In this document: positions 1 through 64,000 of the stretch, one piece after another
Position numbering within the stretch: the stretch's first letter is position 1
How the letters are laid out: each line of letters opens with the position of its first letter
Origin: Roseburia sp.
GTDB lineage: Bacteria > Bacillota > Clostridia > Lachnospirales > Lachnospiraceae
Length of the DNA stretch: 64,000 bases
Direction: 5' to 3'
NCBI GenBank assembly: GCA_017937095.1
Contig: JAGBEG010000013.1
Location: 186,001 to 250,000 of the forward strand
Made by a program: the position numbers and the translations under genes
The notes under the pieces: generated by a model
Database searches by the model: none
What the model saw: only the letters and a program-made list of their open reading frames with translations
What the model was told of the DNA's origin: nothing

Positions 1-641
1 ACAAACAGCATCACCTTCTTCTTTCTAATCAATTCTTTTAATTCACATATCTTGTCATTCTCTGTCTCATAATCCAGATTAGGTCCCGTCAGGAAACCTC
101 TCAGTTCATCCCACGCCTTCTTTCTCATTGATCTTTTACATTTTTGATTTCCCGGACTGGCATAGGTCTTTTGCTCCGGATTATTTTCCTTCGGCACAAA
201 AATCCCATCCCATCCAAAGCCTTCTTCCACCTTATCTACACTCTCAACAATTTTTCCCGCTTCCATGCCTTGCCCAATGTACATTTTCTTTCCGTCACAG
301 TAACAAAAAGCAGATATCGCTTCCGCTCCGAACTTATCTTTGAAACAACAATATTTTACAATCTCCTCATTTCCTATGCTGTTGCAAAAATAACTGGTCT
401 GCAAATCGGGAAGGTTCTGATACGCCTCAATCCTTAGTGCTGTATGTTCTACAAGAACAGGACGTTTTAATTCCTTAAATGCCTCCATAGCCTTGCGTCG
501 GATCAATGTTTCTATATCCTTTGCCTGAATCTCCGGGATTTCCATTCTCTTCCAATCTATCTGTGGACAATCATCCTCTATGATTTCTTTTATTTCTTCG
601 TATTTCTTTTCATTGCCCGAAACAAAATATATCCTCTGCAT
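1..641 (-). CDS. HAM1/ITPase-like protein, probably fused to a SIR2-like domain; 3' part lost at window edge
   Basis: No stop occurs before base 1, so the gene continues out of the window. The first 185 residues match the HAM1 (RdgB/ITPA) fold: VSGNEKK at residues 7-13 is the substrate loop, and FGWDGIF at 142-148 matches the family GFGYDPIF motif. In place of the catalytic acidic pair (DDSGL in RdgB, EDT in ITPA) it has VEHTAL at 64-69, so the catalytic Asp appears to be His. Residues 199-213 (ELKELIRKKKVMLFV) look like the start of a SIR2 domain, which normally continues into GAG-S, but the window ends there. I chose the ATG at 641 over 650 because AGAAGG lies 10 nt before it and only 1 nt before the other. 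No partner gene is visible upstream. The HAM1 call is firm; the SIR2 fusion is an inference from about 15 residues. Confidence 0.75.
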   Translation of the reverse strand, partial: MQRIYFVSGNEKKYEEIKEIIEDDCPQIDWKRMEIPEIQAKDIETLIRRKAMEAFKELKRPVLVEHTALRIEAYQNLPDLQTSYFCNSIGNEEIVKYCCFKDKFGAEAISAFCYCDGKKMYIGQGMEAGKIVESVDKVEEGFGWDGIFVPKENNPEQKTYASPGNQKCKRSMRKKAWDELRGFLTGPNLDYETENDKICELKELIRKKKVMLF

Positions 642-650
642 ATTTTTCAT

Positions 651-1406
651 ACCTTCTTTTGTTTAAAATTCTCTTTTCAGTGCGCATGGTTTACAAACCT
701 AGTTCTAATATAAAGTATATGCACACCGTCTATGTTTGTCAATACGATTCGGTGCAAATTCCACATGAACTTGTTGTTTATGCAATGTTGAACCACAACA
801 TGGAGGAAACAAAGGCAAACCATATATGGTCATGTGTTTTAAACCGTCCACTAAGATAATGCCCAGAACATTGGATTTTTTCCATAAATAAAACCTCCAA
901 CTGAGTAATTTTATCTTACATCAGTTCGAGGTCAGATGTATGCCCTATAATCTTTAGCCACATAATCCATAATAACATTGATAAATCATTCTCCCAAATC
1001 GGAATCATGTGCTAACCATACTGTACAACAACAACATCTTCACTACGCTTCCCAACACCACTTATTAAGCTTCGGATAATTTTCTCAATGATTGAAAAAT
1101 ACTAATTTTATTGCAATACCTTTGCCCTACCCTCTTTTTTATATCCGGCATCTGCTAATTGTCGACTTTTTTAGTTAAGTCACCAGCAACATATACTTGA
1201 TATCGCGATATATATTCCCTGACCTTATCTAAAAATTTCTTTCACCGCTCATATCGCTCCTGAAAGCAATATAACTTTGACTTTTTTACAAAATTGGAGC
1301 AGACCTGCATGGTAAAGCAAGATTTGCTCCAGTTTTCTTTCTCTTCGTTTTGTTCCTCGTAGCCTTCAAATATGCATTATACCATTACCGCTTGCTATGA
1401 ATCAAA
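651..1406. other. AT-rich stretch without a convincing gene
   Basis: This stretch should hold the promoter of the HAM1-like gene, but I see no clear -35/-10 pair. A minus-strand ATG at 885 follows a strong GTTGGAGG site, but its frame closes after 35 codons (778-885). The neighbouring frame stays open further, so this may be the wreck of a small gene. The hairpin near 1291-1335 is listed separately. No tRNA or ncRNA is recognised. Confidence 0.4.
1291..1335 (-). terminator. Possible terminator hairpin after the small ORF ending at 1407
   Basis: AAATTGGAGCA at 1291-1301 and TGCTCCAGTTT at 1325-1335 can pair over about 11 positions with one wobble, leaving a 23-nt loop. On the minus strand the stem is followed by a short ATTTT run. 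It sits about 70 bases past the stop of the small gene, but the T tract is poor. Confidence 0.35.
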
Positions 1407-1598
1407 CTACTTCCTCTTCTTCGGGATAGTGCGCCCACTTTCGCACACGTGTTCATAGCCAAAAAAAGATTTCGTCAGCCCCGGCATCTGATCTCTTTCC
1501 TCCGCCTGAATCCCCATCGTTACCTGCTGCGGCGAATCAATCTGCGGTACCTGCCCATTCTGTAACCCGGCAATTAAATTCAAAAATTCATCATCCAT
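1407..1598 (-). CDS. Small hypothetical protein, 63 aa
   Basis: The frame is open from 1619, but GGAGGG followed by ATATA precedes the ATG at 1598, which therefore is the likely start (MDDEFLN). The product is a soluble, polar 63-residue protein with a basic C-terminus ending KKRK, one cysteine and no recognisable domain. It lies 24 bases after the stop of the membrane gene at 1623-3077 and is probably co-transcribed with it, so it may be a small partner of that protein. Function unknown. Confidence 0.5.
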   Translation of the reverse strand: MDDEFLNLIAGLQNGQVPQIDSPQQVTMGIQAEERDQMPGLTKSFFGYEHVCESGRTIPKKRK

Positions 1599-1622
1599 TA
1601 TATCTCCCTCCTCTCTCATTTA

Positions 1623-3077
1623 TTACGTCATCATATAGAATATATAAAATAAAAAGGAAACACCTACCATGACCAATCCCATTTTATATTGCTTTATGCG
1701 GCTGTCATTCACTGCTTTATTTTGTTTTGATGCAATGATAATATACTTTATTATTGCGCCGCAAAACATTTCTTCCTCTAACGCCATATATTCCGGCTTA
1801 TAAAAATCTTCTACTTTTAAAATCGTATACTCATTCGTCTTTATGGTCATAAACATAAACACCATCGAGACTATTGCAAATAAAACAATTAATATCAACA
1901 ATCCTATCTGTAATTCTGTATTCATTATACCATTATTTTTTATTTGATTTCCGTAATCAGATATATTCATTCTATCCAGTACCAGAAAAACGTATGTAGC
2001 AATAATAGGTAGTGCAATATTTATCTTCGTATCAATGACGCTTGTTCTGTTATGCTCATTTTGATATTCTTCGATTGCCAGATCCATAAGCAACTTCGAA
2101 GAAGGAAACTTTCGAAACCGAGGTTTACACTGTTCCGTTTCGATTTGCTCTTCTGCTTCTTTTCTCTCTTCATCTTTTATTGTAGCTTGTTTGCCTTTTA
2201 TCCCGTCTTCATGTTTCATGTCCGCTTTAACCTTCTTTTCCCCAATAAGATATCCCAAAAAACATGAAAACATAATAATGCCCGCTATAACTACAAATAT
2301 ATTATAGACTTTCGCCAAACTTCCGCATCCTTTAAGCGCATTAACTTCCAGTGTTAAAAAAGCAGATATAACACCGTATATTAATTCCAACATTTCTACA
2401 TTTCCATTAATATTGCCCGTCCAAAATCGTTTTATAACATATGCTCCTGAACATAAAATAAAAAAATCTATCAACAATGCAGCTATCAAAATCCAAAGTT
2501 TTCCCTCATTCTCGTTTTCATGTTCATTCAGAAATCTATAATCACGAAACACATAACAAATCAATATATATTGAAACTTTAAATATCCTATCAGACATAC
2601 AAGCAATAATAGTAAACTTCCTATTTTAGCAATTCCTTCATAATGTGTTCTTCTGATACACTCCTGTCCCCAAAAAATAACAACCGGCAAAATAGCTACC
2701 GTTCTAACTTCCATCGTAACTTTTGTAAGCATGACCGGTATATCTTTGACTGCCTTATACACAATTGAAGAATATCCATTTAGCAATCCATAATATATTA
2801 TAGCTGTCAAAATAAAAGCTCCTGGACTTAGTTTCTCATATTCCATCCACATGAAAGCAAATACAATCACCACTTCACCTGTGCCATATTTTATCTTTTC
2901 TTTCCAACCGTTACCAGCGTACGGAATTACTATAAATCCAAATTTATGTATACAAGACTTTATCTTACTCCACCCTGCATCCTTGCCCCAAATTAACCAC
3001 GCGATATATACACAAAAACCCACGCAACAACCTATGGGAAGTGAAACTTCATTTATTACTACATCAATTGTATTCAT
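1623..3077 (-). CDS. Multi-pass membrane protein with effector-like C-terminal domain
   Basis: 484 residues. The N-terminal half has about eight hydrophobic segments between residues 12 and 285. A charged, Lys/Glu-rich linker follows (residues 288-325). The C-terminal part starts LAIEEYQNEHNRTSVIDTK and carries two further membrane helices, then an amphipathic region and a last helix. That C-terminal pattern (a YxxEhxRt-x-DtK helix just before a pair of membrane spans) resembles small membrane effector modules of the SLATT/Pycsar-effector type used in bacterial immunity. This is a resemblance by eye, not a proven match. No nucleotide cyclase or sensor gene is adjacent in the window. The gene starts at ATG 3077 after GAGG and is probably in one unit with the small gene after it. 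Confidence 0.5.
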   Translation of the reverse strand: MNTIDVVINEVSLPIGCCVGFCVYIAWLIWGKDAGWSKIKSCIHKFGFIVIPYAGNGWKEKIKYGTGEVVIVFAFMWMEYEKLSPGAFILTAIIYYGLLNGYSSIVYKAVKDIPVMLTKVTMEVRTVAILPVVIFWGQECIRRTHYEGIAKIGSLLLLLVCLIGYLKFQYILICYVFRDYRFLNEHENENEGKLWILIAALLIDFFILCSGAYVIKRFWTGNINGNVEMLELIYGVISAFLTLEVNALKGCGSLAKVYNIFVVIAGIIMFSCFLGYLIGEKKVKADMKHEDGIKGKQATIKDEERKEAEEQIETEQCKPRFRKFPSSKLLMDLAIEEYQNEHNRTSVIDTKINIALPIIATYVFLVLDRMNISDYGNQIKNNGIMNTELQIGLLILIVLFAIVSMVFMFMTIKTNEYTILKVEDFYKPEYMALEEEMFCGAIIKYIIIASKQNKAVNDSRIKQYKMGLVMVGVSFLFYIFYMMT

Positions 3078-3346
3078 CCTCTGTGCCTCACTATATTTTT
3101 TACAAATAGTATTTTATTATTCAATTACCGACCACCAACATTACCTATTCATTTAAACTCATTTAAGCCTATCCTCCAACAATAAAATATTTCAGTTTTC
3201 TTTATGCCTTAAATAGTGCAACATATCATCATCATTCTTTCCTACTGTAACATTCATCAGTTTTTGATGTTTACACAGAATTGGAAACAGTCTCAAAAAT
3301 GAATTTGCCAGACAAACCTAGCACAATCTGTTATATGTTTTATTTT

Positions 3347-4255
3347 CTAATTGTAGGCATATATGTCCGCTATAATACAATCAATGCAAAAAGAACTTGG
3401 AGCGTACTCAATCGTCAACAAATTGCAATTATTTATCGGAATATCAAACTCCGTCAGTGGCTCCATTTTTTTATTTAAACTTTCAGAAGTATATACAACT
3501 TCATCATCTGCTTTAATCGTTATAATTCCTGTTGAATATATATCAGCATTATCTCTAATAGCAACTGTAAATTTTAGAAGGGAATATTTTCTATTTAAAA
3601 CCAAAACCATACTTTTTTCACCCGTGCAGCTAGTTCTAGTATAAAAAACGTTTGAGTAATTTTTCCCATAAGAATCAGTGATGCTATCAATCAAAAAAAT
3701 ATTATTTTGATCCATTATAATATCTTGATTAAGCAAACTCGTTTTATCAGCAATCACTTGACCGACATAGATTGTATCATCCTTAATAGTTACACTTTGG
3801 TTATCCGGAATTAACTTTTCCATAATTTCTTCTGATACATAATCACGCCCATCAATCGTAACTAATGAATTATTTTTATTTATTGATACATCTTCTCCAT
3901 TAATAGACAACGCTACATTATTATAACTAATGCTAGGAATATTGCCCATTTGATCTTCTAATTCTTTCAATTTACTACTTGCATCAGATAAATCGTTGAA
4001 ATAATCCACATTCTGAGTTTTTAATGTTTCATTGTCAGATAAAAGCTTATTGTACTCAGCCACCAAATCAGACACACTATTTATAGTCACAGTATTATTA
4101 TCGCCATTAACATTAGAAATCTGTGACTCGATATATTGCTCTTGGTGATTTTTACCATAATTATTTCCTAATACCATTCCACATATACTACCTCCCACAG
4201 TTGCAAATCCCCCAATGACCGCAACAATTATCGCCGTTTTATTTCTCTCCTTCAT
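3347..4255 (-). CDS. Signal-anchored coiled-coil protein with NPCBM-like C-terminal domain
   Basis: 302 residues. A short basic start (MKERNKT) is followed by one glycine-rich membrane anchor (about residues 8-30) and then an extracytoplasmic part. Residues 58-105 are predicted coiled coil (LVAEYNKLLSDNETLK and onwards). A middle section has short beta-type repeats reminiscent of copper-amine-oxidase-like wall stalk domains. The C-terminal 90 residues (YSLLKFTVAIRD, then IITIKADDEVVY) read like an NPCBM/NEW2 carbohydrate-binding beta sandwich. It is therefore likely a surface-exposed binding protein. Start ATG 4255 follows GGAGG with good spacing. It stands alone, flanked by AT-rich DNA on both sides; its role is unknown. 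Confidence 0.55.
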   Translation of the reverse strand: MKERNKTAIIVAVIGGFATVGGSICGMVLGNNYGKNHQEQYIESQISNVNGDNNTVTINSVSDLVAEYNKLLSDNETLKTQNVDYFNDLSDASSKLKELEDQMGNIPSISYNNVALSINGEDVSINKNNSLVTIDGRDYVSEEIMEKLIPDNQSVTIKDDTIYVGQVIADKTSLLNQDIIMDQNNIFLIDSITDSYGKNYSNVFYTRTSCTGEKSMVLVLNRKYSLLKFTVAIRDNADIYSTGIITIKADDEVVYTSESLNKKMEPLTEFDIPINNCNLLTIEYAPSSFCIDCIIADIYAYN

Positions 4256-4650
4256 AACTTTATCCTCCCATTTTTCACAATCCCAAAATCACTATAATTA
4301 TAAAAATATGATTTTTTAAAAAGTCTCTAAATTCATTTTTCCATATCGGTATTACTTCTATTTTCAGCATCGAATATAAATTAAAATAATTAGCAATCAA
4401 TAATGATAGCATTATTGTGCTTGCTGTCATTCTAAATATATAAGTCATTCTATCGCAAACTAACGATGCCTAAAGAGCCAATAGATTAGAAAATAGCTAA
4501 TGCATCTTGTCCATGAATCATTTGTATGTTCTACCCGTTAATTTTTCACTATTCCGGCGCACTTTTCCCACATTTTAATAGTTTTATATTACTCCCTTTG
4601 CATTTAGCATTCCATTCGATATGACGTAAATTTCAAAATTATTATTCTTT
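4256..4650. other. AT-rich intergenic stretch
   Basis: About 400 bases with no plausible gene on either strand. A TATAAT-type hexamer on the minus strand at 4297-4302 could be a -10 for the anchored protein that starts at 4255, but no matching -35 is seen. A perfect 7-bp inverted repeat (AATAATG/CATTATT, 4399-4416) has no T tract and is unexplained. Confidence 0.4.
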
Positions 4651-4700
4651 TATACAAAAATCCCCATCCACAAACCTTCCAGTTCATAAACGGGGATTCC
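4651..4700 (-). terminator. Rho-independent terminator after the gene ending at 4736
   Basis: AATCCCC (4659-4665) and GGGGATT (4692-4698) form a GC-rich stem. On the minus strand the second arm is followed directly by TTTTTGTAT. It lies 36 bases past the stop codon of the upstream gene, as expected for an intrinsic terminator. Confidence 0.7.
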
Positions 4701-4735
4701 CATTCCATACATTTCCACACTTCTTTTATCTATAA

Positions 4736-5110
4736 TCAAACTTCGAAATAAAATCTGTCATTTACCTCATAAATTCCATTCGTGACGCCAATGATCTCCA
4801 GCTCCAGAAGCCTTGATATTGCCTCATACAATTCCTCGTCTTCCCATTCAGAGTAGCCGTACTGCTTCATATACAAATTGACACACTGCATCAGATTCTC
4901 ATCCGTCAGTCTCACCTTCTTTGTCTCCGCAACAAAAATTGCATAAAGCAACACCTGCTTTTTATCCAGATCAACACTCATCTGCTTCAGCAGATTCAGC
5001 AAAAATAGCATGATGGAAATGGGCTTGAGGTTATTGCCCATAACACCATATAGTCCCTCGATAAATGTGACAGGATAAAACCGGATATTTTTCGCTGCGA
5101 TCACCCTCAT
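4736..5110 (-). CDS. Hypothetical protein with possible C-terminal winged helix
   Basis: The frame is open from a TTG at 5212, but only the ATG at 5110 has a good ribosome site (GGAAAGGG, 8 nt upstream). This gives a 124-residue protein starting MRVIAAKNIRFYP. The middle is hydrophobic and helical (SIMLFLLNLLKQM) but not clearly membrane-spanning. The last 45 residues (DEELYEAISRLLELEIIG, then a short beta hairpin) resemble a winged-helix domain, so a regulatory role is possible. It is a single-gene unit closed by the terminator at 4651-4700. No family recognised. Confidence 0.5.
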   Translation of the reverse strand: MRVIAAKNIRFYPVTFIEGLYGVMGNNLKPISIMLFLLNLLKQMSVDLDKKQVLLYAIFVAETKKVRLTDENLMQCVNLYMKQYGYSEWEDEELYEAISRLLELEIIGVTNGIYEVNDRFYFEV

Positions 5111-5281
5111 ATGTATTTCCCTTTCCTGATGATAATAACAAACAAATGACGTCCATTCAGCCATTCCTGCCAATACCATACATAAAACAAAAAGTATCTT
5201 CTTTACTAGCAAATCTTTATATTGTTAATTTAACCTTCTATTAGAAAAAGCACCATGCGATATAGCGTAAATCCAAATTGT

Positions 5282-5488
5282 TCAATACTTCCTCATTAAA
5301 ATATTCTTTACCATATGTCGGTTTGAACATTCTATTACATTACTATACTGAGCTTCATAAGTATCTTCACATAAATCACATACATATCCGTCCGTAAAAT
5401 GTGTATCGACCATGAGCATAGTAAAATAAAATGCTTCCGCACAAAAAGAAACATCCCACGTACCTATTGGTTCATGGAATATTTCTTC
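5282..5488 (-). pseudogene. Gene remnant, about 69 codons
   Basis: An ATG at about 5527 opens a frame that hits TAG after 12 codons (5489-5491). The same frame then stays open to TGA at 5282-5284, encoding EEIFHEPIGTWDVSF and a cysteine-containing stretch (YVCDLCEDTYE). With no start codon of its own near the front, this looks like the decayed remains of a small gene. Family unknown; it could also be chance. Confidence 0.25.
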
Positions 5489-5528
5489 CTAGTACATCTT
5501 TAATATATTATTCCTATTCCTATTCATA

Positions 5529-7310
5529 TTACATCGAACACGTCACACCGCCAACATAAACGCGGATTCCATTCTTATCCGTAATATACGCATCCGCATA
5601 ATATATACCAGTATGATTCTTGTGCTTTCTAATATCAGCGCTGATCTGATATGTTCCTGATGATGCCACCGCTGCATCGTACCACACCAAATCACTTTGA
5701 TCTAAAGCCGACCACACTGCTACTTTGACGCTGGCAATACCTGCCATAGACTGTACACCGTTCACCTGTACACCAAAAGTACCAGAAGTCTTATTATAGT
5801 TCACCAGCTTTACAGCGGATGCTGCTGGTGCACTTACCTTAAAGGTCGTCCCTCCAAGATATATGGACTTTCCCGCTGTACTCTGTACATATACATCCAC
5901 GTAATAGAGCCCCGATGTTTTATGATTTGCAACCGTCATATCCACTGCCCATGTACCAGGTCTCGTATTTGTTGCATTATACCAAATCAGATCATCCTGT
6001 CCCTTCTCCTGACTCCACACAGCAAAGCGAAGCGACTTTACTCCCCCTGCCATGCCTACACCCGAAGCCACAAGCGAATACTTGGTCTGATTAGAATTTG
6101 CATTTGCAACAATCTGAGCCTTTGGCACATTCATGGTTACTGTCTTGCCGCCAACATACTGCCGTATACCATTTCCGGTTGTCACATACACATCCGCATA
6201 ATATATACCATAATTGTATTTGTGATTGGAAATACTTGCCTTTGCTACATAGCTTCCATCAGTCTGCCTTGTCGCCGTATACCAATGCAAATCTGACTGA
6301 TCCGACTTGCTCCATACAGGAACTGATACGCTATCTACTCCGGACGGCGTCTTTATTCCACTTACTGTAACATCAAACCGACCAGTTCCTTCATTCTTAT
6401 TACCTATAGTAATCGTTCCGACCGTAACACCACTTATCTGGAACGTTGCTCCACCCATATATACATTCCTGCCTACTGCATTTCTCGCATAAGCATCCAC
6501 ATAATACAGTCCCCTTGTCTTGTGGTTTAAAATTTCAATATTGGCTGTCCATATTCCGTCTGATGTTTTTGTTGCGGTATACCACTTCAGATCATCTTGT
6601 CCGCTATCCTGACTCCATACCGCAAATGATATTGTTTTAATTCCGCCTGCCAGTCCCGCATTGCTGATTGTCGCAGTATATCGTGTCTCCTGTGTATTCC
6701 CAGATACCTTTATCTCTGGTTTCGGTTTATTCACAGCCACCTTAGTGCCCCCGACATACTTGCGAACACCATTTCCACTTGTGACATAAACATCCACATA
6801 GTAGCTTCCATAGTTATAGTTATGATTTGCCAGATCTACATGCGTTTTATAGCTTCCATCATTTTGTCTGGTCGCCGTATACCATATCAAATCCGATCGG
6901 TCTGACTGACTCCATACTGGCATCTGAACCTTACTGACACCCGATTTTGCAGATACTCCTGTCAATATCACATCAAATTGACCTGTTGCTTCATTCTTAT
7001 TTGTAACCTGTATGGATTTAATTGCAGTCGACGAAACCTCAAATACTGTTCCTCCTACATAGGAAACTGAGCCGCCTGCATCTGTTACATACACATCTGC
7101 ATAATAAGTTCCATCCGTCTTATGACTGGATATTGGTACATTTGCAACATAGTTACCAGATGCATTCTTCGTCGCTGTATACCATATCAGATCATCTTGT
7201 CCGCCTGCCTTACTCCACACAGCAAATCTCACGGTCTTCACGCCGCCAGGACTTACTACATTTTTTGCTGTAAGCGTATATGTCGTCTCTGTAGAATTTC
7301 CGTTTGCACT
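5529..7310 (-). repeat. Array of six GBS-Bsp-like repeats
   Basis: Six units of roughly 295 bp in alternating types inside the transglutaminase-like gene. They are close at the DNA level to the array at 15940-18655, for example in the stretch around the VWS-x-GQDDLIWY core. Confidence 0.75.
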
Positions 7311-8678
7311 GATTTCTATTCCGGCTTTTATGACCTTGCATGTCAGTTGTCCATTCGCATAAGAGACTAATAGTTCCTTATTATCCCATTTCTGCTTTGA
7401 TAACTGATATGCCACCAGATTGTAGATGACATTCTTGTAACTGTCCGGCATACTGCTTGTCACCGGAAGTGTAAACTCCGTCTTTCCAGCCGCCAGATTC
7501 TGCTTAATTGTGTCAACAAACAGATCCGACCACTGTGTTATTTGACCGGTCTTTATGAAATAATTATTCTCAAGCGCCGTTGATTCATATCCCGGTACTG
7601 CTACCTTATGATCGTCATGAACGAGGCCGATAATATAATCTGTCAAGCCGAAATACATATGCTCATAATATGTACCTTTGTAACTGGCTCCCATGTCATC
7701 CCATGTGCTGTCGATCTGATACCATTCACCATCCATTTTCACAGCAGTCCACACATGACCATTTCCTTCGATTCGCCCTGTCTCGATTCCAACCTTATTC
7801 AAAAGCTTGACATATGCCCTGTGATAAGACTCACAAGTGCCCGCGCCTCTTGCCAGCACACCTTCTGCCGAACAATAACTGTAAGAATTATCGTAATCCG
7901 CATGATCTATAATCCAGTCATGCAGCCAGAGCGCTTTTTCAAAATCTGTTGAGCATACCGCCTCACATTGTGCTGCTATATCCGTTACAATCTGCTCTAC
8001 CGACGGATAGCTTGCATCCTGTATCACAATTGGATATTCATACAGACCCGTGGTTTTCGTCTGATATGTAGTCATATCCATCACACTAAAGCGGATATAA
8101 TATGTGCCGGATGCATAAAAGGTAAACGTAAATTGGTTACTATCGCCATAAGAACCATTGGAACCATAACTAATGTCATAAACACTAACCAATTCAGAAT
8201 CCATAAGCGCAGCAATTCTATACTTATAGTTCCCGGTTCCCCCTGTAGCATTCATCGTAAATGTTATAGGCACTCCACATTTTATATCAGATGGATATGC
8301 TATGGAAAGGGCTAATGAATCATCCGCTAAAGCCACAGGCTCCTGATCAACCGTACTGTTATTATTGTACAGAGACATTGCTCCAACAGCATCTAATTGC
8401 AGTTCCCCGGAATTATGTATCGGTACATCCGCTTTCTCCGTATCTTCTGTCGATGCATCCGCTTTCTCCGTATCTTCTGTCGATGCATCCGATTCTTCCG
8501 TATCATCTGTTGGCATATCGCCGTGCACACTCTCCCCCTCCACATTCGGGATTGTTTCTGTAACTTCCTCTGTATCTTGTACATTCGCGCTTTCTCCTGC
8601 CCAAACAGGAACGGAAAACTCAGAAAACAAAATCATTATGGACAGCATCATACTTATCACGACTTTTCTAGTTTTCAT
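5529..8678 (-). CDS. Secreted transglutaminase-like protein with six GBS-Bsp-like repeats
   Basis: About 1050 residues, exported. A signal peptide ends near residue 30 (VPVWAGES). A Thr/Glu/Asp-rich linker with tandem repeats follows (residues 35-90), then a beta domain (about 120-225), then a transglutaminase-like core with Cys284 (GTCESY), His310 (GNGHVW) and Asp325 (YQIDSTWDD), the classic catalytic triad. From about residue 460 to the end there are six roughly 98-residue GBS-Bsp-like repeats, each with a VWS-x-DL-WY core. These alternate between a GGQDD type and a SDxSDL type and correspond in order to repeats 4-9 of the amidase at 15402-20237. The likely role is cell-wall or surface-protein processing or cross-linking, with the repeats binding wall or protein. 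I take ATG 8678 (GAGG upstream) rather than the GTG two codons earlier. The gene has its own promoter. Confidence 0.85.
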   Translation of the reverse strand: MKTRKVVISMMLSIMILFSEFSVPVWAGESANVQDTEEVTETIPNVEGESVHGDMPTDDTEESDASTEDTEKADASTEDTEKADVPIHNSGELQLDAVGAMSLYNNNSTVDQEPVALADDSLALSIAYPSDIKCGVPITFTMNATGGTGNYKYRIAALMDSELVSVYDISYGSNGSYGDSNQFTFTFYASGTYYIRFSVMDMTTYQTKTTGLYEYPIVIQDASYPSVEQIVTDIAAQCEAVCSTDFEKALWLHDWIIDHADYDNSYSYCSAEGVLARGAGTCESYHRAYVKLLNKVGIETGRIEGNGHVWTAVKMDGEWYQIDSTWDDMGASYKGTYYEHMYFGLTDYIIGLVHDDHKVAVPGYESTALENNYFIKTGQITQWSDLFVDTIKQNLAAGKTEFTLPVTSSMPDSYKNVIYNLVAYQLSKQKWDNKELLVSYANGQLTCKVIKAGIEISANGNSTETTYTLTAKNVVSPGGVKTVRFAVWSKAGGQDDLIWYTATKNASGNYVANVPISSHKTDGTYYADVYVTDAGGSVSYVGGTVFEVSSTAIKSIQVTNKNEATGQFDVILTGVSAKSGVSKVQMPVWSQSDRSDLIWYTATRQNDGSYKTHVDLANHNYNYGSYYVDVYVTSGNGVRKYVGGTKVAVNKPKPEIKVSGNTQETRYTATISNAGLAGGIKTISFAVWSQDSGQDDLKWYTATKTSDGIWTANIEILNHKTRGLYYVDAYARNAVGRNVYMGGATFQISGVTVGTITIGNKNEGTGRFDVTVSGIKTPSGVDSVSVPVWSKSDQSDLHWYTATRQTDGSYVAKASISNHKYNYGIYYADVYVTTGNGIRQYVGGKTVTMNVPKAQIVANANSNQTKYSLVASGVGMAGGVKSLRFAVWSQEKGQDDLIWYNATNTRPGTWAVDMTVANHKTSGLYYVDVYVQSTAGKSIYLGGTTFKVSAPAASAVKLVNYNKTSGTFGVQVNGVQSMAGIASVKVAVWSALDQSDLVWYDAAVASSGTYQISADIRKHKNHTGIYYADAYITDKNGIRVYVGGVTCSM
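8431..8520 (-). repeat. 30-bp in-frame tandem repeats
   Basis: Two identical 30-bp units (8431-8460 and 8461-8490) and a degenerate third (8491-8520) encode the acidic DTEKADASTE linker between signal peptide and catalytic domain. The unit is a multiple of three, so copy number could vary without frameshift. Confidence 0.8.
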
Positions 8679-8764
8679 ACTCACCTCACACCCTCTCTGA
8701 TTGTAACCCTATTGCCCTTTTTCTATTTTACATTTAGTGACACTGATTTCGGGAATATACTTGT

Positions 8765-8793
8765 ATTTTACTATATATACCACTTTTCTCCAA
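8765..8793 (-). promoter_or_regulatory. Predicted promoter of the transglutaminase-like gene
   Basis: Read on the minus strand: TTGGAG (8788-8793), 17 bp, TAAAAT (8765-8770), giving a start near 8758, about 80 nt upstream of the ATG. It lies just beyond the terminator at 8804-8860, so this gene is a separate unit. Confidence 0.5.
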
Positions 8794-8803
8794 GCATAAT
8801 ACT

Positions 8804-8860
8804 CCACAAAAAGAGAACATTCCACGCACCTGTCGGTCCGTGGAATGTTCTCTTTTGTGG
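8804..8860 (-). terminator. Strong terminator ending the long cargo unit
   Basis: An almost perfect inverted repeat: CCACAAAAAGAGAACATTCC (starting 8804) pairs with GGAATGTTCTCTTTTGTGG (ending 8860), with CG closing pairs and a 12-nt loop. It begins four bases after the stop codon of the acetyltransferase gene (8864). The A/T-rich outer stem would work in either direction. Confidence 0.8.
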
Positions 8861-8863
8861 AAC

Positions 8864-9670
8864 TCAATCCGCCCCTACTATACTTACATTTTGTGTTTTT
8901 ACGTCAATAACTACCCGAGTTGGATTATACTTCTTATATTTTCCCGAGTGTATCCGCTCCTCAATTCTCATTACATTTTCTTCTACGTTCGAAATGTCAA
9001 TCCCCACCAGAATATCAGGACCATAATCCCACCATTTCATTTCCAAGAGCTTCTCCACACATGTATCTGTAAATCTCTGCTTAATTACTCTGGCCGGGTT
9101 ACCGCCTACGATTGTGTATGCCGGAACATCTTTTGTAACTACTGCTCCCGCTGCAACAACTGCTCCATCCCCAACCGTAACGCCATTCAAAATGGTTGCT
9201 CCAAACCCAATCCACACATCATTTCCAATAACCGGAAGTGGTTTTCTCGACGATTCCAAGTTCTTGATCTTCATCTCGTTTTCCCATGCGTAATCTCGGT
9301 TCTCTATATATTCTGCAAAAAATTGTGCGTTCTGGTTAAATTTAAAAATCGTATTTGGACTCAAAAAGCTCGCGGAGTGCCCTGCCATTCCAATATTGAC
9401 AGAATGTGCAATCGTACAAAATCTTCCGATACTTTCACACTCTACACAGCAATTCGTTGTATAACTCTTTACCGCACGCATATTAATAAACGAAAAGGCT
9501 CCCATATACCTCAAGTCTATTTGGCATCTGCCTAAATAGACAGGCGCTTCAATCGTAATCTCATCAAACATTCCCCATGTTCCGATTTGTGGAGACTCAG
9601 ATACCCTGATTAGGTCATTACCCCCCCCCCCATTTACATGCGTCGTTACATTTTCTTTGAGTTCAAGCAT
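8864..9670 (-). CDS. Hexapeptide-repeat O-acetyltransferase with a G11 tract near its start
   Basis: 268 residues. The left-handed beta-helix signature is clear at residues 165-205: [26 protein letters not shown], and [13 protein letters not shown], the pattern of CatB/xenobiotic-type acetyltransferases that use acetyl-CoA. It most likely O- or N-acetylates a sugar of the surface glycan in the cytoplasm. Start ATG 9670 follows GAGAGGT. Codons 13-17 contain eleven consecutive G residues encoding VNGGGGND; loss or gain of one base would stop translation within a few dozen codons. A restart at Met33 (GMFDEI) is possible. It is the last gene of the leftmost glycan unit, followed at once by a terminator. 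Confidence 0.8.
9621..9631 (-). repeat. Homopolymer C11 (G11 on coding strand), candidate phase-variation tract
   Basis: Eleven consecutive C on the + strand, inside codons 13-17 of the acetyltransferase. It is the longest G/C homopolymer I see in the window and is otherwise out of place in AT-leaning DNA. In this sequence the gene is in frame (on). Confidence 0.85.
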
Positions 9671-9732
9671 CTTCTACCTCTCCTCGTATTGCATAAAAAT
9701 AACTGTACAACATCCGATGAGTCTATTTCTCA

Positions 9733-10800
9733 CTACATCGGCATATCTCCTATCGGCGAATTATTAATTTTATCCACATACTCCATACCAACGCTAACAC
9801 ATTCACACTTACCCTCAAACGCTGCAATCGTACTGGAATACAAATTCAGTGCCTTGCTAATATTAAGGTTCGTTGCAAATGCCAGTACCTCTGCTGTCAC
9901 CAAAGGATCAACGCTTATGCTATCAGGGAAAATTTTTGTATAGTCCGTCTTATCACGCGGATGTGCCTTAATCAATAATTGGCACTCCTTATCCCCATAA
10001 TTCTGCACCAGAGATTTCCAACACCATTCCATCTTTTCCTGCGTAGAAATCAAACCATCCTCTAATAACGGAGCTGTCAGCAAAACATTCGTCTTTGTTT
10101 CCATCTGCAATGGTATATCATATGCAGTAGCATACAATTCAAATATTCTGTTCTTCATATCATCCGTTAATTCCCGAACCTTTTCGTCCACATTCCAGAC
10201 TCTGATGTTTCTGCCCTTCAAATAACTCACAAGGTTCTTTTTTTCACTGACTTCTATTGCGGATACATATTTAGAACATCCGCTGTAAGCTACTATAATA
10301 TTTAATCGGTCTAAAATAATAGATATCCTGACAGCTAATTTGTGCAATGGCATATTTAACTGAAAATTGTTCCGTGCATGCTCACTTACAATGTAGTGAA
10401 TCTTATCAAAATTCAACCGAAGATTGATGGTGGACACGCCATCAATAGCATATATTTCATCATACTTCGAAAAATCCAATCCGTCCGGTAATTTTTCCCG
10501 CGCTGCCATCTTGTGGTACGTGCGATAGCGTCCCATTTTTTTAGGCCAGGAGATTAAGATCTTAGGGAACTTAACATAATCGCTCAAATGTTCATCTTTA
10601 ACATAGTCCTGATATAGCTTGTCATCATAGAAAAATACTGTTCGAAACAAATTCGAATCACGAAGCGCCTGTTCCATCTTTTCCATTCCAGGCATATGAT
10701 TCGATAATACAATATCCATCTCATCTTCTTTATTCAGCATTGCTCTTATTATCGTCTTATAGAGCATATATGGTCTTTCACATATAAACAGTTTCTTCAT
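9733..10800 (-). CDS. GT52-like glycosyltransferase (sialyltransferase-type)
   Basis: 355 residues. The start KKLFICERPYMLYKTIIRAM is the usual opening of GT52 enzymes, where a beta strand is followed by a tP-ql-like turn. The later LLIKAHPRDKTDY matches the family KxHPRD motif, and the final part (NLNISKALNLYSSTIAAFEG) fits the C-terminal donor-site region. Known GT52 members transfer CMP-sialic acid or related sugars. Here there is no NeuA/NeuB, but a KdsB-type CMP-sugar synthetase lies two genes upstream, so a CMP-activated ulosonic acid is the likely donor. Cytoplasmic, 58 bases after the aldolase gene. The start lacks a strong ribosome site (GCGAGAAA). Confidence 0.65.
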   Translation of the reverse strand: MKKLFICERPYMLYKTIIRAMLNKEDEMDIVLSNHMPGMEKMEQALRDSNLFRTVFFYDDKLYQDYVKDEHLSDYVKFPKILISWPKKMGRYRTYHKMAAREKLPDGLDFSKYDEIYAIDGVSTINLRLNFDKIHYIVSEHARNNFQLNMPLHKLAVRISIILDRLNIIVAYSGCSKYVSAIEVSEKKNLVSYLKGRNIRVWNVDEKVRELTDDMKNRIFELYATAYDIPLQMETKTNVLLTAPLLEDGLISTQEKMEWCWKSLVQNYGDKECQLLIKAHPRDKTDYTKIFPDSISVDPLVTAEVLAFATNLNISKALNLYSSTIAAFEGKCECVSVGMEYVDKINNSPIGDMPM

Positions 10801-10858
10801 AAAACATTTCTCGCTTTCCCGTTAATACTCTCCCTGCCGCACTCCAAAATAAACTTAA

Positions 10859-12439
10859 TTACTGGGCAAACTTACTTTCTGTAATAAAATGAATAGCCAT
10901 CTTTTGTGAATACTCCCTGATGAGTAACTCCATGCCACGGTTTCTTGCATCTAATATGATATTACTTGCCATCAGAGACATATCTTCTATGGCATAGTTG
11001 CTCTTTGCCATATGAGAATATCCATCAATTCCTGCAATATATACTTCCTTTGCACCAAGATTTTTTAATAATTGAATCAACATAAGCCCGGCATTATCTC
11101 TCACCTCGTCTATGTTATTCAGTAAAGAGGCATACCGTACTTTCATATACCCTGTCTCTGTAGGTATATTAGACGTAAAAATACACTTCTCCCGTACCGC
11201 CTCATCCAACTCACTATAGCGTCGCAGATTGCTGACAAAGATATAATCCGTATCCACTGCATCATACTCAAAGTTTACACTGATAATAATCGGCTTCTTT
11301 TCTTCTGCAAAACGAACAACCTTCTCTTTTTCATCCACCACACTCTTTCCCGGTCCGATTATAAGAATTGTCCGTTGCAAGATCTCCTCTCTAAATTCAT
11401 TCAGATGTTCTTCATAACACTTTCCGTTTTCCATGAATTTATAATAGAGATCCTTAATAAATGCTTTGTCATAACCATCCCTTTTTTCTTCCGGCATCAT
11501 TGCAAAAATTTCATCAATATCCTCGATGCGCAATGTCTGCTTATCCACAAGGTAGTTCGCATAATTAGGATGCACATTATGCTTAGCGGATAAGTAATTA
11601 GGTATAGAATATCCCCAGCTATTTTCCTGATAAAACGCGTTCAATACCTGATCGATTACTCGCAGGATCGGATTTAGTATATATGTCTTCCCCTCAGTCT
11701 CATTCAAATACTCTGTCAACAATTCGGTATTTAAATTTCCTGCGCCTCTGCCCATTCCATAAATACTTGAATCGATAATCAATTCCCGTAGTGTTTTCAC
11801 CGAAGTCAGTGCTTTTGCATTTGAATATGCAAGCTGCATATTGTTGTGAGAGTGAAATCCTATCTTGATACCGCTGTCCAGCCTGTTTTCTACAATATAG
11901 AACAATCGAAGCAGATCACGCTCTTTCATACCACCGAAGCTGTCTACGATATAAAATGCGTACGGCTTGATTTCATTTGCGCATCGGATCAGTTCTATAA
12001 ATTCCTCATCCGAATAATTTAAAGAGACCATCGGCTGCATGAACACCTTATATCCCTTTTCTGAAATTTTCCTGCAAAATTCTACTGCTGCTTTCAGATC
12101 CTTTTTATGAAAGGCCACTCTTATACCATCAACTGCATTCTCACTGCTTGCCCCGATTTTTTCAATGGAATATTCACCATAGTTGATCATGCAGACAAAA
12201 AGTCTTCCCGCTTTATCTTTCGGAATCACCTCTGATATTGCCTCTAAGGACTGAAACTTGGTACTGTCCTGGTCTGCCTCTACCTCTTCTGTCACAAAAC
12301 CGCATTCAATAATATCAATATTCGCTTCTACCAATGCCCTGATGATTTTGCGGATATTATCATGTCCGAACTTCCAGTTATTGCAATATCCCCCATCCCG
12401 CAATGTACAATCCAATATCTTGATATCTGCTATATGCAT
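10859..12439 (-). CDS. HMGL/DmpG-type aldolase fused to a C-terminal DUF115/MptE-like domain
   Basis: 526 residues. Residues 1-250 form an HMGL-like TIM barrel: LDCTLRDGG at 9-17 carries the catalytic Arg14 and metal-binding Asp10, and GFHSHNN at 194-200 gives the metal ligands His196 and His198. Such enzymes add or remove pyruvate or an acetyl unit; the DmpG branch makes 4-hydroxy-2-oxo acids. Residues 350-526 are a separate domain opening with ILIIGPGKSV (358-367) and later IISVN and FVSNLRR, reminiscent of the DUF115/MptE-like fold also found in Maf glycosyltransferases. The family is often annotated just as aldolase domain protein. Between KdsB and a GT52-like gene, it probably builds a 3-deoxy-ulosonic acid from pyruvate and a sugar aldehyde. 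The barrel is certain; the C-terminal assignment and substrate are inferences. Confidence 0.7.
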   Translation of the reverse strand: MHIADIKILDCTLRDGGYCNNWKFGHDNIRKIIRALVEANIDIIECGFVTEEVEADQDSTKFQSLEAISEVIPKDKAGRLFVCMINYGEYSIEKIGASSENAVDGIRVAFHKKDLKAAVEFCRKISEKGYKVFMQPMVSLNYSDEEFIELIRCANEIKPYAFYIVDSFGGMKERDLLRLFYIVENRLDSGIKIGFHSHNNMQLAYSNAKALTSVKTLRELIIDSSIYGMGRGAGNLNTELLTEYLNETEGKTYILNPILRVIDQVLNAFYQENSWGYSIPNYLSAKHNVHPNYANYLVDKQTLRIEDIDEIFAMMPEEKRDGYDKAFIKDLYYKFMENGKCYEEHLNEFREEILQRTILIIGPGKSVVDEKEKVVRFAEEKKPIIISVNFEYDAVDTDYIFVSNLRRYSELDEAVREKCIFTSNIPTETGYMKVRYASLLNNIDEVRDNAGLMLIQLLKNLGAKEVYIAGIDGYSHMAKSNYAIEDMSLMASNIILDARNRGMELLIREYSQKMAIHFITESKFAQ

Positions 12440-12472
12440 CTTCCGAGTCCCTTTCTAATTTACGCACAAATC

Positions 12473-13228
12473 TTATATTGTCCCTGCCTTTTTCCTATCC
12501 TCTACAATCTTGCGTACTTTTTCCAGATCATTTGGAGTATCTACTGCAACCGTATCTGAATCCACTTCAATATACTGTACTTTATAGCCGTTCTCTATAA
12601 ATCTTAATATCTCAATGTCCTCTATGCTTTCAATCTTGGCTTTTCCGTATGTCTGACCATACTCACAATAAAACTGCAACGCCTCTGGTTTGAATCCATA
12701 TACGCACACCTGCTTGTAATATGCATAATCAATACTGCCCTTTGGATATGGCGCTGTGGAACGGGTCAGGTAGATTCCTATTCCCTCTTTATTCGTGATG
12801 ACCTTTGGCACCGTAAAGTTTACAACCTCTACCGGATCTTTGATCTTAGTCATCAAATTTGTGATCTGCAGTGTATCATTCTCAAGAAACGGCAATATCG
12901 CAGCACGGATTGTCTCCGGCTCTAATAGAGGCTCATCTCCCTGAATATTCACATACAAATCAGCTTCTATCTTTCTTGCAACCTCTCCGATCCGGTCTGT
13001 GCCGGTCTTATGCTGATCGGACGTCATTACGACGTTAATCCCATTCTGCTTGCAGGCTTCCTCTATCTTTACGTCGTCTGTTGCAACATAGACTTCATCT
13101 AACTCCTTTACCTTCAAGCACTGGTTATACACCCACCAGATCATGGGCTTTCCGCAGATATCTGCCAACGGCTTCCCCGGAAATCTCGAACTCTTGTATC
13201 TTGCGGGTATTACTCCTATTATTTTCAT
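12473..13228 (-). CDS. kdsB: KdsB-like CMP-ulosonate cytidylyltransferase
   Basis: 251 residues, the normal KdsB length. IPARYKSSRFPGKPLADI at residues 6-23 is the CTP-binding loop, VNIQGDEPLLEP near 93 holds the metal-binding Asp, and the end (SDTVAVDTPNDLEKVRKI) matches KdsB closely. Known KdsB transfers CMP from CTP to Kdo. In this Gram-positive context there is no LPS and no KdsA, KdsC or KdsD in the window. The substrate is therefore probably another 3-deoxy-ulosonic acid made by the adjacent aldolase and used by the GT52-like enzyme. Start ATG 13228 with GGAGG 10 nt upstream. Confidence 0.85.
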   Translation of the reverse strand: MKIIGVIPARYKSSRFPGKPLADICGKPMIWWVYNQCLKVKELDEVYVATDDVKIEEACKQNGINVVMTSDQHKTGTDRIGEVARKIEADLYVNIQGDEPLLEPETIRAAILPFLENDTLQITNLMTKIKDPVEVVNFTVPKVITNKEGIGIYLTRSTAPYPKGSIDYAYYKQVCVYGFKPEALQFYCEYGQTYGKAKIESIEDIEILRFIENGYKVQYIEVDSDTVAVDTPNDLEKVRKIVEDRKKAGTI

Positions 13229-13249
13229 CTTTGCATTTCCTCCCCATCA

Positions 13250-14284
13250 TTATACCTTCTGTAATGTTATAAAGCACGTCTTTACAAACCACGAAAAATT
13301 ACAGAACATTGACTTTATGATCCTTGCGCCAAGCTTAAATAATATAGCCGCCTTGCTCTTATACCCAAAAATCTTCATATCTTTTTCAGTATACCCCAGT
13401 GTGTACATTGTCTGCTTTTCCTCTTCGTCCGGCTTATTTAAATATGCCATTGCCGCCAGAAATATCCCATTATAATGCCTTCGCACAATTCCCTTCAAAG
13501 CTTCTACAATCTTTGGGTTATCCTCAAAAACTCCGGTTATCGCCAAGAACCCTTTATAGTCCATGAAAATGCGCTGCTTCAAGTTCTCATAGAATCCATC
13601 GTTTCCGAATCTGGATAATGCTATGCACTCCCGGATGCACATCATTTTTCCTTTACCTTTTAACATAGAAAGATACTGTGCTACCTGCACATAAATCGTT
13701 CCTATATATTTTTCGCAATATGCCCGCTGTGCATCCCACTCTTCTTTCTTCACTACGAGAGAGGTCAGATATCCCAGACTCGTAGTCGAATTTAGCTTGC
13801 CAAAATACTGCACCACCTGATCTTCATTTGAGAAATCAACGATAAAACTCCGGTTCTCTTTCGTCCATCTGTCCTTCATAAACGGTTTTAAGTTTTTATT
13901 GCAGATAATTCTATTTCCCCAGAACACGGAAATATCCGGATTCGCTTTGACATAAGACAATACTACATCGATTGCACCTTCTGCAATACCGTCATCGTCC
14001 CCTGCCAACCAGCAATAATCTGCATTTGCAATTTCGACTGCTCTTAAAAAATTCGCGTCTGCGCCGCAGTTCTTATCTGCCCGACTATAAATAAACTCCA
14101 CATCCACAGATTTCATATATTCAATAACACATTCATAACTCTCCTCTGATGCATTATCGCTTACACATATCTGTACGTCATTCTTATTCGCCCCGTTCAA
14201 CTGACCGTTAACTGTCTTTAACAGTTCCAATAAATATTGCGGTCGATTATAAGAGGGTATACAAATCGCCAATGTCTTTCTCAT
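13250..14284 (-). CDS. GT2 glycosyltransferase, abequosyltransferase-like
   Basis: 344 residues. It starts LAICIPSYNRPQYL and has a Rossmann-like GT-A core with DNAS near residue 43 and the acidic metal site GDDDG near residue 95. Its general layout is like RfbV-type abequosyltransferases, which use CDP-3,6-dideoxyhexoses. This fits the CDP-dideoxyhexose genes upstream in the same unit, but the donor cannot be proved from sequence. ATG 14284 is chosen because GGAGG lies five bases ahead of it; the frame is open four codons further. It follows the DUF2304 gene by 20 bases. Confidence 0.75.
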   Translation of the reverse strand: MRKTLAICIPSYNRPQYLLELLKTVNGQLNGANKNDVQICVSDNASEESYECVIEYMKSVDVEFIYSRADKNCGADANFLRAVEIANADYCWLAGDDDGIAEGAIDVVLSYVKANPDISVFWGNRIICNKNLKPFMKDRWTKENRSFIVDFSNEDQVVQYFGKLNSTTSLGYLTSLVVKKEEWDAQRAYCEKYIGTIYVQVAQYLSMLKGKGKMMCIRECIALSRFGNDGFYENLKQRIFMDYKGFLAITGVFEDNPKIVEALKGIVRRHYNGIFLAAMAYLNKPDEEEKQTMYTLGYTEKDMKIFGYKSKAAILFKLGARIIKSMFCNFSWFVKTCFITLQKV

Positions 14285-14304
14285 AGTTTCCTCCAACAGA
14301 GCAC

Positions 14305-14646
14305 CTACTCTTCTGCATCTTCATAATTCTTCAATGCAACTTCTCCCGCCAGTTCCTTCACTCTGCTTTCCAGTTTTGATACCTTAATTGACAGCAAAAA
14401 CAACTGAACCAGCAGCAAAAATATAACTGCAAGGAACACAAAATTGACCGTGGTTGCAATTTGCAATACATCTGCCATAAAGAAAGCGATCTGTGGAAAA
14501 AGAGCTATGATAATCAAAATGATTGAAAAAATAATCCAAAAGCCCATGTCTACAATCTGTGCCTGGGATTTTCGAATCTTTCGAATAATATACCGAAATG
14601 TTCCAAGCGCAACCAGCACCAGAATTACGCGCAATAGTACACTCAT
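14305..14646 (-). CDS. DUF2304 membrane protein
   Basis: 113 residues with three membrane helices (about 3-20, 33-55, 63-87) and a charged C-terminal tail, the size and layout of DUF2304 proteins. These are usually encoded directly after a dolichyl-phosphate-mannose-synthase-like GT2, as here (one base between the two genes). They are thought to help that enzyme make or present a polyprenyl-phosphate sugar. The ribosome site AGGAGG lies within the last codons of the preceding gene, so the two are translationally linked. Confidence 0.8.
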   Translation of the reverse strand: MSVLLRVILVLVALGTFRYIIRKIRKSQAQIVDMGFWIIFSIILIIIALFPQIAFFMADVLQIATTVNFVFLAVIFLLLVQLFLLSIKVSKLESRVKELAGEVALKNYEDAEE

Positions 14647-14647
14647 G

Positions 14648-15340
14648 TTATCTCTTCCTCCTAAACCACTGTATGAATACTAACGACATACAGATATTCA
14701 TCATATATCGAATCGAGTTTCCGAAGTTCAGATAGCTGACCCCAGCTTGTCTCTCCCGCATTTTAACCTCTACTTCTTCTACACGAAATCCTTGACGAAT
14801 CAGAAGTGCTATTGTATCCGGCTCCGGCGCCATATTTATCTCGTTTGCCAAAAACTTCATAACATTTGCATTGTACAACCGCATTCCCGATGTCGGATCA
14901 CTGATCCGTTTCCCTGTCGTAAGCTTTATCAATGCCTGAATAATATAACTTCCAACGTTTCTGAGCGATTTACAGCCCTTTTCCTCTACAAATCTTGATC
15001 CGATAACAACATCTGCATTGGTCTGCTTCATTTTCTCTACCATGCATGCAATGTAATGTGGATCATGTTGTCCGTCACCATCATACTGAAGTGCCATGGA
15101 ATACCCGTGCCTGACCGCATATTTCATTCCTGTCCTAAACACGTCTGCCAAACCTACATTTATTGGCATATCCACGTAATTATATCCCTTTTCTTCACAG
15201 ATTGCTTTGGTATTGTCCTTAGAACCATCATTAATAATAACATAGTCATATACATTGTCCAGTTGTTGCAGTTCTTCAATCACCCATGGTATGTTTTCCG
15301 CCTCATTATATGCCGGTATAATCAATAATATCTTTTCCAT
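14648..15340 (-). CDS. GT2 polyprenyl-phosphate sugar synthase (DPM1-like)
   Basis: 230 residues. IIPAYNEAENIP at 7-18, INDGSKDNT near 36 and YDGDGQHDP near 89 are the hallmarks of the dolichyl-phosphate mannose synthase group of GT2, and SDPTSGMRLYN follows. It likely loads a sugar from a nucleotide donor onto undecaprenyl phosphate at the inner membrane face for later transfer by a GT-C enzyme. Paired with the DUF2304 gene. Preceded by its own promoter (15373-15401), so it starts a subunit that runs to the terminator at 8804. Confidence 0.85.
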   Translation of the reverse strand: MEKILLIIPAYNEAENIPWVIEELQQLDNVYDYVIINDGSKDNTKAICEEKGYNYVDMPINVGLADVFRTGMKYAVRHGYSMALQYDGDGQHDPHYIACMVEKMKQTNADVVIGSRFVEEKGCKSLRNVGSYIIQALIKLTTGKRISDPTSGMRLYNANVMKFLANEINMAPEPDTIALLIRQGFRVEEVEVKMRERQAGVSYLNFGNSIRYMMNICMSLVFIQWFRRKR

Positions 15341-15372
15341 CTTTTTCCTCGTTCTGTCGTAAGATGCATTAT

Positions 15373-15401
15373 ATTATAGCACATCTTATCACAGATGACT
15401 A
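15373..15401 (-). promoter_or_regulatory. Extended -10 promoter ahead of the DPM1-like gene
   Basis: On the minus strand: TAGTCA (15396-15401), 17 bp, TATAAT (15373-15378), with TGC immediately before the -10 (extended -10). The start would be near 15366, 26 nt before the ATG. The -35 touches the amidase stop codon. No terminator separates the two genes, so read-through is also expected. Confidence 0.65.
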
Positions 15402-18400
15402 CTAGAACGCTTTTAAATTGTTTACCATTCTCACAATATCGTAACCATAATTTTTCGCCGTCGCCCAGCCCTTACCATAAGGATTCTCCTGAATTCCCAA
15501 CCATTCTACATATGGCGCGGAATTTCTGGTCACGTACCCGAACCGCGTGTCTACGCACGCCTGGTTCAGTGGCTGCGTACAACCGTACGCTTTCAGGTGC
15601 TGCACCTGCGCCCGGATTCCGGTTCTGACATTCGGATAACTCTCACCCGGCACTCCCGGTCCGGTACTTCCAAGTCCTGCAAAGTTAAACTGCGTAATGC
15701 TGACATTTCCGCCAAACTTTAAAAATCCTGTCTCCTTCATCGCCTGGCAAAAAGCCACCTCTGCCTTCACACCCTCCGCCTGACACTCTTCCAGATAAAT
15801 CTTACAAAATGCTTCAATCGTCGGTGCGTCCGTATTCGCATAATAGGATGGATAGTAAGCAGATGCTTTATAATAATCTGCCATCTGTTTTACAGTAACA
15901 GAAGTCGAGCCCATAATCGGGTGATAAATGCCTGTAACATTTATCATCGAACATGTCACCCCGCCTACATATCTCTGTATACTGTTCTTGTCTGTAATAT
16001 AAGCATCCGCATAATATGTTCCAGTATTATTCTGATGATTTCTAACATCGGCCCCCACCTGATAGGTTCCCGATGAAACTGTTGTTGCATCATACCATAC
16101 AAGATCGCTGTGGTCTGACGAAGACCATACTGCTACTCTAACACTGGCAATCCCTGCTGCCGATTGTACGCCGGCAACCTGTACACCGAAAGTACCATCT
16201 GCCTCATTGTAATTCACCAGCTTTACGGAAGAAGCTGTCGGCCCGTTTACCGTAAAGGTTGTCCCTCCAAGATAAATGGAGCTTCCCGCCGCGCTCTGTA
16301 CATATGTGTCCACATAATAAAGACCTGCCGTCTTGTGGTTCGCAACCGTCATATCTACTGCCCATGTACCAGGTGCCGTATTTGTGGCATTATACCATAT
16401 AAGATCATCCTGTCCATTTACCTGGCTCCACACAGCAAAACGAACAGATTTCACGCCTCCTGCCACGCCCACACTCGACGCTACAAGAGAATATTTTGTC
16501 TGACTGGAATTTGCAGTTGCAGTAACCTTCGCTCTTGGCACACTCATGGTTACCGTCTTACCGCCTACATACTGCCGTATGCCATTTCCGGTAATCACGT
16601 ACACATCTGCATAATATGTACCATAATTATAGTTATGATTTGAAATACTTACATTCGCCACATAACTTCCGTTTGACTGTTTCGTCGCAGTATACCAGTG
16701 CAAATCCGACTTATCAGACCGACTCCATACCGGAATTGAAACGCTGCTTACTCCAGACGGCGTATTTATTCCACTTACCGTGACATCAAAGCGTCCGCTT
16801 CCTTCATCTTTATTGCCTATATTGATCGTGCTAATCGTAACTCCGCCTACTGTAAATGTTGCTCCACCCATATAGACATTCGCGCCCGCTGCATTTCTCG
16901 CATAGGCATCTACATAATACAGACCACTTGTTTTGTGATTCGCAATCGCAATCTCTGCTGTCCATACTCCGCCCGATGATTTCGTTGCACTATACCACCT
17001 TAAATCATCCTTACCACCGCTGTTACTCCAGACAGCGAACGACATTGACTTAATTCCGCCTGCAAGTCCGGCATTGCTTATTGTCGCAGTATATCTTGTT
17101 TCCTGCGCATTTCCTGACACCTTTATCACAGGCTTTGGCTTATTCATAGCCACTCTGGTTCCGCCCACATATTTGCGAACGCCATTTCCGCTGGTAACAT
17201 AGGCATCTACATAATAATTTGCATAATTGTAATTATGATTTGCTAAATCAACCTTTGCCTTATAACTTCCGTCACTTTGTCTGGTCGCTGTATACCAATA
17301 CAAATCTGACTTGTTCGACTGACTCCACACCGGAATCTGCACCTGACTAACACCTGACTTTGCAGATACTCCAGTCAGTATTACATCAAATTGACCTGTT
17401 CCTTCATTCTTATTCGCAATCTGTATAGATCCAATCACGGTCGACGAAACAGTAAATATCGTTCCTCCCGCATAAGCAGCCGTCCCGCTTGCGTCCGTCA
17501 CGTACACATCTGCATAATATGTTCCATCTGTCTTATGATTCGAAATCGGCACATTAACAGTCCATCCTGCTAATGCCGTAGCATTTGCATTATACCAAAT
17601 CAAATCATCTTTACCACCTGCTGCGCTCCAGACAGCCACTCTCACCTTTTGAGGTTTTCCTGCCATTCTTAATTGCGGAATACTGATGGTGTAATTTGTC
17701 TCATTGCTGTTTGCAGTTGCTGTTACAGTCGTCTTTGGAAAGCTCATATTCACGGTCTTACCACCCAGATATCTGCGAACACCGTTTCCAGCAGTTCCGT
17801 ATACATCTACATAATAATTCGCATATGCATACCCATGCTTCGCTATATCAATATGGGCCACATAACTTCCGTCTGACTGCTTTTCAGCAAGATACCAGTA
17901 CATATCAGACTTATCGGATTTACTCCATACTGGTACCTGTACTCTCCAAACACCTGACGCAGAGGATATTCCACTGACAACAACATCAAACTGACCTTTT
18001 TCATAATCCGTATTTTTTATAGTAATGGCAGAAACGGAAATATCATCTACCTGGAAGACTGCCCCTCCTATATATCTGTTCACACCATTTACATCAACCG
18101 CATAAGCATCTGCATAATATGTACCCGAGGTCTGATGATTCACAATTGGTACGCTGGCAGTATACTTTCCGGAAGCATCCTTAGTCGCAGTATACCAAAT
18201 CAGATCATCCTGTCCGCCAGTTTTACTCCACACAGCAAACTTTACATTCTTTACCCCGCCGGGTACCACAACATTCGCTGCCGAAACTGTATACGTTGTC
18301 TGCGCAGCATTCCCTGATGCAACAACGGTAGCCTTTACCGTAGAAAATGTACATGTACTGCCGCCAATATAATGACTCTTTCCATATATATCATACGCAT

Positions 18401-20237
18401 ATGCATCTACATAATACATTCCGACATTATAGCGATGCTTACTGATATTCAAAGTAGTCTGATATGTTCCTGTACCGTTATTTGCCACATCGTACCATGC
18501 TAAATCGCTGTGATCTGATTTTGACCAGACCGCAAAAGATACTTTGCTGATCTTATCAGAAGGTCCAACACTGGAAACACTCATAGTAGCCGTTCCGGTA
18601 CTGTTGTTCAAATTGCTAACCTTCACCGCCCCGGCAGTGACCGTTATATTCTCAACCTTCGATAGACCATAATAAGATGCAATCGCTGTCGCATCTGCCA
18701 CACCTAGCATCTTTAACTTGTCATCGCTGATCAGAAAATTATTCACATCATCTATGTTCGTTACAAACGCATGCTCAACGATAATCGCTGGTATACCATT
18801 CAGCTTGCTATTACGAATGACTCCATAATAATCTGCTGCCGAACCATCCGGGTACTTATCCTGCTGAGCATCTTTTATCTGAATTCCCCGATTGTATAAC
18901 CCCAATGCAACAAGATGGTTCTCAATTTCCTGCGCCAGGCCCTGTCCAACCGTGCTCACCCATGGATTGTAATTCGAATTCGGGTAAAATACCATCGCTC
19001 CATGAGCGGAACTGGACGCAGAATTATTGTGCAGGCTGACATAAACATCCGCTCCCACACTCTTGGCAAACGCTACACGATTCTCGTTACATCCTCCGGA
19101 AGTTGTTCCCGGATACGGACAGCTTCCATCCGTCGGTCTTGTAAGATAAACCGTAACCCCATGATACTGTTCCAGTTCTTCCTTACAGTATAACGCAATT
19201 TTGAGGTTTAGCGTCTCCTCTCCCAGTCCGTTCGCCTGTGCCCCTGCATGTGTCTTATCATGTCCCGGATCAAGTACTACGACAATGTTACCTGCCTTCG
19301 CACTGTCAGCCGAATATGCAGCTATTCCATCCTCGTCATCCAGACTCAGCGTCGCTATCTGCTGCTCAATACTGGCGTTACTGATTGCCTCCTCCAGTGA
19401 AGTCTCAGAAATCGTGTTACCGTCTTCGTCAATTCTGACAACGTCCATATCTACATTGGCAGATTCGTCTGTCGTGCCATCGTCGATCACTGCATCCGGT
19501 GTCGTCTCTACTTCCTGATTCACACCAAATACCGCCTCTATACCAGCCTCTGAAAAAAATTCGGTATAAGACTCTCCGTCTACTTTAAACGTAACGGAAT
19601 CAAGCTGATATACACCTGTCTGGCTTTCGTCTGAAAAAAGCATTTCAAAGAGGAGCGCATTGTCTACGACTTCCTTATAATACTGTTGAAACACCTCACC
19701 CGTAGCCTGATTATGATACTGCAGAATACCTTCCTCAATCGTCTTATCACATCCGATTCCAAGAACTACCTGCTGTGCTGTCCCCAAAGCAACATTGCTC
19801 TCGTTTACCATCAGGTATTCAATCAAGTACTCTTCTTCTGCTTCCTCTGTCTCCGTTTCTTCTTCCAGAGACTCTGTTCCAAGCTCATTCGCCTGCGGCT
19901 TCTTGACAGGAGTTGCACTCTCTTCCGTGCTCTCTGTCTTCTCCGTACTCTCTGTACTCTCTGTGCTCTCCGTACTCTCTGTGCTGTCTGTCTTCTCTGT
20001 ACTCTCTGTGCTCTCCGTACTCTCTGTGCTGTCTGTCTTCTCTGTACTCTCTGTCTTCTCCGTACTCTCTAACTTCTCCGTGCCGTTCGTCTTCTCAGTA
20101 CTTTCCGTTGTTTCCACAATTTCTGTTTCCAGAATTTTCTGTTCTCCATTTGCTGCTAATACTGCATCATCTGGAATTGCCGTCAGCAGGGTTATCACTG
20201 ACATTACCATTGCTAAAACTCTTTTTGTTCTTCTCAT
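15402..20237 (-). CDS. Secreted bifunctional autolysin: amidase_3, nine GBS-Bsp-like repeats, glucosaminidase
   Basis: About 1611 residues, exported. A signal peptide (MRRTKRVLAMVMSV to LAAN) is followed by a Ser/Thr/Glu-rich low-complexity linker of STEKTE type repeats. The N-acetylmuramoyl-L-alanine amidase core comes next: VVLDPGHD (Zn His), GLGEETLN (Zn Glu), VSLHNNS (Zn His) and IIVEHAFV (catalytic Glu). Nine GBS-Bsp-like repeats follow, and the protein ends with a mannosyl-glycoprotein endo-beta-N-acetylglucosaminidase domain (AMKETGFLKFGG with catalytic Glu, QFNFAGLG). It should cut peptidoglycan at both peptide stem and glycan chain. I prefer ATG 20237 because it gives a clean signal peptide; an upstream in-frame ATG at 20261 has no ribosome site. 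The gene sits inside the glycan operon, suggesting coupled wall turnover. Confidence 0.9.
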   Translation of the reverse strand: MRRTKRVLAMVMSVITLLTAIPDDAVLAANGEQKILETEIVETTESTEKTNGTEKLESTEKTESTEKTDSTESTESTESTEKTDSTESTESTESTESTEKTESTEESATPVKKPQANELGTESLEEETETEEAEEEYLIEYLMVNESNVALGTAQQVVLGIGCDKTIEEGILQYHNQATGEVFQQYYKEVVDNALLFEMLFSDESQTGVYQLDSVTFKVDGESYTEFFSEAGIEAVFGVNQEVETTPDAVIDDGTTDESANVDMDVVRIDEDGNTISETSLEEAISNASIEQQIATLSLDDEDGIAAYSADSAKAGNIVVVLDPGHDKTHAGAQANGLGEETLNLKIALYCKEELEQYHGVTVYLTRPTDGSCPYPGTTSGGCNENRVAFAKSVGADVYVSLHNNSASSSAHGAMVFYPNSNYNPWVSTVGQGLAQEIENHLVALGLYNRGIQIKDAQQDKYPDGSAADYYGVIRNSKLNGIPAIIVEHAFVTNIDDVNNFLISDDKLKMLGVADATAIASYYGLSKVENITVTAGAVKVSNLNNSTGTATMSVSSVGPSDKISKVSFAVWSKSDHSDLAWYDVANNGTGTYQTTLNISKHRYNVGMYYVDAYAYDIYGKSHYIGGSTCTFSTVKATVVASGNAAQTTYTVSAANVVVPGGVKNVKFAVWSKTGGQDDLIWYTATKDASGKYTASVPIVNHQTSGTYYADAYAVDVNGVNRYIGGAVFQVDDISVSAITIKNTDYEKGQFDVVVSGISSASGVWRVQVPVWSKSDKSDMYWYLAEKQSDGSYVAHIDIAKHGYAYANYYVDVYGTAGNGVRRYLGGKTVNMSFPKTTVTATANSNETNYTISIPQLRMAGKPQKVRVAVWSAAGGKDDLIWYNANATALAGWTVNVPISNHKTDGTYYADVYVTDASGTAAYAGGTIFTVSSTVIGSIQIANKNEGTGQFDVILTGVSAKSGVSQVQIPVWSQSNKSDLYWYTATRQSDGSYKAKVDLANHNYNYANYYVDAYVTSGNGVRKYVGGTRVAMNKPKPVIKVSGNAQETRYTATISNAGLAGGIKSMSFAVWSNSGGKDDLRWYSATKSSGGVWTAEIAIANHKTSGLYYVDAYARNAAGANVYMGGATFTVGGVTISTINIGNKDEGSGRFDVTVSGINTPSGVSSVSIPVWSRSDKSDLHWYTATKQSNGSYVANVSISNHNYNYGTYYADVYVITGNGIRQYVGGKTVTMSVPRAKVTATANSSQTKYSLVASSVGVAGGVKSVRFAVWSQVNGQDDLIWYNATNTAPGTWAVDMTVANHKTAGLYYVDTYVQSAAGSSIYLGGTTFTVNGPTASSVKLVNYNEADGTFGVQVAGVQSAAGIASVRVAVWSSSDHSDLVWYDATTVSSGTYQVGADVRNHQNNTGTYYADAYITDKNSIQRYVGGVTCSMINVTGIYHPIMGSTSVTVKQMADYYKASAYYPSYYANTDAPTIEAFCKIYLEECQAEGVKAEVAFCQAMKETGFLKFGGNVSITQFNFAGLGSTGPGVPGESYPNVRTGIRAQVQHLKAYGCTQPLNQACVDTRFGYVTRNSAPYVEWLGIQENPYGKGWATAKNYGYDIVRMVNNLKAF
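15940..18655 (-). repeat. Array of nine GBS-Bsp-like repeats
   Basis: Nine units of about 300 bp, alternating between GQDD-type and SDxSDL-type. The last six parallel the six units of the transglutaminase-like gene in order and type. Confidence 0.75.
19951..20040 (-). repeat. 45-bp in-frame tandem repeat in the linker
   Basis: Two 45-bp units (19951-19995 and 19996-20040) encode 15 residues each of a Ser-Thr-Glu repeat. Shorter versions of the motif extend on both sides, to about 19920 and 20110. Length variation would be silent for the reading frame. Confidence 0.75.
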
Positions 20238-20293
20238 AAGTTCCCGCCATTCCTTTTGCATAAACCAATCGTCACTTCAATTTCCGCCGTTCT

Positions 20294-21400
20294 CTATTCT
20301 ACCAACCATTTTCCAGTGTTGCCACAGGAAATCCCTGTTAATCTCCTATTCGCCCCGCTAAATTCCTCAATCTGCTCATCCATACACTTTTCCACATCAC
20401 CGCCAGCTATATAAACCTTTGTCCACTCTACCACCTTCTCAATTGCCGTCTTCGCACTCCAACGCGGTTTCCATCCAAATGTACTCTTTAATTTAGAGCA
20501 ATCCAATTTCAAGAAATTCGCTTCGTGAGGTCCGCCGTCATACTGATTGATCCAGCGTGCATCGCCTCCCCACTTCTCGCAAAAACAATCGACCAACTCT
20601 CCTGTTGTAAGGCAGTCCGCTTCATCCGGTCCAACATTATAAAAGCCCGCATATTTTCCATCCTCGTACTGCTTCTGAGCAATCATCAAATACGCGAACA
20701 GCGGTTCCAATACATGCTGATACGGTCTTGTCGAATAAGGATTCCGAACAATGATCTCTTTTCCTGCTTCCATGGCTCTCACACAGTCAGGAATAATACG
20801 GTTAGCGGCAAAATCTCCGCCTCCTATTACATTCCCGGCACGCGCTGTCGATACAGCAACGCCCATATCCCCAAAAAAAGAATTGATATAGCTGTGTGTT
20901 ACCAGCTCTGAGCATGACTTACTGTTAGAATATGGATCATAGCCATCTAACGGCTCATTTTCCCGGTAGCCCCACTCCCACTCATTATTCTTGTACACCT
21001 TATCCGTTGTCACATTGAGGAAAGACTTCACACATGTATTATTTCTGACACACTCACAGATATTTACCGTGCCCATGACGTTCGTCTCATAAGTATATCT
21101 CGGGTCTTCATAAGAGTCGCGTACGAGAGGCTGCGCTGCCAGATGAAGCACTATCTCCGGCTGTGCCTCCGCAAAAACCTTTGATAAATGCTCATAATCG
21201 CGGATATCACCGATAACAGAGTTCATCTTCTCCTCCACTCCACACACAGAAAAAAGATTCGGCATTGTAGGCGGCTCTAACGCGTAGCCCGTCACCTCCG
21301 CCCCTGCATTCACCAGAATCCGGCATAGCCAGGAACCCTTGAATCCGGTATGTCCGGTAATCAATACTTTTCTCCCTTTATAAAAACTCATATCCATCAT
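20294..21400 (-). CDS. rfbG: CDP-glucose 4,6-dehydratase
   Basis: About 368 residues. An extended SDR starting FYKGRKVLITGHTGFKGSWL (NAD-binding GxxGFxG), with VTTDKVYKNNEW near residue 125 and the RAGNVIGGGDF motif that is characteristic of RfbG/DdhB. It converts CDP-glucose to CDP-4-keto-6-deoxyglucose, the second step of 3,6-dideoxyhexose synthesis. The frame opens at 21442 inside the epimerase gene, but only the Met cluster at 21391-21400 gives the usual N-terminus, so I place the start there. Unusually, it is the last pathway gene in transcription order rather than following rfbF. Confidence 0.9.
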   Translation of the reverse strand: MMDMSFYKGRKVLITGHTGFKGSWLCRILVNAGAEVTGYALEPPTMPNLFSVCGVEEKMNSVIGDIRDYEHLSKVFAEAQPEIVLHLAAQPLVRDSYEDPRYTYETNVMGTVNICECVRNNTCVKSFLNVTTDKVYKNNEWEWGYRENEPLDGYDPYSNSKSCSELVTHSYINSFFGDMGVAVSTARAGNVIGGGDFAANRIIPDCVRAMEAGKEIIVRNPYSTRPYQHVLEPLFAYLMIAQKQYEDGKYAGFYNVGPDEADCLTTGELVDCFCEKWGGDARWINQYDGGPHEANFLKLDCSKLKSTFGWKPRWSAKTAIEKVVEWTKVYIAGGDVEKCMDEQIEEFSGANRRLTGISCGNTGKWLVE

Positions 21401-21422
21401 GCTTTCCACTCTTTCCCGATTC

Positions 21423-21983
21423 CTACAATCCTTCATACTCATTTACAAATTCCTCGAATGTCATTGCTGCTGCATCCTTTTCAGAAACGATTGGCTCTTT
21501 CGTTTCCCATTGAATCGCAAGCTGCCTGTCATCCCAGCGGATTCCCGTGTCATATCCCTTCAAATATTTTCCTATGCATTTATACGATACGATTGCATCC
21601 TCAGAAAGCACTTCAAAACCGTGGGCAAATCCTTTCGGCACCCACACGCTATTATGATTTTCTTCCGACAGGATGACATCTACATACTTTCCGAACGTTG
21701 GAGAATCTTTTCTTAAATCCACAATCACATCACGAATCGTTCCCTTGATTGCCCGGACAATTTTTATCTGGGGATTCTTCGTCTGAAAATGCATTCCCCG
21801 AATCACGCCCTTTTTCGAATATGATTCAAAGTCCTCATATATCTCGGCATCAAGCCCCCATTCTTTAAATACGTCCTTTTCCAGGCTTTTCAGAAAATAT
21901 CCCCGGTTATCCTCCATATAAAAAGGCATTATCAGCTTTACACCCTCTATCGCTAACTCGCTTATCGAAAAATTAGTGTTCAT
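21423..21983 (-). CDS. RfbC-like sugar epimerase (possible AscE-type 5-epimerase)
   Basis: 186 residues, the length of dTDP-4-dehydrorhamnose 3,5-epimerases. RGMHFQ (His65) carries the catalytic base, and VWVPKGFAHGFEVLSE and the later YDTGIRWDD complete the cupin pattern. There are no RmlA, RmlB or RmlD homologues in the window; all neighbours act on CDP-sugars. It is therefore more likely the CDP-3,6-dideoxy-hexulose 5-epimerase step known as AscE in CDP-ascarylose synthesis. The start ATG overlaps the end of the reductase gene by 11 bases with GGAGG six bases upstream. Confidence 0.75.
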   Translation of the reverse strand: MNTNFSISELAIEGVKLIMPFYMEDNRGYFLKSLEKDVFKEWGLDAEIYEDFESYSKKGVIRGMHFQTKNPQIKIVRAIKGTIRDVIVDLRKDSPTFGKYVDVILSEENHNSVWVPKGFAHGFEVLSEDAIVSYKCIGKYLKGYDTGIRWDDRQLAIQWETKEPIVSEKDAAAMTFEEFVNEYEGL

Positions 21984-22893
21984 GTTCTTCCTCCAACATC
22001 CAGTCTCTGGTCAGCTTTACTCCTTCTGCAAAAGACACTTCCGATACAAATCCCAGTTTTTCCAGTTTCGATGTGTCAAACTCTTTATATGTCAGCATTG
22101 CTCCCGAAAAAGGAATTTTCCCAAACATTAACTCAGAATCACTATGCAAAACCTGTTTCATCTCTACAACAAATTCCTTTAAAGGGCGTTGTATCGCGTT
22201 TCCAATATAATAAACAGAATTCACTTCTCCGCGTTTTCCCGCAAGAACAATCTGCCTCACCGCATCCGTAACGTAAATAAAGTCATAGAGTTGACATCCG
22301 TGCGTCAGCTCTATAGCTTCGCTATACAGCATTTTTCGCAATGTCGTATTTAAAAATCTCGCTGATTTTTCTCCTGCACCATATATATTGGATATGATGA
22401 CATTTATATAGCCTATTCCCTCTTTTGTCGCAACGGTCTTCGCCATAAAATCTGCCGTCACTTTAGCTGTACTATAGATATTTCCCATACCCGGCATGGA
22501 ACCATCGGATGAGATATATTGCATTGCCTCATATTCCATAATACTTCCTGCATTGACGAATCGCCCGCACTCCAGACGTTTTGCAAGTCTTACCGCATCG
22601 CATGCTGCCTGTACATTCTGCAATTGCAATATAGTATCTGCACGCTCCATTCCGGCAGTTCCCGACCACGCCAGATGAAAAAACATATCCGCATAATCCC
22701 ACGGAAAGTTCTTCTTATCAAGCCGGGACAAGGTTTGCAGTTCCGCCTCTACCACATATACCAAGTTTTTCCATTCATCGGGAATGCGTCTCTTATCCCG
22801 TACAACCACTGTTACTTCATCGCCCTGCCTTAGAAGCTCTGCGACCAGCCATTTGCCGACAAACCCTGTCGCTCCTGTCACAACAATTTTCAT
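21973..22893 (-). CDS. SDR reductase, probable CDP-4-keto-3,6-dideoxyhexose reductase (AscF/Abe/Prt-like)
   Basis: 306 residues. GATGFVGKWL at 7-16 binds the nucleotide; Tyr140 and Lys144 (NIYSTAKVT) form the SDR catalytic pair. This family in dideoxyhexose loci performs the last 4-keto reduction to abequose, paratose or ascarylose. Its place between RfbH and an epimerase fits the AscF role (after 5-epimerisation), but stereochemistry cannot be read from sequence. It lies 14 bases after the rfbH stop and overlaps the epimerase gene. Confidence 0.7.
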   Translation of the reverse strand: MKIVVTGATGFVGKWLVAELLRQGDEVTVVVRDKRRIPDEWKNLVYVVEAELQTLSRLDKKNFPWDYADMFFHLAWSGTAGMERADTILQLQNVQAACDAVRLAKRLECGRFVNAGSIMEYEAMQYISSDGSMPGMGNIYSTAKVTADFMAKTVATKEGIGYINVIISNIYGAGEKSARFLNTTLRKMLYSEAIELTHGCQLYDFIYVTDAVRQIVLAGKRGEVNSVYYIGNAIQRPLKEFVVEMKQVLHSDSELMFGKIPFSGAMLTYKEFDTSKLEKLGFVSEVSFAEGVKLTRDWMLEEEHEH

Positions 22894-22907
22894 TTTGCCT
22901 CCATCCG

Positions 22908-24248
22908 CTATTGATTTATCGCTTCACGAATCGTCTTTGCCATATAATCAATCATCTCATCTGTCATACCCGGATAAACGCCTACCCAGAAGGTGTCTTT
23001 CATAATTCTGTCTGTATTGGTCAATTCTCCTACCACACGATATCCCTTGCCAGATGCTCTCATCTGATCGAAGCATGGATGCTTTATTAAGTTTCCTGCA
23101 AATAGCATTCTCGTCTGCACACCATGTGCCTCAACATACTGAACCACTTTATTTCTGTCAACACCATCTTTGCAGGTAATCAAAAATCCAAACCAACTTG
23201 GCTTTGAATTCTCACAAGGAACCGGAAGGATCAGCTTGTCTTCCGTACCTGCAAGTCCGTTTTTCAGCCGTTCGAAGTTCTCCCTTCTTCTCTCTACAAA
23301 GCTTGGGAACTTCTCAATTTGAGCGCAACCCACTGCCGCCTGCATATCTGTTGCTTTCAGGTTGTAACCAAAGTGTGAGTATACATACTTATGGTCATAT
23401 CCCAGCGGCAATTCGCCATACTGCTTATCAAATCTATGACCGCATAGATTATCCTGACCGGATGCACAAACACAGTCGCGTCCCCAATCGCGCATAGAAC
23501 GAATACATTTATTGAGCAGCGGATCATTCGTATATACAGCGCCGCCTTCTCCCATGGTCATATGATGTGGCGGATAAAAGCTTGAAGTTCCAATATCACC
23601 TATCGTTCCGGAAAACTTTTCCTCTCCGTTAATTGTATACTTTGTTCCAAGTGCATCACAGTTATCCTCGATCAGCCACAGATTGTGTTTATCGCAGAAT
23701 GCTTTTACATCTGCCAGATCAAATGGATTTCCAAGTGTATGTGCTGCCATGACAACCTTGGTCTTATCCGATAATGCCGCCTCTAACTTTGTAACATCCA
23801 TATTATACTGCGGTATTGTCACATCAATAAATACCGGAACAACGCCGTACTGAATGGCAGGTGTAACCGTAGTTGGAAATCCTGCCGCAACAGTAATCAT
23901 CTCATCCCCAGGCTTTACCTGTCTCTCGCCCAATAAGGGTGACGTCAGCGCCATAAACGCACATAAATTAGCGGAAGACCCCGAATTGACCAGAGAACAA
24001 TACCGTACTCCAAGATAGTCCGCAAAAGCTTTCTCAAATTTTGCTGTGTATCTTCCTGCTGTCAGCCAAAATTCCAGCGCACTGTCAACAAGATTGCACA
24101 TTTCATTGCTATCATACACACGGGATGCATATGGAATGCGATCTCCTTCCAAAAATTCCTTCTTTGTATTGTGATAAGTCTCACAATACTCCTTCACCAT
24201 TTCTAAAATAGCATCCTTCGCCTGCTGCTCTGTCTTATTCTGAAACAT
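22908..24248 (-). CDS. rfbH: CDP-4-keto-6-deoxyglucose 3-dehydratase (E1)
   Basis: 446 residues. An aspartate-aminotransferase-fold PMP enzyme in which the usual PLP lysine is replaced by His (SSFYPPHHMTMGEGG, His228/229), the mark of RfbH/DdhC. Cys259, Cys261 and Cys269 (DCVCASGQDNLC) are in the region that binds the [2Fe-2S] cluster. It removes the C3 hydroxyl of CDP-4-keto-6-deoxyglucose together with an E3 reductase (DdhD). No DdhD gene is in this window, so that partner must be encoded elsewhere or replaced. The gene directly follows rfbF. Confidence 0.92.
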   Translation of the reverse strand: MFQNKTEQQAKDAILEMVKEYCETYHNTKKEFLEGDRIPYASRVYDSNEMCNLVDSALEFWLTAGRYTAKFEKAFADYLGVRYCSLVNSGSSANLCAFMALTSPLLGERQVKPGDEMITVAAGFPTTVTPAIQYGVVPVFIDVTIPQYNMDVTKLEAALSDKTKVVMAAHTLGNPFDLADVKAFCDKHNLWLIEDNCDALGTKYTINGEEKFSGTIGDIGTSSFYPPHHMTMGEGGAVYTNDPLLNKCIRSMRDWGRDCVCASGQDNLCGHRFDKQYGELPLGYDHKYVYSHFGYNLKATDMQAAVGCAQIEKFPSFVERRRENFERLKNGLAGTEDKLILPVPCENSKPSWFGFLITCKDGVDRNKVVQYVEAHGVQTRMLFAGNLIKHPCFDQMRASGKGYRVVGELTNTDRIMKDTFWVGVYPGMTDEMIDYMAKTIREAINQ

Positions 24249-24262
24249 TTTCTTTTCTCCTT

Positions 24263-25045
24263 TTACTCATTCCAAACCTTCCAAGGTGCCTTCCCGCTTT
24301 CCCAAAGCTTCTCCAGTTTTTCCTTATCCCGCAATGTATCCATGCACTGCCAGAAGCCGTGGTGCTTATAACACATAAGTTCTCCGATCTGCGCGATTCT
24401 TTCCATCGGTTCGCGCTCTAGCATAATGGAATCCCCCTCAATATAATCCAATACCTCCGGATTACATACGATAAATCCTCCATTGATCCAACCGCTGTCT
24501 TCCTTGCTTTTTTCTCTGAATGCCTGTATTCGATTGCCCTCCGCAAAATCCATTACTCCAAAACGCCCTTCCGGCTGTATGCCTGTCAGCGTCATTAACT
24601 TACCATGGGATTTATGAAAATCAACCAATTCCTGAATGTTTACGTCTGATACGCCATCACCATATGTCACCATGAATGGTTCATTATCCAGATACTTTTT
24701 AACTCTCTTGACACGTCCGCCTGTCATCGTATTTAATCCTGTATCGACCACCGTCACTTTCCACGGTTCGGCAGTATTATTGTGTACGATCATATCATGC
24801 TTTCCAGTCGTAAAATCGTATGTGATATCGCTTTTATGCAAAAAATAATTTGAAAAATATTCTTTTATCACATACTGCTTATATCCTGCACAAATTATAA
24901 AGTCATTATAACCGTAAGATGAATACAATTTCATAATATGCCACATAATTGGCATGCCGCCAATTTCAATCATCGGCTTTGGTTTCAAATGACTTTCTTC
25001 CGAAATACGGGTTCCGAATCCCCCCGCCAAAATAATTACCTTCAT
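24263..25045 (-). CDS. rfbF: Glucose-1-phosphate cytidylyltransferase
   Basis: 260 residues, the usual length. It opens with VIILAGGFGTRISEESHLKP, the nucleotidyltransferase signature, then MIEIGGMPIMWHIMK and VTYGDGVSDVN near residue 127; the end QCMDTLRDKEKLEKLW is typical of RfbF/DdhA. It makes CDP-glucose from CTP and glucose-1-phosphate, committing carbon to the 3,6-dideoxyhexose. It starts two bases past the codons of the flippase gene (shared GTATAAATG), with GGAGAAGG upstream, so the two are translationally coupled. Confidence 0.92.
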   Translation of the reverse strand: MKVIILAGGFGTRISEESHLKPKPMIEIGGMPIMWHIMKLYSSYGYNDFIICAGYKQYVIKEYFSNYFLHKSDITYDFTTGKHDMIVHNNTAEPWKVTVVDTGLNTMTGGRVKRVKKYLDNEPFMVTYGDGVSDVNIQELVDFHKSHGKLMTLTGIQPEGRFGVMDFAEGNRIQAFREKSKEDSGWINGGFIVCNPEVLDYIEGDSIMLEREPMERIAQIGELMCYKHHGFWQCMDTLRDKEKLEKLWESGKAPWKVWNE

Positions 25046-26332
25046 TTATACCTTCTCCTTTCCTGCTCTCTCTGTTTTTCTCATCATCAGCGCAAATACT
25101 CCAAAACAGATAAAATAACCCATCATCTGCACAAGCATAAGGCTCAGATAAGAAAACGCTGCTCCGCAAATCCCGCCCTTAATAACAAATATATCCGGGA
25201 TAATCAGTGCACAGATAAACGTGACCGTATTGATAATATACAGATAACTCTGCTTTCTAATTATAGTTATAACATAACTCATAAACACATTTAAAGCATT
25301 TAGTCCACCCGCTGCAAGCAAAATTCCAAAAGCAGTTCCATATTCCCTCAGTTCCGTCACCCCATATGCCCATGTCAGCACAATCAAAATAATCTCTCTG
25401 ACACATACAATAATGCCGGTAGTCAAAAGAATAGCCGCCACTATTTTCAAGACTTTTACGGCTAATACCTTTCGTTTTCCTTCATTCCAGATATTCGCAT
25501 ACACAGTCAGCACAGGTCTGTATATGAAGCCGGCTATCATATGCACTGTCGTAGCAGGCAGTAGCAGAATAGTATATATCAACTGATACTGATTGCTCAT
25601 ATTTTCATCAATCGCATACTTCGCAGAATTGAGAATATAAGCCGCTGCAAATGCGCTGAAGAATAATGGAAGAATTTCTTTCGTCAAATGTATGATCTGG
25701 ATTGCCTTTCCCGCCTTATTTTGAGAGAAGTTTCGCCAAACAAGGCTGTTAAATACCCAGACAGTAACCAGTTCTACCATGATTGCAATGATAATGGCAA
25801 GTGAAAAATTCCTACTGATGATCGTTGCAATACACAAAACGCTATCCGGAATCAGCACCTTTAAAAAATTCAGTTCCGACGCAATATCAACCCGTCCCTG
25901 CTGCTGGTATCTTCCCTGAAACACCTCGCAAAACACGTTAATCGCCTTATATATTCCGTATGCGATAATAATAAATGACTTTTCCCCTACTCCGTATTTT
26001 CCGATTGCATAGAAAAAGGCAATCACCACCATCAACCCAACGCTAAGGCATCTCTGTTTAAAATAGATGTCAAAAACATACTTTTCTTTTACATCGGATA
26101 TCTGATATCCCAACGCATTCATGTTTCCAATATTCATCAAAACATTAATGATGGCAACCGCAATAGACAAATTAGCTCCCGCTTCATTTCCTGCAAAGCG
26201 TGTCACAATCAGCAATACTCCAACAGAAGAAATCGCTGTTATCATGCTTGCAAGAGAATTCCACAAATAGCCTCTTTGCATAATGCGTTCCTCACGCATG
26301 ATGCGGTGTACTGCTTTTTCACGCAACGACAT
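25046..26332 (-). CDS. Wzx-type polysaccharide flippase (first of two)
   Basis: 428 residues with about 12 membrane helices and the general pattern of MOP/PST exporters (RGYLWNSLASMITAISSVGVLL at the start, then paired helices with short loops). It probably moves a lipid-linked repeat unit across the membrane. It is shorter and more divergent than the flippase at 49077-50555, suggesting that each serves a different glycan. It overlaps the large membrane protein upstream by 14 bases and is coupled to rfbF downstream. Confidence 0.7.
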   Translation of the reverse strand: MSLREKAVHRIMREERIMQRGYLWNSLASMITAISSVGVLLIVTRFAGNEAGANLSIAVAIINVLMNIGNMNALGYQISDVKEKYVFDIYFKQRCLSVGLMVVIAFFYAIGKYGVGEKSFIIIAYGIYKAINVFCEVFQGRYQQQGRVDIASELNFLKVLIPDSVLCIATIISRNFSLAIIIAIMVELVTVWVFNSLVWRNFSQNKAGKAIQIIHLTKEILPLFFSAFAAAYILNSAKYAIDENMSNQYQLIYTILLLPATTVHMIAGFIYRPVLTVYANIWNEGKRKVLAVKVLKIVAAILLTTGIIVCVREIILIVLTWAYGVTELREYGTAFGILLAAGGLNALNVFMSYVITIIRKQSYLYIINTVTFICALIIPDIFVIKGGICGAAFSYLSLMLVQMMGYFICFGVFALMMRKTERAGKEKV

Positions 26333-29108
26333 TACATTTACCTCTTACCTTTTTTCCAACACGTATCATTTCCGTAAACAGCTTCTGCAATGCGACATAC
26401 AACACCAAAAACATTCCCAATACCGCTATCATAAATACCGGAAAACAATATCGGTCAATCTGGTTATTTAAAATCGCCAACGCAAGAACATTTCCAAACA
26501 CAGTTGTTTCTAATATAAAGGCTATCTCAAGCCTCTTATCAATACTTCTCTTTTTTATTACACCCCATAATTCATAAGCAAACAGCAATATTGCCAAAAA
26601 TGGTGCGGCAATCATTGATATTGTAAACAATATCTTCGTGAATTGCACATATCCATTGGAATGATATATCGTTTCTAACACTGTACTGGAATCCACCATG
26701 AATTTTAACTGAGTCAGATCTTCATACCCAAACCATTCAATCAGATCATCATAACTCTGTTCCGTATAAAAATCTCTTCCCCTCTCATACCAACCAAACG
26801 CACACGCTATTCCGGAATTCTCGTTTCCTCTGGTAAAACTCGCTTCTTTGATTGCACTTTTATGGTCTTCCCCTCTTCCATAATAATTGGACAATACCAG
26901 ATAATTATCTATATAACCCATCAACATTCTATCAGGTCTTTGCAGAAAGCACTCTATAATATATCTGACATCACTATTTTCCCTTGTGGAAAACTCAAAC
27001 GTCTCTTCCACTTCCATATTGTCATTCAGCACAGCGACCGTATCCTCATCAACAATCTCAAAATATGTTGCCCCGTTGACAAGAGCGTAGCTCAATGTCC
27101 TCTCTGCGCTTCCGCTGCTCTCGCTTATTACCTTGCCTTCCCTGAATACGCTTCCGGTATGAACATAATTTGTCCACATTTTATTGCTTACCAGTAAGCA
27201 CACAAATGCCACGACAAAAGTTATCAGAGCCATTCCCTTCTTTTCCCTCTTTAGCCATCTGCATAATTCTGTTAGCACAAAAGGAATCGTGATAAACGCT
27301 ATATAGGTCTGCTTCAAAGAATATGCTAAGATCAGGTCTAAAGCCAACACTACCGCCTTCAATACCATCCATCTGATTTTTCCGCCATCCGGTACATAAT
27401 AAGCCTTTAAAAAGAATATCATATTGAATAAGCAGATGCTTGCTCCAAGAAATTCTGTCAGTACTACGTGGTAATAGCCGAATACAACCGGATTGAACAA
27501 TAAAATCAAAATAACTGCATACTTTATATACCTGAGTTTTTCATCGTCCACAATTTTGAAAAAAGAAAAACACAGATACAATGTCAGCATAAAAAATACC
27601 AGCATTAAGCAGCTCAGCCCCTGTGATGTGAATCCGAACAACTGCGATGTACTATATATCAAATACGGAAACAGCCATCCTCTGATCAAATCCCATCCAG
27701 CAAATGCTTCCTTACCCTCAAAATATTTCAGATAAGACATATACCATGCAGAATCTACCGTGAAATAAATCGGCACCGATATAAATATCAACACCACCAC
27801 CAGCAATAATACTGCTTTTATTGCATAGCGTATTCTCACATCATGCAGTTTGCTTAAGAGGAAGCTTTTTATACTTCCTGCATGAGGCAATATCTTATAT
27901 ATCAATAACGTCACGATTGCACTTATGACCAAGCAAAGTCCAAGCCATTTTACCAGGTCTAATACCCCCATGATTCCCCTGCTGTCATATTCCAACCACG
28001 CCAGAGAATTGGAGGAAATATACGGATCTCCCGCCTCATACTCTACTTCTACATACTCTCCCAGTTTATACTCTTTCACACAGCTTGTCTGATCAAAGTT
28101 TTCTATCAGTTCGCTTCCACCAAGAACCTTCTGTTCAAATAAACTCTTTCTGATTGTAACAGAAGCAATTTCTATTTTCCCGGCACTTTCACCGAAATCA
28201 ATACGGACATTCTGCAGACCTTCTTTTGAAATAGGTATAATAACTGTCTGAAAATCATTGGTTCCATATATTTTTCTTTTCTCATAATGGTTATCATCAT
28301 AAACACTTTCTGTTCCGTTATTATAAAATACTGCCAATGGCTCCTGATAGCTGCCCGTTTTAAAGGATATTTCAATACTTGGATATTGAATCCAACGCAC
28401 CAGCAATGGCTGATTGCTGTTTGCAGTAATAATACCGGTCACTATGAACAGTCCGCAAAATACGCACGCCCATCTCACTTTTCTGCTTTTTCGTATGTTC
28501 TTCCACATTCTGCGAATATCGTCAAATGTTATCTTGGAAATCAGAAAACTGATTGCAGCGCTTCCCAGAAAACTAACCAACAGTGCTATCAGCCCCACCA
28601 GAATCATCTTCACAAAATTAATGTCATATGACAATTCTTTAAGATTTCCGGATTGAATATATGGGTCATTCTCCTCATATTCTAAAACCGCATACTCCTC
28701 TGCATCATAGCTGGTCAGCATATTAGCAGTCGGAAATACCTGCAGGATTTCTTCTCCCTGCAATGTCTTTTTCAAAAACAGATTCTTCTTGAGCGTAATT
28801 GACTTTATTTCTGTCTTACCCGCACTGGCTCCACAGTCGATTCTAAGATTATTCAATCCGCCTGCCGGAAGTTTAAACGCAGCTTTTTGAAACTTGTCCG
28901 TCGACGTAATTCCATACATCTTTATATGACTGTCATCAAAAACGCTTTCCTCACCATTGTTATAAAAAACAACGAGTGCTTCCCGCTCATTTGTCGAGCG
29001 AAACTCTATTTCCACCGCAGGATATTTTAGGACATTCAAGAGTACCAGTCCGATTACAAATATCCCCAGAATCAAACCAAAGGTTCCTCTTTTCGCTTTT
29101 TTACTCAT
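26319..29108 (-). CDS. Large membrane glycosyltransferase-like protein with duplicated extracytoplasmic domain
   Basis: About 929 residues. After one N-terminal helix there is a roughly 130-residue beta-type domain (YPAVEIEF, VVFYNNGEESVFDD, NLRIDCGASAGKTEI, NDPYIQSGNL), then one to two helices. The same domain then appears again (YPSIEISF, AVFYNNGTESVYDD, NVRIDFGESAGKIEI, GDPYISSNSL). The remaining 500 residues hold about ten helices with a large outer loop, as in GT-C enzymes and some O-antigen-type polymerases. It may transfer a polyprenyl-linked sugar outside the cell. ATG 29108 is chosen because GAGAGG lies 10 nt upstream; the frame opens 13 codons earlier without a ribosome site. Confidence 0.6.
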   Translation of the reverse strand: MSKKAKRGTFGLILGIFVIGLVLLNVLKYPAVEIEFRSTNEREALVVFYNNGEESVFDDSHIKMYGITSTDKFQKAAFKLPAGGLNNLRIDCGASAGKTEIKSITLKKNLFLKKTLQGEEILQVFPTANMLTSYDAEEYAVLEYEENDPYIQSGNLKELSYDINFVKMILVGLIALLVSFLGSAAISFLISKITFDDIRRMWKNIRKSRKVRWACVFCGLFIVTGIITANSNQPLLVRWIQYPSIEISFKTGSYQEPLAVFYNNGTESVYDDNHYEKRKIYGTNDFQTVIIPISKEGLQNVRIDFGESAGKIEIASVTIRKSLFEQKVLGGSELIENFDQTSCVKEYKLGEYVEVEYEAGDPYISSNSLAWLEYDSRGIMGVLDLVKWLGLCLVISAIVTLLIYKILPHAGSIKSFLLSKLHDVRIRYAIKAVLLLVVVLIFISVPIYFTVDSAWYMSYLKYFEGKEAFAGWDLIRGWLFPYLIYSTSQLFGFTSQGLSCLMLVFFMLTLYLCFSFFKIVDDEKLRYIKYAVILILLFNPVVFGYYHVVLTEFLGASICLFNMIFFLKAYYVPDGGKIRWMVLKAVVLALDLILAYSLKQTYIAFITIPFVLTELCRWLKREKKGMALITFVVAFVCLLVSNKMWTNYVHTGSVFREGKVISESSGSAERTLSYALVNGATYFEIVDEDTVAVLNDNMEVEETFEFSTRENSDVRYIIECFLQRPDRMLMGYIDNYLVLSNYYGRGEDHKSAIKEASFTRGNENSGIACAFGWYERGRDFYTEQSYDDLIEWFGYEDLTQLKFMVDSSTVLETIYHSNGYVQFTKILFTISMIAAPFLAILLFAYELWGVIKKRSIDKRLEIAFILETTVFGNVLALAILNNQIDRYCFPVFMIAVLGMFLVLYVALQKLFTEMIRVGKKVRGKCNVVA

Positions 29109-29153
29109 TTCAATTAACCTCTCAAAAAGAATCTTCTTGCCGTACATAATATT

Positions 29154-30236
29154 CTATTTTAAATGATTCACAATCTTCAAAAATGTAGATTTAAAACCAT
29201 CTCTCTTAAATGATTCAACGACTTTCTGATAATTGCTCTTATTAATATTAGAAGTCAAAAGACGTTTCATCTCCTTATTGCTAAGCGCAAACGGATCCTC
29301 AATAGAGAACATCACATCATTATTACTTCGGTATTCTACGCGGAGCGCATCGTCAATATCCTCGTCGGAATAATACCTGCTATAACTCCACGGTGTCTTC
29401 GATACATTGTCCTCGTTGTTCTTCTCATGCAGCTTGGAATACTCCCTGTACAATTCGCGGAACGGATGCTCACCCTCTGGCAGCCAGTCATTCATACATT
29501 TCTCAATCGTTGCACCATATCCTGAAAAATGAATAAATCGAAGCGGATCACCCTTCACAAAATACTCCCCGTTCTCCTTCGTCATACCGCAATCCAATAA
29601 AGACCACGTAGCAAAATCATAACCACGGTGTTTGAACACTTCCACATCAAAAAAACATGGTGCGAGATCAATCCACTTCTGATCCGTGAAAATTCCGCGC
29701 AGAATGTCATCATAGCAGAATAAATACAAACGGTCTGCCCACCAGTTAATAAACTTCACTGCTTCCTCGCTCCTGTTTACTGCAAGGAATCCCAGGTTAT
29801 ATACACCGTGTGCTGTGGAGGACAGCTCCATGTCAATATTCCCCGGCTGCAACAGATGCGGGCAGAGAATAATCGGTCTTGTATTCAACAATTCCCTTAA
29901 TTCCACAAAATCTGAATAAACATAACAATCCGGATCAAGATAAATAAACTTATCTTCCTCCGGATAATGCTCGATGATGTATTTGAAAAAATGTCCTTTT
30001 ACAGATGTAGAAGCTTCTACAATGGCATGTTTATAAATATAGCGGTTGAAATTTCCTTCCCACATATCTTTCGATAAAATCACTTCATCAAAATATGGTG
30101 AATTCATAGATTCCGGCACTTCACGTTCCGTAAGACATACCAGAAACTTTGCATCAGGAATATTCTTCTTCACCGATTCTGCCAGTGTTCTTGCCTTGTG
30201 TGCATAATTTGTACATATTGATGTAAATATAATCAT
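29154..30236 (-). CDS. GT8-like nucleotide-diphosphosugar transferase
   Basis: 360 residues. FTSICTNYAHKARTLAESVKK at the start and FIYLDPDCYVYSDF near residue 97 (the DxD metal site) indicate a GT-A retaining transferase related to GT8; LRFIHFSGYG near 232 fits the metal-binding His motif near the C-terminus of that family. It acts in the cytoplasm on the growing glycan; sugar unknown. The gene starts past the frameshift tail of the acyltransferase gene and ends 45 bases before the large membrane protein. Confidence 0.7.
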   Translation of the reverse strand: MIIFTSICTNYAHKARTLAESVKKNIPDAKFLVCLTEREVPESMNSPYFDEVILSKDMWEGNFNRYIYKHAIVEASTSVKGHFFKYIIEHYPEEDKFIYLDPDCYVYSDFVELRELLNTRPIILCPHLLQPGNIDMELSSTAHGVYNLGFLAVNRSEEAVKFINWWADRLYLFCYDDILRGIFTDQKWIDLAPCFFDVEVFKHRGYDFATWSLLDCGMTKENGEYFVKGDPLRFIHFSGYGATIEKCMNDWLPEGEHPFRELYREYSKLHEKNNEDNVSKTPWSYSRYYSDEDIDDALRVEYRSNNDVMFSIEDPFALSNKEMKRLLTSNINKSNYQKVVESFKRDGFKSTFLKIVNHLK

Positions 30237-30391
30237 AACATTCTCTCCTTATATTCTTATACTATCGTCTCCGACGTCTCACTTCTTCTTAAAAGTCTCC
30301 ATAACAAGCCAATTCACCCCCAACGGTATCAAAACTCCGCATATTCCGATTATAATCGACCAATCTCCGGCATAAATATGGCACCATCCAA

Positions 30392-31354
30392 CTACGTTTG
30401 AGGGGGGGTAGATAAAACATATATCTGAAAAATACTTACTACCTGAAATGCCATTGTATGAAACAATAAAACCGGCATCGTATGCTTGCCTATATATGCA
30501 AGCATTCCCATTATTTTTTTGCTAAAGCTTATCTCCAATAAGCATAAAATCAAAATAATCGTCCAAATAATTCCAATAAACGCAACCGGGATAATAGTGG
30601 ACCAATTCGAGAAATTCATTGGTCTATAATCAAACGTATTCCCCGAAAATTCATATTTAAGTAATATCAGTATGGAAATCGACAAAATCAGTGCTAGCGC
30701 CACTTGCATATTTTTTTTAATAATATCAATCAAACCACACTCCTTTGTTATCCATCCCGCACAAAAGAACATAATTCCAACAAAAGTAACCTCTATTATG
30801 GTGCAATTTCCCCATGTCACTTGCGGTATTTGTTCATTCCACACAATTGCAACAACACCCAAAAGTACTGCCGCGCCGCAAATCAGTTCCTTGTAGTATT
30901 GAAACTTTCCTAATGTTCTATATATCAGATAGAAACCTGTGTTTACTGCAAATAAAGCCACTAAGAACCAGCACTGCGCCATAATATTCTCAACTATATT
31001 AAAACGCAATATTCCGAGGATACCATTCCAAAGAAAGGTCCCATCCACTTTATAATTCCATACATGGAACATATATAATATATTATGAGCCAGCAGCACA
31101 ACTATATTGGCACATACAAATGGGAGATATAGCCTTTTAAACAATCGGTTCACTAAAGCAATAATTCCTTTATCCTTAAACACATAGCCGGACGCAAAGA
31201 AAAACAGAGGAACATAAAAGTACGAAAATGGCGATACATCTACTCCTGCATGCGAAAACACAATAGCCATTATCGCAACCGCTTTTGCAACGTCCAGCCA
31301 TTCTTCACGCATTTGAGGCTGCATCTGTATTTTTTCTAAAGTATACTTTTTCAT
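30392..31354 (-). CDS. Acyltransferase-3 family membrane acyltransferase, truncated by a C7 tract
   Basis: The first 315 residues are a good acyltransferase-3 protein: EEWLDVAKAVAIMAIVFSHAG (conserved His), PLFFFASGYVF, and about nine helices. Translation then runs into CCCCCCC at 30412-30418 and stops seven codons later (PPQT, TAG at 30392). If the tract had one more C, the frame would continue to 30279 with GDWSIIIGICGVLIPLGVNW plus a basic tail ending FKKK, a normal final membrane helix and anchor, for about 358 residues. The gene as sequenced lacks that helix. It would acylate a sugar using acetyl-CoA or similar. The start overlaps GT2 at its 5' side by four bases (ATGA). Confidence 0.8.
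   Translation of the reverse strand: MKKYTLEKIQMQPQMREEWLDVAKAVAIMAIVFSHAGVDVSPFSYFYVPLFFFASGYVFKDKGIIALVNRLFKRLYLPFVCANIVVLLAHNILYMFHVWNYKVDGTFLWNGILGILRFNIVENIMAQCWFLVALFAVNTGFYLIYRTLGKFQYYKELICGAAVLLGVVAIVWNEQIPQVTWGNCTIIEVTFVGIMFFCAGWITKECGLIDIIKKNMQVALALILSISILILLKYEFSGNTFDYRPMNFSNWSTIIPVAFIGIIWTIILILCLLEISFSKKIMGMLAYIGKHTMPVLLFHTMAFQVVSIFQIYVLSTPPQT
30412..30418 (-). repeat. C7 tract (coding strand) that breaks the acyltransferase frame
   Basis: Seven consecutive C on the coding strand. The longer frame, with a textbook final membrane helix, requires eight. A sequencing slip is possible, but a real length polymorphism is equally compatible. Confidence 0.75.
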
Positions 31355-32190
31355 TTTTGTATCATCCTCTTAAGTATACTGCCAACTATCGGCATCTTAT
31401 AATACTTTTTGATTTTCTCAAAAGTCTTTTCATATTTCATCCGAATTGCAATCTGCTCAATCAACGCATCCCGCAATACCTTCGCGTATTCCTCTTTATA
31501 TTTATCATAAAATTCTTTATGATTATCATACATCTGCCGATACACTTCCTGCATCTGAGTGCAATCCGACTGAAAACCTGTTGTACGGGATACCGGCTTA
31601 ATGCGATAGTGAAACAGGATTTCCGGAATCTGAACGATTTCCCTTCCCAATCCCAAAATGCCCAGCCAGAAATCATAATCTTCCATGCCCGCTTTCATAT
31701 TGGTATTAAAGCCGCCCAGCTTCTCCCAATCCTCTTTATAAAAGAGCGCCGTCACAAATACTACATTATCCAGCAGCATTTTGTCAAATGAATATGCAGG
31801 TAAGTCCCACTTTCCGCTTTTTTCGCCAAACAAATCCGCCTCACAATATACTACGCCGATTTTGTCATCTGACTCTATCCGCTGTACTGCTTTTTCCATA
31901 TAAGTAGGATCAATCTTATCGTCAGAGTCCACCGGAAGGATATATTTCCCCTTCGCATGGCTGATTCCATAGTTTCGAGCTCCTGCAGGTCTTAAGTGCT
32001 CTGTATGCAGCACCGCAATCCGCTCATCCTTGATACTCTCAATGATTCCGACTGTCTCCTCATCATCAGAGCCATCATCAATAATAATCAGCTCCCAATT
32101 TGTATAGGTCTGCGCCTGCACCGATGCGATTGCCTCTTTAATATACATTCCATCATTATAACACGGCATAATTACGCTTACTAATTCCAT
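31351..32190 (-). CDS. GT2 glycosyltransferase
   Basis: 279 residues. VSVIMPCYNDGMYIKEAI at 4-21, IIDDGSDDEET near 35 and PVDSDDKIDPTY near 90 (the DxD equivalent), plus EDYDFWLG near 169, the usual acid base region, make this a standard inverting GT-A enzyme of family 2. It presumably adds one sugar of the repeat unit. Start ATG 32190 with AGAAGG seven bases upstream; two bases separate it from the methyltransferase gene. Confidence 0.85.
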   Translation of the reverse strand: MELVSVIMPCYNDGMYIKEAIASVQAQTYTNWELIIIDDGSDDEETVGIIESIKDERIAVLHTEHLRPAGARNYGISHAKGKYILPVDSDDKIDPTYMEKAVQRIESDDKIGVVYCEADLFGEKSGKWDLPAYSFDKMLLDNVVFVTALFYKEDWEKLGGFNTNMKAGMEDYDFWLGILGLGREIVQIPEILFHYRIKPVSRTTGFQSDCTQMQEVYRQMYDNHKEFYDKYKEEYAKVLRDALIEQIAIRMKYEKTFEKIKKYYKMPIVGSILKRMIQK

Positions 32191-32192
32191 AA

Positions 32193-33512
32193 TTAACCTT
32201 CTCTTCCTACTCGTTTTAATTTACTGATAACCTTATACCACTTTGTATTCTTTATACTCTGCAGTTCATCTGTAGTCTGGTCTAATTCCCGGTGCAAATT
32301 AAGATTCGCTTCCTTTAATTCCGCTATCTGTAGTCTCGATGCTTCTTCCATGCTTCTTGACGATTCTTCCAGACTTGCTATTTTCTCGTTTTCCTGCCGG
32401 ATTGTAGCCATACAGGAATCGAAATATGGCAGCATACTGTGAAGCAGCATCGTACACTCACACGTTATCGTCATACTTTGCTCATCCCCATCCAGCATCC
32501 AGTTAATTTCCTGCGGTGCCTTTAGCAAAATAATACCGCCATCCTCCAATTCTATGCCGCCGGTCCAATTTGGACATATTTCAACCTCTTCACCGTTTTC
32601 TTTTCTGACAGCCGCTTTCAACCCTTTTATCATGCAGGCATGTTCCATCGGGACAAAGCGAATGGAGTCTACACTCTTATCTGACGGGATCTCAAACTGA
32701 ATATCAATTTTCTCCCCTTCATTTTGAATATGCAGCATCTCGTCACTTAACCCATTAAACAAAACAAGCGATGTATATAACACTCCCGTTTTTTCCAGTC
32801 GGCTCAAACGGTTATCTGTAGGAAGCTCTTCTTTTCCCAAAATAAGTAAATATTGGTATGCCGCGCCTAACTTTCGCGTCTTCAGAAAATACGCAACCTC
32901 TTCCGGGACATCCTCATAACTATTAGGAATTTCCGATGTTCCTATATCCTTTGAAATTGCATCGATCGAGTCAATATTATATCCAAGTTTTTCTGTCATT
33001 TCGAGGATTGTGTTATAAGTCATAAAGTATCTGTGAGTGCGATCTAAAAGTCCCAACTCTGTATATTCAAACTTGTCATTAAATAAATTGACTAATACTG
33101 CATTGTTGGATACGTTTGGTATTGATGTTACAACTTTCCCGGTGTCCTTTAACACCTTTTTTACAACGCCAAGCGCTCTCTGTGGATCATCCAAATGCTC
33201 CAGCACGTCCAATATCACAACGTAATCATACCGCTCGTCCATTAATTGCTGATACCATGCATCGGTATTCAGATTACCGTCCACATCCCCCAGCAAAGCA
33301 TTTCTCGCGAACTCACTTGCCATCGTGCCGGATTCCGTATCAATCTCCACGATATCCACCACACAATTTTTGTTCTCCTTCAAATGTTTTGTAAGATTTC
33401 CAATCGCCGCGCCTAATTCCAAGACAACGCTGTTTTCGGAAATCTGGTTATATGCCCATTCATTTGTACTCCCCTTTTCAAGTTCATATCCAAAGTCATA
33501 TTTTCTACTCAT
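32193..33512 (-). CDS. SAM methyltransferase with C-terminal coiled coil, possible chain-terminating enzyme
   Basis: 439 residues. A class I methyltransferase fold occupies about 1-210: VLELGAAIGNLTKHL near 30, DVLEHLDDPQRAL near 101, SIPNVSNNAV near 129. A beta-type middle domain follows (220-370), and residues 385-430 form a heptad-like coiled coil (EKIASLEESSRSMEEASR and onwards) ending in a basic tail. In E. coli O9a the methyltransferase WbdD caps the chain and its coiled coil sets chain length. The same layout next to Wzm/Wzt suggests an analogous role here. It overlaps the wzt gene by eight bases. Confidence 0.7.
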   Translation of the reverse strand: MSRKYDFGYELEKGSTNEWAYNQISENSVVLELGAAIGNLTKHLKENKNCVVDIVEIDTESGTMASEFARNALLGDVDGNLNTDAWYQQLMDERYDYVVILDVLEHLDDPQRALGVVKKVLKDTGKVVTSIPNVSNNAVLVNLFNDKFEYTELGLLDRTHRYFMTYNTILEMTEKLGYNIDSIDAISKDIGTSEIPNSYEDVPEEVAYFLKTRKLGAAYQYLLILGKEELPTDNRLSRLEKTGVLYTSLVLFNGLSDEMLHIQNEGEKIDIQFEIPSDKSVDSIRFVPMEHACMIKGLKAAVRKENGEEVEICPNWTGGIELEDGGIILLKAPQEINWMLDGDEQSMTITCECTMLLHSMLPYFDSCMATIRQENEKIASLEESSRSMEEASRLQIAELKEANLNLHRELDQTTDELQSIKNTKWYKVISKLKRVGREG

Positions 33513-34815
33513 TCTTCATCTCTCCACTAACGATCTGTATATCGGACTCCAACTTCAGTATGCCGTCATTTCCCGGAACATTTGTTATCTGTAAATACAA
33601 TACATTATACAGCCAGGTCAGCACTTTAAAATCCATCAGGCTCCCCTCTGAAACAGCTACTCCAATGACATAATCCCCATTTACAATCTTCGGCATCTCA
33701 AACTCAAAATCAGCCCGATTCATACTTCCGCCTTTTATCCTGACTCCCTTTTTCATTCCGGTGTTAAGACTATTACAGTTGATGACCCAAAGCCCCTTTA
33801 CCGTCTCTATCACAAAACCAACCACGCAATTACTAATCTCTATCCTGCTTGAAAAGAAAATCGATAACGTGTACTTTTCCCCTGCCAGACATGAAGAAAC
33901 TCTTTTTCCATTCTGATCCGCCAGATAACATGATAAAATCTTCACGTCATCATTCAGAATACTCTCGTTTGTATACGAAATTTCCGGAAGGCTATCCAAA
34001 TCAAACACTTCATTTCCCACGGCACAGACATCCGCACTCTGGTCATCTGCTTCATCGGCTTTATATTCTTTTGCACGCTTTGCTAAAATGCAGTTGGAGT
34101 ACTCATTGCACACCTCTGTACTGTCACCGACCATCTGCTGCACGCCTTTTTCAATCCAGAGAACTCTTGAGCATAACTGCTTCACGATTCCGATATCATG
34201 CGAGACAAAAATAACGGTAATGTTTTTTGCTCTCAGTTCTTCGAATTTTTTATAGCACTTGTTCTGGAAAAAGACATCGCCTACAGACAACGCTTCGTCT
34301 ACAATCAGTATTTCCGGCTCGATATTAATCGCTACCGCAAAGGCAAGCCGCGCAAACATACCACTCGAATAATTCTTTACCGGCTGATAAATAAACTCAC
34401 CTATATCCGCGAACTCGACGATATCATCTACCTTTTTCTCCATCTCTTCACGGGTATATCCCATCATCGTTCCATTCAGAAATATGTTTTCTATTCCTGT
34501 ATAATTGCGATTAAAGCCCGCTCCCAACTCAAGTAATGCCGAAATCTTACCATTTACTGTTATCTGTCCGGCTGTCTGTGTCGCAACACCCGTAATCAGC
34601 TTCAACAACGTCGATTTACCCGAACCGTTGGTTCCGATAATTCCAAAGGTTTCGCCGCGCTTCACTTCAAAATTGATATCCCGCAGTGCATAAAACTCTC
34701 TGTGATGAGATTTATTTGAAACGCTTAATATCTCTTTCAAACGCTGGCTGGAATTATCATACAAATTATATACTTTACTTACATTTTCAACCTTTATTGA
34801 TAATTTTTCTTCCAT
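33505..34815 (-). CDS. wzt: Polysaccharide ABC transporter ATPase with Wzt-type sugar-binding domain
   Basis: 436 residues. Walker A GTNGSGKST (61-69), signature YSSGM (149-153), Walker B LIVDEALSVGD (170-180). About 285-436 is an added beta-rich domain (ISYTNESILNDDVKI, GEKYTLSIFF, MPKIVNGDYVIGV), as in Wzt proteins that recognise the modified end of the chain before export. It powers the permease encoded just upstream. ATG 34815 with AGGAG is chosen; the frame opens seven codons earlier inside the permease gene. The next gene is the methyltransferase that could make the recognised cap. Confidence 0.85.
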   Translation of the reverse strand: MEEKLSIKVENVSKVYNLYDNSSQRLKEILSVSNKSHHREFYALRDINFEVKRGETFGIIGTNGSGKSTLLKLITGVATQTAGQITVNGKISALLELGAGFNRNYTGIENIFLNGTMMGYTREEMEKKVDDIVEFADIGEFIYQPVKNYSSGMFARLAFAVAINIEPEILIVDEALSVGDVFFQNKCYKKFEELRAKNITVIFVSHDIGIVKQLCSRVLWIEKGVQQMVGDSTEVCNEYSNCILAKRAKEYKADEADDQSADVCAVGNEVFDLDSLPEISYTNESILNDDVKILSCYLADQNGKRVSSCLAGEKYTLSIFFSSRIEISNCVVGFVIETVKGLWVINCNSLNTGMKKGVRIKGGSMNRADFEFEMPKIVNGDYVIGVAVSEGSLMDFKVLTWLYNVLYLQITNVPGNDGILKLESDIQIVSGEMKNE

Positions 34816-34822
34816 AGCTCTC

Positions 34823-35608
34823 CTATAACACATCATCGAAATGTGGTCTTGATTTCTTAAACAACCTCGTTCCGATGATCAGATTGATCACGACAATCGC
34901 CCAAAAATAAACCGTCAGTTCCGGATACTCATAAAACATCCTATTGTAGATAAAACTATCTCTGTATCCCATGCACACATAGTACATCGGATTAAGCTTT
35001 AACAACATGGTGGAAATATTTGTCATATTGCTTGGATCCCAAAATATAGGTGTAATCCAAAATCCTACCTGAATAATAATCGCCACAAGATTCGCAATAT
35101 CGGTAGCAAAGGGTGTAAGCGCACCAAAAAGCCAACTCAGCGATAATGCAAGCATAAATGCGCAAAAGAAATAATAGAACGCCTGCAAATAATACAGGCT
35201 TGGCATTATTCCATAACAGAAATTCACAAAAACAATAAACACTAAGAAAACTAAGTGTATAATCGCCGCTGATACGACTTTTATCGCAGGAATAATCTCC
35301 ACGTTAAAATTCACCTTTTTTACTAAATAGCTATATTCGATCAAGCTATTCGTTCCCTGGCTGGTTGCTTCCGAGAAAAAATTCCAGATAAGAAATGCCG
35401 GCATATACCAAACAATAAATGGCACATTATCCGCTAAATTAGATGATTTAAATCCAACCTGAAACACCAGCCAAATAACTAACATATTGACCAACGGCTG
35501 TAGGATTGTCCATACTGCACCTAATAATGAGCCAGAAAATCTTGCCTTACAGTCATTCTTAGCCAACTCCCATAATATTTTTCTATCTATATATACTTTT
35601 TTAAACAC
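34823..35608 (-). CDS. wzm: Polysaccharide ABC transporter permease
   Basis: 261 residues, six helices, ABC-2 type. The N-terminal amphipathic part (LWELAKNDCKARFSGSLLGAVW) and the segment FWITPIFWDPSNM, LLKLNPMYYVCMGYRDSF are typical of TagG/Wzm/KpsM permeases for teichoic acids or O-antigens. It forms the export channel with the following ATPase. It is the first gene of the unit that begins at the promoter 35698-35726, with a leader of about 80 bases. Confidence 0.88.
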   Translation of the reverse strand: MFKKVYIDRKILWELAKNDCKARFSGSLLGAVWTILQPLVNMLVIWLVFQVGFKSSNLADNVPFIVWYMPAFLIWNFFSEATSQGTNSLIEYSYLVKKVNFNVEIIPAIKVVSAAIIHLVFLVFIVFVNFCYGIMPSLYYLQAFYYFFCAFMLALSLSWLFGALTPFATDIANLVAIIIQVGFWITPIFWDPSNMTNISTMLLKLNPMYYVCMGYRDSFIYNRMFYEYPELTVYFWAIVVINLIIGTRLFKKSRPHFDDVL

Positions 35609-35697
35609 ATTCTACTCCATTCTCATAGTTTACCTATGCTTTATTCATATAAATATCATTATATATATTTCCCGACTGTTTTTATACAAACAGAATT

Positions 35698-35726
35698 ATT
35701 ATACCACAATCCCCCATCAGCCGCAA
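35698..35726 (-). promoter_or_regulatory. Extended -10 promoter of the ABC exporter unit
   Basis: On the minus strand: TTGCGG (35721-35726), 17 bp, TATAAT (35698-35703), preceded by TGG (extended -10). The start is near 35691. The leader contains a small hairpin (CTGTTT/AAACAG). The same -35, spacing and -10 occur at 45322-45350. Confidence 0.75.
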
Positions 35727-35788
35727 TGTTTTGCGTATTTTGTCCGCATTCCGGGTTGATTTTGCTCAGTAGTTTCTGGTCTTCTTAC

Positions 35789-35851
35789 AAAAAAAGCCTT
35801 CCGATACCGTAGACATCCATAAAACAGACACCTACGGAATCGAAGACTTTT
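35789..35851 (-). terminator. Strong terminator of the unit that starts near 45.3 kb
   Basis: An imperfect 20-bp stem (GCCTTCCGATACCGTAG, 35796-35812, with CTACGGAATCGAAGACTTTT, 35832-35851) is followed on the minus strand by seven T. It lies 32 bases after the stop of the GT2 gene at 35883 and before the exporter promoter, separating the two operons. Confidence 0.85.
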
Positions 35852-35882
35852 CAACGTTTGAGCGAAAACTCCCCGCAGAAAT

Positions 35883-36704
35883 TTAGCGGTACAACACCCT
35901 GTTCCGCAGCCCCTTCAGCGCCTTTTTCCACTTCGGCGTTTTGATTTCCTCCAGAATATACTCCAAATCCCTATTGATCTCATAATAATTCATGCGCGCC
36001 TCATACTCAGCGAACTTCTTTGTTACTTCGCCAAACGCATGGTACATATCAGCGTCCCGTTTAACCTTTCTTGTCGGGACATGGTACAGCGATGTAATCT
36101 GATCCACAAAGATAAAATCGGTCTTGGTTGAATACCTCACCCACACATCCCAATCTTCCAGAATATCCAGCTTCTCATCAAATCCTCCAAGCTCCTCGTA
36201 CAATGTACGGCTAAACAGAATGCTCTGAATCGGAATATAATTGTGAAATGTCAGATATGTCCGGTTGAAGGGTTGGCGGTAGCGGATTTTCCTCTTGTAC
36301 TCCCGGAAGCTGCGTTTCTTATCGTCATACTTCGCCACGCTCTCATAGGCGACGGAATACGCCGCCCGCTCCTTTGCTCCGGAAAGCGCCTCCATCAGCA
36401 CCTCCACATGCTCAGGGAACAGAACATCATCGTCATCCAGAAAGTTCATATAAGCCCCTGATGCCATGGACAACGCCAGATTTCCCACCACCGTCCGTCC
36501 TTTGCGTTCCCCGGTGCAGGCATAACAAATATTCATATCTGAAAATTCCGTTTCAAGCATCTCCTGCGCGGTATTCGCCCCATCCTCTGCGACTACGACT
36601 TCTATATTGGGATAAGTCTGACGGCGTATACTCTCAAGCGCCTCACGCAGTATATGCGGTCTGTTACATGTTCTGACAATAATTGAAACCAGTTCTTTTT
36701 CCAT
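35883..36704 (-). CDS. GT2 glycosyltransferase
   Basis: 273 residues from ATG 36704 (MEKELVSIIVRTCNRPHIL). GT-A core with VVVAEDGANT near 36, MNFLDDDDVLFPEH near 90 (metal site) and LDILEDWDVWVRY near 180. A cytoplasmic sugar transferase of unknown donor. The frame is open 21 codons further upstream, inside the preceding gene, but without a ribosome site, so I use the shorter start. Last gene before the strong terminator. Confidence 0.82.
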   Translation of the reverse strand: MEKELVSIIVRTCNRPHILREALESIRRQTYPNIEVVVAEDGANTAQEMLETEFSDMNICYACTGERKGRTVVGNLALSMASGAYMNFLDDDDVLFPEHVEVLMEALSGAKERAAYSVAYESVAKYDDKKRSFREYKRKIRYRQPFNRTYLTFHNYIPIQSILFSRTLYEELGGFDEKLDILEDWDVWVRYSTKTDFIFVDQITSLYHVPTRKVKRDADMYHAFGEVTKKFAEYEARMNYYEINRDLEYILEEIKTPKWKKALKGLRNRVLYR

Positions 36705-36709
36705 CTTTC

Positions 36710-37630
36710 TCAATCCCATTCCTTTTGCCGTAAGTATTTTCCCGTCTCTTTCCGGTACTCGCTCCATTGCTCTCTATACGCCTTATTCCGCAGTCCATGC
36801 AGCAGAAAAATCAACGTCCGATACCAATACATCAAACGTATCTTAACAAAACCGCACCCCAGATATTCCCTGCAATAATAGACTTCACTGCATGCCCAGC
36901 AGATAAGGGCGAAAGGCTTTACCAGACGCGTCGTCTGGTCGTGATTATGAACAACCTCGCTCTCAGGGAGATATCCTGTCTTCCATCCTTCCTTTTCCAT
37001 GCGCACACCGATGATATTTTCTTCCTCGTACAAAAACGTATGCTCATCGAAAGGCGCAATCTTCCTTGCACAGGCTGCCCGCAGCATAAAGCAGCAGCCG
37101 GACACTGCAAACACCTCCTGTTCATGCAGATAGAATTGCTCGTCACCATACAACGCATCCGTTGGTTTCTTTATCACATAGCGTAGAATTGTCTGCGTTC
37201 CCCAGATATCACCGTAGCCTGTTTTCTTCTTATAATGGCAGCGCTGCAGCGTTCCCTCCGGGGTCAGTATTTTCGGACCGACAATGCCATACTCAAAATG
37301 CCCTTCAAGAAAATCCCGCATTCTTGTAATACACCCAGCCCGATACTCAATGTCATTATTGGAAATCACAATATAGTCGCACCCGTCCGCAAGCGCTTTG
37401 GCAATCCCTACATTATTTCCTGCAGCATAACCGCTGTTATTCGGGTTTTCAATCAGTTCCACCTGTGCCTCCCTGCACACGCGCCTGAGTTCTCCTTTTT
37501 CCGGCGATGCATTGTCCACGACATAAATCTGCAATTCATCTGCATTCTCGGTTTCCTTAAGACTTTTGATACAGCGCTCTGTCTGCTGCCACGTTATATA
37601 ATTTAAGATTACGACACCAGTTTTTCCCAT
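36710..37630 (-). CDS. GT2 glycosyltransferase, rhamnosyltransferase-like
   Basis: 306 residues. GVVILNYITWQQTERCI, VVDNASPEKGE and NPNNSGYAAGNNVGI, then ISNNDIEYRAG (metal site) belong to the WcaA/rhamnosyltransferase branch of GT2, many of which use dTDP-rhamnose. No rhamnose synthesis genes are in this window. The start codon is one base after the stop of the next GT2, suggesting coupled translation. Confidence 0.82.
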   Translation of the reverse strand: MGKTGVVILNYITWQQTERCIKSLKETENADELQIYVVDNASPEKGELRRVCREAQVELIENPNNSGYAAGNNVGIAKALADGCDYIVISNNDIEYRAGCITRMRDFLEGHFEYGIVGPKILTPEGTLQRCHYKKKTGYGDIWGTQTILRYVIKKPTDALYGDEQFYLHEQEVFAVSGCCFMLRAACARKIAPFDEHTFLYEEENIIGVRMEKEGWKTGYLPESEVVHNHDQTTRLVKPFALICWACSEVYYCREYLGCGFVKIRLMYWYRTLIFLLHGLRNKAYREQWSEYRKETGKYLRQKEWD

Positions 37631-38650
37631 TTACGCTCTCCCAATCAGTTTCTTATACGCAAGGCGTGCCCATGTAAACATCCCCGCAATCGCCGGACTT
37701 CCCAGCCGCAATATTCTGCGGTAAATCTGAAACTCTCTTGTGTCCGGTCTGCACCGTTTAATTGCCAGCCGTGTATCCTCGTCATCAAGCACCTTCCTGA
37801 TAAACTCCCGCTTTTCTTTCCGCGGTATGCGCTCCTTCATTCGATAGAGAATCTCCATATTAAGAAAACAGGTGCGAAGATAAAGATTGCATACGCCAGC
37901 CGACGCTTCGGTGCCAAAATGCATTTCTTCACAAAAGCGAAGTGATTCTTCGAACAGTACCTTTCCGTATTGAAGCTTCTGCATATCATTTTTCTGCGTA
38001 AGAGAAGCCCCGTTTCCGCAAATATAATGATATCCCCTGTATGGGATGCAGCTTATCGTGCGGCACTCCCGCAAATATTCAAAATTAAATAAAAAATCTT
38101 CCCCAAGGCAAATATCCCCGCGGAATGCAATTCTTCCCTTTTCAATTAGTTCCCGGCGAAACAGCTTACAATATACGACTCCTATCAATGTTGATGTATA
38201 CAGTGCCGAAAAATAGCCGTCTAGCCCCCTTGACACCTCTACTGCCGCATCAAACATCTGGCACTCTACCGTTTTCACCAATTTTCCATCTTTATAGAAC
38301 CTTCTATCAAAAGATGCGATGACCAATTCCCTGTCACCAATCCCCTGTGCCAGCCGTTCCAGATAATCTGGCTCTATTCTGTCATCACTGTCCACAAATG
38401 CGATATACTCTCCCCTTGCGGCAGCAATCCCTGCATTTCTTGTCTCACTGACCCCACTGTGCTCTTTCATAATCGCACGCACCTTCGGATTCTGTCTCCC
38501 ATACTCTCCGCATAACTTGGCGCTTCCATCTGTCGAGCCGTCGTCAATCAGAAGTACCTCATAATCCTGATATGTCTGGGCAAAGATATCTCCCAGAATC
38601 TGTTCTATATTCTGCTTCGCCTGATAGACCGGTATTATTATGCTAATCAT
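37631..38650 (-). CDS. GT2 glycosyltransferase
   Basis: 339 residues. ISIIIPVYQAKQNIEQIL at 2-19, LIDDGSTDGSAKLC near 35, VDSDDRIEPDYLERL near 87 and a C-terminal segment rich in Arg/Lys with a possible membrane-associating helix. A standard repeat-unit glycosyltransferase. It begins 18 bases after the TOPRIM gene, with AGGGAGAAG as ribosome site. Confidence 0.85.
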   Translation of the reverse strand: MISIIIPVYQAKQNIEQILGDIFAQTYQDYEVLLIDDGSTDGSAKLCGEYGRQNPKVRAIMKEHSGVSETRNAGIAAARGEYIAFVDSDDRIEPDYLERLAQGIGDRELVIASFDRRFYKDGKLVKTVECQMFDAAVEVSRGLDGYFSALYTSTLIGVVYCKLFRRELIEKGRIAFRGDICLGEDFLFNFEYLRECRTISCIPYRGYHYICGNGASLTQKNDMQKLQYGKVLFEESLRFCEEMHFGTEASAGVCNLYLRTCFLNMEILYRMKERIPRKEKREFIRKVLDDEDTRLAIKRCRPDTREFQIYRRILRLGSPAIAGMFTWARLAYKKLIGRA

Positions 38651-38668
38651 GCTTCTCCCTACATCTTT

Positions 38669-39493
38669 TCAACGCGTTCTTTGCTCTGCTTCCTCGCCCA
38701 GCCAGTCATTCAGTCGCTGATACAAACTCTGAAACTCTTCAATTTCCATCAGTTCCTGCTTTTTCTTACTATCAACCAGACAATCCTTTACAGCATATCC
38801 GACTGGTCGGTCGGGCTTTAGCACTGCAAGCGCAGCCCCAAGCTGCACTTTATCCGCGTAGAACTCCTGCACCTTTCTGTCCTTCGCCCAGCTTCTGTGT
38901 AACCTTTCAAATCTCTCGTCCATAATCTGGCTCCGGTAATTTCCGGCGCATTCCGCAAGCCCGGGTTCGATTTTCCCTAACATCCCAAGCAGCAATTTTT
39001 CCACTGCCCCTTCGCCCTTCTGCGGTATCTGATGTATCTTGTAGCAAAGATCTAACCCTTCGTAAGAAATACGGCCCTTTTCTCTGTCCAGTTCAACTCC
39101 GTCCATGATCTCTAAGTCCGCTTCAAGCTTCTGCCAATTACTCATTCCCGGGGATAAATCTGCATCGCAGATGATAAATACCCCTTTTACGGCAGAATCG
39201 TCATCCCCCGCGCTCAGCACCGCATCCATAACAAGTACAAGCTTTTTTGCAATCTCTGAAAATCCTTTTGCCGTTTTCACCATGACCGCGCTTTCACCCT
39301 TATGATAAAAATGCGGCATATCCTTTGGCTCTAATTCTCCCAGTTCTCCCGGATATACGCCAACCAGCTTCTGCAGGCATACAGGCATATCTCCCTTCGC
39401 CCGGTATTGGCAATATCCCATATACTTCTGCAGAACAGCTTCCGCCAGTGCACAGTCTGTATAGCCTTCCGTCATAATCATATAGATATCCAT
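38669..39493 (-). CDS. TOPRIM (DUF3226-like) nuclease partner of the AAA ATPase
   Basis: 274 residues. MTEGYTDCALAEAVL places Glu9 in the TOPRIM EGxTD motif, and GVFIICDADLSP gives the DxD pair Asp110/Asp112 that binds Mg, so the catalytic site is complete. The rest is helical and acidic. TOPRIM proteins paired with OLD-like ATPases act as nucleases or effectors in phage defence (PARIS, AbiL and Gabija-type systems are the known relatives in concept). It begins 13 bases after the ATPase gene, and the pair is preceded by a small acidic gene and a promoter. It is not a glycan enzyme, despite lying between GT2 genes. Confidence 0.7.
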   Translation of the reverse strand: MDIYMIMTEGYTDCALAEAVLQKYMGYCQYRAKGDMPVCLQKLVGVYPGELGELEPKDMPHFYHKGESAVMVKTAKGFSEIAKKLVLVMDAVLSAGDDDSAVKGVFIICDADLSPGMSNWQKLEADLEIMDGVELDREKGRISYEGLDLCYKIHQIPQKGEGAVEKLLLGMLGKIEPGLAECAGNYRSQIMDERFERLHRSWAKDRKVQEFYADKVQLGAALAVLKPDRPVGYAVKDCLVDSKKKQELMEIEEFQSLYQRLNDWLGEEAEQRTR

Positions 39494-39506
39494 CTATCTT
39501 ATCCTC

Positions 39507-40586
39507 TTAACGCACATCCAGCCCTATCTCTGTTCTAAGATCTTTTAACTTTTGTCCGGAATATCTTCTTGCAGTTGTTTTCTCCTTTGTATTCCGGATA
39601 TTATATACCGTCAGATCGTTTACCCTGTCAGCCTGCTGGCAGGACTGTAAGAGCAGATCCAAAGTCTCAAGGCTGTGCGTTGTAACAAACATTTGAATCT
39701 TCTTTTTCTGGCAAAGCTGACCGAGATATCTGACAAATTTTTCAAGCGCTTCCCTGTGGATTCCCGCCTCAATCTCATCGATCAGCAAAATGCCGTTTTC
39801 GCTGAGCAGCGCCGCACTCGCAATATAAAACGCTTTGTACATACCATTTCCGTAATCATATACAGACAACGGCGCATTGTCGCCGTCCCGGATGATCTTG
39901 ATATCCCGCTCCTCGCCTATAATTTCAAAATTCTGTATACTTTCATCAAAAATCTGCAGCGCCTCTACTAAATCCGCACGCTTTCCCTGCTCCAATATTT
40001 CATCCAATGCATTCAGCAGATAATCCGTTCCGTCAAAACGTGAAAAAGCAACAAACTGACATGGAACCCTCGTCAGCGTGTCACTGCTTTTTCTTCTTCC
40101 CGACCGGATGGTAAGCGCCGCTCCCTCCTGCCAGAAATCAATACGGAACACGGCTTTCTGCTTTTTTTTCGTCTCCCTGCAGCATGTATTGTATTCCAGA
40201 CGCAAAACTAACTGCCGGATTTCTCTTATACCTTCCTCCTGCTGTGTACTTTCTGTCTTCTCCGCACTTACAATATCGGTGTCTATCTGCACATGTTCCT
40301 TCGTGTTCTCATCATACAGACAATGTTTCAGTCCAATCTTTTTTCGTTCGTCATTTATGTCGAACATCGTACTGACCCTGTCTATGCTCACCTTCTGATA
40401 TCTCGATACAAGTGTAGTAATCATCTGCTGTGCATTGTCAAACAATCCCGACAACACCATTGCCTCAAGAAGTGAGGTTTTTCCGGAATTATTCTTTCCC
40501 ACAAATACATTGATATCTGTAAAGTTTTCTAATTGAACCTCCTTAAGTCCCCGGTAGGTTTCCACATAAAAGCTGTCCAGCTTCAT
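39507..40586 (-). CDS. OLD/AAA15-type ATPase of the TOPRIM cassette
   Basis: 359 residues from ATG 40586 (GAGG six bases upstream; a GTG four codons earlier is less likely). Residues 1-40 hold the RecF/OLD-type opening FYVETYRGLKEVQLENF and Walker A VGKNNSGKTS (29-38). The C-terminal part has an ABC-like signature region (DYGNGMYKAFYIASA), Walker B GILLIDEIEAG and the switch VTTHSLETLD. It has no TOPRIM domain of its own; that activity is supplied by the next gene. It likely senses or holds the nuclease inactive until triggered, as in PARIS-type systems (inference). Confidence 0.75.
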   Translation of the reverse strand: MKLDSFYVETYRGLKEVQLENFTDINVFVGKNNSGKTSLLEAMVLSGLFDNAQQMITTLVSRYQKVSIDRVSTMFDINDERKKIGLKHCLYDENTKEHVQIDTDIVSAEKTESTQQEEGIREIRQLVLRLEYNTCCRETKKKQKAVFRIDFWQEGAALTIRSGRRKSSDTLTRVPCQFVAFSRFDGTDYLLNALDEILEQGKRADLVEALQIFDESIQNFEIIGEERDIKIIRDGDNAPLSVYDYGNGMYKAFYIASAALLSENGILLIDEIEAGIHREALEKFVRYLGQLCQKKKIQMFVTTHSLETLDLLLQSCQQADRVNDLTVYNIRNTKEKTTARRYSGQKLKDLRTEIGLDVR

Positions 40587-40613
40587 TCTCCACCTCACTG
40601 CACATCAAAAAAA

Positions 40614-40985
40614 TTACCAAAGATACTCTATTTCAAATGCACGGTACTCTTCATCAACGATTTCAAAATAAAATGAAAACTCCATCTTCAGTTCACAGCT
40701 TTCCACATATTCGTCTTCTCCGTCCCAGTGAACATAGCCGCCAACTGTCGCCAACAGAAAAAGCGTTCCGGAAACTGTCCGGTGCTCCTCTTCCTTTTCG
40801 GTCGAAAACTCCTCTACTTCCAGTTCCTCGATGCCCTCCAGATCTCCGTAATCCACAAGATTATCAAAGTGTTCGGAGAGATCATACCCATCCATTGACA
40901 TCACGCTGGTGAGAACTTCATGTTCAACATCATCCATAAAATTTTCTTCTATTATGTGCAAAACTGTTTCGCTGTCCAGTAACAT
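40614..40985 (-). CDS. Small acidic hypothetical protein of the ATPase/TOPRIM cassette
   Basis: 123 residues, strongly acidic (runs such as EGIEELEVEEFSTEKEEE) with a beta-rich C-terminal half (LFLLATVGGYVHWDGED, then SFYFEIVDEEYR). It is the first gene after the promoter at 41026-41054 and lies 27 bases before the ATPase gene, so it belongs to that cassette. The charge and size would suit an inhibitor, a DNA mimic or a chaperone, but no family is recognised. Confidence 0.55.
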   Translation of the reverse strand: MLLDSETVLHIIEENFMDDVEHEVLTSVMSMDGYDLSEHFDNLVDYGDLEGIEELEVEEFSTEKEEEHRTVSGTLFLLATVGGYVHWDGEDEYVESCELKMEFSFYFEIVDEEYRAFEIEYLW

Positions 40986-41025
40986 TCCAATCTCCCAATT
41001 TGCAATATTGCGTTTTCTGTTCTAA

Positions 41026-41054
41026 AGTATAACAGTCTTCCACCTACGTCACAA
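41026..41054 (-). promoter_or_regulatory. Internal promoter of the ATPase/TOPRIM cassette
   Basis: On the minus strand: TTGTGA (41049-41054), 17 bp, TATACT (41026-41031), with TGT directly before the -10 (extended -10). The start is near 41019, about 34 nt before the acidic protein gene. It lets the cassette be expressed apart from the glycan operon. Confidence 0.65.
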
Positions 41055-41072
41055 TAAAAAGTTTTCCTCTTA

Positions 41073-41882
41073 TTACTTTCTCAACACCCTGCGGTACATC
41101 ATTTTCCGAATCCACGTCGGCTGCAGGGTCATCCCTGCGGTAAGCACCAGCGCCGTCGCATATTCCCACGGCTTTAACAGTCCGAGTTCACGCTGCTTTC
41201 TTCTAAGCTTCCGGTATTGTCTGAAATAATCAGCTCCGCCCCGCCTGCCATATACGGCGTCGTTCGTCCGCATACGCACAAGCACACAGGGAAGGTTATA
41301 AAACACGCCGTCCGCAGCAAGGATCCGACTCCACAGATGATAATCCTCGAGCAACGGAAAATGTTCATAATTCCCCGCGGCAAGAACTGTCTCGCGGCAA
41401 AACATTACCGTCATGTGGTTGAGCGGATTGCGGTATCTCGCATATTTCCTGATTTCAGCGCTGTTCTCCGGCATGCGCTTGACCTTAGAATAGGTTCCTG
41501 CATCATTAAATTCTTCGAGCCAGCCGCCGCAGGCGCAAACCTCCGGGTGTTCCTGCATATAGCGGTACTGCTTCTCAAAGCGATCCGGCACCGCGATATC
41601 ATCCGTGTCCATTCGCGCCACAAGCTCGTTGGAGCAAAGCTCTACGCCCTTTGCCAGCGCGCGCCCGAGTTGTACATTTTCCGCAAAACGGTATGTCCGA
41701 AGTACGGGATACCGCCTGCCGTATTCCGCAATCACGCGCTCCAGCTCCTCTGTCAACGGGCCGTCCTCGATAAGCACGACCTCGTCCGGCAGAAGCGTCT
41801 GCGAAAACACACTTTTCAGCGCCTCATCCAGATATTTTGGATGTTCTTTTTTATATACTGACATCAATACTGAAAATGCCAT
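41073..41882 (-). CDS. GT2 glycosyltransferase, AmsE-like
   Basis: 269 residues. FSVLMSVYKKEHPKYLDEAL at 3-22 and VLIEDGPLTEELERVI near 36 are the pattern of amylovoran-type AmsE glycosyltransferases; ARMDTDDIAVPDRF near 89 is the metal site and LLEDYHLWSRIL near 176 the catalytic region. It likely adds one sugar of the repeat unit. AAGGAGC lies just before ATG 41882. It is enclosed by the two ATPase cassettes. Confidence 0.85.
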   Translation of the reverse strand: MAFSVLMSVYKKEHPKYLDEALKSVFSQTLLPDEVVLIEDGPLTEELERVIAEYGRRYPVLRTYRFAENVQLGRALAKGVELCSNELVARMDTDDIAVPDRFEKQYRYMQEHPEVCACGGWLEEFNDAGTYSKVKRMPENSAEIRKYARYRNPLNHMTVMFCRETVLAAGNYEHFPLLEDYHLWSRILAADGVFYNLPCVLVRMRTNDAVYGRRGGADYFRQYRKLRRKQRELGLLKPWEYATALVLTAGMTLQPTWIRKMMYRRVLRK

Positions 41883-41901
41883 AGCTGCTCCTTACACTTA
41901 A

Positions 41902-42528
41902 TTAATAAGTTAATTGCTTTGCAAATCCTCCATCAAAATTGATTTCTGTCATCGCATACGCATCTTTGTATATATATCCCGGCAGCCGTTGCATGAATAC
42001 TGGCAGATACTTCTCTCCCTTCAACTGATGATTCTTTAACTGTATCACATGCTGTGGATTCTTAGTTGAGCTAAATACTAATACATAAGTGACATTATTC
42101 CTCATAAATTCCACCGGATTCTCATAATCAAATCCGTTATATCGGGCTTTTGTCCGCTGCATGGTATATAGAATATCCAGCACGGCATAAACATTCGAAT
42201 ACGCCTTTTTCAATACACTCGACTTTGCATTTCCAAGCTTGGAATCCTTAAATTCAATAAAATACCATTCATTATCACGATTTATCAAAAAGGCATCCGC
42301 TGTATTAATTGCATCATCCTCAGTCTTTGAATCGTGCAGGATGATCTTTCGATATGCCTTCTTGGCAAATGCATCCATATCAATCGCTTTCAACTTGCTT
42401 CTGCACAAAGGCTCTTCCTCCTCCGCGCTCTGCGAAAGCTTCGATATATCCGCTTCTATCGGTACAATATATCCACGTTCTTTCAAATACTGACCCATCA
42501 TATTAGAAAACTGTTCAAAATTAGTCAT
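41902..42528 (-). CDS. Predicted PD-(D/E)XK nuclease-like partner of an AAA ATPase
   Basis: 208 residues. A helical start (FEQFSNMMGQYLKERGY) is followed by ADAFLINRDNEWYFIEFKDSK: Asp78, then Glu92-x-Lys94 on adjacent beta strands, the layout of PD-(D/E)XK nucleases. Further helix and strand elements (SVLKKAYSNVYAVLDIL, VTYVLVFSS) fit the fold. Its start overlaps the end of the ATPase gene by eight bases, so both are translated together. The pair probably acts as an ATP-dependent nucleic-acid defence or repair module. The family is not recognised, and the nuclease call rests on the motif alone. Confidence 0.55.
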   Translation of the reverse strand: MTNFEQFSNMMGQYLKERGYIVPIEADISKLSQSAEEEEPLCRSKLKAIDMDAFAKKAYRKIILHDSKTEDDAINTADAFLINRDNEWYFIEFKDSKLGNAKSSVLKKAYSNVYAVLDILYTMQRTKARYNGFDYENPVEFMRNNVTYVLVFSSTKNPQHVIQLKNHQLKGEKYLPVFMQRLPGYIYKDAYAMTEINFDGGFAKQLTY

Positions 42529-43792
42529 CTTCTGCTTCTTCCAACTCAGACCTTAATTTGTCAAGTAAAATACTCGGTTCAACAAGCTGCGAATAAATTT
42601 TCGTTATATCATCCGAAACATCTTTCAATGTACAACCGTCATCTTCGTTCTCCGAAAGATAATAACTGCACTTTTCTGTCACACCGTGCTTTTTCGCATA
42701 TAACTGCAACGCCTCAAGAAAATGCGAACTATGCGTAGTCAATACAATTGTCAATTCAAATGTCTTTTGGAGAAGAACAATTACCTCCGCATACACCATC
42801 TGCCACGCCGGGTGCAGATGAATCTCCGGCTCATCCAGAATTAGGACATCCTTCTCCTTCAGCGCCCCGTTCTCCAATAAGGTTTTAATAATTACGAACG
42901 ATTTCAACCCGGCAGACAAATTATTTACGTTCAGCTTTACTGCCGTATTTTTCTCTTTGTAACAGTATGAACGCGCTTCATCACGCTGCACACTTCCCGA
43001 AGAAACTTCGTTTATTTTATCCAGGACCTCCTGCATTCTATCCTCAATAAAATTGTATTGAACGACATTCTCCATAATATCTGTATTCTTGCGCAGCTTA
43101 TTTAACGCAGTCCTCTCTATCTGTTCCAGACCATTCGTTCCGTTGTTGAGACAATCCAGGATAAACGGATTGTCCAGATAGATTGCCTCATTCAAAATAT
43201 TTATTTGTTTCTGCAGTTCAACGCAACTATTCTCCCGAAACGCAATCCGAATTTCTCTGCCTTTTATCTCCGTCTCAAGTATTGCCTCTTCATCCAAATG
43301 GTATACGTTGTTAATCTCAGAGTTAAATATGCTATCAAAATATGCTGAAATCGCCGACTTTATCAGCCTTTCCTCCGGAAGATTCTTAATTCGATATACC
43401 TCTTCCATAATTTCTGACACATTTTCGTCGCTATCCTTTCGCAGCCGCTGACAAAACTCCTCAATAATCTCCCGCAGCCCGCTTTCTTGCACCTCACATG
43501 TCATCTCATTCGCATATCGTCTGATAATTACAGGAGAAATTCTTATACCAGAAAACATTCCATCTTCCTGTACGGATAAATCTTCTGCTTTACGAATAAG
43601 CATTTGATATATCAACTTCTCTTTCTGTGCCGTAATTCTTTCCTCAACATTGACCAGTGAATTGTATATTGAAAATATCGCTTTTCCTACGGTACTCTTT
43701 CCCGAATTGTTGTTTCCTGTGATTACCGTGATACCATTTAACTCCAATTCTGCTGATTTGATTTTAGCCACATTCTGTATCCGTAATTTCAT
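42521..43792 (-). CDS. OLD/RecF-like AAA ATPase paired with the PD-(D/E)XK protein
   Basis: 423 residues. IQNVAKIKSAELELNGITVITG followed by Walker A GNNNSGKST (26-34), a long helical insertion (50-280), then signature NLSAGLKSF (near 295), Walker B LILDEPEIHLHP (near 317) and LTTHSSHFLEAL. This is the ABC-type ATPase found in Septu/PtuA, retron and other defence pairs as well as in SMC-like repair. Together with the overlapping nuclease-like gene it forms a cassette between the priming transferase and a GT2 gene. It seems to depend on the 45.3 kb promoter, as the 93-base gap before it has no strong one. Confidence 0.72.
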   Translation of the reverse strand: MKLRIQNVAKIKSAELELNGITVITGNNNSGKSTVGKAIFSIYNSLVNVEERITAQKEKLIYQMLIRKAEDLSVQEDGMFSGIRISPVIIRRYANEMTCEVQESGLREIIEEFCQRLRKDSDENVSEIMEEVYRIKNLPEERLIKSAISAYFDSIFNSEINNVYHLDEEAILETEIKGREIRIAFRENSCVELQKQINILNEAIYLDNPFILDCLNNGTNGLEQIERTALNKLRKNTDIMENVVQYNFIEDRMQEVLDKINEVSSGSVQRDEARSYCYKEKNTAVKLNVNNLSAGLKSFVIIKTLLENGALKEKDVLILDEPEIHLHPAWQMVYAEVIVLLQKTFELTIVLTTHSSHFLEALQLYAKKHGVTEKCSYYLSENEDDGCTLKDVSDDITKIYSQLVEPSILLDKLRSELEEAEDD

Positions 43793-43885
43793 TTTATTCT
43801 CCCTTGAAGACCTGTGATTTCCAATATCATCTTCATCTTACAACAACTACTCACAAAAATCCAACATATCCATCCGACAATCTTC

Positions 43886-45232
43886 TTACTTCAGCGCCGT
43901 CTTCTGCTCCTCATCCACGCCTTCCGTGTTTTCCTTCTGGAACAGAATTTTAAACGTCAGCAGCATAATCTTCACATCCAGCCAAAACGAATAATTTTCA
44001 ATATAAGTGATATCCAGTTTGAGCTTATCATACGGCGTCGTATTATATTTGCCGTACACCTGCGCGTAGCCGGTCAGTCCTGCCTTTACCTTGGTTCGAA
44101 GCACGAACTCCGGGATCTCCTCGGCATACTGGTCGGAAATGACCTTGCGCTCCGGTCTCGGTCCCACCATCGACATATCGCCCTTTAGGATATTAAAAAG
44201 CTGCGGCAGCTCGTCGAAATGGATATTTCGGATAATATTGCCGACCGGAGTGACGCGCTTGTCCCCCTTCGCGGCAAGTCTCGCACCGTTCTTCTCAGAG
44301 TCCACACTCATGCTGCGGAACTTATAAATCATAAACGGTCTGGCGTCTCTCGTCAGGCGCTCCTGCTTATAGAGCACCGGACCTCCGTCATACAGCTTGA
44401 CCGCAAGCGCGATAAGCAGCATAAACGGCGATGCAATGACAATTCCAATCAGGGAAAGCACAATATCAGCCGTCCGCTTTACAATGCGCTGGTCGATAGA
44501 GAGCCCGTTATTTCGTGAGAGCAGCAGCGGTGTGTCAAACAGATGGATATCATCCGCCCCGCGGAAGAGAATATCCGAAATCTTCGGCGTCACATAAGTT
44601 CTCACAGACTCCTGATAGCAGTATTTCATGATCTGGTTTCTTGCCTGCGCCGGAAGATCGCAGAGCACGACCGCATTATACTGCTTAATCATCGGATACA
44701 GCTTCTCGTGCCCGATCTCATAGCTCACCGACGCGCAGATATTGTATTTATCCTTGCGCGTATTGATTTTCGCAATCAGCTCGTCCGGCGCATAATGCCC
44801 GTAGACGACTAACATCTGCCTCGGCGGATAAAGCTTTGCATAGAGTTTGCGCACAATGTAGATCCACGGCAGAATAAAGATGACCTCCGCCGCCATCGCT
44901 CCGAGCATCGGCTCCGGTGACACATAATCTCTGGTAATCAGACACAGTTCCAGATATCCGACAATACCGCTTAAAAGAATCGCCAAAATATGGGAAAGTG
45001 CAATATCGGTAATACGCATATAGCCGATATTATATCCGCCGAATACCTTCGTAAAGAAAAAGATTACAAGCACATAAAGTCCCACGACCGCCCAGTTACC
45101 GCGGCGGAAAAATCCGTACTGCTCCTCGTATACCGTATACCAGATATATGCAAAGCATATGCCCTCGACAAGCAGAGATATGAAATTTGCTCCATAGTTG
45201 AGCAAATGCTTATATTGTTCTTTCGCATTCAT
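43886..45232 (-). CDS. Polyprenyl-phosphate sugar-1-phosphate transferase (priming enzyme)
   Basis: 448 residues. Four N-terminal helices (18-135), a nucleotide-binding-like middle domain, a membrane helix (IVLSLIGIVIASPFMLLIALAV) and the bacterial sugar transferase domain: YKQERLTRDARPFMIYKFRSM, HFDELPQLFNILKGDMSMVGPRPE and KAGLTGYAQVYGKY. It transfers hexose-1-phosphate from a UDP-sugar to undecaprenyl phosphate, the first membrane step of glycan assembly (WbaP/EpsL type). It is the first gene after the strong promoter at 45322-45350, a typical position for a rate-setting enzyme. Confidence 0.9.
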   Translation of the reverse strand: MNAKEQYKHLLNYGANFISLLVEGICFAYIWYTVYEEQYGFFRRGNWAVVGLYVLVIFFFTKVFGGYNIGYMRITDIALSHILAILLSGIVGYLELCLITRDYVSPEPMLGAMAAEVIFILPWIYIVRKLYAKLYPPRQMLVVYGHYAPDELIAKINTRKDKYNICASVSYEIGHEKLYPMIKQYNAVVLCDLPAQARNQIMKYCYQESVRTYVTPKISDILFRGADDIHLFDTPLLLSRNNGLSIDQRIVKRTADIVLSLIGIVIASPFMLLIALAVKLYDGGPVLYKQERLTRDARPFMIYKFRSMSVDSEKNGARLAAKGDKRVTPVGNIIRNIHFDELPQLFNILKGDMSMVGPRPERKVISDQYAEEIPEFVLRTKVKAGLTGYAQVYGKYNTTPYDKLKLDITYIENYSFWLDVKIMLLTFKILFQKENTEGVDEEQKTALK

Positions 45233-45305
45233 CTATATCTATTCCTCTTCTATCCACAAAACATTCATGGTATTCACCGTAGGCGACCGATGCGCACAAG
45301 GCGCG

Positions 45306-45327
45306 TATAATGCCTCACGGCATTATA
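45306..45327. promoter_or_regulatory. Palindrome overlapping the -10 of the priming-enzyme promoter
   Basis: TATAATGCC, TCAC, GGCATTATA: a perfect 9-bp inverted repeat with a 4-base centre. Its right arm includes the -10 hexamer and its left arm falls at the predicted transcript start. It could be an operator or a 5'-end RNA hairpin; no T tract follows, so it is not a typical terminator. Confidence 0.6.
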
Positions 45328-45350
45328 CCATATTCTGTGGAATGCCGCAA
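45322..45350 (-). promoter_or_regulatory. Strong extended -10 promoter of the 45.2-35.8 kb glycan operon
   Basis: On the minus strand: TTGCGG (45345-45350), 17 bp, TATAAT (45322-45327), preceded by TGG. The start is near 45315, about 83 nt ahead of the priming enzyme. Upstream (45360-45393) lie two direct copies of TGCGAAGATACGGTTC with an 18-bp period, a possible activator site. Confidence 0.78.
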
Positions 45351-45359
45351 CTTTCCCCA

Positions 45360-45393
45360 TGCGAAGATACGGTTCCGTGCGAAGATACGGTTC
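45360..45393. repeat. Two direct 16-bp repeats upstream of the promoter
   Basis: TGCGAAGATACGGTTC at 45360-45375 and 45378-45393, spaced 18 bp, ending 10 bp upstream of the -35. Position and spacing suit binding of a tandem regulator; the binding factor is unknown. Confidence 0.6.
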
Positions 45394-45418
45394 TGCGCTC
45401 TATTCAAAAGATGCGGCT

Positions 45419-46210
45419 CTACTCCTTAAAGTATACCGCATAGTTTTCTGTTCTTCCATGACAATAGAATCCCGCATCCTCCATCTGCTCCGGGGAATCG
45501 TACGCTTCTTTGAGCAAAATGCAGTTGCTCTCATACCGTTCCGCCACGACAAGCTGATAGTCAACCGCATCGGGAACCGCTATAAAGGTCCTGCAATCAT
45601 CTATAAACTGCCGTTCTTCTTCGTTTTCTGCGGTCACCGTATCATTCAGAATCCCTTCCATCAAGGCTTCTCCGAACAACAGCTTCACTCCCGGATTGCT
45701 TTCCCTGATCTGTGCACAGATTTCACGCGGTGCGATCATATTCTCCGGCACGATGTCCGCTGCGCGGATCATTTCATCCACCGCGGCAGCTTCCGTCTCC
45801 GTCTCCCGCGCTTCCGACAGTACGGCAACGCGGCTAAAGTCAACCTTAAAAAAGGCGCTGGCAGCAAAAATTCCCACGCAGCAGAGCGCCGTCACCGCCC
45901 CCTTCCAGAAGCTTTTCGAGTTCAAAATCAGTTCCGTGACTGCAATCGCCACAAAAACGACCGGAAGTAATACCATAAATATTTTCCAGTATTCCTTCAG
46001 CCAGAAATCGTGAATGATGTGATAACCGAACGGATTCGCAAGCAGAATAAAGAATAAAACACCGTAGCCCGTCAGCCGCCTTGCGCCCTCCTCCATTCTG
46101 TCCCGCGCGGCAACGCAAAACAGCATAGCCGTACATACGAGCACCATACTGATTCCATCTGTCCCAAATGTACGGAATTGCTCACGCAATGCTTCAAATG
46201 CTTCGATCAT
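45419..46210 (-). CDS. Membrane protein, second member of a split GT-C-like pair
   Basis: 263 residues. Four to five helices (20-36, 48-60, 74-95, 102-120) are followed by an extracytoplasmic domain of about 140 residues: AAAVDEMIRAADIVPENMIAPREICAQIRES, VKLLFGEAL, then a final YQLVVAERYESNC and a Tyr-rich end. The same domain pattern (Asp/Glu-rich helix, P-EL-IRQ, LLYG-like strand) occurs in the genes at 47202 and 61089. It starts inside the preceding gene (17-base overlap). Role unknown; probably completes a membrane glycosyltransferase. Confidence 0.5.
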   Translation of the reverse strand: MIEAFEALREQFRTFGTDGISMVLVCTAMLFCVAARDRMEEGARRLTGYGVLFFILLANPFGYHIIHDFWLKEYWKIFMVLLPVVFVAIAVTELILNSKSFWKGAVTALCCVGIFAASAFFKVDFSRVAVLSEARETETEAAAVDEMIRAADIVPENMIAPREICAQIRESNPGVKLLFGEALMEGILNDTVTAENEEERQFIDDCRTFIAVPDAVDYQLVVAERYESNCILLKEAYDSPEQMEDAGFYCHGRTENYAVYFKE

Positions 46211-47171
46211 TCTTCCACCTCCTGATTCCGGTCACCAGCCACGCAATCACCCAAAAGAAAGTAATCAGAAACCCGCCCTTTTCATACAACATCTGCCCTG
46301 CCAGCACGCACACCACATACTGCGCGAACCATCTCCATCTATTGCGCTCCCCAAGCAGCAGCCAGACCGCCAACGGTAAAAGTCCTGCAAAAAACAGCGT
46401 CTCTCCGTTCCAGCAGTTTGAAAAAACATCAAACAGCACTTCCCATCCGGCGATGACTGCGCTGCCGTAAAGCAACCAGACCACAGTCTGAAACACCCCT
46501 CTTTTCACAAAACTCTCAGGAAACAGTGTATTTGCCCACACCTGATACACGCCGAAATAAAACGGCAGCAAAAAGAACGGCAGAAGAACTCTTATAAATT
46601 TCGCCGGATTCAGTCTGCACACGTAGCTATTTGCCGCATAATACGCTTCAATTGGAGACTTTGCATCCTTTTCCAGCTCTGCCTTTTCAAAAGACAGCAT
46701 CTCATCTTCACTCCGTCCGGTGGTAGCGTCATACTGATACAGGCTATCTGTCGCATACATTGTCAATGCCGCCTCAATTGTATGCTCTTTCTGTCTGCTC
46801 CCGCCATACGCCATCGCAAGCGTACACAGCAAAATCAACCCAAGCATCCCCAGAATCTGATTTGCTTTTCCCTTTTTCCAGTCCGGCATTAAAAAACGCT
46901 TCCTTCTGATACCAAGCACCGCTGCAAATACCGTCAGCGCCGCAAGCAGCACCAGCCATAAGACGCAGAGCTTCTGCAGTGTCAACTGACTTGCAATCGC
47001 CCATTTTGCAATTGCAAAAAAGGCTGCCCATTCGCTCACCAGCCCCATCAGATAAATCCATATAAATGCATCGTTCAGCTTTCTGCCGTTCTCCAGCCAC
47101 AGGCTTCCCAACAGAACAGGAACAATCAGCCATATACATATTGCAATCAGAATTTTCCCGACAACAAGCAA
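46194..47171 (-). CDS. DUF6077-like polytopic membrane protein, first member of a split GT-C-like pair
   Basis: About 325 residues and ten helices. The large outer loop reads EAALTMYATDSLYQYDATTGRSEDE, close to the loops of the genes at 48032 and 61883 (TDTMYQYSARSG, EHDTMYQDS), where acidic residues could serve catalysis as in GT-C enzymes. The frame has an ATG at 47198 with a poor ribosome site; AAGGAGGAAGT stands before a TTG at 47171, which I take as the start. The gap to the preceding gene is short, so it is part of a four-gene membrane block (49057-45419). Confidence 0.55.
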   Translation of the reverse strand: MLVVGKILIAICIWLIVPVLLGSLWLENGRKLNDAFIWIYLMGLVSEWAAFFAIAKWAIASQLTLQKLCVLWLVLLAALTVFAAVLGIRRKRFLMPDWKKGKANQILGMLGLILLCTLAMAYGGSRQKEHTIEAALTMYATDSLYQYDATTGRSEDEMLSFEKAELEKDAKSPIEAYYAANSYVCRLNPAKFIRVLLPFFLLPFYFGVYQVWANTLFPESFVKRGVFQTVVWLLYGSAVIAGWEVLFDVFSNCWNGETLFFAGLLPLAVWLLLGERNRWRWFAQYVVCVLAGQMLYEKGGFLITFFWVIAWLVTGIRRWKNDRSI

Positions 47172-47201
47172 TTTCTTACTTCCTCCTTCGCCATGCATCT
47201 T

Positions 47202-48011
47202 CTAATTATGCGCGCAACGGTATAATTCATAGCCTTCCACTTCATCCACATAGACAATATTTAACTGCTGCAAATACTCGTCCGTATAGAAGTCCGTATT
47301 GCGCACAAAGAAATCTACATTCCGGTTTTCGATTGCACGGTTCACCGTTTCCGGCTCAATCTCAACACCCCTTACAAACATGGATAACGCCGTTCCCTCA
47401 TCCTCATCCTGTTCGTCGGGGTCAATATTGTCCCTCTCTATCCAGCGGTATATATCCATCTCTGCCGGTTTTACTGCCGCAATCAAAGACGGATCATACT
47501 GCCTCATCCAGTAATATAAATCCTCATCATAAAAGACAACCGGATTTTCTTGATTGGAAGCCGCTTCGATCATTTCAGCCACTTCAATCACACTGTCATC
47601 AATCTTGTATATATTATCGTCCAATTCCATTTCCGTCGCACTGCCGCCGCACAAAAAAACCAGACATACCGTAAACACAACCATCACAGCCCGCGCTTCC
47701 CCCCGCTTCTGCCGTTCAATCAAGCACGCAAGTATATATGCGCTTAAAATTTCTACCGGAAGCATCCAGAAGAAACGGCTGTAGCGGTCTCTCCAGTCCG
47801 TCATTTCCAATATCGGCTCCATCACAAGCGGATTAAAAACGGTAAACAGGAAAATCACAAACGGCCATACAAACACCTGCTTCATCACAGATGATTTCTT
47901 CTGTGCAATATAAAGCAATCCGCCCAGATAGATCACAAAGAAAAGTCCATACCACCAATAATTCGTAAATGTCGTCCTATAAAATTCAAGATTCCATCCT
48001 AATTCCTGCAT
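47202..48011 (-). CDS. Membrane protein, second member of a split GT-C-like pair
   Basis: 269 residues with four N-terminal helices (20-36, 47-62, 80-100, 108-125) and an outer acidic domain: NIYKIDDSVIEVAEMIEAAS, VVFYDEDLYYWMRQYDPSLIAA, and a final VDFFVRNTDFY and GYELYRC. This mirrors the protein at 61089 (NVYELPDAAIEISDFVEM, NELLCSIRQYSAS, CRFIVFNTSF). The segment YSRFFWMLPVEILSAY in the third helix also matches that paralogue (YWRLLWMLPSSFVLAY). It directly follows the polytopic gene at 48032. Confidence 0.55.
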   Translation of the reverse strand: MQELGWNLEFYRTTFTNYWWYGLFFVIYLGGLLYIAQKKSSVMKQVFVWPFVIFLFTVFNPLVMEPILEMTDWRDRYSRFFWMLPVEILSAYILACLIERQKRGEARAVMVVFTVCLVFLCGGSATEMELDDNIYKIDDSVIEVAEMIEAASNQENPVVFYDEDLYYWMRQYDPSLIAAVKPAEMDIYRWIERDNIDPDEQDEDEGTALSMFVRGVEIEPETVNRAIENRNVDFFVRNTDFYTDEYLQQLNIVYVDEVEGYELYRCAHN

Positions 48012-48031
48012 ATATTCTCAATCCCCGTACT

Positions 48032-49057
48032 TTACAGAAAAAGCCGTATCATCCCGACTATCATACTTGGTATCATGCATAACACCGAATTGAACAGATA
48101 CCTCCATCTGCGCTGGCAGATCAGAATTGCCAGCAATCCACTCCCGATCATCGCTGTCAGAATAAAAATTCCACTGATTGATAAAGACACGCCCACCAGT
48201 GCCACAAGCCCCAGTATCAGCCAGTGATAAATGCCTTGTGCCTCTTTCGCCAATAAAATCATCGCAAGAAGCGCCAACGGCAGATAAACATTTGCCAGCA
48301 TCGATTTCGACTCCGCCGTCCGCTGCCATAAATAAAAAGCACGCCCCTCCTCAAACTCATAACAGAAGATACTCATTGCCGCATAGATTGCCGTCGTCCA
48401 GTTGGCAATCCTTTTTTTGCCTGCCGAAAGACGGTATGCGATCTCATAAACAACCATATTCATAAGAACAATTTCCATGCAGGCCAATACCCGGTTTGCC
48501 ATAACCAGCGGATGCATAAAGAACACCTTTGACAAAAACGCAATCAGCATCGGATACCCGTCATGCACATACGCCTCCATACCAGTATACTCGCCGGATC
48601 TGGCGCTGTACTGATACATAGTATCCGTATACAGCGTAGTTGCAGCATGTCCGGTATAATAAGAAGTATCATACCCATTGATGCGGATTCCATTGTTCAT
48701 GCCATAGAGCACCTGCAGCGCAATCAGCACCAGAAAAACTATCGTCATGGTATCCGGTGCCTTCCATTTCTTTATTGCCCCGATTTCCCCGCTCCTGACA
48801 CAGTATACCACACATGCCCCCAATAGGAGCAAAAACGCAAGACTTTCCACAATTACCAGAACATGAAACGGGAGATTCAGCTTTTCAACCGGCAGCTCAA
48901 TCACAGAGAAAACAGCCAGGAACAATACTGCCCCCAGCAGCATTTGAAACACAATCCCTTCCTCTCTTTGAAACAGTGCGCAAAAACAATGTCCCAAAAG
49001 GAAAAAGCATATGCCAAGCACCGCAAATGCTATTACAACGCCCAATACCGAATCCAT
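48032..49057 (-). CDS. DUF6077-like polytopic membrane protein, first member of a split GT-C-like pair
   Basis: About 341 residues, ten or so helices. The outer loop INGYDTSYYTGHAATTLYTDTMYQYSARSGEYTG is rich in acidic and aromatic residues, and DGYPMLIAFLSKVF follows, a pattern seen in GT-C enzymes, whose catalytic Asp is in the first outer loop. It ends abruptly after a helix (MIRLFL), without the C-terminal domain such enzymes have; that part seems to be supplied by the next gene. ATG 49057 is used because GGAGG lies eight bases upstream; a GTG three codons earlier overlaps this site. Confidence 0.58.
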   Translation of the reverse strand: MDSVLGVVIAFAVLGICFFLLGHCFCALFQREEGIVFQMLLGAVLFLAVFSVIELPVEKLNLPFHVLVIVESLAFLLLLGACVVYCVRSGEIGAIKKWKAPDTMTIVFLVLIALQVLYGMNNGIRINGYDTSYYTGHAATTLYTDTMYQYSARSGEYTGMEAYVHDGYPMLIAFLSKVFFMHPLVMANRVLACMEIVLMNMVVYEIAYRLSAGKKRIANWTTAIYAAMSIFCYEFEEGRAFYLWQRTAESKSMLANVYLPLALLAMILLAKEAQGIYHWLILGLVALVGVSLSISGIFILTAMIGSGLLAILICQRRWRYLFNSVLCMIPSMIVGMIRLFL

Positions 49058-49076
49058 CCCTGTCACCTCCGTCCCG

Positions 49077-50555
49077 TCATTTCCGAATCACCTTATGAAA
49101 CAACTCCATCATCAATTCATTGCGAAGCAGCAGCAGAACGCCAAAATAAACCACTGCCGCCGCCGCAATCACAGGCAGAACCATCCAGTCCTTCTCAATC
49201 AGCCGCGAAAGCAGCACTGTCGCTGCCGCCATACAGACAAGAGCCGCACACACGCTTCCCACATACCTTCTGCCGATGGTAAGCTTATAATACTTTCTCG
49301 CGTACCACAGCAGAATGACTGTCACCGCAATCTCCGAGAGCACCGATGCAATCGCCGCTCCGTCCTGCTTCATTCCCGGAATCAGCAGGAGATTGACCAC
49401 AGTGTTTAACACCGCTCCCGCAATGCAGGCGCGCAGGATCATCCGCTCCATTCCCGTCGCAGTCAGGACAATATGTCCCAGAAAATACGCGACAGAAAAG
49501 ATCAGCACCAGAATGCTAAGGATGCGCAGCGTGCCAATGGAAGGCAGGAAAGCTTCCCCGAACAAAAGCGGTACGATATTATCTGCGGTAAGCGCAAGCC
49601 CCAGCGCGCAGGGCAGCGCAAGCAATAGCAATATCTGTGTTCCTCTGCTAAGCAGCGCGTTGCATCCTTCCTGATTCTTCTGCTTATAATACATGCTGAT
49701 GCGCGGATAGAACACCGCCACCAGCGCAATGACAACCGTGTATGTCATGCGCACGATTTTCACCGCATTCGAATAATAACCTACATAAGTATCGCCATGG
49801 AAATACTCAAGCATCACCGTGTCCAGCATCGTGTAGACTTCCGTCGCAATCGTTGAGGCAAGCAGAACGAGTACCGGGCGCATATGGTGTCCCGGATGCA
49901 GCCCCTCTGCGGCTTTTCCCTGTCCGCCCGCCGCGCCGCTTCCGCCCTTAAAAAGCACAGAAACTGTAACATACTTCCGAAGCTGCACTGCATTCAGCAG
50001 ATTATTCCCCGCGGTCGCAATGCACAGAATCAGCGCATAGATCAGATAATCCTCGCGGTCTTTTACGAAGACGAGCATCAGGACAAACGACAGCAGCTTG
50101 ACAATAACGCTTCTGGTCGCAATATAACTGTATTCCTCCATGCCCTGATAGAACCAGTCAATGTTAAAAATATTGAGGACCAGCATCAGCCCCATCACAT
50201 TAAAAAGCGCCCTGCGGTCTGCAAAATGCGCAAAATGATTGACAAATAAAAAGTATGCCACGATACACAGCAACGTCGCGATCAGATTGATAAAGAACAG
50301 TTCAAAAAATGTCCTGCTCCGCTGCTCCTTGTCCACGTCGTTCTGCGCGATCGCTTTCACGCCGTAGCTTGGCAGTCCTAAGGATGCAATCAATACAAAA
50401 TACGCTACAATTGTATTTGCATAGGCGACCTTTCCTACTCCCTCCGGCAGCAGCACGTGAGAGATATAAGTCGTCGTCACCAATGGGAAAAGGGCGGTAA
50501 ATCCCTTATACGCCATGTTGAATATGGAGTTTTTCACCAATGATTTCTTTCCCAT
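49077..50555 (-). CDS. wzx: Wzx-type oligosaccharide flippase (second of two)
   Basis: 492 residues, about 14 helices, a classic PST/RfbX flippase: SLVKNSIFNMAYKGFTALFPLVTTTYISHVLLPEGVGKVAYANTIVAYF-type start, then SLGLPSYGVKAIA and FNIDWFYQGMEEYSYI. It should flip undecaprenyl-linked repeat units to the outside. Between helices 6 and 7 (about residues 208-226) there is a Gly/Ala/Lys-rich insert (GGSGAAGGQGKAAEG) that is unusual for the family. It ends 10 bases before the polytopic gene at 49057. Confidence 0.85.
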   Translation of the reverse strand: MGKKSLVKNSIFNMAYKGFTALFPLVTTTYISHVLLPEGVGKVAYANTIVAYFVLIASLGLPSYGVKAIAQNDVDKEQRSRTFFELFFINLIATLLCIVAYFLFVNHFAHFADRRALFNVMGLMLVLNIFNIDWFYQGMEEYSYIATRSVIVKLLSFVLMLVFVKDREDYLIYALILCIATAGNNLLNAVQLRKYVTVSVLFKGGSGAAGGQGKAAEGLHPGHHMRPVLVLLASTIATEVYTMLDTVMLEYFHGDTYVGYYSNAVKIVRMTYTVVIALVAVFYPRISMYYKQKNQEGCNALLSRGTQILLLLALPCALGLALTADNIVPLLFGEAFLPSIGTLRILSILVLIFSVAYFLGHIVLTATGMERMILRACIAGAVLNTVVNLLLIPGMKQDGAAIASVLSEIAVTVILLWYARKYYKLTIGRRYVGSVCAALVCMAAATVLLSRLIEKDWMVLPVIAAAAVVYFGVLLLLRNELMMELFHKVIRK

Positions 50556-50557
50556 AC

Positions 50558-51364
50558 CTAATACCTGTGCATTCGGATCAGAAGCTCTCTTTTCAGATAG
50601 AACGCCGTCCGGTGAAGCCAGTCAGTCCGGCTGCTGCCGCAGACCGTCCGAATGCATGTAATCTGATTCACCGCCTGCGGCAGTCTCCTGTGCGCCGTGT
50701 GATAATAGCGCGCCAGCCGACGGAAGCCCTCATTGTATGCATGATTGATACTGCCGCCCGATCTGTGTATCAGCGGAAGATCGCACACATACGCCTGATG
50801 CCCCGTCATCCTCGCGTATAAGCAGCGCTCCACCGCACACAGATGCCAGTTATCGCACAGCGTTTCATCAAACGGTGCATTTACAAACGTCTCCGTCCTG
50901 CCGCCGAAAAAGCACTCATCCACCGTATCACATTTGCGCACCCCAGTAAAGTCTTCTTCCCCTGCGACCCGGAGTTCCCTGCCGTGCCGGATATTCGAGA
51001 GCACATACTCCATATGTTTCGCATGCCTATCGGGATTCTCCACCGCTCCCGCCACGCCAAGAATGTCTCCCGCAGAAAGCCCGTGCAGATATTCCACAAA
51101 GCGCGCGAGCATGTCTGCCTCCGGCAGTTCGATGTCCTGATGGGAATAGACGACATACTCCGTCTTTATCTGATCCGCCGCAGAATTGAGGGCGCTGCTG
51201 CACGAAGGAAACCTCTGCCCGCGGTTATCGATCCCGATCAGCTCATATCCGATATTCTGCTGTTTCAGCGAAGCGCATAATGTCTCATACTGCCCGCTGT
51301 CATTATAGCAGCAGACGATGGTGACTTCTGCCGCCTCAGTTTCTCTCTGCTTCCACTCTTCCAT
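50558..51364 (-). CDS. GT2-like glycosyltransferase
   Basis: 268 residues. VTIVCCYNDSGQYETLCASL near 14 and GIDNRGQRFPSCSSALN, then VVYSHQDIELPEADML near 90 (acidic metal site) resemble the GT-A fold of streptococcal-type or anaerobe GT2 enzymes with a HQD in place of DxD. IHRSGGSINHAYNEGF near the end may hold a catalytic His. The donor is unknown. Two bases separate it from the flippase gene; the ribosome site is weak. Confidence 0.65.
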   Translation of the reverse strand: MEEWKQRETEAAEVTIVCCYNDSGQYETLCASLKQQNIGYELIGIDNRGQRFPSCSSALNSAADQIKTEYVVYSHQDIELPEADMLARFVEYLHGLSAGDILGVAGAVENPDRHAKHMEYVLSNIRHGRELRVAGEEDFTGVRKCDTVDECFFGGRTETFVNAPFDETLCDNWHLCAVERCLYARMTGHQAYVCDLPLIHRSGGSINHAYNEGFRRLARYYHTAHRRLPQAVNQITCIRTVCGSSRTDWLHRTAFYLKRELLIRMHRY

Positions 51365-51407
51365 TCCACACCCACTTTATCCTCACAAAGCCGCCGTCCC
51401 TGCGGAT

Positions 51408-52343
51408 TCATTCCCATTCCTTCATCAGCTTCAAAAACCTGCGGTACGATTTCGTGATATTCGAAAAATAGAAAATCTTCGCATCGCAGAAATCCCGGTA
51501 CAGCGTATGCGTCGTCACCGCTTCCTTGTGCATACAGGTAACCTCCGGCGCATAAAGCACGCTAAGTCCCTTTTTCATTGCAAGGTAATAGAGAATCTCC
51601 TCCTCCGCATAGAGAAATGTTCCTTCCCAGAAGCCATCGAACTCCGCAAAAAAGTCTCTCGAAAATACCAGACAGCAGCCATGCAGCAATACACCCTCCA
51701 GCTCCTCTGCTACCCGGCTGTCTGCCGCAACTGCTTTTCCTTCCACCTCACGGGTCGTCAGCTTCTTTGCGCTTCCCTTCTCACCCGCTCCGTTTATCTG
51801 CGCCGAAGCTCCATACTTCCCGGCGACCGCCCCCTTCAAATGAAGCAGCTTGATCAGCCGGAACATGACGGACTTCGCCCACGAGACGAACACCTGCTTT
51901 CTCATATAATTTAAGGTGTAACGGCGCTCCCTTGCCACCGGATTAAAATGCTGCGTGCGCGTCGCGTCCACGATATCCCCGCCAAGAATCGCAAAAGGTC
52001 TTCTGACATAGACCTCTGCAATCTGCTTACAGATTTCATTTTCAAAGAGGATGTCACTGTTCGCCGCCACAATGAAATCCGGATTGAACTGCTCCCTCGC
52101 ATAGCGGATGCCAAGATTATTTCCCTTTGCAAAGCCCAGATTCTCGTCCGCAGCGATTACATGCACACGCGGTTCCCCCGAAAAATGCTTTCTCAAATGC
52201 TCTTCGCTCCCGTTTTTCGAGCCGTTATCCACGATTACAATCTTAAGGTCCTCCCATGTCTGGGTGGCAAGCACCGATTCTGCGCAGGCAATCGCTTCCC
52301 CGTACGCCTTGTAATTTAAAATGACAAAACTGATGTTACCCAT
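51408..52343 (-). CDS. GT2 glycosyltransferase with low-complexity insert
   Basis: 311 residues. FVILNYKAYGEAIACAESVL, IVDNGSKNGSEEHL, ADENLGFAKGNNLGI and AANSDILFEN (metal site) place it in the rhamnosyltransferase-like GT2 branch. Residues 171-213 are a Gly/Ala/Lys/Glu-rich insert (GASAQINGAGEKGSAKK) before the conserved HGCCLVFSRDFF. A similar insert class appears in neighbouring proteins. AGGAGGAGC precedes ATG 52343. Confidence 0.8.
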   Translation of the reverse strand: MGNISFVILNYKAYGEAIACAESVLATQTWEDLKIVIVDNGSKNGSEEHLRKHFSGEPRVHVIAADENLGFAKGNNLGIRYAREQFNPDFIVAANSDILFENEICKQIAEVYVRRPFAILGGDIVDATRTQHFNPVARERRYTLNYMRKQVFVSWAKSVMFRLIKLLHLKGAVAGKYGASAQINGAGEKGSAKKLTTREVEGKAVAADSRVAEELEGVLLHGCCLVFSRDFFAEFDGFWEGTFLYAEEEILYYLAMKKGLSVLYAPEVTCMHKEAVTTHTLYRDFCDAKIFYFSNITKSYRRFLKLMKEWE

Positions 52344-52352
52344 GTGCTCCTC

Positions 52353-53174
52353 CTACGCCCCGGAATACCTCGTCTTCGTTCCCAGAATAATACGGACATA
52401 CGGGGTAATCGAGCGCACGATCGCCGTTCCCAGTCCGAAGTTCTTGCGCAGGAAATGGAACCAGTCACCGAACGGCAGTCCCTTTCTGCTCTCCTTTAAT
52501 CTGATGCGCTCTAAGCGCGGAAGTGTCTCATCCTGCCAGGTCTTTGCCAGATTCGTATCGTTGCACTCCCCGACATACTCCTTATAAATACGGATATCGT
52601 AGCCCTTCCTGCTGATCTGGAGTCCGTAGTCGAAGTCACCGATGCTGTGCTGGTAATAGGGATCGATTGCCACCTGCATGAAAATATCGTGCGGTATAAT
52701 GGCGCAGTTCGCGTTGAATGTGTCAAAATGAACATTCTGCGCCTCCGGCCCGTATTTCTTGTATTTAATGCCCTTGACGTATTTGATTCCGCCGTAGCTC
52801 AATTCGCCGTTCTCCCCGCGGATTGCTCCGACCAGGACCGTATCCTTCCGAAGCTGCGGGAGCATTTTATCGAAAATCCCCGGAACGAACTTCGTATCGT
52901 CGTTCATCAGCATATAGTACTCATAATCGGGATATTTTTTCTTCGCGTGCTCAATCGCCATATACATCCCGCGGTTCCAGAACAAGCCGCCGTCGCCGTT
53001 TAGCACGTCGACCTGATACGGCTGCGCCGCCAGCATCTTATCCGTGCCGTCCGTACTGCCGTCATTGACCACCACATAATCAAACGTGACGTCCTCATTC
53101 TCGCCGAGAAGCTTCATGCTCCGCTCCGTCAGTTCTTTTCTATTATAACATGTAAAAATTGCCAATATCCTCAT
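52353..53174 (-). CDS. GT2 glycosyltransferase
   Basis: 273 residues from ATG 53174 (MRILAIFTCYNRKELTERS), which has AGGAG upstream; the frame is open 26 codons further without a good site. VVNDGSTDGTDKML, MLMNDDTKFVPGIFD (metal site) and HSIGDFDYGLQISRKG near 185 are typical of rhamnosyl/galactosyl-type GT2 enzymes. Nine bases before the next GT2. Confidence 0.82.
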   Translation of the reverse strand: MRILAIFTCYNRKELTERSMKLLGENEDVTFDYVVVNDGSTDGTDKMLAAQPYQVDVLNGDGGLFWNRGMYMAIEHAKKKYPDYEYYMLMNDDTKFVPGIFDKMLPQLRKDTVLVGAIRGENGELSYGGIKYVKGIKYKKYGPEAQNVHFDTFNANCAIIPHDIFMQVAIDPYYQHSIGDFDYGLQISRKGYDIRIYKEYVGECNDTNLAKTWQDETLPRLERIRLKESRKGLPFGDWFHFLRKNFGLGTAIVRSITPYVRIILGTKTRYSGA

Positions 53175-53195
53175 ACGCTTTGTTCTCCTGCTCTC

Positions 53196-53294
53196 TCCAA
53201 ATCGTGCGCGCTTCGATATATGCTCTCCCTGCCCCGGAAAAATGCTCTGCATTTTTCCAAATCGTGAATGTTCCGATATAAGGCGCTCACGATT
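53196..53294. repeat. 60-bp-period direct repeats and hairpins between two GT genes
   Basis: TCCAAATCGTG-N5-TTCGATATA at 53196-53220 recurs with few changes at 53256-53280. Between them GGAAAAATG/CATTTTTCC (53236-53244 and 53250-53258) forms a 9-bp hairpin with a 5-base loop. AATCGTGA (53259-53266) also pairs with TCACGATT (53287-53294), which covers the stop codon of the upstream gene. It may be a weak terminator or RNA-processing site, or a decayed intergenic repeat element. Confidence 0.5.
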
Positions 53295-54291
53295 TTCCTA
53301 TATAATTCCTTCTCGCCACGACATGATAGATCCTCTTTAATATATTCGGCTGCGATTCCCGGATCAGCGCCCGCTTCATCGCGCGGTGCACTTCTTTTTT
53401 CTCGCCGATTTCCGCCGGAAAATCCACAATCGGATGATCCGTCTTTAGGCTGTGGTTAAACACCGGATCTTTGGACTTCCCGCAGTGCACGCCGCTGCCG
53501 TCCCAGCCCTCGTTGCCAACCAGCGATTTCGTCGGCGAGAGAATGTAGCCGTTTCTCCTGAAATTCGTCCAGTACCAGCGGATTGCCCAGGAATTTGTCT
53601 TTTCATCCGTCTGCTGCATCTTCATAATCTTATAGAAATCATACGTATTGTCATAGTTAAAACGCTTCCGCAGCTTCGCGTCGGACACCATATCCGTCCA
53701 GTCACTGCATTTTTCGTCGAAATATTTCCATCGGTCCGCCCATGTCGCCCACGACCAGCTTGTCCCTGTCAGCGTATGAAAATACGACTCATACGGCAGA
53801 CTGATCTCATCCCCGAAATGGGAAAAACCGGTGATTCCGGTCACGCTCTGCTCCTTCTCATAACGATCCAGCCCGTCGTTCATAAAGCGTAAGAAAAAGC
53901 GGTTCGTCACAAGATCATCCTCAAGCACAATGACTCTCCCGTAGCGGTTTACGATGTCTGTCACACCTTCGATGACATTTCTTGCAAGACCGTAATTTGC
54001 TTCGCGCGCAACAAGCGTCACACGCCTAAATCCGTTTACGCCTTTCACATACTCCCGGATTTCCTGCACCTTTGCGGCGTCCGCTTCCTTCTTTGCCGCA
54101 TCGGAAAACAAAAACAGTTCCGTCTCTTCCGCCAGCTCATTTGCCGCCAGTGCCTCGATTGTCCGCTTCGTGTGTTCCGGTCTGTTGTATGTAAACAAAA
54201 TCACCGGAGCATATTCTCTTCTTCCATCCACTTCGTCTTCCATATCCTTTCGAAATGTCCTCTTTCCTGCGCTCACAGTGTCTTCATCCAC
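53287..54291 (-). CDS. GT2/GNT-I-like glycosyltransferase
   Basis: 334 residues from a GTG at 54291; an ATG at 54243 (residue 17) is an equally likely start, neither with a strong ribosome site. APVILFTYNRPEHTKRTI and ANYGLARNVIEGV, then IVLEDDLVTNRFFLRF (EDD metal site) and SWSWATWADRWKYFD define the GNT-I-like group of anaerobe glycosyltransferases, usually annotated as sugar transferase. Cytoplasmic, function in repeat-unit assembly. Confidence 0.75.
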   Translation of the reverse strand: MDEDTVSAGKRTFRKDMEDEVDGRREYAPVILFTYNRPEHTKRTIEALAANELAEETELFLFSDAAKKEADAAKVQEIREYVKGVNGFRRVTLVAREANYGLARNVIEGVTDIVNRYGRVIVLEDDLVTNRFFLRFMNDGLDRYEKEQSVTGITGFSHFGDEISLPYESYFHTLTGTSWSWATWADRWKYFDEKCSDWTDMVSDAKLRKRFNYDNTYDFYKIMKMQQTDEKTNSWAIRWYWTNFRRNGYILSPTKSLVGNEGWDGSGVHCGKSKDPVFNHSLKTDHPIVDFPAEIGEKKEVHRAMKRALIRESQPNILKRIYHVVARRNYIGKS

Positions 54292-54327
54292 ACTGCCAGC
54301 CGCTTTCCTTCTGCCGCAGATACCGTG

Positions 54328-55371
54328 TCAATACAGCTTTTTGAGCCACCGGAACCGCTCATGCCTTGACAGTGCAAGAATCACGCCTCCGGCAATCAGG
54401 CTGCATATCAAGACGACCGTAGTCAGAATCAGGCACCACGCCACTCCCTTTTCCGCAGCCGGAATCCACGCCGCGAACACGCTGCTCATCAGCTTTGCCA
54501 CAAACGGCACGAACGCCGAATGTATCAGATACACCAGCGTACTTTGCTTGCGCAGATACACAAAGTTCACTCTGCCCTCTCCCGGCAGTCTGCCGCACAG
54601 CGCACACCATGCAATGATAATGCTCGCAAGATTTCCGACATAATTATGCATAATCTGTACCACCGCAGAATTATGTCCGAGCAGTCCGATTGCACCGCCT
54701 GCCACAGCAAACACACCCATTCCGATGAGCAGTCTGCCTCCTGCATTTCCCGCGGTACTGCCGCCGGAAGCCGCCGCGCCGTCACCGTTGGAGGTTTTCT
54801 TTCCCGCGCCATTGCCGCCGGAAACCGCCGACGTATCACCGACCGTCGCAGCAAGAAAAATCCCGACTGCAATACCGAGCACGGCACGCGTGATACGCCC
54901 GTAGAACACCGAACCAAACACCAGCCAGAAAAGGACTTCCTTCCATGAAAACCGTGTCTTTTTCAGCCCCAGAAGAATGACGACCACCAGAAACAGATTT
55001 TGCAGATACCACAGATGTCCGCTGTCAAAGGACGTAAAAAACTGCGTCCACAGCGTAATGAAATCATACACCCACACATCTGAGGCGCGGTCTGTCACCG
55101 CCAGATTTACCAGAAAATAAACCGCCATCCACAACACCGTCATCCACAGCAGGTGGCGTACATAGGACATAGCGCGCCCCTCCTGCTCTAACGTTCCTGC
55201 GGCAACAAGAAAATAGCCGCTGAAAATAAAGAAAATCTGAACCGCCAGCTTTACCAGATCCATATACCAGCCCATGCCGTCTGCATCCGACAGATAGCAA
55301 TGTCCCGCCACCACGACGACCGCACATATGAACTTTACAATGTCTACCAGACCGTTTTCTCTTCTCTCCAT
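54328..55371 (-). CDS. Acyltransferase-3 family membrane acyltransferase with Gly/Ala insert
   Basis: 347 residues, ten helices. DIVKFICAVVVVAGHCY (conserved His near 24), FFIFSGYFLV and SGHLWYLQNLFLVVV are acyltransferase-3 hallmarks. Between helices 6 and 7 (about residues 180-210, near 54740-54830) there is a Ser/Gly/Ala/Lys-rich insert (GGNGAGKKTSNGDG and onwards). It likely O-acylates a sugar of the glycan. Unlike the family member at 30392-31354 it has no long homopolymer. Confidence 0.8.
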   Translation of the reverse strand: MERRENGLVDIVKFICAVVVVAGHCYLSDADGMGWYMDLVKLAVQIFFIFSGYFLVAAGTLEQEGRAMSYVRHLLWMTVLWMAVYFLVNLAVTDRASDVWVYDFITLWTQFFTSFDSGHLWYLQNLFLVVVILLGLKKTRFSWKEVLFWLVFGSVFYGRITRAVLGIAVGIFLAATVGDTSAVSGGNGAGKKTSNGDGAAASGGSTAGNAGGRLLIGMGVFAVAGGAIGLLGHNSAVVQIMHNYVGNLASIIIAWCALCGRLPGEGRVNFVYLRKQSTLVYLIHSAFVPFVAKLMSSVFAAWIPAAEKGVAWCLILTTVVLICSLIAGGVILALSRHERFRWLKKLY

Positions 55372-55452
55372 GTCAATCCTGCTTTCTGCCGTATTTCTTA
55401 CCTGCCCAATGCCACTGCGGGTATATCCGCCCTTGCCGCCGCGCCGTCCGGG

Positions 55453-56367
55453 TCAGCCCTGCTCCTTCACCCATGTCACATAATCACGGACGCCGTCCGC
55501 AAGCTCCATCCGCTTTTTGTAACCGATTGACTTTAACAGGGAAATATCCGCTCTCACGTTCTTCGGATCGCCCGCCTTTGTCTCTCCGTTAAATGTAACA
55601 ATCGTTTCCGGTTCGCCCAGCGTTTTCGCATACGCATGCGCAAGCGAACGGATGGACACATCCTCACCGTTCGCCACATTGAAGATTTCCTCCGGTCCGT
55701 CATACGCAAGAATACAGGAAATCGCCTGCATAATATCGGACACGTGGATATAATCACGCGACTCCTCACCGGTTCCGAACAGACGAATCGCATCTGTGCT
55801 CTGATATTTCTGGTAGATATCCCACAGAAGCTGCTTTCTAAGCCCGCTTCCATACGCCGAAAAAATGCGGATCGAACGGATGCGGTAGCCATGTACCTCA
55901 TTATAATAATGGCAGAGCTGCTCGCACATCAGTTTATGAAGCCCATACGGAGAAATCGGCGCGGGCGCAGTTGTCTCCCGAATCGGAAGTTCTTCTGTAT
56001 TTCCATAGACCGCCGCACTCGACATGAAAATAATCTTCGGTTTCTTCTCGATGGAACGAAGCGCGATCAAGAGCTGATACAGGCTGTGTAAGTTGCCGTC
56101 CAGATCCGCCATCGGGTTCACGACCGACGCGCCGACATTCGCACTGCCCGCACAGTGCAGGATCACATCCGGCTGGACGCCTGTCACGATCATCGACAAT
56201 TCCGCCGGACTGCCGGACATATTGCACTGATAATAGGTGATCTTCTCTCCTCCCCCACGGTACTCCGTGGAAATGTCCATCCCGTGAACCTCATACTCTT
56301 TTCCAAAATACACCGCCGCGCTGTGACCGATAAATCCATTTACGCCCGTAATAAGAATTTTCTTCAT
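55453..56367 (-). CDS. NAD-dependent sugar epimerase/dehydratase (GalE-like SDR)
   Basis: 304 residues. ILITGVNGFIGHSAAV at 4-19 (GxxGxxG), HCAGSANVGASV near 71, SSAAVYGNTEELPI near 115 and Tyr-x3-Lys in SPYGLHKLMCE near 139. An extended SDR acting on a nucleotide-sugar, most likely a UDP-sugar 4-epimerase or 4-reductase. The exact reaction is not readable from sequence. Stand-alone between an acyltransferase and a GT4 gene. Confidence 0.78.
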   Translation of the reverse strand: MKKILITGVNGFIGHSAAVYFGKEYEVHGMDISTEYRGGGEKITYYQCNMSGSPAELSMIVTGVQPDVILHCAGSANVGASVVNPMADLDGNLHSLYQLLIALRSIEKKPKIIFMSSAAVYGNTEELPIRETTAPAPISPYGLHKLMCEQLCHYYNEVHGYRIRSIRIFSAYGSGLRKQLLWDIYQKYQSTDAIRLFGTGEESRDYIHVSDIMQAISCILAYDGPEEIFNVANGEDVSIRSLAHAYAKTLGEPETIVTFNGETKAGDPKNVRADISLLKSIGYKKRMELADGVRDYVTWVKEQG

Positions 56368-56406
56368 ATAAAATCAGACCTTTCCTCAAACCATACGCCG
56401 TCTGGC

Positions 56407-57528
56407 TCAGACCAGTACCTTTGCAAGCGCCTCGGAGTATTCCTTCGCCTCGCGGTACATATTTGCAATTCCCTGCTCCACATCCTCGGTGAACTCCTGC
56501 TTTGCCGTCTCCGCCATAAGCGCGGCAAGCGCCTCGGGGTCATGCGGATCAAACAGCCTGCACTTCCCGTTCTTCTGCTCCCTGTGCACCGGAATATCAG
56601 ACAGCAGCACCGTCTTATCGAGCACCTTCGCGTCTTCAAGCACCGTGCCCCAGCCCTCACAGAGGGACGGTTGTACGACAAACGCCGCGTTCTTCATGAT
56701 CGAGAGCTGTTCCGTTCGCTCGACAAAACCGAGCAGCTTTATACGTTCCTTCACCGGCTCCGCTTCCATGATTGCTTTCAGCTTGTTGATATAGTCGGGG
56801 TTCCGGTAATCTTCCAGATTCCCGGTAAACACAAAATCATAATCCGGAAGTTCCCCGCGCTGCACAAGAAGCTCGATCGCACGCACTGCGACGACATGGT
56901 TCTTGTGCTGCCAGAACTGATTCGGCAGATAGATGTACTTCTTTTTCAGCCCGAACTTTTCCGCCACCTGCTGCTCCAACTGCGGCGTGATCGTCCGAAT
57001 CTCCGGTTCGATATATGACACGAAATGAACGACCTTTACCGCGCACCTGTGTTCCGGGTAGAAATGCTCCAGGTCGCGTTTCGCATCCTCGCTGCTTAAG
57101 ACAAGCGGATTCCCCCGGGAAACCATGGCGCGGTCCGTCGCATCCTTGCGCTCGAGCTCCTCCGGCTGGAAGAACTCGGGCAGATTCTTGTGCTGAAAAT
57201 CCGGAATCCAGAAAATTCCGCGCTTTGCAAAAAGCCTGCCGATCTTATTCAGCTCCAGCGCGTAGCAATACTTCACGCCGTGCAGCCAGATCAGATTCAT
57301 CTCATAGAGCGCAAGCTTTACCTTATTCTTCTCCCCAAAAATGCGCAGATCGATCTGATTGCCGAAGCATTCGAAAATATCCGCGTGCTCCGGGTCGATC
57401 AATACCACAATCTTATATTTCGCCGTAATCGCCGGATTCTGCAGGCAACTGAAAATAATGTTTTTCAGATAATAAAGCCCGCCGATCCAGCCCCGGTTTC
57501 CAAGTCCGTTGAATAAAATCTTTTTCAT
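56407..57528 (-). CDS. GT4 glycosyltransferase
   Basis: 373 residues from ATG 57528 (GGAG eight bases upstream; the frame opens eight codons earlier). GT-B fold: KKILFNGLGNRGWIGGLYYLKN at the start, LPNQFWQHKNH near 206, then VVQPSLCEGWGTVLEDAKV near 300 (the E-x7-E donor motif, here EGWGTVLED) and DPHDPEALAALM. A cytoplasmic retaining transferase that adds a sugar from a nucleotide donor. Confidence 0.82.
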   Translation of the reverse strand: MKKILFNGLGNRGWIGGLYYLKNIIFSCLQNPAITAKYKIVVLIDPEHADIFECFGNQIDLRIFGEKNKVKLALYEMNLIWLHGVKYCYALELNKIGRLFAKRGIFWIPDFQHKNLPEFFQPEELERKDATDRAMVSRGNPLVLSSEDAKRDLEHFYPEHRCAVKVVHFVSYIEPEIRTITPQLEQQVAEKFGLKKKYIYLPNQFWQHKNHVVAVRAIELLVQRGELPDYDFVFTGNLEDYRNPDYINKLKAIMEAEPVKERIKLLGFVERTEQLSIMKNAAFVVQPSLCEGWGTVLEDAKVLDKTVLLSDIPVHREQKNGKCRLFDPHDPEALAALMAETAKQEFTEDVEQGIANMYREAKEYSEALAKVLV

Positions 57529-57594
57529 TTTCTGTCTCCATCCGTCTGCCACGCTCTGCCGTTCTCTTTCACGGCTTCCCGCAGCCAGACTCTT

Positions 57595-58701
57595 CTACTC
57601 TGTCTCCTGCATTACGAACCGAAGCGCATCGATAGCGCCCTTCGCCACCTCGGAGAATGCAAACGCGTGCGCTTTCTCATAGCTTCTTTGTCCCATCGCA
57701 GCAAGGCGCTCCTCGTCCGCGAACATCTCGCTAATCGCAGCCGCAAAAGCGTCCGTATCCCCGGGGTCGACGATACAGCCGTTCTCCCCCTCCTCAATCA
57801 GATCAAATGCTCCGTCCGCATACTTTGAGGAAATCACAGGCAGGGAAGCGCACATCGCTTCCAGAATCACAAGTCCGAAGCAGTCCTCTCTGGTCGGCAG
57901 AATGAACACGTCCGAACTGCCGTAAAGTTCCCGCAGCGGTTCTCCTTCCAGATACCCCTTAAATTCGATACGCCGGGAAATTCCAAGCTCCGCCGCCTGC
58001 TTCTCTAAAAGCTCTTTCTCCTGCCCCTCTCCCACAATCACAAGCCGGATGTCTTCTCCGGTCTTTGCGAGCGCCGGAAGCAGAAGGTCAAGACCCTTTC
58101 GCTGAATCAGGCTTCCCACGTACAGAAGCTGCTTTCCGCTGTAATCCGTCTTCTCGCGCAGATATTTCTGAATATCCACGGTCAGGTAGGAAATAAAGCA
58201 CTTTTTCTCGTCCGCGCCGTAGGCGATCTGCGCCTTCTTCGACGCCGTGCTGCTCGCCACGAACGCCGCCGCACGCTTCACAATGTAACTGCGCGAAAGT
58301 CTCTGCACCTTTCCGATATTCTTCTCGGAATTTAAGGTTCCGTCCGTCCAACTGATAAACGGAATCTTCTTCCTTCTGCACCAGTGCACCGCTCTTAGAA
58401 TCGTTGGATTATACTCCATTGCAAAAACAATATCCGGGCGGATCGCCTTAAGCTGCTTTTCCACGCCGACCGGAAGAAATACATAGCGGTCGTCGAACCG
58501 CTTTCTTATGATAATTGTCTTTGATTTCAGGAAATAATAATTCGAAAGCCCGGCAAGCCCGACGCTCCATTTGCGGTTCTCCATGCCCGCCCCCGAGAAA
58601 ATAATATGGAACTCATACTGCGGGTAATTCTTCTGCAGATAGGCAAAGAAATCGACCCGGTACGGGGACGGTATGTTCGTGATAAATACGGCTCTTATCA
58701 T
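57595..58701 (-). CDS. GT4 glycosyltransferase
   Basis: 368 residues. FITNIPSPYRVDFFAYLQ at 6-23, LLYVGSLIQRKGLDLLLPAL near 194, and FILPTREDCFGLVILEAM near 273 (E-x7-E donor-binding motif) are the GT4 signature; the opening 'TNIPSPYR' is typical for capsule enzymes of this family. The start overlaps the preceding GT4 gene by four bases (ATGA), so the two are translationally coupled. Confidence 0.85.
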   Translation of the reverse strand: MIRAVFITNIPSPYRVDFFAYLQKNYPQYEFHIIFSGAGMENRKWSVGLAGLSNYYFLKSKTIIIRKRFDDRYVFLPVGVEKQLKAIRPDIVFAMEYNPTILRAVHWCRRKKIPFISWTDGTLNSEKNIGKVQRLSRSYIVKRAAAFVASSTASKKAQIAYGADEKKCFISYLTVDIQKYLREKTDYSGKQLLYVGSLIQRKGLDLLLPALAKTGEDIRLVIVGEGQEKELLEKQAAELGISRRIEFKGYLEGEPLRELYGSSDVFILPTREDCFGLVILEAMCASLPVISSKYADGAFDLIEEGENGCIVDPGDTDAFAAAISEMFADEERLAAMGQRSYEKAHAFAFSEVAKGAIDALRFVMQETE

Positions 58702-59891
58702 TTTGAAATATCCTCATAAATCTTCATTAGTTTCTGGTAATTGTCCTCCGGGCGCAGTCTCGTTTCGTAGAACTCTCTTGCGTTTGCCTTAAGCGATGTG
58801 ATATCAAGCGTCTCAAACTCGCGCACCTTCTTTGCGAGGTCGTCCGCCGAATCGTAGGTGAACTTCATGCCCGTGATTCCGTCCTGCACCATGCCGTCCA
58901 TGTTGCCGACCCTTCCGGCGATTACCGGCACGCCGTAGGAATACGCCTCCGCAATCGTCATGGCAAACGCCTCATAGCACTGGGACGTCATAATGACCGC
59001 CTTCGCGTGGTAGAACTTCTCCGTCATTTCCTCTTTCTGGAGATAGCCTAAGAACTTTACGTTTTCCAGCTTATGTTCGCTCACATAGCGCTGCATCTCC
59101 TCCATCATCGGACCGTTTCCCGCGATATAAAGCCGCTTATCCGGCAGCTTCTCAAACGCCTTGATTGCGATATCGATTCCCTTAAGCGCCTCTATGCGCC
59201 CTGCGAACAGGAAATATTCCTCCTCCGGACGGCTGTCGCTTAAGACGACCTCCTCCGCAAAGGTAAAATTCGGCTTGATATAGACGCGGTTGGGATCGAC
59301 AATCTCCCGCTTTGCATCCAGCGATTCCAACAGCTTCTTACGATTAAACTCGGTCAGGCAGATAAAGTTCACCTTGCGGTAAGTTCCGATGAACCGGTGA
59401 ATCTGCAGGATTGCAGCGCTGACAAAGGACTGCAGCTTACTGTTGCGGTAGCACTTATGGCGGATGGCGCAGCGCATCCCTCCCTTAACGCACTCCTCGC
59501 AGATCACATTGTCGCGGAAAAAAGAACCCGCCGGACACAGCATTCTGAAATTGTGAAGCGTCTGCACGACAGGCACCTTACACTTAAACGCCGCATAGAA
59601 CACCGACGGGCTTACCATTGTCAGCGTATTGTGCACATGTACAATGTCGATCTGATTTGCCCGGATGAGCTTCTTTACCTCGCGATAGGTACGAAAAGAA
59701 TAGACCGCTGTAAATGGAAGCAGGAGCTTCCCCAGAAGCCCCTTTTTCTGTAATTCGCTGTTGGAACGGTAATAGGTGTAGACCATATGACCGTGCTCCT
59801 CTAAAAGCCGCTTCTCATTGCGGACTACAACATCCTCCCCTCCGGGAATCTGATAAAAATTGTGTATCTGTAATATCCGGTAATTTTTCAT
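58698..59891 (-). CDS. GT4 glycosyltransferase
   Basis: 397 residues. ILQIHNFYQIPGGEDVVVRNEKRLL at 5-29 (the loop PGGEDVVV is shared by many capsule GT4 enzymes), HVHNTLTMVSPSVF near 86, LFAGRIEALKGIDIAIKAF near 226 and YEAFAMTIAEAYSYGVPVI near 307. A cluster of four cysteines (CPAG, CEEC, CAIRHKC, residues 119-148) is conserved in this subgroup and may bind metal. First of three consecutive GT4 genes. Confidence 0.87.
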   Translation of the reverse strand: MKNYRILQIHNFYQIPGGEDVVVRNEKRLLEEHGHMVYTYYRSNSELQKKGLLGKLLLPFTAVYSFRTYREVKKLIRANQIDIVHVHNTLTMVSPSVFYAAFKCKVPVVQTLHNFRMLCPAGSFFRDNVICEECVKGGMRCAIRHKCYRNSKLQSFVSAAILQIHRFIGTYRKVNFICLTEFNRKKLLESLDAKREIVDPNRVYIKPNFTFAEEVVLSDSRPEEEYFLFAGRIEALKGIDIAIKAFEKLPDKRLYIAGNGPMMEEMQRYVSEHKLENVKFLGYLQKEEMTEKFYHAKAVIMTSQCYEAFAMTIAEAYSYGVPVIAGRVGNMDGMVQDGITGMKFTYDSADDLAKKVREFETLDITSLKANAREFYETRLRPEDNYQKLMKIYEDISK

Positions 59892-59909
59892 AATACTTCC
59901 TATTCCTAT

Positions 59910-61052
59910 CTATATGGTTCCGACCGGTTTCTTCCCGTCAAGCAGATCGGGATAGAGCAAAATCCCGCACAGCAGGATAAACGGATTCATAAAGCCGTTC
60001 ATAATGAACTGCTCCAGCACACCGTAAAGCGCCAGCGTCCCCAACATCACGAGCTCCTTGTAATGTCTCTGGCGATACAGGGTTATGAGCGTCTTCTCCA
60101 CCAGCCAGAAGAAAAAGAGCGATACGATAATTCCGCAGTAGAGCAGCACGAACATATAGGTGTTATCGATCAGCCCGTAGTACTGTCCATAGAAAATCTC
60201 CTGCACGCGCGGCAGAAGGGATAGTCCCTGCGTATTATAATAACTGCTCATAATATAGATTCTTCCCGATACAAAGTGATTTAACAGCTTCATCAGCGAA
60301 TTGCCGCCGTCGTAAAACACCATCGTACACAGGCTGAAAAGCGCTCCTACCGGCACGGAGAGCACCAGTACGGCTTTGTATTTATGCTTCTTTACAAGCT
60401 TGTCAAACAAAATCAGTCCCCAGCAGAAGAAAAACACTGCAATTCCCGTGCGGCAGAAGGTAAGCTCATAAAACAAAAACGCCACTGCCGAGGTTCCAAG
60501 GAACCACCACTTATTCAACTTTTCATAATTATAATACAACAGCAGAACCAATGTCAAAAATACCGCCAGAAACGCCGTGTTCGGCTCATTCATCGCAAAA
60601 CTGTACACCGGAATCTCCACGTATTTCGTGTCCGGGGTCGTCTTAAATCCGATATCATAGACGCCAAATGTAGAGCCGACGACTAATACAAACAGTGAGA
60701 ATACGCGGATATAGACCGCAATCTGGATCATAAAACGAAAATCACAATTTTTCATTGCAATGATTGTCATGAACAGCAGCAGCCAGGTATTCTGCTTGGT
60801 AAGCACGGAAAGCGCAACGCCAAGCCCCATCAGCAATGCGATCCAGATGACCTCGCGCAGCGTATATTTCGTCGTAATCATCTTGATGCCCCAGAATGTC
60901 ATGGCAAAGGCAAAAAAGACAAGATATGTTTTCTCTCCGTGATCGTAGGTAAACGCCTTCATCAGCATGTTGATTGCAAAATACCCGTAAAAGGCGGCAA
61001 TCCCCACTCTCTCCCAATCACTTGTACGCAAAAATGTTTTTATTCTCTCCAT
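59910..61052 (-). CDS. wzy: Wzy-type O-antigen/capsule polymerase
   Basis: 380 residues, 10-11 helices, with one large outer loop (about 250-300, GGNSLMKLLNHFVSGRIYIMSSYYNTQGLSLLPRVQEIFYGQ). The pattern of many short helices plus one late loop containing SGR is that of Wzy polymerases, where Arg residues bind the lipid-linked glycan. It would join repeat units flipped by the Wzx encoded about 9 kb downstream in the same unit. Confidence 0.75.
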   Translation of the reverse strand: MERIKTFLRTSDWERVGIAAFYGYFAINMLMKAFTYDHGEKTYLVFFAFAMTFWGIKMITTKYTLREVIWIALLMGLGVALSVLTKQNTWLLLFMTIIAMKNCDFRFMIQIAVYIRVFSLFVLVVGSTFGVYDIGFKTTPDTKYVEIPVYSFAMNEPNTAFLAVFLTLVLLLYYNYEKLNKWWFLGTSAVAFLFYELTFCRTGIAVFFFCWGLILFDKLVKKHKYKAVLVLSVPVGALFSLCTMVFYDGGNSLMKLLNHFVSGRIYIMSSYYNTQGLSLLPRVQEIFYGQYYGLIDNTYMFVLLYCGIIVSLFFFWLVEKTLITLYRQRHYKELVMLGTLALYGVLEQFIMNGFMNPFILLCGILLYPDLLDGKKPVGTI

Positions 61053-61088
61053 ACGACTCTTCCCTACTTCCTCAATCCAACATACAGG

Positions 61089-61871
61089 CTATTCCTCCGT
61101 CCTGCAATAAACCGCATAGACGTCATCGATGACCGTGGCTCTCCAATATCCATACGCCGAGAGATCCTCCGGGATCTGATGAAAGGAAGTATTAAATACA
61201 ATAAATCTGCAGTTCTTATTTCTCGCAATCTCCGTAATCAGTTCCACATCCGGCGTTTCGCTGCTCATCTCCTGATACACCTTCGCCTCGTCCTCACCGA
61301 TATCCGAGATAAACCCTTCTGCATTTCTTCCGTACAGCAGACATGCTGACGCCGAATACTGTCTGATGCTGCAGAGCAGCTCGTTGGGAACGATCATCGT
61401 CTCCTTCCAGTCGGACATCCACATCTCCACAAAATCGGATATCTCAATCGCTGCATCCGGCAGCTCATAGACATTCTCCCGCTCGGTATATGTCTCCCCC
61501 GAGAGCACCGGCTTTCCGGTCACTGCGATGACAACGCACGCCACGGCAGCCACGCCGATGCGCCAGACGTCCTTCTTCAGGCGGTACGAAAGCTTCACCA
61601 CCGTATACGCAAGCACAAACGAGCTTGGAAGCATCCAGAGAAGCCGCCAGTATACGCCGCTTAAGAAACGCATTCCGACGTACTTATAGAAAAACGGATT
61701 AAAGAAGAACACAAACACCAGCACCGCCGGGAAAAACAATCTGCGCCGCTCCCATTTTCCAAGGAAAAAGCAGCAGACCAGCGCCGCCGCGAACAGTGCG
61801 AAATGAATCACGCCGCTCCTGCCACCTATGAAATTTACAAATTCGCCCCAAACGGCAAGTACATATCCCAT
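61089..61871 (-). CDS. Membrane protein, second member of a split GT-C-like pair
   Basis: 260 residues from ATG 61871, which has AAGAGG eight bases upstream and lies 12 bases after the stop of the polytopic gene; the frame is open to 62075 but that part overlaps the partner. Four helices (10-40, 45-65, 78-95, 108-125), then an outer domain: NVYELPDAAIEISDFVEM, IVPNELLCSIRQYSASACLLYGRNAE, CRFIVFNTSFHQIPE, ending VYAVYCRTEE. Paralogous in layout to the proteins at 47202 and 45419. Confidence 0.58.
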   Translation of the reverse strand: MGYVLAVWGEFVNFIGGRSGVIHFALFAAALVCCFFLGKWERRRLFFPAVLVFVFFFNPFFYKYVGMRFLSGVYWRLLWMLPSSFVLAYTVVKLSYRLKKDVWRIGVAAVACVVIAVTGKPVLSGETYTERENVYELPDAAIEISDFVEMWMSDWKETMIVPNELLCSIRQYSASACLLYGRNAEGFISDIGEDEAKVYQEMSSETPDVELITEIARNKNCRFIVFNTSFHQIPEDLSAYGYWRATVIDDVYAVYCRTEE

Positions 61872-61882
61872 ATCTTTACCTC

Positions 61883-62980
61883 TTACAGAAGATAATACCC
61901 CAGAAAAATGGCACACGGAAGCGCCGCCATCCAGATTGCAAAGGTCTTTCGCCACTTCCGGTAATAGCAGAAGTCCAAAAATCCATAGATACAGAGCACG
62001 ATCGGCGCCGTCACAATGCCGATGCCGGAAAGCAGGCACGCTCCCGTACTCGCCACATACAGCGTGGGAATCCACCTCTTGTCGTACTCCTTATGCATGA
62101 TCCGGTAGAACAGGTAGAAAAGCAGCGGCAGCGAAAAGCTTGCGCACACCGCCTTCCCCTGCCAGATACGAAGCAGCAGCATGGAAGCAAGCGTATGTGT
62201 CGATGTATAACCCGCCAGATGAATCACGGACAGGACGATCAGGAACAGAAACGCCTTCTCCCAGTCTCCGCCAAACATCTCCTTACCGATCAGCAGATAA
62301 AGCGCGTAGCAGATCAGAATCAGGAAAAACGGCAGATATGCATGGGAAATCTCAGCCGGAGCCATGCCGCTAAGCTTCGCATTCATCGCCACGAACATCG
62401 CCCACGGCGAGGTCAGATCCTTGCGCACTTCGCCCTCATCCCAGTACAGATAATCGGCATGAATCGGGCTGTCCTGATACATCGTATCGTGCTCTACCGC
62501 AGAAACCTCCTCCGCGATAAAGCGCGCGTCATCATCGTCGCTGTGCTCATAGCGCGCCGGAATATACGCCTGCAGCAGGACAAGCACAGCAGCCAGGATT
62601 CCAAAAATCACTGTCCAGCGGCGGCCATTCTGACCGTCCCCGCACTGCCCGCCGCGCTTATTTCTTTCTGCTTTTGCGCTTCGTGCCGGACCTGCCTTTT
62701 CCTTTGGTGCAGACAGTTCCCCGTCCGCCCATCGTTTTAAGAAGACAAGGAACGAAAGCACTGCCAGAAGCTGCATGACCATTTCCCACAAAATAATCGC
62801 CGTTGTAAGCGTCTGCTGCAATGCAACAAGCGGCACAAGCAGAAGCTGCGCCACCGCCAGCATCGTCGCAAAGCCGAGTACCCACGCGTGCAACACACGG
62901 TTCATGCGCCCTTCGATCCGAAGAAACGCCGTCCACAAAAAACCGATCCAGACCGGTACGAGAATGAACATCCCGCTCAT
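61883..62980 (-). CDS. DUF6077-like polytopic membrane protein, first member of a split GT-C-like pair
   Basis: About 365 residues with ten helices. The large outer loop starts HSDDDDARFIAEEVSAVEHDTMYQDSPIHAD, with a cluster of four Asp, and ends in DLTSPWAMFVAMNAKL. A Lys/Arg/Gly-rich insert (EKAGPARSAKAERNKRGG) lies before helix 4, near 62600-62720. The frame is open to 63040 but overlaps the upstream gene there; I use ATG 62980. Ribosome sites are poor for all candidates. A short palindrome (GTAGAAA/TTTCTAC, 62981-62997) sits just ahead of it. Confidence 0.58.
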   Translation of the reverse strand: MSGMFILVPVWIGFLWTAFLRIEGRMNRVLHAWVLGFATMLAVAQLLLVPLVALQQTLTTAIILWEMVMQLLAVLSFLVFLKRWADGELSAPKEKAGPARSAKAERNKRGGQCGDGQNGRRWTVIFGILAAVLVLLQAYIPARYEHSDDDDARFIAEEVSAVEHDTMYQDSPIHADYLYWDEGEVRKDLTSPWAMFVAMNAKLSGMAPAEISHAYLPFFLILICYALYLLIGKEMFGGDWEKAFLFLIVLSVIHLAGYTSTHTLASMLLLRIWQGKAVCASFSLPLLFYLFYRIMHKEYDKRWIPTLYVASTGACLLSGIGIVTAPIVLCIYGFLDFCYYRKWRKTFAIWMAALPCAIFLGYYLL

Positions 62981-62993
62981 GTAGAAAATGTTT

Positions 62994-64000
62994 CTACAGT
63001 TCATATACCAAAACTCCCTCAATCGCGATACCGTTGGCATTTACCGTGTTCTTCAAACGATAAAGCATCTCGTTTTCCACGCTTGTTCTCGCGCATACGA
63101 CAAACGTCTTGTCGCAGATTTTTGCCGCTGCATAAGCATCCGCATTCTCAGCTACATCCGGGCTGTTTACAACAATGCAGTCATACTCATTGCCCTTCTG
63201 TGCCAGATACGCTTCAAAGCGGTCGTTCATCACGATATTAAAGCCCTTTTCCTCCGCAGTATCGCGGCAGACCTTATCCAGATAGCTGTTGAGCGCATCA
63301 GGCTTTGGCATCTCCTCATCTCCCAGGATATAACGGCTGATGGAATGCTCTGCCCCTCTGTTCTCCGTGGAGAGGTCCACAAACAGCGTTTTCTTCTGCT
63401 CATTTGCGTAGCTCATCGCCAGCTTTAATGCGACGTCCTTCTTCGGGCACTGTATCGGCATACAGTTGATGCGCACGCATTTTTTCTCCGCCGTCTCATC
63501 TTTCTTTCCCCTCAGGAACAATGCGACCTTCTTAAACACTTCCTCTTCGTTCGTGTTCTTTGGCTTGATATCGTCGATTACCGGAACCTCCAGGCATTCG
63601 CGAATCTCCTCCACGCTCTTTGGCTTCCTGCTTAAGATCAGCCAGAAGGAATACAGCACTACCTCGACGATGATACCGAGCAGTACGCCTGCCGTGACCG
63701 CCTTTAACACGCCCTTCTGAAAGTCTTCCTTTGTAATGGAGTAGCTCTCCACTTCCTTTACCTCATTGCTTAAGTACGGTGCGTCGAGAACCAGAAAACA
63801 CTTCTTTCCGACAAGCTCCTGTGACAATTCATCGGTTGCCTCGATAATTGCATTTGTAAACGCTAACGCGGCATTTTCATCGGCAATGGAAAACGCTCCG
63901 ATATTGACCGGATAGGTCAGATAAATCGTAGCGACGTCGCCCGCTTCTCCCTGCATAATATCGAAGACGAGCTGATAGGACTGATAATCCATTTCCAGCC
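62994..64000 (-). CDS. Wzz/CpsC-CpsD-like chain-length protein with degenerate ATPase, 5' end outside the window
   Basis: The frame is open to base 64000, so the N-terminus is missing. What remains is the end of an outer Wzz-type domain (IYLTYPVNIGAFSIADENAA), one helix (AVTAGVLLGIIVEVVLYSFWLIL) and a cytoplasmic kinase-like domain. In that domain the Walker A site is absent (CMPIQCPKKDVALKLA where GxxxxGKT/S is expected), Walker A' survives weakly (TLFVDLSTE), and there is no C-terminal Tyr cluster. It is probably a regulator of chain length that no longer binds ATP, or that relies on another kinase. It precedes the Wzy/GT block as in capsule loci. Confidence 0.78.
   Translation of the reverse strand, partial: LEMDYQSYQLVFDIMQGEAGDVATIYLTYPVNIGAFSIADENAALAFTNAIIEATDELSQELVGKKCFLVLDAPYLSNEVKEVESYSITKEDFQKGVLKAVTAGVLLGIIVEVVLYSFWLILSRKPKSVEEIRECLEVPVIDDIKPKNTNEEEVFKKVALFLRGKKDETAEKKCVRINCMPIQCPKKDVALKLAMSYANEQKKTLFVDLSTENRGAEHSISRYILGDEEMPKPDALNSYLDKVCRDTAEEKGFNIVMNDRFEAYLAQKGNEYDCIVVNSPDVAENADAYAAAKICDKTFVVCARTSVENEMLYRLKNTVNANGIAIEGVLVYEL

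Follow-up and report, generated by a model that had tools for sequence, protein, structure and literature searches.

KdsA and NeuB commonly serve as the genome markers for Kdo and for sialic-acid-like sugars, and it is with the pathways that these enzymes serve that the locus described here is best compared. With the KdsD–KdsA–KdsC–KdsB pathway it shares a KdsB-family CMP synthetase and a setting among surface-polysaccharide genes; in related loci a phosphatase is often near, and one has kept KdsD. It departs from that pathway in that the carbon–carbon bond would be made by an HMGL-fold aldolase and not by the PEP-dependent KdsA, in that its host genome is without KdsA and KdsD over cut-off and its KdsB has altered sugar motifs, and in that the phosphatase linked in relatives, of the PGP-like HAD_2 kind, could not be assigned to KdsC. 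The NeuB/NeuA pathways to sialic, pseudaminic and legionaminic acids likewise convert an ulosonic acid to its CMP ester by a CTP_transf_3 enzyme for use by GT52-type transferases; here, however, NeuB lies outside the locus, and a full NeuB match was not found in 13 of 22 carriers of the gene pair at issue.

Three groups of enzymes bear on the aldolase. DmpG and MhpE, together with the protein of PDB entry 3dxi, belong to the same HMGL family, with the R-D and HxH residues kept and pyruvate-enolate chemistry expected; unlike them, the present enzyme is of an RDGGY type, has an additional Maf-like domain, sits in a polysaccharide locus and scores far below the DmpG equivalog cut-off. NanA and Kdo aldolase catalyse a reversible aldol reaction between pyruvate and an aldose that yields an ulosonic acid. 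NanA works through a Schiff base (class I) and serves breakdown, whereas our aldolase has a metal-type fold and is placed for synthesis. The YerE and ErwE ligases, finally, give 4-C-branched CDP-sugars and not CMP-sugars; ErwE acts on CDP-4-keto-3,6-dideoxyglucose and, according to a review (PMC12247030), prefers 4-hydroxy-2-oxo acids as donors.

None of the titles and abstract openings that we searched, drawn mostly from literature other than subscription papers and preprints, presents an HMGL-type aldolase in the role of an ulosonate synthase.

Results

The locus and the proposed route

Our window is the whole 64,000-nucleotide stretch of Roseburia sp. DNA. A sequence-only reading had picked out three consecutive genes for an aldolase fusion, a KdsB-type synthetase and a GT52-like transferase. 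All three are complete ORFs in one tight minus-strand run, exactly where that reading had placed them, and profile matches bear out their identities (Table 1). Only 58 bp separate the transferase from the aldolase fusion and 33 bp the fusion from KdsB; the set is part of a seven-gene collinear run. The acyltransferase that ends the run resembles CatB/Vat-fold enzymes, with a score below every NCBIfam cut-off shown. RfbG and RfbH, for CDP-3,6-dideoxyhexoses, are also encoded within the window. The kind of HAD phosphatase that accompanies the aldolase in relatives was not found in the window; this leaves the dephosphorylation step uncovered there and counts against the proposal below.

Table 1. 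Features of the seven-gene collinear run, 15340 to 8864 on the minus strand.
Feature	Coordinates	Strand	Remark
GT2 resembling polyprenyl-phosphate-sugar synthases (below their cut-offs)	14648..15340	-	first gene of the run
DUF2304 protein	14305..14646	-	in the run
GT2 glycosyltransferase	13250..14296	-	in the run
KdsB-family CMP-ulosonate synthetase (CTP:ulosonate cytidylyltransferase), 251 aa	12473..13228	-	profiles, solved structures, motifs
Aldolase fusion, whole ORF, 526 aa	10859..12439	-	
Fusion, N-terminal part (about aa 1-330): HMGL-like aldolase, RDGGY type	11450..12439	-	profile, alignment
Fusion, C-terminal part (aa 350-526): domain distantly related to Maf/MptE-like	10862..11392	-	profile-profile comparison
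GT52-like (bacterial sialyltransferase-type) glycosyltransferase, 355 aa; presumed user of CMP-ulosonate	9733..10800	-	Pfam profile
Hexapeptide acyltransferase, possible O-acetyltransferase	8864..9670	-	last gene of the run

We think it probable, judging from gene content and conservation, that a metal-dependent pyruvate aldolase here replaces KdsA or NeuB, feeding KdsB and then the GT52-like enzyme. The predicted reaction – its acceptor, its product, the order of steps and whatever role the Maf-like tail may have – would run as follows. The fusion would be a divalent-metal aldolase of DmpG type, adding the enolate of pyruvate to an aldose; in many relatives the acceptor is probably an aldose phosphate, because an HAD phosphatase often sits near the aldolase. 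It would thereby give a 2-keto-3-deoxy (ulosonic) acid and take over the step of the PEP-dependent KdsA or NeuB. From the free ulosonic acid and CTP, KdsB would form a CMP-ulosonic acid for the GT52-like enzyme to attach to a cell-surface polysaccharide.

KdsB has altered sugar-site motifs

The window KdsB exceeds the NCBIfam cut-offs of NF009905 (300 bits against 255), NF003952 (273 against 193) and TIGR00466 (165 against 155.2), and falls short of two stricter models, the subfamily model NF003950 (219 against 234) and the equivalog NF003948 (180 against 281). Its best solved structures are CMP-Kdo synthetases, headed by 1gq9 (6.6e-51). The nucleotide motif NIQGDEP is retained; at the sugar site, FSR has become LTR, and KQVCVYGFK stands in place of RHxGxYxYR. 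The substrate-site motifs of Kdo enzymes are FSR and RHIGVYAYR, as given in a published account (PMC7717453). Both FSR and (K/R)H-x-G-x-Y are kept in E. coli KdsB and in three KdsA-linked enzymes. Because the motifs of the window KdsB differ from those of the Kdo enzymes, the host's product is probably an ulosonic acid other than Kdo; Kdo itself, considered as a candidate, was lowered on the strength of these motifs and of the missing KdsD.

Trees, built after removing near-duplicate rows, place the window KdsB in a supported clade of 10 rows (99/100) that includes the enzymes of genomes G021 (83% identical) and G126 and of the isolate Proteocatella sphenisci. The aldolase-linked KdsBs of loci L053, L065, L192 and L193 group with the KdsA-linked clade (100/99); those of the first three retain near-canonical sugar motifs and may have Kdo as their substrate.

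KdsB is linked to the aldolase across the family

We surveyed 299 genomes of the family, the host's own included, counting a KdsB as strong above 190 bits to NF009905; these genomes are drafts, in which single absences are soft. A strong KdsB occurs in 27. It lies beside KdsA in three (G116, G184 and G264); in 22 an aldolase match is no more than 7 kb away (match coordinates compared by hand); and in two it is beside neither, one (G129:C60) having a related aldolase at a distance of about 16 kb and the other (G236) being near a contig end. In 16 of the 27 it directly adjoins the aldolase, the gap between the matched segments being at most about 106 bp. KdsA was found in just one of the 22 aldolase–KdsB genomes (G052) and NeuB in nine, G052 included. 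The pair – two of the three genes that the sequence-only reading had proposed looking for in genomes without KdsA and NeuB – is present without either KdsA over cut-off or a full NeuB match in the remaining 13. KdsD over cut-off is found in none of the 22, as against all six other KdsA-bearing genomes (28 searched).

NeuB matches with an E of about 1e-6 to 1e-12, weak although Pfam's low cut-off admits them, were throughout scored as no NeuB; in the 299 genomes E-value alone decided. In ten named genomes weak NeuB and weak KdsA matches coincide, on open frames mostly of 340-370 aa that we take to be DAHP synthases. Distance matrices of aldolase and KdsB are correlated (r 0.66, 0/2000 permutations, 45 pairs), species kinship being still included in this value.

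Distant bacteria have the pair as well, and the usual starting enzymes are missing from several of them. Leisingera plasmids are annotated with the order aldolase, KdsB, HAD hydrolase in all three that were opened, and eight of ten named isolates with an aldolase–CMP-synthetase locus, Proteocatella sphenisci among them, have neither KdsA over cut-off nor a full NeuB match. Carriers in culture without KdsA and NeuB include Proteocatella sphenisci DSM 23131, Niameybacter massiliensis and Flavonifractor sp. An82. A phage collection returned only two weak matches. Locus L081 (genome G153, which has full NeuB matches elsewhere) has the order CMP synthetase, single-domain aldolase, KdsD. In L185 and L186 the order is CMP synthetase, KdsA, KdsD: the aldolase of L081 fills the position of KdsA. 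The L081 KdsD exceeds its cut-off (TIGR00393, 308 bits against 203.7) and is 60% and 64% identical to those of L185 and L186; the aldolase has no Maf-like tail and is 33% identical to that of the window over 335 residues. This KdsD excepted, no acceptor-making gene was seen to recur beside the aldolase–CMP-synthetase pair. Taken together, the linkage, the absences of KdsA, KdsD and NeuB and the aldolase in the KdsA slot strongly support the core of the original idea, that the aldolase supplies KdsB with its substrate without KdsA.

A single NeuB in the host genome

The host genome has no match to KdsA (TIGR01362; the E. coli control matched) and no KdsD over cut-off (best 27 bits against 203.7). 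It does have one NeuB, on contig C24 (PF03102, 227 bits), outside the three-gene locus. The statement that KdsA and NeuB are absent here is correct for KdsA and wrong for NeuB, and of KdsA, KdsD and NeuB, all among the enzymes whose presence elsewhere had been named as counting against the proposal, only the last was found.

The product of this NeuB, a nonulosonic acid, might be what KdsB activates, with the aldolase doing an unrelated task in the same polysaccharide locus. CMP-synthetase profiles found no match in the 19 kb around NeuB, whose partner is consequently out of view, as such a scheme would have it. Yet this NeuB has a Maf-type protein about 5.5 kb away, in what looks to be a flagellin-glycosylation setting; the window enzyme belongs to the KdsB family and not to NeuA/PseF; and KdsBs of the same clade occur in G021, G126 and Proteocatella sphenisci without KdsA over cut-off or a full NeuB. 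We regard activation of the NeuB product by KdsB as unlikely.

Sister loci with a ThDP enzyme

Among 41 family loci (the 40 best aldolase matches plus the window), the partner within five genes is a CMP synthetase in 22, a ThDP enzyme in 17, both in one and neither in one. The two partners are nearly mutually exclusive (2e-9, uncorrected for kinship). Among 77 labelled named loci – biased towards the CMP class by a ranking on likeness to the window, and exclusive of L141, L146 and L155, where no aldolase ORF survived the overlap filter – ten showed neither partner; a tighter overlap filter gave CMP synthetase 55, both 1, ThDP enzyme 15 and none 6 for the same 77, the CMP synthetase of L097 showing only under this filter.

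The ThDP partners are acetolactate-synthase-like, enzymes that consume 2-oxo acids, and often stand together with RfbG/RfbH. From this gene context we infer their likeness to YerE/ErwE. The donors that ErwE prefers, 4-hydroxy-2-oxo acids, are what a pyruvate aldolase would make, which counts in favour of the pyruvate-aldolase reading.

The same loci, and the RfbG and RfbH of the window, also lend something to a different explanation: that a small 4-hydroxy-2-oxo acid is what comes from the aldolase and goes on to decorate or branch another sugar, KdsB being linked by no more than the shared polysaccharide. But no acetolactate-synthase-like ThDP enzyme is matched in the window, the two partners hardly ever meet, and KdsB would be left without a known substrate in the 13 genomes that lack KdsA and NeuB. 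We hold a small acid of this kind to be quite improbable.

The aldolase and its tail

The N-terminal part of the fusion matches Pfam HMGL-like PF00682 (1.2e-20 over residues 6-247; 74.4 bits against a cut-off of 29); the closest solved relative is 3dxi, a 'putative aldolase' (1.1e-31), followed by DmpG-type 4-hydroxy-2-oxovalerate aldolases, and the DmpG equivalog TIGR03217 is not reached (89 bits against 286). R14, D15, H196, H198 and W275-G276-Y277 are invariant across 32 aligned homologues; the R-D and HxH residues are presumably those of the metal site. That the enzyme is instead a Claisen-type, acyl-CoA-condensing HMGL member resembling citramalate or homocitrate synthase and unrelated to sugar acids is very improbable, for despite weak matches to LeuA and to homocitrate and citramalate synthases, comparison of its profile puts DmpG aldolases (1.6e-26) well ahead of homocitrate/isopropylmalate synthases (about 1e-12), and the enzyme repeatedly adjoins CMP synthetases.

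The C-terminal tail had been read as a DUF115/MptE-like domain. A distant relationship stands: profile–profile comparison with 12 MptE-like domains gave a probability of 72% (E 3.4e-5, 125 columns), where two control profiles reached 0.5% and 0.3%. Clear membership does not, since the window's own tail has no MptE-like match at E<=1 and misses the gathering score of PF01973, a family matched by the tails of five of 32 homologues (best E 0.0088). Against solved structures the best E was only 0.22. By these comparisons the tail is a distant Maf/MptE-like relative and no clear member. Nor does it strengthen the link to CMP-sugars, as had been argued: full-length fusions adjoining ThDP enzymes have the tail too, and it therefore adds no such support by itself. 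A CMP-sugar transferase role for the tail, which presumed a likeness to GT42, is unsupported on the same ground.

The GT52-like transferase

The transferase scores 46 bits to Glyco_transf_52 (Pfam cut-off 26.1) and 30 to the polysialyltransferase family PF07388 (23.3); what we take to be the HP and SST motifs were spotted by eye, and solved structures gave no match at E<=1. Across 50 genomes the GT52 profile has 12 matches, three of them below cut-off: six are in aldolase–CMP-synthetase loci (two below cut-off), four lie about 5 kb or less from NeuB (one below cut-off) and two are near neither. With ten of the 12 in such surroundings, the context fits a CMP-activated ulosonic acid as the presumed substrate.

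Discussion

The wider question is whether the locus represents a second entry route to ulosonic acids. On balance we lean towards the view that HMGL-fold metal aldolases of several phyla replace KdsA and NeuB, giving CMP-ulosonic acids beyond Kdo and sialic acid, and that such aldolases also feed ErwE-like ThDP ligases. In the first branch the partners of the aldolase would be a CMP synthetase dedicated to it, KdsB- or PseF-like, and in many cases an HAD phosphatase; in the second, the same aldolases would supply 4-hydroxy-2-oxo acids to the ligases for the making of branched CDP-sugars. The eight named isolates that carry the pair without KdsA over cut-off or a full NeuB make the proposal directly testable by sugar analysis.

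Should the route prove real, a KdsB match in a Gram-positive genome would no longer be an orphan, and the aldolases would constitute new carbon–carbon bond catalysts leading from pyruvate to ulosonic acids. Surveys based upon KdsA and NeuB would, moreover, be missing many Gram-positive and gut bacteria.

The window locus

The window is part of contig C10 in the organism's own 3.9 Mb genome (G000). The three genes singled out in the sequence-only reading – for a KdsB, an aldolase fusion and a GT52-like transferase – proved to be complete ORFs, placed as described, within a minus-strand run (15340 to 8864) of seven genes separated by at most 62 bp: GT2, DUF2304, GT2, KdsB, aldolase fusion, GT52-like transferase and hexapeptide acyltransferase. 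Three KdsB models recognise the KdsB at their curated cut-offs, and two stricter ones do not; for the transferase, both GT52 and polysialyltransferase models give matches. Two long proteins flank the operon, and given the nearby set of CDP-3,6-dideoxyhexose genes the polysaccharide served by the three genes probably carries a dideoxy sugar as well.

Features of the window and of loci discussed in the text
Feature	Sequence	Coordinates	Remark
Long flanking protein	window	5529-8684	GBS_Bsp-like repeats (six stretches), transglutaminase core
GT52-like transferase	window	9733-10800	minus strand
Aldolase fusion	window	10859-12439	minus strand
KdsB	window	12473-13228	minus strand
Long flanking protein	window	15402-20261	by eye: similar repeats, amidase-like start
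RfbG	window	20294-21442	CDP-3,6-dideoxyhexose genes
RmlC-like epimerase	window	21423-21983	CDP-3,6-dideoxyhexose genes
SDR	window	21973-22893	CDP-3,6-dideoxyhexose genes
RfbH	window	22908-24248	CDP-3,6-dideoxyhexose genes
RfbF-like nucleotidyltransferase	window	24263-25045	CDP-3,6-dideoxyhexose genes; identified by eye and from gene order
Single-domain aldolase paralogue	G000 C8 (L073)	21124-21999	
NeuB and Maf/MptE-like protein	G000 C24 (L072)	31571-38379	
KdsB/aldolase run	L116	49-6367	Gastranaerophilales
CMP synthetase–aldolase–KdsD	L081 (G153)	7319-10108	

The aldolase half of the fusion belongs to the HMGL family. A profile of 32 homologues has its best match in 3dxi (2e-46), labelled a 'putative aldolase', followed by DmpG-type 4-hydroxy-2-oxovalerate aldolases (about 1e-26), with acyl-CoA condensing members last (about 1e-12). 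R14, D15, H196 and H198, which correspond to the R-D and HxH metal-site residues of DmpG, are invariant in the 32 aligned homologues, consistent with a metal-bound pyruvate enolate. The tail is remotely related to Maf/MptE-like domains in a comparison run with controls. Contig C8 encodes another HMGL-like aldolase, a single-domain paralogue about 30% identical; the stretch fetched around it holds neither a CMP synthetase nor a ThDP partner.

KdsA and NeuB

The sequence-only reading had the aldolase replace KdsA and NeuB, both thought absent. For KdsA the absence stands: none was found in the own genome, and no KdsD exceeds the cut-off there. For NeuB it fails: one is present on contig C24, an occurrence that the reading itself had said would refute the proposal. 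A Maf/MptE-like protein is encoded about 5.5 kb from this NeuB, which adjoins DUF3880/glycosyltransferase-like genes and a CDP-glycerol transferase-like gene; CMP-synthetase profiles gave zero matches in the 19 kb fetched around it, even at E 0.01. These surroundings, however, make it a likely flagellin-glycosylation locus.

Among 299 family genomes, own included, 124 have aldolase matches at E<=1e-20, short single-domain paralogues among them (roughly half of the matches listed); 27 carry a strong KdsB gene, and in 7 KdsA exceeds its cut-off. Coordinates compared by hand place 22 of the 27 KdsBs within 7 kb of an aldolase, three beside KdsA and two beside neither; in 16 of these cases the two genes are adjacent, their matched segments about 12-106 bp apart. 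Thirteen of these 22 genomes yielded neither a KdsA above its cut-off nor a full NeuB match (G021, G028, G090, G093, G105, G126, G141, G158, G179, G194, G201, G204, G222). The 13 are 84-100% complete, so that single absences are soft; taken together they are difficult to account for. NeuB is present in nine of the 22, of which G052 has KdsA too.

No KdsD over cut-off occurs in the 22. Nine of the 299 genomes have one, six beside or near KdsA (G116, G184, G264, G292, G103 and G022, all with KdsA); those without KdsA alongside are G250 (about 15 kb from a ThDP-class aldolase, that is, one near an acetolactate-synthase-like ThDP enzyme), G269 and G153 (beside an aldolase). The G153 locus, L081, reads PseF-like CMP synthetase, single-domain aldolase, KdsD; two further loci, L185 and L186, read CMP synthetase, KdsA, KdsD, with KdsA in the slot that the aldolase holds in L081, and their KdsDs share 60% and 64% identity with the L081 protein. 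No KdsA exceeds the cut-off in G153, whose full NeuB matches lie away from L081. Of all the evidence that an aldolase of this kind can replace KdsA, this locus is the clearest single item.

Partners of the aldolase

Of the 41 family loci (the 40 best aldolase matches plus the window), 22 hold a CMP synthetase within five genes of the aldolase and 17 an acetolactate-synthase-like ThDP enzyme; one holds both and one neither. Among named loci (77 of 80 labelled) the counts are 51 (two with short aldolase ORFs), 15, one and ten, a CMP share biased upward because the ranking of loci followed their similarity to the window. A quickly built tree of 118 aldolases, 105 of them each assigned to one class only, needs six class changes. 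Partners of either type are consumers of 2-oxo acids, as would be the case if the aldolase makes a 4-hydroxy-2-oxo (3-deoxy) acid. A PGP-like HAD phosphatase, found at many loci of either class (7/23 CMP-bearing family loci, counting the one with both, and 10/17 ThDP-only), would be in keeping with an aldol acceptor that is phosphorylated.

RfbG and RfbH are frequent in ThDP-class loci; L047, L050, L069, L088 and others combine these two with an aldolase fusion, a HAD phosphatase, an SDR and a ThDP enzyme resembling acetolactate synthase. According to a review (PMC12247030), ErwE does not accept pyruvate and joins 4-hydroxy-2-oxo acids to CDP-4-keto-3,6-dideoxyglucose. Gene context and that review suggest that the ThDP partners are ErwE/YerE-like; such sister loci appear to represent a Gram-positive route to long-branched CDP-sugars that has gone unrecognised.

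CMP-class loci occur in Bacillota-titled records (Bacillus, Gottfriedia and Paenibacillus included), in records titled Bacteroidota and Gastranaerophilales, and in Fusobacterium, Succinivibrionaceae and Thermoplasmata MAGs, where binning errors are possible. On three Leisingera plasmids aldolase, KdsB and HAD hydrolase are annotated one after another. Of ten named isolates, nine have no KdsA above its cut-off, and eight of these have no full NeuB match either, the exceptions being Polaribacter porphyrae (KdsA and NeuB) and Gottfriedia acidiceleris (NeuB). One Gastranaerophilales run (L116) reads KdsB, KdsB, CMP synthetase, aldolase fusion, CMP synthetase, aldolase fusion, an order suggestive of two ulosonic acids being produced in parallel.

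Activation and transfer

The KdsB motifs QGDEP, FSR and RHIGVYAYR, printed in one paper (PMC7717453), or close variants, are kept in E. coli KdsB and three KdsA-linked KdsBs, whereas the window KdsB shares QGDEP and differs in LTR and KQVCVYGFK; other aldolase-linked subgroups have NGDEP with KHLGV, KYVGV or KFVGV. On a tree of 54 KdsBs one clade (99/94) holds the KdsA-linked sequences, E. coli included; its neighbours are four aldolase-linked ones (L053, L065, L192, L193), three with near-canonical motifs, and the window KdsB falls in a separate supported group of ten. Most aldolase-linked KdsBs, the window's included, would thus seem to act on a non-Kdo substrate.

A GT52 profile search of 50 genomes gave 12 matches, nine of which exceed the Pfam cut-off. 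Aldolase-CMP loci account for six (G000, G016:C1, G243, G194, and, below cut-off, G296 and G028), and another four are found within about 5 kb of NeuB (G156, G213, G264, and, below cut-off, G293); the remaining two, G016:C19 (truncated by a contig end) and G208:C14, have neither nearby in the fetched stretches. In 20 added ThDP-class or unclassified genomes no GT52 match shares a contig with the listed aldolase matches.

This comparative evidence lends good support to the proposal that the window encodes a route to a CMP-ulosonic acid that does not depend on KdsA. The class of end product and the last two steps are already known; what would be new is the first step, the proposed aldolase.
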